In this document: in pieces, positions 1 through 21,431 of the stretch
Numbering within the stretch: the first letter of the stretch is position 1
How the letters are laid out: every line of letters begins with the position of its first letter
Notes under the pieces: generated by a model
What the model was told of the DNA's origin: nothing
Database searches by the model: none
What the model saw: only the letters and a program-made list of their open reading frames with translations
Virus record (IMG/VR): IMGVR_UViG_3300007960_000244
Span: 1 to 21,431 of that record
From: a virus
Length of the DNA: 21,431 nt
Direction: 5' to 3' (one strand)
Made by a program: the position numbers and the translations under genes

Positions 1-3000
1 AGGAGGGAAACAGAAGATGGAAGATCTGAAGTAGTTTCACATCGAGTTACAGATGCTGCTACTGTAAATACATTTAAGAATACCCCTATAGATGAGATAG
101 AACAAATACGTTCTAAGCCAAAATCGGTAAAGAGTAGAGAAGCAGGAACTGCACTTCATGCTACCGGTCAAAAGCTAATGGAGTTATTTGCTTCTAAAAT
201 GGACGGAGTAAATTTAGTAGACCTACTTGATGAAGGAAATACTCCAAGAACAGTAAGTAGCAGAGCAGAGATACTTAAAGAGTCTGGACTTACAGAGCCT
301 ATGTTTCAAAAGTTTGAGGCTCATGTAAAGTCTTTACTTGATGACATAGTTAAAGTACAGAAAGAAATAAATGATAGTGAGAGTGTAGACCTTATGACAG
401 AGGTAAGGCTATTTGATCCTACTACAGATACAGCCGGTACTGTAGACATTCTATTCTTATTTTCCGATAATACTGCAGCTATATACGACTATAAGTTCAT
501 GAGTCCTAGTACAGAGTCTGCAATTGTAGAACTTGAAAAAGGTGCCCCTAAACTTGTAGCTCTTCCTTACACTGAAAAGAAGCTAGAAAACTTTGATTCT
601 CAGATAGCTTTCTACTCTAAAGTTTTAAGAGATCAGTATGGCGTTGCAGATATAAAAAGATCTAGAATAATTCCAGCTCACATAGATTTTAAGTGGGTAA
701 AAGGTACACCTAATGAGATAAGTACCTTTAATATAGGTGAAGAAGATAACGCATTCCTTAGACATCGAGCAGTTACAGAGGAACTTTCTGACTATGAAGA
801 TGTGAATAGAAAGCTGCAAGACATATATAAAAGAATTGAAAAGCTTAAAGGTAAAAGAGGAACTAAAGCTATATCTGAAAGAATGTTCTTACAGGAAACT
901 GCTCAAGAACTTCTTATGCAAGGAAACTTTGCAAACGTATTGTTGACAATAAATGATACAGTAGATACTATAAATAAGAATATAGACATTAATGATAAGA
1001 CCAACATTAACTATATCACCTTTAATGAGCTTATGCATTATAGAGATGTCTTATCTATATTCCAAGATATTGAAGATGCCACTATAAGAATGCGTAATGA
1101 TCTTCAGAGTTCTAAAAAGAATGTAGAAGAAATAGAAGATAATATCAAGTCTATGGACTCCATTGTATCAAATGCTATGGAGACATTGAATGCAAAGCTT
1201 AAAGAAAGATTTGATGTAGAGTCTAGACTTCAAACTGACTACAGTGGAACTGAAACTGGAACATTTGATAACCTTAGACGAATGGATCTCATTGATAATC
1301 CTTGGTTTAAGGAAGCTAAAAATCTTATCAATGTAGCTGATCGTAAAACATTTTTAGATACAGAGACCCTTAGACAGAAATGGGTAGCTCTTGAAAATAG
1401 TATTAATGAGTGGGGAAATGGTGACTCATCTTTAGCATATAACAGACTAATAAAGGATACAGGAAAGCAACTTTTCCTTGTACCTATGTTTAAGTCTGAG
1501 TTTAGGGAGGAGGTAGCTGAAAAGATAACAGATAAAGAAAATACTGTAAAGAATGTAGCCTGGATGAAAGAAAGATTCCAGATAAAAGAAGGCGCTAAAG
1601 AAAAATATGATGAGCTTTTAAGAGCTAAAATAAAAGACTTAAAAGTAACTGCTACAAATAAAGAATCTTATAATGCAAGTTTGAAGAGGTTTAAAAATCA
1701 GTATGATGTTTTCTCAAACGATAATGCTTGGCTATCAAGAAGCTACTTTAGATTCTTAGAACTTAAACCTGAATACGCAGAAAAAGTATGGAGTGATGAA
1801 TATGCTTTCTTAAATGAGAAAGGAAATGAACCTTTACTCAATTATTATAATGAATGGAAAGCTCAGATACGAGAGTTTAAAGATATCCTAGAGATTGAGC
1901 ATGACATCAAGTTATCTGAAAACATGATTCCATCTTTGAGAGCAGGGCTAGTAGAAAAAATTGCTATTGGAGAAGTATCTAAAGACCTTGTAACTGATTG
2001 GGTGTCAAGAGGATTTGTAATAAAAGAAGATGAGGATGATAGATCAGGGGGAACAAAAGAGAATACTGTTCCATTACCGGGAGTACGACCTTTAGTAAAC
2101 ACAAAAGGTGAGGTGGTATCTGATCTTGTGTCGAAGGATTTGACACGTTCTATGTATCTATTTGGATCTGGAGTATATAACTACATCAATAAATCCAATA
2201 TTGAATCTAGAATATTATATATGAGATCAAGACTTGCAGCAAGTCAAGAAATAGATATTTCAAAAGAAGGGCTTGCAGCAAGAAAGAAAAATGGGGCGTT
2301 CAGTAAAAAACCTGTTACGCCAGGTACTCTAAAACTCTTTGATGATTTTGTAGATATCTTTATATATGGTAGTACTTATACAGGAAAAGACTTTGAAATT
2401 TTCGGTGTAAACGGTAAGAAACTATCAGATACTTTAAACCAAGTTACAACTATAAACACCATATCTTTTCCTGTACGTCTAGCTACTGCAGCAAGACTTG
2501 CTGGAGCTGCAGGAACAGTTATAGAAGCTGCTGGAGGCAAGTATTACAGTTTTGAAAATCTTGGACAGGCCGGACAGTTATTCCTAAAAGATAAAGACAC
2601 TTACATGGCTATAGCAGATTACTTCGATCTGCATGCTGAAGAGCATACTGAGCACAAAGAAAGAAGACTAAGATCCAAATTTCTTAATAAGTGGTTAGAT
2701 ATGAGCTTCCTATTTGAACCTTTAGGATTATTTGATAGACAGATAGATAGAAATATAGGTATAGCTATGCTGTACAATAGTGGCCTTGATTCTAAAGGAG
2801 AGCTAAAAAGACTGTCACAGTTACCTGAAGGAACTCCAAATATTATAGACTCTCTTAAAGGTAAAATAGTAAAAGATGCAGAAGGAAGAATGTCTATAGC
2901 TCCAGGAGCACTACCTATTCAAACTGAAGTTGATGTTCAACAAAGAGCTAAAAGACTTACAGCTAGAGTAAAAGGAGCTCAAGGAAGTGATGATATGGTT

Positions 3001-3852
3001 GTAGCAAGAACTACTATTCTTGGCTCTCTTGTAGGAAAATTCAAATGGTTTGCACCTGCAATATTAGATGCGCACTTCAGTAATACAAGATTTGACATTT
3101 ACTTAGATTCTTCTACAGAAGGAAGGATCAGAGGGTTCTTAAAATCTATTAAAGTACCTAAAGATGAGATAGACGAAAGAGTAGGATTCATGAAGATGGG
3201 TTTGAACTTTGTTCAAGGAATGAAGAACGCTCTTGCCCAACTTACAATGCTAGATGATTATGTAGTATCAAATCAAAGAAGACAGAAGCTTATAGCTAAA
3301 GGAAAGTTTGGGCCTAAAGAAAAAGCTAAGTTTGAAGAAAGAAGGCGTCTACTTAACATAGAGTTTGAGCATGAAAAAAATATGTCTGACGATAAAGCAT
3401 TTAAAAACATAGACTTTGAATCCTATGTAGAAATGCGTCAATCTTCAGTTAAACAATCTATTGCCGAATTACAAGTAGTAGGAACTCTTCTTCTTATATA
3501 CAGTCTACTATCTATGGAAGGAGATGATGACCGTAAACTTTACAGTAGAAACTTTGCAACAAGAAAGTTTATGGACATACTAAGTAGAGTATTACTAGAG
3601 ACAAGTTTCTCTATCAACCCTATGGAATTTGAGAAGTTTAACAAATCTCTTATTCCTGCAATGTCTTTAGTTACAAGGCTAGGGAGAATACTTTCAAACG
3701 GAATCAAAGAGACAGCAGAGCTTGCAGGATTACGCCCGGAAGATAGAAGAGATAAAACTCCACTGTTTCACTACACTGCTAGATCTCTTCCTGGAGGAAA
3801 TCAGTTTGCAAGAGTGTTTGAAATATCTGAAACTGACGTGTATAAGAATTAA
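1..3852 (+). CDS. Large probable virion/ejection protein with RecB-like PD-(D/E)XK nuclease domain (5' end missing)
   Basis: The frame is open from base 1, so the ATG at 178 is internal; 1283 residues are visible and the true start lies left of the window. The visible N-terminus holds a full RecB/Cas4-type nuclease signature: GTALHATGQ (His53), Glu134, GTVDILF (Asp149), IYDYK (Asp163, Lys165) and SQIAFY (Gln201, Tyr205). These match the G-x-x-x-H, G-x-x-D, D-x-K and Q-x-x-x-Y motifs of PD-(D/E)XK nucleases. A long charged, helix-rich middle follows, then Ala/Gly-rich (about 822-841) and hydrophobic (about 1156-1174) segments that could contact membrane. The gene ends at a strong terminator facing the oppositely transcribed replication operon, which suits the last gene of a virion block. 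Very large size, a helical body and a membrane-prone tail suggest a protein ejected with the DNA. The nuclease domain is seen directly; the virion role is inference. Confidence 0.7.
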   Translation, partial: RRETEDGRSEVVSHRVTDAATVNTFKNTPIDEIEQIRSKPKSVKSREAGTALHATGQKLMELFASKMDGVNLVDLLDEGNTPRTVSSRAEILKESGLTEPMFQKFEAHVKSLLDDIVKVQKEINDSESVDLMTEVRLFDPTTDTAGTVDILFLFSDNTAAIYDYKFMSPSTESAIVELEKGAPKLVALPYTEKKLENFDSQIAFYSKVLRDQYGVADIKRSRIIPAHIDFKWVKGTPNEISTFNIGEEDNAFLRHRAVTEELSDYEDVNRKLQDIYKRIEKLKGKRGTKAISERMFLQETAQELLMQGNFANVLLTINDTVDTINKNIDINDKTNINYITFNELMHYRDVLSIFQDIEDATIRMRNDLQSSKKNVEEIEDNIKSMDSIVSNAMETLNAKLKERFDVESRLQTDYSGTETGTFDNLRRMDLIDNPWFKEAKNLINVADRKTFLDTETLRQKWVALENSINEWGNGDSSLAYNRLIKDTGKQLFLVPMFKSEFREEVAEKITDKENTVKNVAWMKERFQIKEGAKEKYDELLRAKIKDLKVTATNKESYNASLKRFKNQYDVFSNDNAWLSRSYFRFLELKPEYAEKVWSDEYAFLNEKGNEPLLNYYNEWKAQIREFKDILEIEHDIKLSENMIPSLRAGLVEKIAIGEVSKDLVTDWVSRGFVIKEDEDDRSGGTKENTVPLPGVRPLVNTKGEVVSDLVSKDLTRSMYLFGSGVYNYINKSNIESRILYMRSRLAASQEIDISKEGLAARKKNGAFSKKPVTPGTLKLFDDFVDIFIYGSTYTGKDFEIFGVNGKKLSDTLNQVTTINTISFPVRLATAARLAGAAGTVIEAAGGKYYSFENLGQAGQLFLKDKDTYMAIADYFDLHAEEHTEHKERRLRSKFLNKWLDMSFLFEPLGLFDRQIDRNIGIAMLYNSGLDSKGELKRLSQLPEGTPNIIDSLKGKIVKDAEGRMSIAPGALPIQTEVDVQQRAKRLTARVKGAQGSDDMVVARTTILGSLVGKFKWFAPAILDAHFSNTRFDIYLDSSTEGRIRGFLKSIKVPKDEIDERVGFMKMGLNFVQGMKNALAQLTMLDDYVVSNQRRQKLIAKGKFGPKEKAKFEERRRLLNIEFEHEKNMSDDKAFKNIDFESYVEMRQSSVKQSIAELQVVGTLLLIYSLLSMEGDDDRKLYSRNFATRKFMDILSRVLLETSFSINPMEFEKFNKSLIPAMSLVTRLGRILSNGIKETAELAGLRPEDRRDKTPLFHYTARSLPGGNQFARVFEISETDVYKN

Positions 3853-3880
3853 AAGTAGGGGGATTGCTCCCCCTAACTTT
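3851..3880. terminator. Bidirectional intrinsic terminator between convergent transcription units
   Basis: A perfect 7-bp G/C stem (AGGGGGA, TTGC loop, TCCCCCT, 3857-3874) is extended by an AAAGT/ACTTT arm with one bulged A. This gives an A-rich left flank and T-rich right flank, so the hairpin can end transcripts from both directions. It lies between the + strand gene ending at 3852 and the - strand gene whose stop codon is at 3879-3881. Confidence 0.85.
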
Positions 3881-4277
3881 ACCACCAGGAAGTATAGTAT
3901 ACCTTCCTTTTATTCTCTATAGCTTCTAAAGCACGGTCTATAGCTTCAAGAGTTTCCTTTCTATAGTACTCATTAGCACCTTGAGGATCACCGTGAAAGA
4001 ACCCACCACCGATAGGTAATGCATTCTTATCTGTAACATCTTTAAGTTCTAACAGATCTTCTCTTGTAAGCTGCAGTTTATTACAGTTAAAAGATTTACC
4101 CTCTATACCGTACGTTCCAGTACCTCCTTTCTCAAAGTACAGGTCAGACATCCATCTTTCTAAGTTTGGATGTTTTCTCCAGTAGTGTATATCCTCATTG
4201 GTTTTCTGATCATGAGAAAAATCTACTTCTTTTCTATTCTTTCCTTTGTAAGAAAACATATATGCATCTAATCCCAT
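3879..4277 (-). CDS. Conserved phage protein of the MGLDxY type, function unknown
   Basis: A 132-aa soluble protein that opens with MGLDAYMF and ends with VYYTSWW. This combination recalls a family of small uncharacterised phage and bacterial proteins that start MGLDMY and end in an aromatic-rich tail; the match is from memory of the family, not a search. The centre contains GGTGTYGIEGKSFNC and GGGFFHGDP, glycine/aromatic-rich turns that suggest a compact fold, followed by a helical, charged stretch (ETLEAIDRALEAIENKRK). The start codon lies two bases after the stop of the 43-aa membrane ORF, so it is probably translated by coupling. It is the last gene of the leftward operon, and its stop sits in the terminator arm. 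Confidence 0.75.
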   Translation of the reverse strand: MGLDAYMFSYKGKNRKEVDFSHDQKTNEDIHYWRKHPNLERWMSDLYFEKGGTGTYGIEGKSFNCNKLQLTREDLLELKDVTDKNALPIGGGFFHGDPQGANEYYRKETLEAIDRALEAIENKRKVYYTSWW

Positions 4278-4279
4278 AA

Positions 4280-4411
4280 TTACATAAATTTTATCATTGT
4301 TACTATTAACATTACACTTACAATATTCATCATAAAGAATACTGGAAACCCATACTTCTTTAATTTAAGAGTATTACGAAGCGTAAGTCTGCGTTTTTGA
4401 AATTTTTTCAT
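4280..4411 (-). CDS. 43-aa one-pass membrane peptide
   Basis: A short frame translating to a basic N-terminus (MKKFQKRRLTLRNTLKLKK) followed by one hydrophobic helix from about residue 20 (YGFPVFFMMNIVSVMLIVTMI). The positive-inside rule predicts a cytoplasmic N-terminus. The start ATG shares its A with the TAA stop of the upstream radical-SAM gene (TAATG), and the stop is two bases from the next ATG. Both junctions are tight, which supports a translated gene rather than a chance frame. No function can be assigned. Small membrane peptides in phage early regions are often involved in lysis control or exclusion, but nothing here proves that. Confidence 0.6.
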   Translation of the reverse strand: MKKFQKRRLTLRNTLKLKKYGFPVFFMMNIVSVMLIVTMIKFM

Positions 4412-5265
4412 TAGAATATATATCTAATTGTGTTCCAAGGAATAGTAGATTCATGCAATTCCTTGAACCGGTTAATATACTTTGACTTAAGTCCTAACTT
4501 ATAACGTAGGTTTTTACCTCCATACTGAGATGTTTTAACCTCTTGTATACCTGACACCCATAGATGTTTCTCTACGGCAGGTTTATTCTTAAGATTGTCT
4601 AGGTGTCTACCCTCATTATGTGTAAGGAATATAACCTCCGCTAATACTTGATCCTTGTAATCTACATAGTCATCAAGCATTTGAAATAATTCTTTGTAGT
4701 CTTTGTGCCAGCCTTTGTAAAGTATCACAGGACTGAAGTTTACATGAACATCATAACCACTATCTATAAAAGCATCAATGGCTTTTATTCTATCTATTAT
4801 TTTACTGGTGTTAGGTTCGTGTATGTCAGACATGCATTGGGGCATCAGACTGAATCTGATACGTACTTTGCCGCCTGGATCAAAGTCTACAAGATTTGGA
4901 TTCACATACTTAGTAGCAAATGAACCCATAGCAATTGGATGTTCTTTGAAAAACTGAAATATCTTCTTCCACTCATGATGTTTAGCATGCAATGCAAAGT
5001 CTTCGTTACACGAGATATCATAAGTAACATAATCTGGATGGGTCTGGTTAGGCTTTTGAACATCTGCAAAGTATGCATGACTGTTCATAGCTGTAAGAAT
5101 ATCTTCTGTGTTTGTAGCTATTGTAAGACCCGTAGGTTTACTACGTTTCATGTAGCAATAACTGCAATCATAAAGACACCCATGACCAAAGGAAGGGGAG
5201 ATATAATCAGTAGAACGTCCTGATGGTCTGATGACCATACTTTTACGTTTTACTTTATCAATCAT
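4411..5265 (-). CDS. Radical SAM protein resembling spore photoproduct lyase
   Basis: A 284-aa protein with a radical SAM cluster motif C-x3-C-x2-C (Cys30, Cys34, Cys37 in GCLYDCSYCYM), which binds the [4Fe-4S] cluster that cleaves S-adenosylmethionine. Downstream, ISCNEDF (Cys86), FATKYV (113-121) and KVRIRFSL (133-140) appear in the order in which the spore photoproduct lyase family carries its S-C-x-x-D, T-K and R-x-R-F-S segments. In that family the cysteine after the cluster motif is the hydrogen donor that closes repair of the thymine dimer 5-thyminyl-5,6-dihydrothymine. The protein is somewhat shorter than cellular lyases (about 340 aa). It overlaps the preceding ORF by 8 nt and is coupled to the next. 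A role in repairing UV damage in phage DNA is plausible; another radical SAM reaction on DNA or RNA is possible. Family assignment is fairly firm, substrate is inferred. Confidence 0.75.
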   Translation of the reverse strand: MIDKVKRKSMVIRPSGRSTDYISPSFGHGCLYDCSYCYMKRSKPTGLTIATNTEDILTAMNSHAYFADVQKPNQTHPDYVTYDISCNEDFALHAKHHEWKKIFQFFKEHPIAMGSFATKYVNPNLVDFDPGGKVRIRFSLMPQCMSDIHEPNTSKIIDRIKAIDAFIDSGYDVHVNFSPVILYKGWHKDYKELFQMLDDYVDYKDQVLAEVIFLTHNEGRHLDNLKNKPAVEKHLWVSGIQEVKTSQYGGKNLRYKLGLKSKYINRFKELHESTIPWNTIRYIF

Positions 5266-5473
5266 CTTCTTTGTTTTTGTTTAGGTTTTTCCAAAAGTCA
5301 TTATGTGCATCAAGTCCACTCTGTATAAATCTACTCCTAACAATAGAAGGAGATTTATTCCATTTGTGAATCAATTCACCTAAAAGTAAATCTTGTTCTT
5401 CCTGAGTAAGTTCACTTTCTTTTCTTGTAAAAACTTTCCCATCTTTTACAAACTCATATGTAGTTTCACTCAT
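5258..5473 (-). CDS. Small hypothetical protein (71 aa)
   Basis: An acidic/charged soluble 71-residue protein with no recognised domain (MSETTYEFVKDGKVFTRKES at the start, ending NKNKEDD). It overlaps the upstream ORF by 8 nt and the downstream radical-SAM gene by 8 nt. Both junctions are built from the same sequence, CAAAGAAGATGA read on the - strand, which holds an end-of-gene KED(D/E) and the next gene's ATG. It is probably a real coupled gene because the overlaps are conserved in form. Function unknown. Confidence 0.6.
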   Translation of the reverse strand: MSETTYEFVKDGKVFTRKESELTQEEQDLLLGELIHKWNKSPSIVRSRFIQSGLDAHNDFWKNLNKNKEDD

Positions 5474-5491
5474 CTTCTTTGTTTTGGTTTA
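5262..5491. repeat. 22-bp direct repeat pair flanking the 71-aa ORF
   Basis: Bases 5262-5283 and 5470-5491 (starting TCATCTTCTTTGTTTT on the + strand) differ at one position of 22. They encode the similar tails NKNKEDD and NQNKEDE and contain the next gene's start codon. Recombination between them would remove one ORF and leave the same junction. Confidence 0.7.
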
Positions 5492-5657
5492 TTTTTTTCT
5501 TTTCTTCTTCAATCTCTTCTGAAGTTAGAGGTCTACACCCTAATACAGAATGTTCTATTGTACCTAAACCATCAATGTCTTCATAACCAATTATAGTTTT
5601 AATAGGTGTTTTAGAAAACCAAGGAATTAACCCTGTTTTTAGCATATCATTCATCAT
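5466..5657 (-). CDS. Small hypothetical protein (63 aa)
   Basis: A 63-residue soluble protein starting MMNDMLKTGLIPWFSKTPIK and ending EEIEEEKKKINQNKEDE, with an acidic/lysine-rich C-terminal helix. No family recognised. It has several possible starts (residues 1, 2 and 5), and I keep the first. It sits immediately downstream of the repeat-separated small-gene region and overlaps the next ORF by 8 nt through the 22-bp repeat, so it belongs with the radical-SAM gene set. Confidence 0.55.
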   Translation of the reverse strand: MMNDMLKTGLIPWFSKTPIKTIIGYEDIDGLGTIEHSVLGCRPLTSEEIEEEKKKINQNKEDE

Positions 5658-5718
5658 TTACTTCTTTATCCCAAATATTAGGTGTTTCCATAATTTATCT
5701 ATTTAATCCGTTAAAAAA

Positions 5719-5757
5719 CTAACCATACCCACATACGTTGTACGCAATAAAAATTAC
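5719..5757. repeat. Spacer repeat, copy 1
   Basis: Contains CTAACCATACCCA (5719-5731) and CGTTGTACGCAATAAAAATT (5736-5755), ending at the stop codon of the 51-aa ORF. The first part is identical in 13 bases to the copy at 6590-6602. Confidence 0.65.
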
Positions 5758-5912
5758 TACGATTCGCCTAACCAAATAATTTCTTCGTTCAATTCAATCC
5801 AATCTTCACCTGTAAGCACCCAATATAAAATAGGTATTACAATGGTTAGGCTAAGGCAAATAAATAGTATCATTAATGGCATTACTAAAAATAATCTTTT
5901 CAATGGTTTCAT
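5757..5912 (-). CDS. 51-aa one-pass membrane protein
   Basis: A short frame translating to MKPLKRLFLVMPLMILFICL, then SLTIVIPILYWVLTGEDWIE, ending LNEEIIWLGES. It has a basic start, one hydrophobic helix from about residue 7 to 31, and an acidic tail, predicting N-in/C-out topology. The YWxxTG(E/R)DW-type segment after the helix recalls tiny membrane proteins often annotated as hypothetical in Bacteroidota phages and prophages, from memory only. It is flanked on both sides by spacer repeats and does not overlap its neighbours, unlike genes outside this region. Function unknown. Confidence 0.6.
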   Translation of the reverse strand: MKPLKRLFLVMPLMILFICLSLTIVIPILYWVLTGEDWIELNEEIIWLGES

Positions 5913-5929
5913 AAGTCGTAATTTTAAAA

Positions 5930-6058
5930 GCGTACAACATTGTATATAGTTAATACGCTATGATGGTAAGTACTTTAATTTAAACGTTTGTGCAAAGCGT
6001 ACTAACCTTATACTTTGCCGTTGTAAAACATTAAAACGATTTCATAGTAAGCCGTTAG
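5930..6058. repeat. Spacer repeat, copies 2a and 2b (double spacer)
   Basis: The longest spacer (154 nt) holds two units. One is GCGTACAACATTGTATATAG with a closing TACGC (5930-5958), whose TACAACATTGTATATA resembles 7169-7184. The other is GTACTAACC (6000-6008) with CCGTTGTAAAACATTAAAAC (from 6018) and GCCGTTAGC (6051-6059). Two adjacent units with no gene between look like a lost or empty cassette. Confidence 0.55.
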
Positions 6059-6066
6059 CTTTAATA

Positions 6067-6261
6067 CTAACTATCTGCATTTAATTCGTGCTTTGCTATC
6101 TCTAAGCCTTTAACAACCTTATCCATTACCATATCTAAGTCAGTTCCATTAAACACTTGCCAACCTTCTTTTTTATCAAATATGGCTTGGTTGTTCTTAA
6201 AGTCCTCAGTCAAGCACTTTAGTATTTTCTTCTTAATTAAGTTTCGTTCTTTATTTGTCAT
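6067..6261 (-). CDS. Small hypothetical protein (64 aa)
   Basis: A 64-residue, lysine-rich, all-helical-looking protein (MTNKERNLIKKKILKCLTED at the start; DLDMVMDKVVKGLEIAKHEL near the end). It contains GWQVFNGTD in the middle and shows no membrane segment or catalytic motif. No family recognised. It is bounded by spacer repeats at 5930-6058 and 6287-6337, so it looks like one unit of the cassette-like array. The single ATG at the 5' end and an A/T-rich leader without a Shine-Dalgarno sequence fit a Bacteroidota-type start. Confidence 0.5.
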   Translation of the reverse strand: MTNKERNLIKKKILKCLTEDFKNNQAIFDKKEGWQVFNGTDLDMVMDKVVKGLEIAKHELNADS

Positions 6262-6286
6262 ATCTTTTTATTTATCCGTACTAAAA

Positions 6287-6337
6287 GCTAACAATATGTA
6301 ACAGGCATTAAAACGACCTGTTACACTCAGCGTTAGC
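6287..6337. repeat. Spacer repeat, copy 3: attC-like nested inverted repeat
   Basis: Outer arms GCTAAC (6287-6292) and GTTAGC (6332-6337) are perfect complements. Inner arms TGTAACAGG (6297-6305) and CCTGTTACA (6317-6325) are perfect 9-bp complements around the loop CATTAAAACGA. The stop codon of the 71-aa ORF (6333-6335) lies in the outer arm. Arm lengths and order are those of a simple attC site (R''-L''-loop-L'-R'). Confidence 0.75.
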
Positions 6338-6548
6338 GGTAATTGCTTTTACTGCCATCAATACAACCTAAAGTGTAGGCTTTGTTCCATACGCTACCTA
6401 TAAAGTCCATCAAGTCTTGCTCTGTATTATTAAACTTATCAATAAGTTCATTCAATTCTTTTACATCAAGTGATGGCAACATACCGCTAACAACAGGTAT
6501 AGTTAATGCCTGTTCTTTGCTATTTTCTAAGTTCTGTTCTTTTTTCAT
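6333..6548 (-). CDS. Small hypothetical protein (71 aa)
   Basis: A 71-residue acidic protein: MKKEQNLENSKEQALTIPVV, then SGMLPSLDVKELNELIDKFN and a C-terminal helix ending SKSNYR. The middle LDVKELNELIDKFNNTEQDL looks like a short amphipathic helix pair. No family recognised. The stop codon TAA is embedded in the GCTAAC arm of the attC-like repeat at 6332-6337, the arrangement expected if coding and recombination sequence travel as one unit. Confidence 0.5.
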   Translation of the reverse strand: MKKEQNLENSKEQALTIPVVSGMLPSLDVKELNELIDKFNNTEQDLMDFIGSVWNKAYTLGCIDGSKSNYR

Positions 6549-6589
6549 TGTTGTATCTATTTTAAAAGTTTTGTGATTCTAATCAGGCA

Positions 6590-6625
6590 CTAACCATACC
6601 CAAACCGTTGTGTGTAATAATTCTA
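6590..6625. repeat. Spacer repeat, copy 4
   Basis: CTAACCATACCCA (6590-6602) followed by CCGTTGTGTGTAATAATT (6605-6622), ending in the stop codon of the 55-aa ORF. Its 13-base head is the same as that of copy 1 at 5719. Confidence 0.6.
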
Positions 6626-6790
6626 CTCGCTGCGTTGTAGTATTTCAACTTTTGATATTCGTTTATATCTATTATTAAGGTCAGTTAATTTTTCTATCTC
6701 AACAATTTTTGAGTGCTTGACCCAAACCCCATCAAGTAGCGGGTGTCCAGCGTCAACCCATTCCTTGTAGTGTACTAATACAGTTATCAT
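6623..6790 (-). CDS. Small hypothetical protein (55 aa)
   Basis: A short frame translating to MITVLVHYKEWVDAGHPLLD, then GVWVKHSKIVEIEKLTDLNN and a basic end RYKRISKVEILQRSE. It fills the gap between two spacer repeats exactly, has one ATG, and has good amino-acid composition (few rare residues, alternating hydrophobic beta-like and helical stretches), so I call it a gene although it is small. No domain recognised. It may fold as a short beta strand pair plus helix. Confidence 0.5.
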   Translation of the reverse strand: MITVLVHYKEWVDAGHPLLDGVWVKHSKIVEIEKLTDLNNRYKRISKVEILQRSE

Positions 6791-6830
6791 ATCTATTTTT
6801 TTTAGTGTTGGTTTTTCAAATCCGTAGAAT

Positions 6831-6902
6831 TACATACCCACAACAAAACCTAAAACCTATTGAAAACAGGATTTTAGCCAGTTCCGTTGCAAACAATTAA
6901 AA
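6831..6902. repeat. Spacer repeat, copy 5, with long imperfect hairpin
   Basis: CTAAAACCT (6850-6858) pairs with AGG-A-TTTTAG (6868-6877, one bulge) around a 9-nt loop. Farther out CAAC (6841-6844) can pair with GTTG (6886-6889). The shared core CCGTTGCAAACAATTAAAAA (6884-6903) ends close to the stop of the 68-aa ORF. Confidence 0.55.
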
Positions 6903-6905
6903 ATA

Positions 6906-7112
6906 CTACCTATTAGTTATCACAAACCCATCGCTTTTTTTATTGAGGTCTGTCCATATCATATACTCTTTATCTTCAATCTTTATTCCTATCCCATAAC
7001 AGTATTGTTTTCCGTCATTGCTTATTCTGCCTTGCTTAATCACTCTACGAACCAAAGTAACAGCTTCAAGGTCCGTTAATTCTGTTCTGTTGTCTATTAT
7101 AAGTTTGTTCAT
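6906..7112 (-). CDS. Small conserved-looking protein (68 aa)
   Basis: I start this gene at the ATG at 7112 (MNKLIIDNRTELTDLEAVTL), giving 68 residues. A longer frame beginning at 7157 would translate through the spacer repeat and is unlikely. The order IIDNRTELTDLEA, VIKQGRISNDGKQYCYG and NKKSDGFVI resembles small proteins often seen near phage and mobile genes in Bacteroidota, recalled rather than searched. The alternating hydrophobic pattern suggests a small alpha/beta fold. No catalytic motif. It is one unit of the cassette-like array. Confidence 0.55.
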   Translation of the reverse strand: MNKLIIDNRTELTDLEAVTLVRRVIKQGRISNDGKQYCYGIGIKIEDKEYMIWTDLNKKSDGFVITNR

Positions 7113-7135
7113 TTTTCCCGTATTTTTAAAAGATT

Positions 7136-7187
7136 TACAACATCGTGTATATGGCATTAAAACGACACTACAACAATGTATATAAAA
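7136..7187. repeat. Spacer repeat, copy 6
   Basis: The core GGCATTAAAACGA (7153-7165) is shared exactly with copy 3. It is flanked by two near-identical direct repeats, TACAACATCGTGTATAT (7136-7152) and TACAACAATGTATATA (7169-7184); the second resembles 5933-5948. Confidence 0.65.
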
Positions 7188-7192
7188 AATGC

Positions 7193-7435
7193 TTAGTAAC
7201 AGGGTACTATTAAATATTCGCCTTCAAATTTTTGCTTTTTATTTCTCCAACCTATTGCACCTTTTAAAGTTGGTTTTTCAGCAACTTCTTTAAAGCAACT
7301 CTTTGTTATGTATCCACTATTATCACCTATTACAGGGTCAAAGTCGTTAAAGTATACTTGCTCTCGTGTAGCAAAAATTTTAAATTTCATTTTCGGTTCT
7401 TTCATAATTTTAGCTTTTAAAGTCGCACTTTTCAT
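7193..7435 (-). CDS. Small hypothetical protein (80 aa)
   Basis: An 80-residue basic protein with Met at positions 1, 12 and 16; the later starts (MKEPKMKFKIFATREQVYF) are equally plausible, and nothing upstream decides it. The body (FKIFATREQVYFNDFDPVIG, SGYITKSCFKEVAEKP, LKGAIGWRNKKQKFEGEYLI) is beta-rich with several lysine/aromatic turns, like a small OB- or SH3-type fold. That is only an impression. It is the first unit of the cassette-like array, bounded by spacer repeats on both sides. Function unknown. Confidence 0.5.
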   Translation of the reverse strand: MKSATLKAKIMKEPKMKFKIFATREQVYFNDFDPVIGDNSGYITKSCFKEVAEKPTLKGAIGWRNKKQKFEGEYLIVPCY

Positions 7436-7438
7436 ATA

Positions 7439-7515
7439 CTAACCGTTGTACGCAATTAAAAAAGACATACAACTTTCATTTTTTTAAAAATATTACTCAT
7501 CTCTGTTTTGGTTAG
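7439..7515. repeat. Spacer repeat, copy 7: nested inverted repeat
   Basis: Outer arms CTAACC (7439-7444) and GGTTAG (7510-7515) are perfect complements. Inner arms GTTGTACGC (7445-7453) and ACATACAAC (7465-7473) pair over 9 bp on the - strand with two G-T wobbles. The stop codon of the DnaA-like gene (7512-7514) falls in the outer arm, as in copy 3. Confidence 0.65.
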
Positions 7516-7982
7516 GCAGGTATCATAAAGTTGTGTTCTCGGAACTTATTCTGAAGCTTTAGGATATCATACTTAAGCTTTGCAATTTCATTATCCTTAT
7601 CTTCTACTATAACCTCAAGCTTTCTGTAGTTTCTACCCATCTCAAGGAAATCTTCAAAGCTTGCATAGTTATCTCCTTTGTACTTTCTGACACACATATC
7701 ATAAGTGTATCTGTACCGTGCATTTGAAGCATAAAGATTATCATGAGTCTTACGATAATGTATTGCTGTAGCATGATTCTTATTTATAGCTCTGGCAGCT
7801 CCGGATATAGAGTGAGATTCCTCCCTTGTAATAATATTTATAGCAATTCTTCTAGCATCTACAAGGAGTCTGTCTCTGTTAGTACCTAAAAAGGCCTCTT
7901 TGTCAACCTTTATAAATCCGCATACTGCGTCTATAATAGATTCAACAGTATAGTTAAGTTGTAATGTCTTGTTATCAATCAT
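7512..7982 (-). CDS. DnaA domain IV-like DNA-binding protein
   Basis: A 156-aa protein whose residues 36-85 resemble the C-terminal DNA-binding domain of the replication initiator DnaA. DARRIAINIITREESHSISG is followed by AARAINKNHATAIHYRKTHD, matching the DnaA signature in which a helix-turn-helix contains (R/K)-(D/N)-H-(T/A)-T-x-x-H. The AAA+ ATPase and other DnaA domains are absent. A C-terminal helix (about 112-150, LEVIVEDKDNEIAKLKYDIL) looks like a coiled coil and could dimerise it. It may bind DnaA boxes in the phage origin or repress host initiation; either is inference. The start overlaps the upstream stop as ATGA. Confidence 0.7.
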   Translation of the reverse strand: MIDNKTLQLNYTVESIIDAVCGFIKVDKEAFLGTNRDRLLVDARRIAINIITREESHSISGAARAINKNHATAIHYRKTHDNLYASNARYRYTYDMCVRKYKGDNYASFEDFLEMGRNYRKLEVIVEDKDNEIAKLKYDILKLQNKFREHNFMIPA

Positions 7983-8173
7983 AGTGATTCAAGTAAATTG
8001 ATTTCTGTAATAGTTTTGTGATAAGCTTTTTGCAGAGCTTCAAACTCTGTTTTAGCTCGGATATCCCATTTAGAATTTGGAGACACATCTACAAGTCTAG
8101 ACATTTGATTGGTTATCTCATGTCTTCTCTGATAAAGATGTCGTAAAGCTATAGGAGTTTTAAAATTGTTCAT
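7979..8173 (-). CDS. Small hypothetical protein (64 aa)
   Basis: A 64-residue helical, basic protein (MNNFKTPIALRHLYQRRHEI at the start; EFEALQKAYHKTITEINLLE at the end), probably two helices forming a short hairpin. No family recognised. It starts just after a terminator and ends in a 4-nt ATGA overlap with the DnaA-like gene. The two are therefore translated together and may work together, for example as a partner of the DNA-binding protein; that link is inference from position only. Confidence 0.6.
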   Translation of the reverse strand: MNNFKTPIALRHLYQRRHEITNQMSRLVDVSPNSKWDIRAKTEFEALQKAYHKTITEINLLESL

Positions 8174-8177
8174 ACCT

Positions 8178-8219
8178 GTAAAAATTAAAGGGGATGCACT
8201 ATGTACACCCCCTCTAATT
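8178..8219 (-). terminator. Intrinsic terminator after the 248-aa gene
   Basis: On the - strand a stem of 5+5+2 bp with two mismatches (AATTA/TAATT arms, GGGG/CCCC core, 8183-8219) is followed by TTTAATTTTTAC. It lies directly after the stop at 8223 and just before the ATG at 8173. Confidence 0.75.
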
Positions 8220-8222
8220 CAT

Positions 8223-8969
8223 TTACAGGTCGTACACATCAGGATCATATATTTCTTGATCCATATTAGGAATACTGTATAACTCAGCATCTTCAGGGAG
8301 ATTTATATCCAATAGTTCTTCAAGCTCTTGTCTTCGTGATTCATCCTTAAAAAGGATATGGCTTATAGAACTGTCAAAATCCACCCCATGAAAATCAAGG
8401 ATCTTAAGTTTGTAATCTTCAGTCATCTCAGAGTATCTACCCTCTAAAAACTTATTAAAATCCCCCTGATAATACTTAGGTACCTCAAACAGATAAAGAA
8501 CTGTACTCTTTGTAGGATCTTCAGTCTTCATGTAGCACTTAAGCCTTTGCATAGATTGCTCTAGATTAGTGAACATTTTAAGTCCGGAGAATCTGAAGAG
8601 AACTGCAATGACATTACTTACATCCTTAGTACCTACAAAACAGTTAAGAAGAAACTTATCATAGTAATAAGTATTCCTATTGCCTGGAAGCATAGGTAGT
8701 ACAAACAGAGAGGCTTTAGTTCTGGATGCGATTATAAGATCATACACAGGCAGACCCATGATATCCCTACTTTCTATCCTGTTTATCCTATAAGGTAATT
8801 TACTAGAAGATATAGTGATCTTATCGCCTACTTTTATCCTACTCAATCCTGGGATATCAATAGATACTATCTTTCCATCTTCAGCTTTTTCTGCCTCTAC
8901 CTCTAGAGTGTTTGTAACAGACACACTTAACGGATCCTTTATGGATACTACTGTATTTCTTGCTCCCAT
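8223..8969 (-). CDS. Hypothetical replication-region protein (248 aa)
   Basis: A 248-residue protein with a beta-rich first third (NTVVSIKDPLSVSVTNTLEV, KIVSIDIPGLSRIKVGDKIT) that looks like a small barrel. A mixed alpha/beta middle follows (TYYYDKFLLNCFVGTKDVSN, VLFRFSGLKMFTNLEQSMQR), then an acidic tail (DINLPEDAELYSIPNMDQEI). I recognise no family and no catalytic motif. Its first 22 bases overlap the end of the FEN exonuclease gene in another frame, and a strong terminator follows it. The position suggests a DNA-metabolism accessory protein. The acidic tail is reminiscent of SSB or clamp-interacting proteins, but this is speculative. Confidence 0.65.
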   Translation of the reverse strand: MGARNTVVSIKDPLSVSVTNTLEVEAEKAEDGKIVSIDIPGLSRIKVGDKITISSSKLPYRINRIESRDIMGLPVYDLIIASRTKASLFVLPMLPGNRNTYYYDKFLLNCFVGTKDVSNVIAVLFRFSGLKMFTNLEQSMQRLKCYMKTEDPTKSTVLYLFEVPKYYQGDFNKFLEGRYSEMTEDYKLKILDFHGVDFDSSISHILFKDESRRQELEELLDINLPEDAELYSIPNMDQEIYDPDVYDL

Positions 8970-9793
8970 AGATCTAACGCATTTTGAATTTCCAACTCAG
9001 GAAGATCTATATTGTACTTAGACAGCTCAGAAGGATCTTTGAGCATATACACAAGATCTAAAGTCTCTTTAAATTTATCGATTTTATCCTTAACTTCAGT
9101 TTGATAGGATCTGTCCTGAGACTTTATTTTCTGTATATAAGACTGCAAAGCCCGTAAAGGGAAGTCTTCTTTCTTTACGTTATCTAAGATCTTGGTAGCT
9201 TTAGCTGCACCTATGCCAGGTATACCGGGGATTCCATCTACACTGTCACCAGATAAGGTCTGAAGCCATAGAAAATGCCATGCATCATCTTCAGATGTAT
9301 CTATCCACTCCTGTTTACTGTAGTTGTAATGCTTACCAGGTATCTGCCGTATAACATCTTTGTCAGGACTGCAGATTATAAACTCCAAACCAAGTTCTTT
9401 CTCTTTCTGTTTGTATAATCCCATGCAATCATCTGCCTCTAGGCTATCTACCGTGCAGAAATTCCACTCTTGTTTAGCATAAGCTTTCAATCCTTGCAGT
9501 TCAGGAGGTGCGGTCTTACCTTTTCTATTGCCCTTATAAGGTTTGGTAATACCTATCTCTCTTCTAAACGTGTCATAAGGAGTGAGAAAAGCTACATACT
9601 GATGAGTTTCACACTTATCAAGAATGTCTATCATGAATGAATCCAGCTTGATCTTACATTCTTCAAACGTACTTTCAACCATGCAGTAATAGAGGAGACT
9701 ATCGGCATCTATAAGACACACTCTATTTTCACTCTTATACTGTGGAGATTCAGGTTCCCATACATCGCTTACATGTTTTAATATTTCTAACAT
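8948..9793 (-). CDS. FEN-family 5'-3' exonuclease
   Basis: A 281-aa protein with the acidic residues of T4 RNase H/T5 D15-type 5' nucleases in order: LIDADSL (Asp29, Asp31), SLEADD (Glu119, Asp121, Asp122), CSPDKD (Asp144, Asp146) and SGDSVDGIPG (Asp183, Asp186). The helix-hairpin-helix-like DNA-binding element GIPGIPGIGAAKA follows at 187-199. Such enzymes bind two metal ions and remove RNA primers and 5' flaps during replication or degrade DNA 5' to 3'. Length matches stand-alone phage enzymes (about 280-300 aa). Since the phage polymerase is family A, this protein probably supplies the flap-trimming activity that cellular Pol I carries as an N-terminal domain. It begins just downstream of the rIIB terminator. 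Confidence 0.92.
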   Translation of the reverse strand: MLEILKHVSDVWEPESPQYKSENRVCLIDADSLLYYCMVESTFEECKIKLDSFMIDILDKCETHQYVAFLTPYDTFRREIGITKPYKGNRKGKTAPPELQGLKAYAKQEWNFCTVDSLEADDCMGLYKQKEKELGLEFIICSPDKDVIRQIPGKHYNYSKQEWIDTSEDDAWHFLWLQTLSGDSVDGIPGIPGIGAAKATKILDNVKKEDFPLRALQSYIQKIKSQDRSYQTEVKDKIDKFKETLDLVYMLKDPSELSKYNIDLPELEIQNALDLWEQEIQ

Positions 9794-9812
9794 TATTCTT
9801 CGTTCACACTAT

Positions 9813-9852
9813 TAATAAAAAAGGACCGAGCACAATTAAGTACCCGGTCCCT
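9813..9852 (-). terminator. Intrinsic terminator after the rIIB-like gene
   Basis: On the - strand GGACCG (from 9850-9845) pairs perfectly with CGGTCC (9828-9823) across a 16-nt loop, followed at once by TTTTTTATTAAT. It is a classical rho-independent terminator, 18 bases after the stop of the rIIB-like gene. Confidence 0.88.
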
Positions 9853-9869
9853 GCTGATCTCCAAACAAC

Positions 9870-11051
9870 TTAAACTAAAGACTGTAGTCTTTTTAAGTCT
9901 GCTGTTTGCTTTTCCACTGCCTCAATATGAACTGAAACAGCTTCTTCTAACATGGCTTTCCATTGCTCATCAGTTGCTTTAGCATAAGTAGAACTGTGGT
10001 ATATAGAACCATTAACACCTGCTAACGAACTATGTACAAAGTACTCCTTGCATCGGATGGCACCGTCCACATCATCTGGAACTGCACCTACATGCATAGG
10101 ATCGATGAAGACATTGTGTATCTCACCGCTATACCATGCTATGTATTTTAATCCGCCTACATGAAGACCTGGAACACATGATCTATTGTCGTCAATGTCT
10201 ACCATATCCCAACTGTCTAGTGCATGCTTGCAACCTACTTTAATGAAATGCCCATTAGAATCATATCCATTAGGTCCTTCACAACTGAAAGAATCTCCTC
10301 TATTACCCATTACAGAAGGTTCAAATAGTCTATCCTCTACATGTTCCGGCTTACCATCAGAGTCAATCTCACCTGTATCAGGGTTGAAAGTTCTTGCATA
10401 ACGTAGAACTCTACGAGGTTCACCATCTTCATCTGCCTCATACTTATACTCGATCTCTCTAGAAACCTTGTAGCCATTGAGTAGACCCTCTTTAGTGATC
10501 TTCATTTGGTACATAGTAGCTCTTTCTTCAGCTGCTTCCTCTGTAAGACCATGCTCCTCCATAAACTCTTGCTTAAGTTTAGGGTGTACATACTTCATAT
10601 TTACAAAGTTGAAGAACTTCTCACCAAAAGCAGCGCCTTTACCTTCCTTATTAAGGTTAGGATTACGCAAGAATCTTACCCACATACGTACAAGAGGCAT
10701 GAAATCTATACCCTTATCCTGAGAATAGATGATTCTATCCACCAATGCTTGAGGCATAGCAATATCTGATGTCTGATCATTGTAGTGTAGAAAGAACTCT
10801 TTGGACATAGGATCTACTTTGATGTATTCACACTCTGTTTCTATAACAGACCCTATATACTCCTTAGAATTAAGGATTAGCTGTTCGCCTTCTGCGATAA
10901 TACTATTATATTCATCTATGGTTTCAGCATTTTCAGCTGCATCAGCCAAAGATTCCATAGTATCGTAAATAGCTTGAACGAAAGGCATTGAAAACGGAGT
11001 CTCACCGCATGAACCAACTATTTGGTCATCAATAACATTAATTGTTATCAT
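9870..11051 (-). CDS. rIIB: rIIB-like protein
   Basis: A 393-aa protein resembling T4 rIIB. The best evidence is the C-terminal third: SCVPGLHVGGLKYIAWYSGE, then NVFIDPMHVGAVPDDVDGAI and RCKEYFVH. This follows the family pattern C-x-x-G-L-H-V-G-x-x-x-Y, then V-(N/D)-P-x-D-V-x-x-V-P and R-C-x-x-Y. It lies right after a GHKL ATPase gene like rIIA, the same pairing as in T4. In T4 the rII proteins protect the phage from RexAB exclusion and affect lysis timing; the mechanism is unclear. The 39-bp gap before it and the terminator after it suggest separately tuned expression. The N-terminal part is acidic, helical and not assigned. Confidence 0.8.
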   Translation of the reverse strand: MITINVIDDQIVGSCGETPFSMPFVQAIYDTMESLADAAENAETIDEYNSIIAEGEQLILNSKEYIGSVIETECEYIKVDPMSKEFFLHYNDQTSDIAMPQALVDRIIYSQDKGIDFMPLVRMWVRFLRNPNLNKEGKGAAFGEKFFNFVNMKYVHPKLKQEFMEEHGLTEEAAEERATMYQMKITKEGLLNGYKVSREIEYKYEADEDGEPRRVLRYARTFNPDTGEIDSDGKPEHVEDRLFEPSVMGNRGDSFSCEGPNGYDSNGHFIKVGCKHALDSWDMVDIDDNRSCVPGLHVGGLKYIAWYSGEIHNVFIDPMHVGAVPDDVDGAIRCKEYFVHSSLAGVNGSIYHSSTYAKATDEQWKAMLEEAVSVHIEAVEKQTADLKRLQSLV

Positions 11052-11090
11052 TTGTAACAGTTTTATAAATTAAAGATACGTAAATTACTT

Positions 11091-13832
11091 TTATTGTAAT
11101 AATGCTAAGGCATGTTTTATAAGAGCCTCTTTATCCCACTCCCACTGATCCCTGTCATAGAGTTTAATATACTTCTTGATCTCATCTGCAGTATCATTAT
11201 GCATAAGAGAATGACAAGGCATATGACTAAGTACAGGATCAAGTACTGAAGCATAAGACTTAAGTTCTTCAAACAGACTTAGCATATCAAGGTCAGCTAC
11301 ATTAGCTCCAACGATATCGGTAAAGACAAAAGTTTCAAAGCTCTTCTGAGCTATCTTCTTATCTCTATCCTCATCTTCAGAGTCCAGGCTTGCACAATAC
11401 AGTTGGAACTTATACAGCTCGTCCAGTCTATCCCAAATAGGATTCTTATTATTTTGACTGATTGCCCAAAAGTATTGGCTATACTTATCAAGATAGTCCC
11501 TAAGAGTCTTTGCTTTACTTGATATCTTACTGTCAATACGGTTAAAAGACCTAAGATAATTGTCAAAGAAAGGCCAAACATCCCCTATCCTACGAATAGT
11601 ATAAGCTGTCCGTACAGATGGATGTGTCTCGATAGTATTATGACTTGTTCTAAAGAAGAAGAAATTATCTATATGAGACAAAGCATTTGCTTTTTCTATC
11701 CTCTTTATAGCAGAGCTACTAAGTCTGATCAATTGAGGATAGTTGTCATCTTCTACATACGGCTTCTCCCTATCTCTGCACCAAGAATTATAATGCACAG
11801 AAGGACTAAGAGTAAACAAAGCTCTAGGAACTTCACCCCAAAAAGCATAGTTATTAAGAGGGGGTGCAGAAGGATAGAGTATACCTGCTGCCATGACAAG
11901 CGTCTCTTCATCCTCTTTACCACCATAATACACTTCCTTTTCTGTAGTTATAAGATCCTTACCTCTTGGCTCTACCTTATCCCACGTCCATGTCTTACGA
12001 GAAACACTTCTATGAGCATCAGGATCATACCTTAGAGTAAAACCTACCTCTTTGTTCTCAAGAGCACGTTGCTCTGCAGGAGTAAGTGCGTCCTCTTTAA
12101 GCTCAATATCCTTAGCCTTCTCAAAGAAATCTGCAGGTACTTCTACTTCATCGTAAGAGTTTACTTTAGAATCACTTTCAATAAGTTTTTCCAAAGCATA
12201 GTACTTACTTTTCTGCACCTCAATAAGATCAGATAAACTCTCTTCAAGCTCTTTTATAGAATCGTCTTTAGACTCTTTGTCCACCCATCCTTTAAAAATG
12301 ATAGATATAAAACTACCTTTATCTAAACCTTTACAGATGTAAAGATCTTTAACCTGATTGTAGTTATTATCCTTAATATAGATGGACTCAAAGTTGAAAG
12401 ATTGCCACGAGGTTACATCCTCTCTCTTTATCTTACCCCTGTAGTCTACAGTAACTTTTTCAACTTTGATCCTATTACCAAAGAAGTTACTTACAGGTAA
12501 GAACTTAAGATCAGAATTACCAGGGAACTCTGGAGACAGATCATCATTATTAATGATGTTAGACATCCTATTGATGATATCATCAGAGTTGTTTCTATGG
12601 AAGATCTTAGTACACTGCTCAAGCCAGTCAAAGATCTCAGTTGAGTTCTGTAGCTTTTCTTCTACGATCTGAGATGCCTCTTCTGTAGCCTTATTTATAA
12701 CGGATAGGATATATGCCTTTGTAGCATCATTCCAGATGACTTTCTCACGAGATGGAGTAACACTTACACCCTCTTGTATGACTATCTCTTTACCTGTCTC
12801 ATCACGATAAGTCTGACGCATAGGACACTTAAAACCTATAGATCCATACATATCCTGCAACTCCAACTCACGGAAATCTACATAGCCATAGTTGATACCT
12901 GACTCATCAGATGGATCTTTCACAATAACGATGTGAGGCCTGTTGAACACAGTACCATTACTGATGATCAAAGATTCAGAGTTGTATACTACTTCAGCTT
13001 TAGTAGAATTACTTCTGTAAGTGAACTCTCTTCCGTCCTCTTCTATCTCTTTAACAGTAAAATTTACACCGTCAATATAGATCAACTGCTGGTCTACAGC
13101 ATCACGAAAAGAATACCGGTTATGTTTCTTAACCCCGAAACTTACCTTGGTATTGTTCTTCTCATCTGTCTTCTCATAGTATACTTTAGTACCATCACTG
13201 AATGTTATAAAGTCATTCATAGTACCATCTTTAGCAAACTTAGAGATGACAAACTCAGTACGATAAGGATAGCAGGCACACTTGAATCTTCTACCATTAT
13301 GTACAGTTTCCACTGTATACATAGCAACACCTGTAGAGAATGCAACCTTTGCACCCAAACCGAAAGCACCAAAGCCCTCTGAGGTATTACGCTTAGTAGA
13401 ATAGCCCAGACTAAGTACACCTTCGAGTCTTTTATCTCCAAGACCTACACCGAAATCCTGAACAATGAATGTGTCACAGAATCCTGTACCTTCTTCCTGT
13501 ATGTATGTGAGTTCAACTGTGTTGTTCTCAGTATCAAGGTGCTTCAGATCATAGTATGTAGGATCAAAATTGCTATCCTCATACTGATCTCCATGCCTCT
13601 CGATATAATAGTCCTCAACCTTGGCTTTGCCTGTGAGGATCTCAATAGCTACTTCTTTCTCCCGTTGCGAATCCCACGCATTTGTGGTCAACTCACGAAC
13701 AGTAGACTGAATAGGAGTAGAATATTGAGTCTGCTGTAAGATGTCATACACAAGCTTTTCAGCTCCTGCATCAATCTTCTTTTCGACACCTTTAGTTCCA
13801 GTGTCTTGCCGATCAATAGTTTTTATACTCAT
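11091..13832 (-). CDS. rIIA: rIIA-like GHKL ATPase
   Basis: A 913-aa protein with a Bergerat (GHKL) ATP-binding fold at its N-terminus. STVRELTTNAWDS carries the N-box Glu47, Asn51 and Asp54; IVQDFGVG carries the D-x-G-x-G motif (Asp126-Gly130); and SEGFGAFGLGAK (151-162) is the glycine-rich lid. This is the domain of Hsp90, MutL, gyrase B and T4 rIIA. The rest is a large, charged body without other motifs I recognise. Adjacency to an rIIB-like gene makes rIIA the best name; a MORC- or Hsp90-like role is the alternative. T4 rIIA is about 725 aa, so this one is longer by roughly 190 residues. Its ATG follows the stop of the upstream ORF without a gap. Confidence 0.82.
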   Translation of the reverse strand: MSIKTIDRQDTGTKGVEKKIDAGAEKLVYDILQQTQYSTPIQSTVRELTTNAWDSQREKEVAIEILTGKAKVEDYYIERHGDQYEDSNFDPTYYDLKHLDTENNTVELTYIQEEGTGFCDTFIVQDFGVGLGDKRLEGVLSLGYSTKRNTSEGFGAFGLGAKVAFSTGVAMYTVETVHNGRRFKCACYPYRTEFVISKFAKDGTMNDFITFSDGTKVYYEKTDEKNNTKVSFGVKKHNRYSFRDAVDQQLIYIDGVNFTVKEIEEDGREFTYRSNSTKAEVVYNSESLIISNGTVFNRPHIVIVKDPSDESGINYGYVDFRELELQDMYGSIGFKCPMRQTYRDETGKEIVIQEGVSVTPSREKVIWNDATKAYILSVINKATEEASQIVEEKLQNSTEIFDWLEQCTKIFHRNNSDDIINRMSNIINNDDLSPEFPGNSDLKFLPVSNFFGNRIKVEKVTVDYRGKIKREDVTSWQSFNFESIYIKDNNYNQVKDLYICKGLDKGSFISIIFKGWVDKESKDDSIKELEESLSDLIEVQKSKYYALEKLIESDSKVNSYDEVEVPADFFEKAKDIELKEDALTPAEQRALENKEVGFTLRYDPDAHRSVSRKTWTWDKVEPRGKDLITTEKEVYYGGKEDEETLVMAAGILYPSAPPLNNYAFWGEVPRALFTLSPSVHYNSWCRDREKPYVEDDNYPQLIRLSSSAIKRIEKANALSHIDNFFFFRTSHNTIETHPSVRTAYTIRRIGDVWPFFDNYLRSFNRIDSKISSKAKTLRDYLDKYSQYFWAISQNNKNPIWDRLDELYKFQLYCASLDSEDEDRDKKIAQKSFETFVFTDIVGANVADLDMLSLFEELKSYASVLDPVLSHMPCHSLMHNDTADEIKKYIKLYDRDQWEWDKEALIKHALALLQ

Positions 13833-14201
13833 TTAAAACAATCTTTCTTTAACATGATTAATAATTTCATTTGTCTTATCACTGATAAAATATTTAGGGT
13901 AAGGTATCACACGTTCATAAGCACGAGATTTTATATACCTCAATCGAACAGTATGTTCTTCTTTAGGTACCTCGTACTGACCTTCTTGCACAGGTATCCA
14001 ATCCACCTCATAAGGTAAATTTTCTACTATATCTGTTTTAAATGGATGACTGCCATTAGGCTGCCAACTCCAGACCTTGCAATCGCCTTTACGTACTCTG
14101 TGAATTATACCCGGCTGTATGCCGTTGTAGTATGATAGACCTATAAGGTCCCCTCTTTCTAAAGATCTTAACCAGTTTAAGTGCTGGTCACTGTGTATCA
14201 T
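13833..14201 (-). CDS. Hypothetical protein (122 aa)
   Basis: A 122-residue, beta-rich basic protein: ERGDLIGLSYYNGIQPGIIH, then RVRKGDCKVWSWQPNG and a tyrosine/proline-rich section ending INHVKERLF. The early part resembles small KOW- or SH3-like barrels, a fold-level impression only. It overlaps the preceding endonuclease gene by ATGA and its stop touches the rIIA ATG, so it is probably made in step with both. Function unknown. Confidence 0.6.
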   Translation of the reverse strand: MIHSDQHLNWLRSLERGDLIGLSYYNGIQPGIIHRVRKGDCKVWSWQPNGSHPFKTDIVENLPYEVDWIPVQEGQYEVPKEEHTVRLRYIKSRAYERVIPYPKYFISDKTNEIINHVKERLF

Positions 14202-14641
14202 AACTTTAGTATTTCCTGTATACAGATATCTACTTGTAATTTGTTAGTAGGCATGAATAGAACTGTAGGCTTACCTGTAGAAGCTATGTATCTCTTAAAC
14301 AGTTTCCACCGCATAGGAAAAGATTCATTAGCTCTACCTTTTGTTTCTATAACCCAGTTCATATCAGGACAGGTAAAGTCAGGTGTGTATGTTATAGACC
14401 TTATAGCATTTTGCACAGGTGCAAACTTCTTATATCTGAACTCCCAAGATTGTGATATAGGTTTAAACCCTTCTACGAGAGTAAATTTATCCTCTTCGTA
14501 CTTAAATTTTATCTTGGCTTTCTTAAGCTCTTTATAAGCATGCGCCTCAAGTCTTGACTTGAACTTGATACCATCTATAACTGTAGCCTTACTCTTTATA
14601 AGACTTACACCTTTTCGTCTACCTTTTCTTTTAGTTGCCAT
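14198..14641 (-). CDS. PD-(D/E)XK endonuclease, Holliday-junction/DUF1064-like
   Basis: A 147-aa protein with a basic N-terminus (ATKRKGRRKG), GIKFKSRLEAHAYKEL with its nuclease-type Glu32, a beta strand pair, then YTPDFTCPDMNWVIETKG. The last segment is the P-D-x(n)-E-x-K catalytic signature (PDF and ETK), and ends in a helix-rich tail. Similar small phage nucleases are annotated as endonuclease I-like or DUF1064; they cleave branched DNA and resolve replication and packaging intermediates. Its position next to the primase and SSB genes fits that job. It overlaps the end of the primase gene by 37 nt; the basic N-terminus within the overlap looks genuine. The subfamily is less certain than the fold. 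Confidence 0.8.
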   Translation of the reverse strand: MATKRKGRRKGVSLIKSKATVIDGIKFKSRLEAHAYKELKKAKIKFKYEEDKFTLVEGFKPISQSWEFRYKKFAPVQNAIRSITYTPDFTCPDMNWVIETKGRANESFPMRWKLFKRYIASTGKPTVLFMPTNKLQVDICIQEILKL

Positions 14642-15621
14642 TTGATCAGAGATATTGCCTTTATTGGACCATGTATCTGCATAACATCTGAGATATCTTT
14701 AGCTCCTAACTCAGTAGGGATGCAGATATTCTCAAGACCGTATTCTTTACAGATAGATTTAGCCATGGTCTGACCGGGATTGTTGTCCTTAGTATAATCG
14801 TTGTCGTACAGCACCTTTACTTGATCAAACTTCCTCTTAAGGAAAGCAATAAGCTTCTTAGGAGGCATCATGGATTCGCTCTGCAGGGCTACCGCAGAGA
14901 TTCCAAGCTCGTAAAGACACATGACATCCTTCAATGATGATGCTAAAATACATAGATCTCCAAATACCGGTAACATAGTGATACCCTGTACATGATTCAT
15001 CTGCATATTACCGAACCATTTACCGTCCTGTTTCAATGGAGAGTATAACTTATACTTCCCAGGATGTTCACAGTATGCATATGCTACTATGTGTGCAGGA
15101 TATCTCGTCCCATTTATCCAGTAGTGTGTGATAGGCTGTACTTTAAACTCTTGTAAGGTTTCTTTACTGATACAGTAATCCTCCCAATAGAGTCTATCAT
15201 ACATATTAAAGTCACGACTCTTTACCTGTATTATACAAGGTATCTTCTTAAACGTCTTTGCACCATAGGTCTTACCTATTTTCCCCAAAGAACTGATATT
15301 ATTTTTACCTGCAAGACCAAGATTGAAATCATGATCAATGGTCAAAAGCGCATCTCTAAAAGACAGGTTATACTTGTATTGCACATACCCTATACTGTCG
15401 AATCTATGTTCCCGGTAACCGTAATCGATATACCGTAACCTATCATTCTTTGCAGTTATATGTGCACTGGGTACAGGATCCTCCCGTAACTCACTACTGA
15501 ACTTTTTACCTACTTGTTTAAATGGTGGACAGTAGAATCTGAATAGATCATAATCTGTTATCTTACTTAGAATGTTATCCACCGATAGCACTACATTACT
15601 CTCTCTTGCATCTACACCCAT
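14605..15621 (-). CDS. DNA primase with TOPRIM domain
   Basis: A 338-aa protein. Residues 30-100 (CPPFKQ, SSELREDPVPSAHI, RYIDYGYREHRFDSIGYV, FRDALLTIDHDFNL) follow the layout of phage primase N-terminal regions that read 'contents of the cell, hard and dry': F-R-x-D-x-x-P-S, I-D-(F/Y) and an acidic F-x-x-A-L segment. From about 214 there is a TOPRIM fold: MLPVFGDLCILASSLKDVMC, then ALQSESMMPPKKLI, then VLYDNDYTKDNNPGQTMAKS. The D-x-D pair is Asp273 and Asp275. The glutamate usual at the first TOPRIM strand is a Ser (ASSLKDV), a replacement I remember from related phage primases as well. It would make RNA primers for lagging strands. A leading terminator separates it from the SSB gene. Confidence 0.82.
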   Translation of the reverse strand: MGVDARESNVVLSVDNILSKITDYDLFRFYCPPFKQVGKKFSSELREDPVPSAHITAKNDRLRYIDYGYREHRFDSIGYVQYKYNLSFRDALLTIDHDFNLGLAGKNNISSLGKIGKTYGAKTFKKIPCIIQVKSRDFNMYDRLYWEDYCISKETLQEFKVQPITHYWINGTRYPAHIVAYAYCEHPGKYKLYSPLKQDGKWFGNMQMNHVQGITMLPVFGDLCILASSLKDVMCLYELGISAVALQSESMMPPKKLIAFLKRKFDQVKVLYDNDYTKDNNPGQTMAKSICKEYGLENICIPTELGAKDISDVMQIHGPIKAISLIKWQLKEKVDEKV

Positions 15622-15626
15622 ACGTA

Positions 15627-15667
15627 AAATAAAAGAGGGGAAAGATACATCTTGTATCCTTCCCCTC
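15627..15667 (-). terminator. Intrinsic terminator after the SSB-like gene
   Basis: A 14-bp stem with one mismatch (GAGGGGAAAGATAC 15635-15648, loop ATCTT, GTATCCTTCCCCTC 15654-15667) is followed on the - strand by TTTTATTTTA. It begins 20 bases after the SSB stop. The broken T-run may make it leaky. Confidence 0.88.
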
Positions 15668-15687
15668 GGTTAATAATCGGATTCTAC

Positions 15688-16506
15688 TTAGAACGGAAGC
15701 TCATCTCCATCGTCCTCTGCTACACCTGCAGGTTCAGCTAACCAATCAGAATCTTCTGATATCTCTGTGGTTTTAGCTACCGGATCTGGTGTAAGAACGC
15801 CTGTAGTATGCTCTTGCCACTCGATACTGTACTCGCCTTTAACCTGACCGTAATCCTGGTTCATAGCTTTCAAGAACAGATCATTTCTCTGTGGTACAAG
15901 TCTACCGAAGTGACGAGTATAAACTCCCTGATACTTACCATCACGTACAAATACAAGAACTCGTAGCTTGTTATTTGCAAGTACTTTGATAAGCTCCTTA
16001 AGCTCTGTCATATCACCAGCCTCGATCTTATCAAGGGTATCAAGCTGAACTTCGTCACCAGGAGCAACGTTAGCCCATACCTTTACAAACTCTGTAAGAG
16101 TATCAGCACCACGTGCAATCTTGTAACAAGTCTCAGGAGCTTTGAACCAATCCATAAGAGATGAAGTATCTACAGTACCATCTGCATTCTCTTCAGCCCA
16201 GGTCTCTTGACCCTGATTGTTAAGCCACTTGTACTTACCTGTCTTAGACTTCCATGGTCCAGGAGTGATAAGTATCTCCATAGGTACAGTTATATCCTCA
16301 TTCTTAAGCCAGAATACAACTTTCTGCACCTCTCCGTTACCGAAATCTACAGTATAGTTAGGCTCAGATTGATACATAATACCCATCTCATGCAGCTCAT
16401 CCAATGTAGGATTTACTGCAATTACGCTCATAGCGGTAATACCTGTATACAGTTTATTACCTCCTCCTGAGACTTCTTGTTCTGAACTATTAGATTTAAT
16501 TGCCAT
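15688..16506 (-). CDS. Single-stranded DNA-binding protein-like
   Basis: A 272-aa protein with an acidic, proline-linked tail ending EDDGDELPF. This is the hallmark of SSBs, whose last residues (D-D-x-x-P-F type) dock partner proteins. The body contains beta-rich, aromatic-rich segments (TVDFGNGEVQKVVFWLKNED, GVYTRHFGRLVPQRN, GEYSIEWQEH) consistent with an OB-fold. It is about 100 residues longer than E. coli SSB, as phage SSBs of this kind often are, so the exact family is uncertain. It lies between a Sak4-like ATPase and the primase, and the strong terminator right after it would raise its dose relative to downstream genes, as expected for an SSB. Start: ATG at 16506, five bases after the previous gene. 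Confidence 0.75.
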   Translation of the reverse strand: MAIKSNSSEQEVSGGGNKLYTGITAMSVIAVNPTLDELHEMGIMYQSEPNYTVDFGNGEVQKVVFWLKNEDITVPMEILITPGPWKSKTGKYKWLNNQGQETWAEENADGTVDTSSLMDWFKAPETCYKIARGADTLTEFVKVWANVAPGDEVQLDTLDKIEAGDMTELKELIKVLANNKLRVLVFVRDGKYQGVYTRHFGRLVPQRNDLFLKAMNQDYGQVKGEYSIEWQEHTTGVLTPDPVAKTTEISEDSDWLAEPAGVAEDDGDELPF

Positions 16507-16511
16507 TGTTA

Positions 16512-16961
16512 TTAAATATTTGATTGGTTATTGTTCTCACTATTAATTATTTCTACATATCCATTACTCTGAGTGGATGGATCAAACTGATGTTCTCCTT
16601 CTGTTCCAGGAATACCGTACTTAGGCTCTTCTTCTTCTGTTACTTGAGGGGTTGAAACAGTTTGTACAGGGGTAGCAGTTGTACCTTTAAATGAAAATGG
16701 TAACACCTTTCTTCTTGCAGGCTTCTTACCTCGTAAAGCAGGATCTTTGAACATCTCATCTACCATCCACTTCTCAAATGGTCTAACATTTCCGTTCTCA
16801 TCACGATAAGCGAACTTCTTTTGCATCTGAGTCTTATTCACACCATTTGCAAGCTCGTTAAGAATCATGTCTACTGTTACCTCTGTTACTACTGTGCAGT
16901 TAGATAGGTCTGTTCTCTCAGTTGTTTCAGGGTTCTGAGAATCCCTCATTTCAATACTCAT
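16512..16961 (-). CDS. Hypothetical protein between Sak4-like ATPase and SSB (149 aa)
   Basis: A 149-residue protein with a short ordered core (TVDMILNELANGVNKTQMQK, RPFEKWMVDEMFKDPALRGK) that looks like a small helical DNA-binding fold. A basic stretch (KKPARRKVLPFSFKG) follows, then a long disordered, proline- and asparagine-rich acidic tail. No family recognised. Genes of this size and shape frequently sit beside the SSB in Bacteroidota phages. A regulatory or recombination-helper role is possible but unsupported. Confidence 0.6.
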   Translation of the reverse strand: MSIEMRDSQNPETTERTDLSNCTVVTEVTVDMILNELANGVNKTQMQKKFAYRDENGNVRPFEKWMVDEMFKDPALRGKKPARRKVLPFSFKGTTATPVQTVSTPQVTEEEEPKYGIPGTEGEHQFDPSTQSNGYVEIINSENNNQSNI

Positions 16962-16989
16962 AGTTTATAAAAAATTAAATGGTTACGTA

Positions 16990-17745
16990 TTAATCAATAA
17001 AAATCTTATCCCACTCAAACGGGATAGTGCTGTTTTTTAGATGTGTACAGCGTGAGTTTGCCTCTATACCATCCTTAGAAGAGAAAGAAATCATAAGTTC
17101 CTCACCTTCCCAATACACATATCCAATAGCATCGGCTTTCTGTGCAGTTATGGTCTTCAGCTTACCTGTAAGATCAAGATCTTTGACAGCCACCTCTTTA
17201 CCTTTCTTCTCAGCCATAGCATCCTTTACGTGTGCTACGAAAATTACATGAGGAGCAAGAGTAAGGAGAATGTTCATCCACTTCTTGAAACTATTACGCA
17301 GGTACAGATATCCTGCGCCTTTGGGTAGACCTAATACACTGTCCCATTGACTTTTCGGAAGTACCTTCATCTCCCCTGTCTTCGGATCTTGAACACGATT
17401 AAAATTCTTACCCATAGGTGTCTTCATATACATGGCGGTAGCATCCCACTCACACCATGCTTCAAGTTCTGTTACAGTATCTATAGCTACGTATTTATAC
17501 TTGTGATCAGAAGCTTTGATAGCTTTTACAATATTCTGAAGGTCTGTCAAGCTGCTAGCCTGAACCTTCATAGCATCTATCTTATTCGTACCCTTCTCGA
17601 GGTCTATGATAAGACAGTCTTTCAACTTAGAAAGCATTGTTGTCTTACCTATCTTAGGTTTAGAATAGATGATAAGATTCTCTGGACTTTTTGTAGTCCC
17701 AGGTACCGGTGCAGTAGGTAATACTATTGCATTTGTGTTTGCCAT
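16990..17745 (-). CDS. Sak4/RecA-like phage ATPase
   Basis: A 251-aa P-loop ATPase. Walker A is at residues 28-35 (SKPKIGKT, with Ser in place of the first Gly), and Walker B is at KYVAIDTVTE (Asp89). A RecA-core pattern follows, including LLTLAPHVIFVAHVKDA and a C-terminal beta segment. It resembles the phage AAA_24/Sak4 group of single-strand annealing or RecA-like recombination ATPases, which cooperate with SSB. Two genes downstream lies the SSB-like gene, a common partnership. It is transcribed between the DnaB-type helicase gene (gap of two bases) and the 149-aa ORF. A general nucleotide-binding protein without recombinase activity is the alternative. Confidence 0.82.
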   Translation of the reverse strand: MANTNAIVLPTAPVPGTTKSPENLIIYSKPKIGKTTMLSKLKDCLIIDLEKGTNKIDAMKVQASSLTDLQNIVKAIKASDHKYKYVAIDTVTELEAWCEWDATAMYMKTPMGKNFNRVQDPKTGEMKVLPKSQWDSVLGLPKGAGYLYLRNSFKKWMNILLTLAPHVIFVAHVKDAMAEKKGKEVAVKDLDLTGKLKTITAQKADAIGYVYWEGEELMISFSSKDGIEANSRCTHLKNSTIPFEWDKIFID

Positions 17746-17747
17746 TA

Positions 17748-18728
17748 TTATTTAGATTTAGATTTACGTTCCGTAATTGTAAACTTTGCACCGTCAAAGT
17801 CATACGGGATCATACCCAGTATACCATCACGGTTCTTCTCAAGGTGCAGTGCAAGTAATCCTCTCGGATCCTCACCACAATACCTTGCTGTGATCCCATA
17901 GAGATCGTGCGGTCTTTGTATCATCATAACCACATGAGCATCCTGACCTATACTGTCACCACCGAACAGATCAGATAACATCGGCTGAAACTGATTCTTA
18001 GCCCTGTCATCTTTCTCTATGTTCCTGTTTAACTGTGACAACAATAGGTTTATAGTTCCCATGTTAGCCTGCATCCTCATACATCCTTTAGACAGATTGT
18101 TAAGCTTTTTCATTTCTATATCCTCATCACCAGGTACAAGTCTGGTATGGTCAATAAGATTAAGGATCTGTACGTCAGGATGCAGCATAGTGAATTTCTC
18201 ACATGCTGATTCTATAAATGATACATCTTTAGGTTTATTCTGGAAGAATACAGGATACTTTACATACTTATGCACACTCTGCATAAATGATTGAAAGTCC
18301 TGCTCCCCTAAAGTCTTGTCAACTGAATAAAGATCTGACATCTGTTTTCCTGTGTCCTTAGATGCGCTACGCATTATCTGCTGATAACCTGGCATCTCGA
18401 AAGACCAATAGAATACAACCATCTTCTTATTCAGCTTCGCTGCGTTATCCATTAGGTCAAAGATCAGTTGGTTACTGAATGCTGACTTACCTGTACCTGG
18501 TCTACCTGCTATTATATACAGCTTACCCGGCTGCAAACCACCTAACAGGTGTCTGTTCAGTCTAGGCCAGTTAGTAGTGTAAACATTTCGTAACCCCTTC
18601 TTTGCTTTATCTACGACAGCTATAGATTGTCTTACTGCTGATCGTATATGTTGGAAACCTAACTTCTTTAATACCTCACTCGAGGACTCTTGTGTTTCTT
18701 TCGTCATCGCTATCGTCTGTGTTTTCAT
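17748..18728 (-). CDS. DnaB-type replicative helicase (C-terminal ATPase domain only)
   Basis: A 326-aa protein whose bulk is the RecA-like motor of DnaB: GRPGTGKS Walker A (75-82), WSFEM (Glu111), ILNLIDHTRL Walker B (Asp193), LLLSQLNR (Gln232) and LSDLFGGDSIGQDAHVVMMI for the arginine-finger/beta-hairpin region. The N-terminal primase-binding domain of DnaB is missing; about 45 residues precede the RNVYTTNWPRLNRHLLGG entry. It unwinds the replication fork as a hexamer, with the phage primase as partner. It overlaps the preceding 182-aa ORF by 53 nt; starting at the second Met (18707) would reduce this to 32 nt. The gap to the next gene is only two bases. Confidence 0.9.
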   Translation of the reverse strand: MKTQTIAMTKETQESSSEVLKKLGFQHIRSAVRQSIAVVDKAKKGLRNVYTTNWPRLNRHLLGGLQPGKLYIIAGRPGTGKSAFSNQLIFDLMDNAAKLNKKMVVFYWSFEMPGYQQIMRSASKDTGKQMSDLYSVDKTLGEQDFQSFMQSVHKYVKYPVFFQNKPKDVSFIESACEKFTMLHPDVQILNLIDHTRLVPGDEDIEMKKLNNLSKGCMRMQANMGTINLLLSQLNRNIEKDDRAKNQFQPMLSDLFGGDSIGQDAHVVMMIQRPHDLYGITARYCGEDPRGLLALHLEKNRDGILGMIPYDFDGAKFTITERKSKSK

Positions 18729-19224
18729 CCATATCTTCCCATCTTTCCCACATAGATTGATTCAACCATACATCAAGCGCATTGAGATACTGGAGATTAT
18801 CTCTCTGGTGTGTCAATTGCACGTTCAATGCTTTGATTATCTTTCTATGTAATGATGGATCCTTCTTAAGAATACTCCTATACTTTGCTTTAGACTTGGC
18901 GTTTGCTTTAGCATCCGGATTAGCCGCATGTAAAATGCGATACTTACCTGCTACACCTACCTTCATAGGATACGTACCTATAAGCTCTGCAAACTGTCTA
19001 TCAAAATCAGTTTCTATAAGGTCAATAAACTTAGTTCTTAATGCAACTTTATTATCCTCTAGAATTTTGACATACTCCATGTCCTGAAGCTTCTTGAGAT
19101 CAATCCGTAATCGTATGCCTCTCGACACATAATCATCAAACTCACCTTTATGATGTAAGAGGAGAAAGATATACTCGTCAGGAGACAGCTTCAGCCCTAT
19201 GATATGTTCAATATCAATATTCAT
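18676..19224 (-). CDS. Hypothetical protein before the replicative helicase (182 aa)
   Basis: A 182-residue protein that starts with a helical/winged-helix-like region (LSPDEYIFLLLHHKGEFDDY, IDLKKLQDMEYVKILEDNKV). A basic helical part follows (AANPDAKANAKSKAKYRSIL), then LNALDVWLNQSMWERWEDMD and a highly acidic tail. It overlaps dnaB, whose product lacks an N-terminal domain. I infer it may act as helicase loader or as the missing partner domain of DnaB; no sequence motif proves this. It may also be a winged-helix replication factor. Confidence 0.6.
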   Translation of the reverse strand: MNIDIEHIIGLKLSPDEYIFLLLHHKGEFDDYVSRGIRLRIDLKKLQDMEYVKILEDNKVALRTKFIDLIETDFDRQFAELIGTYPMKVGVAGKYRILHAANPDAKANAKSKAKYRSILKKDPSLHRKIIKALNVQLTHQRDNLQYLNALDVWLNQSMWERWEDMDENTDDSDDERNTRVLE

Positions 19225-19278
19225 ACTATAATTTTAAATTGTTAGACTTGGCGTCGGAGAGACTATGAAGATAGCCAA

Positions 19279-19518
19279 TTACTCCGAGATATGTTCCTGA
19301 ATATCAGATAAAATCATAAGTTTTTCGTAAAGATCGATGTTACTACGAGACTCTTCTTCAAATCTATATTCTGACCTATGATCTATGTTGACATTCAGGT
19401 ATCTTTTACCTATAAGAACAAGTTTAGAGTTATCTATACCATCTCTTCTATCAGATCTGTCTGAGACGTCCAAACTATGCTGCTTGGATTCGTTGTGCTT
19501 AGTGCGTTCTTCAGCCAT
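19279..19518 (-). CDS. Small ORF overlapping the helicase 3' end (79 aa)
   Basis: This 79-residue frame overlaps the end of the SF2 helicase gene by 85 nt in another frame. Its first part is polar and low in complexity (MAEERTKHNESKQHSLDVSD), as expected where two frames share DNA. The non-overlapping end (SKLVLIGKRYLNVNIDHRSE, LYEKLMILSDIQEHISE) looks like ordered protein. Alternatives are a translational frameshift extension of the helicase or no gene at all. It has only one suitable ATG, and there is no recognisable family. Confidence 0.4.
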   Translation of the reverse strand: MAEERTKHNESKQHSLDVSDRSDRRDGIDNSKLVLIGKRYLNVNIDHRSEYRFEEESRSNIDLYEKLMILSDIQEHISE

Positions 19519-20621
19519 TTTTCTTCTTGTGAATCTTTTACATATAATATTACCACACTACCTACCTTATCAGGATTATCCGGGTCTATACGTACAAGCC
19601 TCCCTACTCTTTGTATCATAGTAAGAGCTTTACTTGTAAGACCGCATATAAGACCTATCTGAGCATTAGGTATATCAAGCCCTTGGTTCAATGCCTTAGT
19701 ACTACATAGTACCCTGGACTTACCTGACTTAAAATCACTTAATGCCGCATCTTTGACCTTCTTAGTCTTCTTAGAGTGATAAACAACAGATCCATCAATA
19801 GAATCGGCAAGAGAATCAGTGAAAGTATTATCACCACCAAACACCAGAATACGCCCATCAGTGCTATTAGCAAATAGTTGTGCGAGTTTGATCTTATTCT
19901 TTGCATGATCTACAATTGTTTTACGTTGACGAATAGCTCTATAGAATCCTAATGCTGCTTGCACCATCTCATTACCATACTTACCCTTATTTGCAAGTAC
20001 GGTCTGAGCCATGTTAAAAGCATCAAATCCTAGCTTACCTTTCCAATAGCCAAAGTTTGCATTTACAGTCTTGTACTGAGATTTCTCTCCAACTGTAAGA
20101 TCTATAGCTACACACTTTATTTTGTACGGAGCTATAAGACCTTTAGCTACACACTCATCTATAGTTATTTCATAGACAGGAGGCGCTATAGACTGTAGTC
20201 TTGCCCGGTATAAAGGATCCTCTGGGAGGGTAGCTGTAAGAAACATCTTTCTTTCAAACTTATCCGTGTTATACAATTCTATACAAGGATCTGTAAGGCC
20301 AAGATGTATCTCGTCACATACAAGTACAGAATACTTCTTAGGATCATTGATAAGCTTTTTAACAGATGCATAGCAATAAAACTTAACTCTATCTATGTAC
20401 TTTTCTTGCTTTGTCTTTCGCATCTCCTCTTTAAAATTATCCTTAAGATGTTCAAAAGGAACAAGTACAATTGCGTCAAGCTCAGAATCATTCAATGCCT
20501 CTACAACTGCATACACACCCACTCTGGTCTTACCAAAGCCTGTACCTGCTATAATTGAGCCTACACGCCCACTTTTTACGTAGCTTTTAAAAGCTTTGGT
20601 CTGTTCTATATCTTTACTCAT
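19434..20621 (-). CDS. SF2 DEAD/DEAH-type helicase (UvsW-like)
   Basis: A 395-aa superfamily 2 helicase. GTGFGKT (motif I, 26-32), VLVP (motif Ia), CDEIH (motif II, 102-106), LTATLP (motif III), GGDNTF, STKALNQGLDIP (motif V) and QRVGRLVR (motif VI, about 337-344) appear in order. Such phage enzymes remodel branched DNA and help start recombination-dependent replication, like T4 UvsW. The protein is compact, without large accessory domains. It lies directly behind the DNA polymerase gene (gap of six bases), which supports a replication role. Its 3' end overlaps a 79-aa frame. Confidence 0.9.
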   Translation of the reverse strand: MSKDIEQTKAFKSYVKSGRVGSIIAGTGFGKTRVGVYAVVEALNDSELDAIVLVPFEHLKDNFKEEMRKTKQEKYIDRVKFYCYASVKKLINDPKKYSVLVCDEIHLGLTDPCIELYNTDKFERKMFLTATLPEDPLYRARLQSIAPPVYEITIDECVAKGLIAPYKIKCVAIDLTVGEKSQYKTVNANFGYWKGKLGFDAFNMAQTVLANKGKYGNEMVQAALGFYRAIRQRKTIVDHAKNKIKLAQLFANSTDGRILVFGGDNTFTDSLADSIDGSVVYHSKKTKKVKDAALSDFKSGKSRVLCSTKALNQGLDIPNAQIGLICGLTSKALTMIQRVGRLVRIDPDNPDKVGSVVILYVKDSQEEKWLKNALSTTNPSSIVWTSQTDLIEEMV

Positions 20622-20627
20622 AGCTAT

Positions 20628-21431
20628 TTATTTTTCCCAGCATTCTGAGATGTTAGTTTCTGCCTTTAACAAGCCGTTAGGTATAATCTTAATAGCTGCC
20701 TCCTCCATAAGATCAGTCATCTTTACTTTCCACTCCTCAGCATATTCTTTAGAGCATACAGTATCAATCTGATCATGCACTGTCATTACTATCTTAACAG
20801 GTGCATTGGTCTCACGTATAAAGTCCCGTATAAGTACAAGGGCAAGCTTGGTCATATCAGCTGACGCACCTTGAATAGGAGTATTCTTAGATGCTCTACC
20901 GATAGTACCGGTTATACCTCTAAGAGATGGCTCTGCACCTATACCCCTGAACCACTCAGAAAACCATCGTCTTCTGTTGTAAGGAGGATAAGTTCTAGCA
21001 TACCCATACTTTACACCGAACTTCTCAAGCTTAGTAAGGAAGTTACCTATGTTAGGAAACACTTTGAAGTACTGTTTTATCAGTTCTTTAGCCTCACCGA
21101 GAGATGACTCAATAGTATCTGCAAGCTTATTAGGACCCATACCGTAAGCTAAACCGAAGTTTACTGTTTTAACTTTGTTCCTAAGAATCTTATGTTCAGG
21201 ACATTCACATTTAGCTTTCCTGATAGGAAATTCTGTAGAACCAGTGCTCATATCCATAAACCCGAACTTTGCTGTTCCATGCTCTGTATGTGTTGTAAAC
21301 TCAGAATAATAAGCACAACCCTCTTCTGCAGCATCCTCCCATTTCTTTCCATAGACAAGATTAGCACACACTGAGTGGAGGTCTTGACCTTTCTCAAGTG
21401 CTTCAAGCCATACTGGATCCTGTGATCCATA
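20628..21431 (-). CDS. Family A DNA polymerase, C-terminal part (cut by right edge)
   Basis: The frame is open to base 21431, so the gene continues right of the window; 267 residues are visible. YGSQDPVWLEALEKGQDLHS is the segment just after polymerase motif A, ending in the D-x-H that starts the O-helix region. RNKVKTVNFGLAYG (residues 84-97) is motif B with its conserved Arg, Lys, Phe, Tyr and Gly; VMTVHDQID (215-223) is motif C. Family A polymerases usually have His-Asp-Glu here, so the Gln is unusual. There is also a cysteine-bearing insert before motif B (KAKCECPEHK). Exonuclease and motif A regions lie outside the window. It is followed closely by the SF2 helicase gene. Confidence 0.93.
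   Translation of the reverse strand, partial: YGSQDPVWLEALEKGQDLHSVCANLVYGKKWEDAAEEGCAYYSEFTTHTEHGTAKFGFMDMSTGSTEFPIRKAKCECPEHKILRNKVKTVNFGLAYGMGPNKLADTIESSLGEAKELIKQYFKVFPNIGNFLTKLEKFGVKYGYARTYPPYNRRRWFSEWFRGIGAEPSLRGITGTIGRASKNTPIQGASADMTKLALVLIRDFIRETNAPVKIVMTVHDQIDTVCSKEYAEEWKVKMTDLMEEAAIKIIPNGLLKAETNISECWEK

Follow-up and report, generated by a model that had tools for sequence, protein, structure and literature searches.

The closest described relatives of the enzyme reported here are the sporulation spore photoproduct lyase (SPL), SplB (TIGR04070; PDB 4FHC-4FHG, 4K9R and 4RH0), and the TIGR03886 proteins, which represent the SPL family in non-spore-forming bacteria; most of the bacterial members examined are about 350 aa long and have an N-terminal domain. 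Four cysteines (C91, C95, C98 and C141) are conserved in B. subtilis (Bs) SPL; C141, corresponding to C140 of Geobacillus thermodenitrificans (Gt), restores a hydrogen to the thymine radical, and radical transfer and SAM regeneration involve Y99 together with Y97 (Gt Y98 and Y96) (PMC3742179). An alternative hydrogen donor, C74, is used by the C. acetobutylicum SPL. A bacterial SPL-family gene was found to be UV-induced in a non-spore-former, which shows that the family extends beyond spores; the 2025 paper called the presence of SPL in such an organism a surprise (PMC12029717). SPL-like radical SAM proteins also occur in phages, namely phrog_13321 and those of the human-gut phage contigs MT835514 and MT835770. 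A search of the open-access literature revealed no phage or marine viral SPL.

The window analysed here, a stretch of 21,431 nucleotides of viral DNA, carries an ORF which the initial annotation had read as an SPL-like radical SAM enzyme. Its coordinates could be confirmed, and the features of the gene and its surroundings were as follows.

4411-5265, minus strand: SPL-like radical SAM gene of 284 aa, with the start ATG at 5265 and the stop at 4413-4411 (PF20903, TIGR03886, AF2/Foldseek)
5155-5178, minus strand: [4Fe-4S] cluster motif C30-x3-C34-x2-C37 including Tyr36, then Tyr38 (alignment with Gt SPL CMGHCHYCY)
5008-5010, minus strand: codon of Cys86, which aligns with Gt Cys140 and Bs Cys141 (predicted hydrogen donor)
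4909-4914, minus strand: T118-K119 motif, FATKY aligned with SPL FVTKY (K119 invariant)
4849-4863, minus strand: R135-x-R137-F-S139 motif, aligned with SPL RFRFS (R135, R137 and S139 invariant)
4501-4506, minus strand: R254-Y255 near the C-terminus, predicted beta-strand pair (conservation; strands E241-245 and E251-255 in the model)
5258-5473, minus strand: 71-aa ORF upstream of the SPL-like gene (ORF coordinates; no PHROG match)
3879-4277, minus strand: 132-aa ORF downstream of the SPL-like gene (no Pfam or PHROG match)
8948-21371, minus strand: replication/recombination and RIIA/RIIB-like block on the same strand as the SPL-like gene (PHROG, Pfam)

The motif segments on which the first reading had been based (C30-x3-C34-x2-C37, S85-C86-N-E-D89, T118-K119 and R135-I-R137-F-S139) were all present and in the order seen in SPL. 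The end of the 71-aa ORF overlaps the start of the SPL-like gene by 8 nt, which suggests that both belong to one transcription unit, and the 132-aa ORF is the last minus-strand gene before a convergent large plus-strand gene. The block at 8948-21371 consists of genes for a 5'-3' exonuclease, RIIB-like and RIIA-like proteins, a resolvase, a primase, a Sak4-like protein, a DnaB-like helicase, an SF2 helicase and a family A DNA polymerase, the last of which is cut by the window end.

The best matches of the DnaB-like helicase, the primase, the SF2 helicase and the large plus-strand gene were in crAss-like gut phages (cr1_1, cr55_1, cr108_1 and cr114_1) and in Flavobacterium, Cellulophaga and Bacteroides phages. 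Based on these matches of the replication genes within a 21-kb fragment, the window likely represents a Bacteroidota-type crAss-like phage with a Bacteroidota host. Bacteroidota are not known to form endospores, which agrees with the initial assumption of non-spore-forming hosts.

Several other elements of the window were recorded. The large plus-strand gene (178-3852) encodes a 1224-aa protein that is exonuclease-like in its N-terminal part (phrog_298, E = 1e-5) and resembles a hypothetical protein of crAss-like cr108_1 in its C-terminal half. A 156-aa phage protein (7512-7982, minus strand) contains a helix-turn-helix of DnaA domain IV (Bac_DnaA_C, E = 2.8e-9), and its family was found in 30 related viral loci. 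At 9870-13832 on the minus strand, the RIIB-like gene (393 aa) adjoins the RIIA-like gene (913 aa, HATPase); RIIA/RIIB-like genes also occur near the SPL-like gene in other loci. A noncoding segment of approximately 113 nt (5910-6022) showed 94% identity to Tenacibaculum phage Gundel_1 (Pachyviridae), which in the same search shared no other DNA with the window. Its minus strand forms a long imperfect hairpin that folds better than shuffled sequences (z -2.4, 2/200), and exact copies of its 27-nt core are present in 5 viral contigs; no Rfam match was obtained for the segment, which is possibly a mobile or RNA element.

Profile searches placed the window protein in the SPL family. It matched PF20903 (SPL) at E = 9.4e-26 with 90.9 bits, above the gathering cut-off of 27, and scored below the cut-off of the general Radical_SAM Pfam model. 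The top NCBIfam match was TIGR03886 (SPL family protein) with 314.6 bits, under the equivalog cut-off of 437.55 bits; the alignment covered profile positions 62-346 of 346, with approximately 61 N-terminal positions missing. TIGR04070 (sporulation SPL) followed with 85.2 bits, matched from position 67 on. The protein lacks the N-terminal 60-90 residues or so of full-length SPL-family proteins, and at 284 aa it departs from the full-length architecture of approximately 340-370 aa with an N-terminal domain. With TIGR04070 far below its cut-off of 400 bits and this domain absent, a sporulation SPL in the strict sense could be rejected; by full-length score, the protein is nearer to TIGR03886. Bacterial TIGR03886 members from Deinococcus, Methylobacterium, Streptomyces and Roseomonas were 40-43% identical to it over residues 7-284 or thereabouts and had the C-terminus and the RxRFS, TK, NxS and RY segments in common with it. 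SplB shares the fold, the CxxxCxxC motif, the hydrogen-donor cysteine and both relay tyrosines; the window protein differs from it in being viral, in lacking the N-terminal domain and in an identity of only about 21-28%.

In a phmmer search against the PDB, Geobacillus SPL chains were the only significant matches (E = 1e-16), and the family profile extended the alignment with the Gt enzyme to the C-terminus, so that homology spans from residue 6 to the end of the protein, beyond the cluster motif. The AlphaFold2 model, for which 36 viral homologues were used (pLDDT 86.9, pTM 0.87), has the SPL fold: the six best PDB matches in Foldseek were all Gt SPL, with TM 0.83-0.84 on the query and E values of 2e-17 to 2e-16. 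SPL was thus the only strong structural match of the model, as the initial annotation had led one to expect. Membership of another radical SAM family was rejected, since the next profiles scored E of about 1e-3 or worse and the next radical SAM structure E of about 2e-3. The best match in a library of predicted viral structures was only 14% identical.

Profile alignment with Gt SPL placed the catalytic residues at C30, C34, C37, C86, Y38 and Y36 of the window protein, with Tyr36 and Tyr38 aligned to Gt Y96 and Y98 and to Bs Y97 and Y99. Exactly four cysteines (C30, C34, C37 and C86) were invariant among 148 short viral proteins, position 86 being cysteine in every one of them. Across all 153 viral-contig sequences, the three cluster cysteines and Y36, Y38, K119, R135, R137, S139 and Y255 were kept, and R254 was found in 151. 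The proposal that Cys86 is the hydrogen donor gained from these results; it is the predicted donor based on the sequence alignment and the overall fold match. A donor of the C. acetobutylicum type was rejected: in the mapping made in this analysis, C74 lies at about the position of Gt S76 and corresponds to phage Ser15, and this route appears absent from the phage proteins because Ser15 is invariant in them.

The hydrogen-donor position divides the wider family. Glutamate was found there in the Deinococcus, alphaproteobacterial and Streptomyces members and in one Bacteroidia member, and in most bacterial TIGR03886 proteins examined (segment DLGENGD, compared with DISCNED around Cys86). Cysteine was found in three other Bacteroidia genomes, in short bacterial proteins and in sporulation SPL, and tyrosine in gut-phage and several other distant relatives. 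In the tree, cysteine was spread over SPL proper, the short clade and several places outside the Glu clade, and from this distribution cysteine looks ancestral and glutamate derived. The phage clade, which has cysteine where most of the bacterial TIGR03886 members examined have glutamate, has accordingly retained the SPL-type active site and donor, and this suggests that the hydrogen-donor chemistry has been selected. Most bacterial TIGR03886-like proteins examined, both Glu-type and Cys-type, carry a cysteine near the C-terminus at the position of window Asn278 (among L087-L091, L102-L105, L183 and L184); in the Glu-type proteins this residue might be another hydrogen donor. phrog_13321 and the proteins of MT835514 and MT835770 differ from the window type by an identity of about 27%, by tyrosine at the Cys86 position and by a separate deep branch in the tree. 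This second SPL-like branch with tyrosine contains gut phages (L095 and L096) and some bacteria (L106, L107 and L188-L193 also belong to the branch).

Relatives of the window protein were encoded on at least 599 viral contigs from uncultured viruses. The 148 short viral proteins that were aligned had lengths of 279-301 aa and all lacked the N-terminal domain, while five longer viral-contig proteins (L111-L115, 350-381 aa) grouped with the bacterial type. Together with two proteins from MAG contigs with phage-like genes (L083 and L084), the short viral proteins formed one clade with support of 99/95. Its sister group consisted of two short bacterial proteins encoded among cellular genes (support 97/99). 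These proteins, from a Bacteroidia genome (L101, G387) and an Alphaproteobacteria genome (L185, G670), resemble the viral ones in length and in the cysteine at the hydrogen-donor position; they differ in their cellular gene flanks, in C-x3-C-x4-C spacing and in asparagine at the Ser15 position. The non-canonical cluster spacing (GCLGGCRDSYCY) was observed in L101 (G387) and in L185/L213 (G670). A 56-row branch with 99/99 support held the TIGR03886 side and excluded SplB and the Granulicella/Gloeothece proteins, and in this tree the viral proteins group with TIGR03886 rather than with sporulation SPL. The initial annotation is refined in that TIGR03886 is the nearest named family and the gene is a short form, lacking the N-terminal domain, within a large viral clade.

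As judged from dN/dS values of 0.07-0.20 against ten close relatives, the viral proteins are under purifying selection. The PF20903 and PDB matches, the viral relatives, the dN/dS values and the invariant catalytic columns together show that the motifs are not there by chance. A search of 50,697 deposited phage records yielded two distant relatives (about 27% identity) and no close ones; nearly all members of the family known here thus come from uncultured viruses. Of 395 Bacteroidia genomes, only about 5 carried a cellular homologue of the SPL/TIGR03886 type, long or short. Given this rarity and the single viral clade, recent capture from the host was not supported. A contaminating bacterial contig was likewise rejected on account of the phage-gene neighbours and the hundreds of viral contigs that carry the gene; the MAG contigs with close relatives also look phage-like, with terminase-like or RIIA-like genes as read from their ORFs.

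These results point to a viral SPL-superfamily clade that is compact and carries the complete known catalytic set. The reading that we consider fairly probable from the sequence and the model is that the window protein is a compact DNA repair enzyme of the SPL type, which the phage would produce in the infected cell and which would directly reverse thymine dimers in phage DNA in the dark. In its favour count the SPL matches by profile, PDB sequence and fold, the four invariant cysteines and both tyrosines, the purifying selection, the frequent position beside replication and recombination genes, and the UV induction of an SPL-family gene in a non-spore-former. As to catalysis, substrate and timing of action, we infer the following course. 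The [4Fe-4S] cluster would cleave SAM, and the resulting 5'-deoxyadenosyl radical would take the C6 hydrogen of 5-thyminyl-5,6-dihydrothymine (SP), or of a closely related lesion, in phage DNA. Breakage of the methylene bridge of the thymine dimer would follow, the thymine methyl radical would receive a hydrogen back from Cys86, and radical relay through the Tyr38/Tyr36 pair would allow SAM to be regenerated. By such light-independent reversal, the incoming genome could be freed of thymine dimers ahead of replication or while it proceeds. The lesion might arise when densely packed or dried virion DNA is exposed to light, or in dried host cells.

A weak point of the SP-lyase reading is that SP arises mainly in A-form, dry or protein-bound DNA (PMC3742179, PMC12029717), and the literature searched yielded no evidence of SP formation in phage virion DNA and no biochemical test of any TIGR03886-like or viral member, nor an assay of the product of the UV-induced gene. 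The absent N-terminal domain, the TIGR04070 score (85 against 400 bits) and the low identity to sporulation SPL also count against it. One alternative is an enzyme that is not an SP lyase and reverses another DNA photolesion or oxidative dimer, such as a cyclobutane dimer (CPD), a cross-linked thymine or a related adduct, by the same radical chemistry. CPD and 6-4 products are the major UV lesions of B-form DNA (PMC3742179), the likely hosts are non-sporulating, and the phage clade sits on the TIGR03886 side of the tree, the members of which may have other substrates. However, the whole SPL relay set including the hydrogen-donor cysteine is conserved in the phage proteins, and Slieman et al. 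in 2000 (cited in PMC3742179 and PMC12029717) reportedly found that B. subtilis SPL acts on SP and not on CPD. We regard this alternative as unlikely.

Gene content bears on a second alternative, in which the SPL fold is reused by an enzyme that modifies bases of phage DNA or RNA, for example in a step of thymine hypermodification. Phages use base hypermodification against host nucleases, the SPL-like gene sits among DNA-metabolism genes, and its conservation extends over hundreds of viral contigs. In a comparison of 123 distinct loci, the gene directly upstream encoded a DnaB-like helicase in 23 of 119 cases and the gene directly downstream Sak4 in 22 of 113; in other loci it adjoined RIIA-like, RIIB-like, HNH endonuclease or DNA polymerase genes. 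The neighbours had the same orientation in nearly all cases. The immediate neighbours nevertheless varied between lineages, and no modification gene was recognised among the annotated neighbouring families. A thymidylate-synthase/hydroxymethylase family gene occurred in just 2 of 22 long viral records, which may be incomplete, and a thymine hypermodification pathway was rejected on this count. Quenching of the radical by a cysteine donor also fits lesion reversal better than group addition, and base modification seems quite improbable. Photolyase genes were absent from 21 long viral records, and 22 such records contained no T4-type pyrimidine dimer glycosylase (Pyr_excise), all of them possibly incomplete; the enzyme would thus fill a vacant repair role. 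Taken with the few thymidylate-synthase genes, these absences favour, without proving it, a repair enzyme that works on its own over one in a modification pathway. A diverged radical SAM enzyme with a non-nucleic-acid substrate, for example in counter-defence or metabolism, would be in line with the missing N-terminal domain and with the wide recruitment of radical SAM folds, but it is very unlikely given that no other radical SAM family is close by profile, PDB sequence or fold and that the gene often adjoins replication/recombination genes.

For the reading as a phage SPL-type repair enzyme, we tentatively suggest, as one of several conceivable explanations, that SP, regarded as typical of dry or A-form spore DNA, also forms in densely packaged phage DNA and that this accounts for a widespread, vertically conserved lineage of compact viral SP lyases, with dark direct reversal acting on the incoming genome. 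SPL has so far been treated as a spore enzyme, and the present analysis reveals that the full SPL catalytic set is present in a large gene family of viruses. The split between cysteine, glutamate and tyrosine at the hydrogen-donor position provides a natural test of radical quenching across the SPL family, and the 284-aa protein, as a compact enzyme of the SPL type, may lend itself to structural studies. If the enzyme is active, phages of light-exposed habitats would own a light-independent enzyme for thymine-dimer reversal, and SP formation in packaged viral DNA would become a directly testable question.
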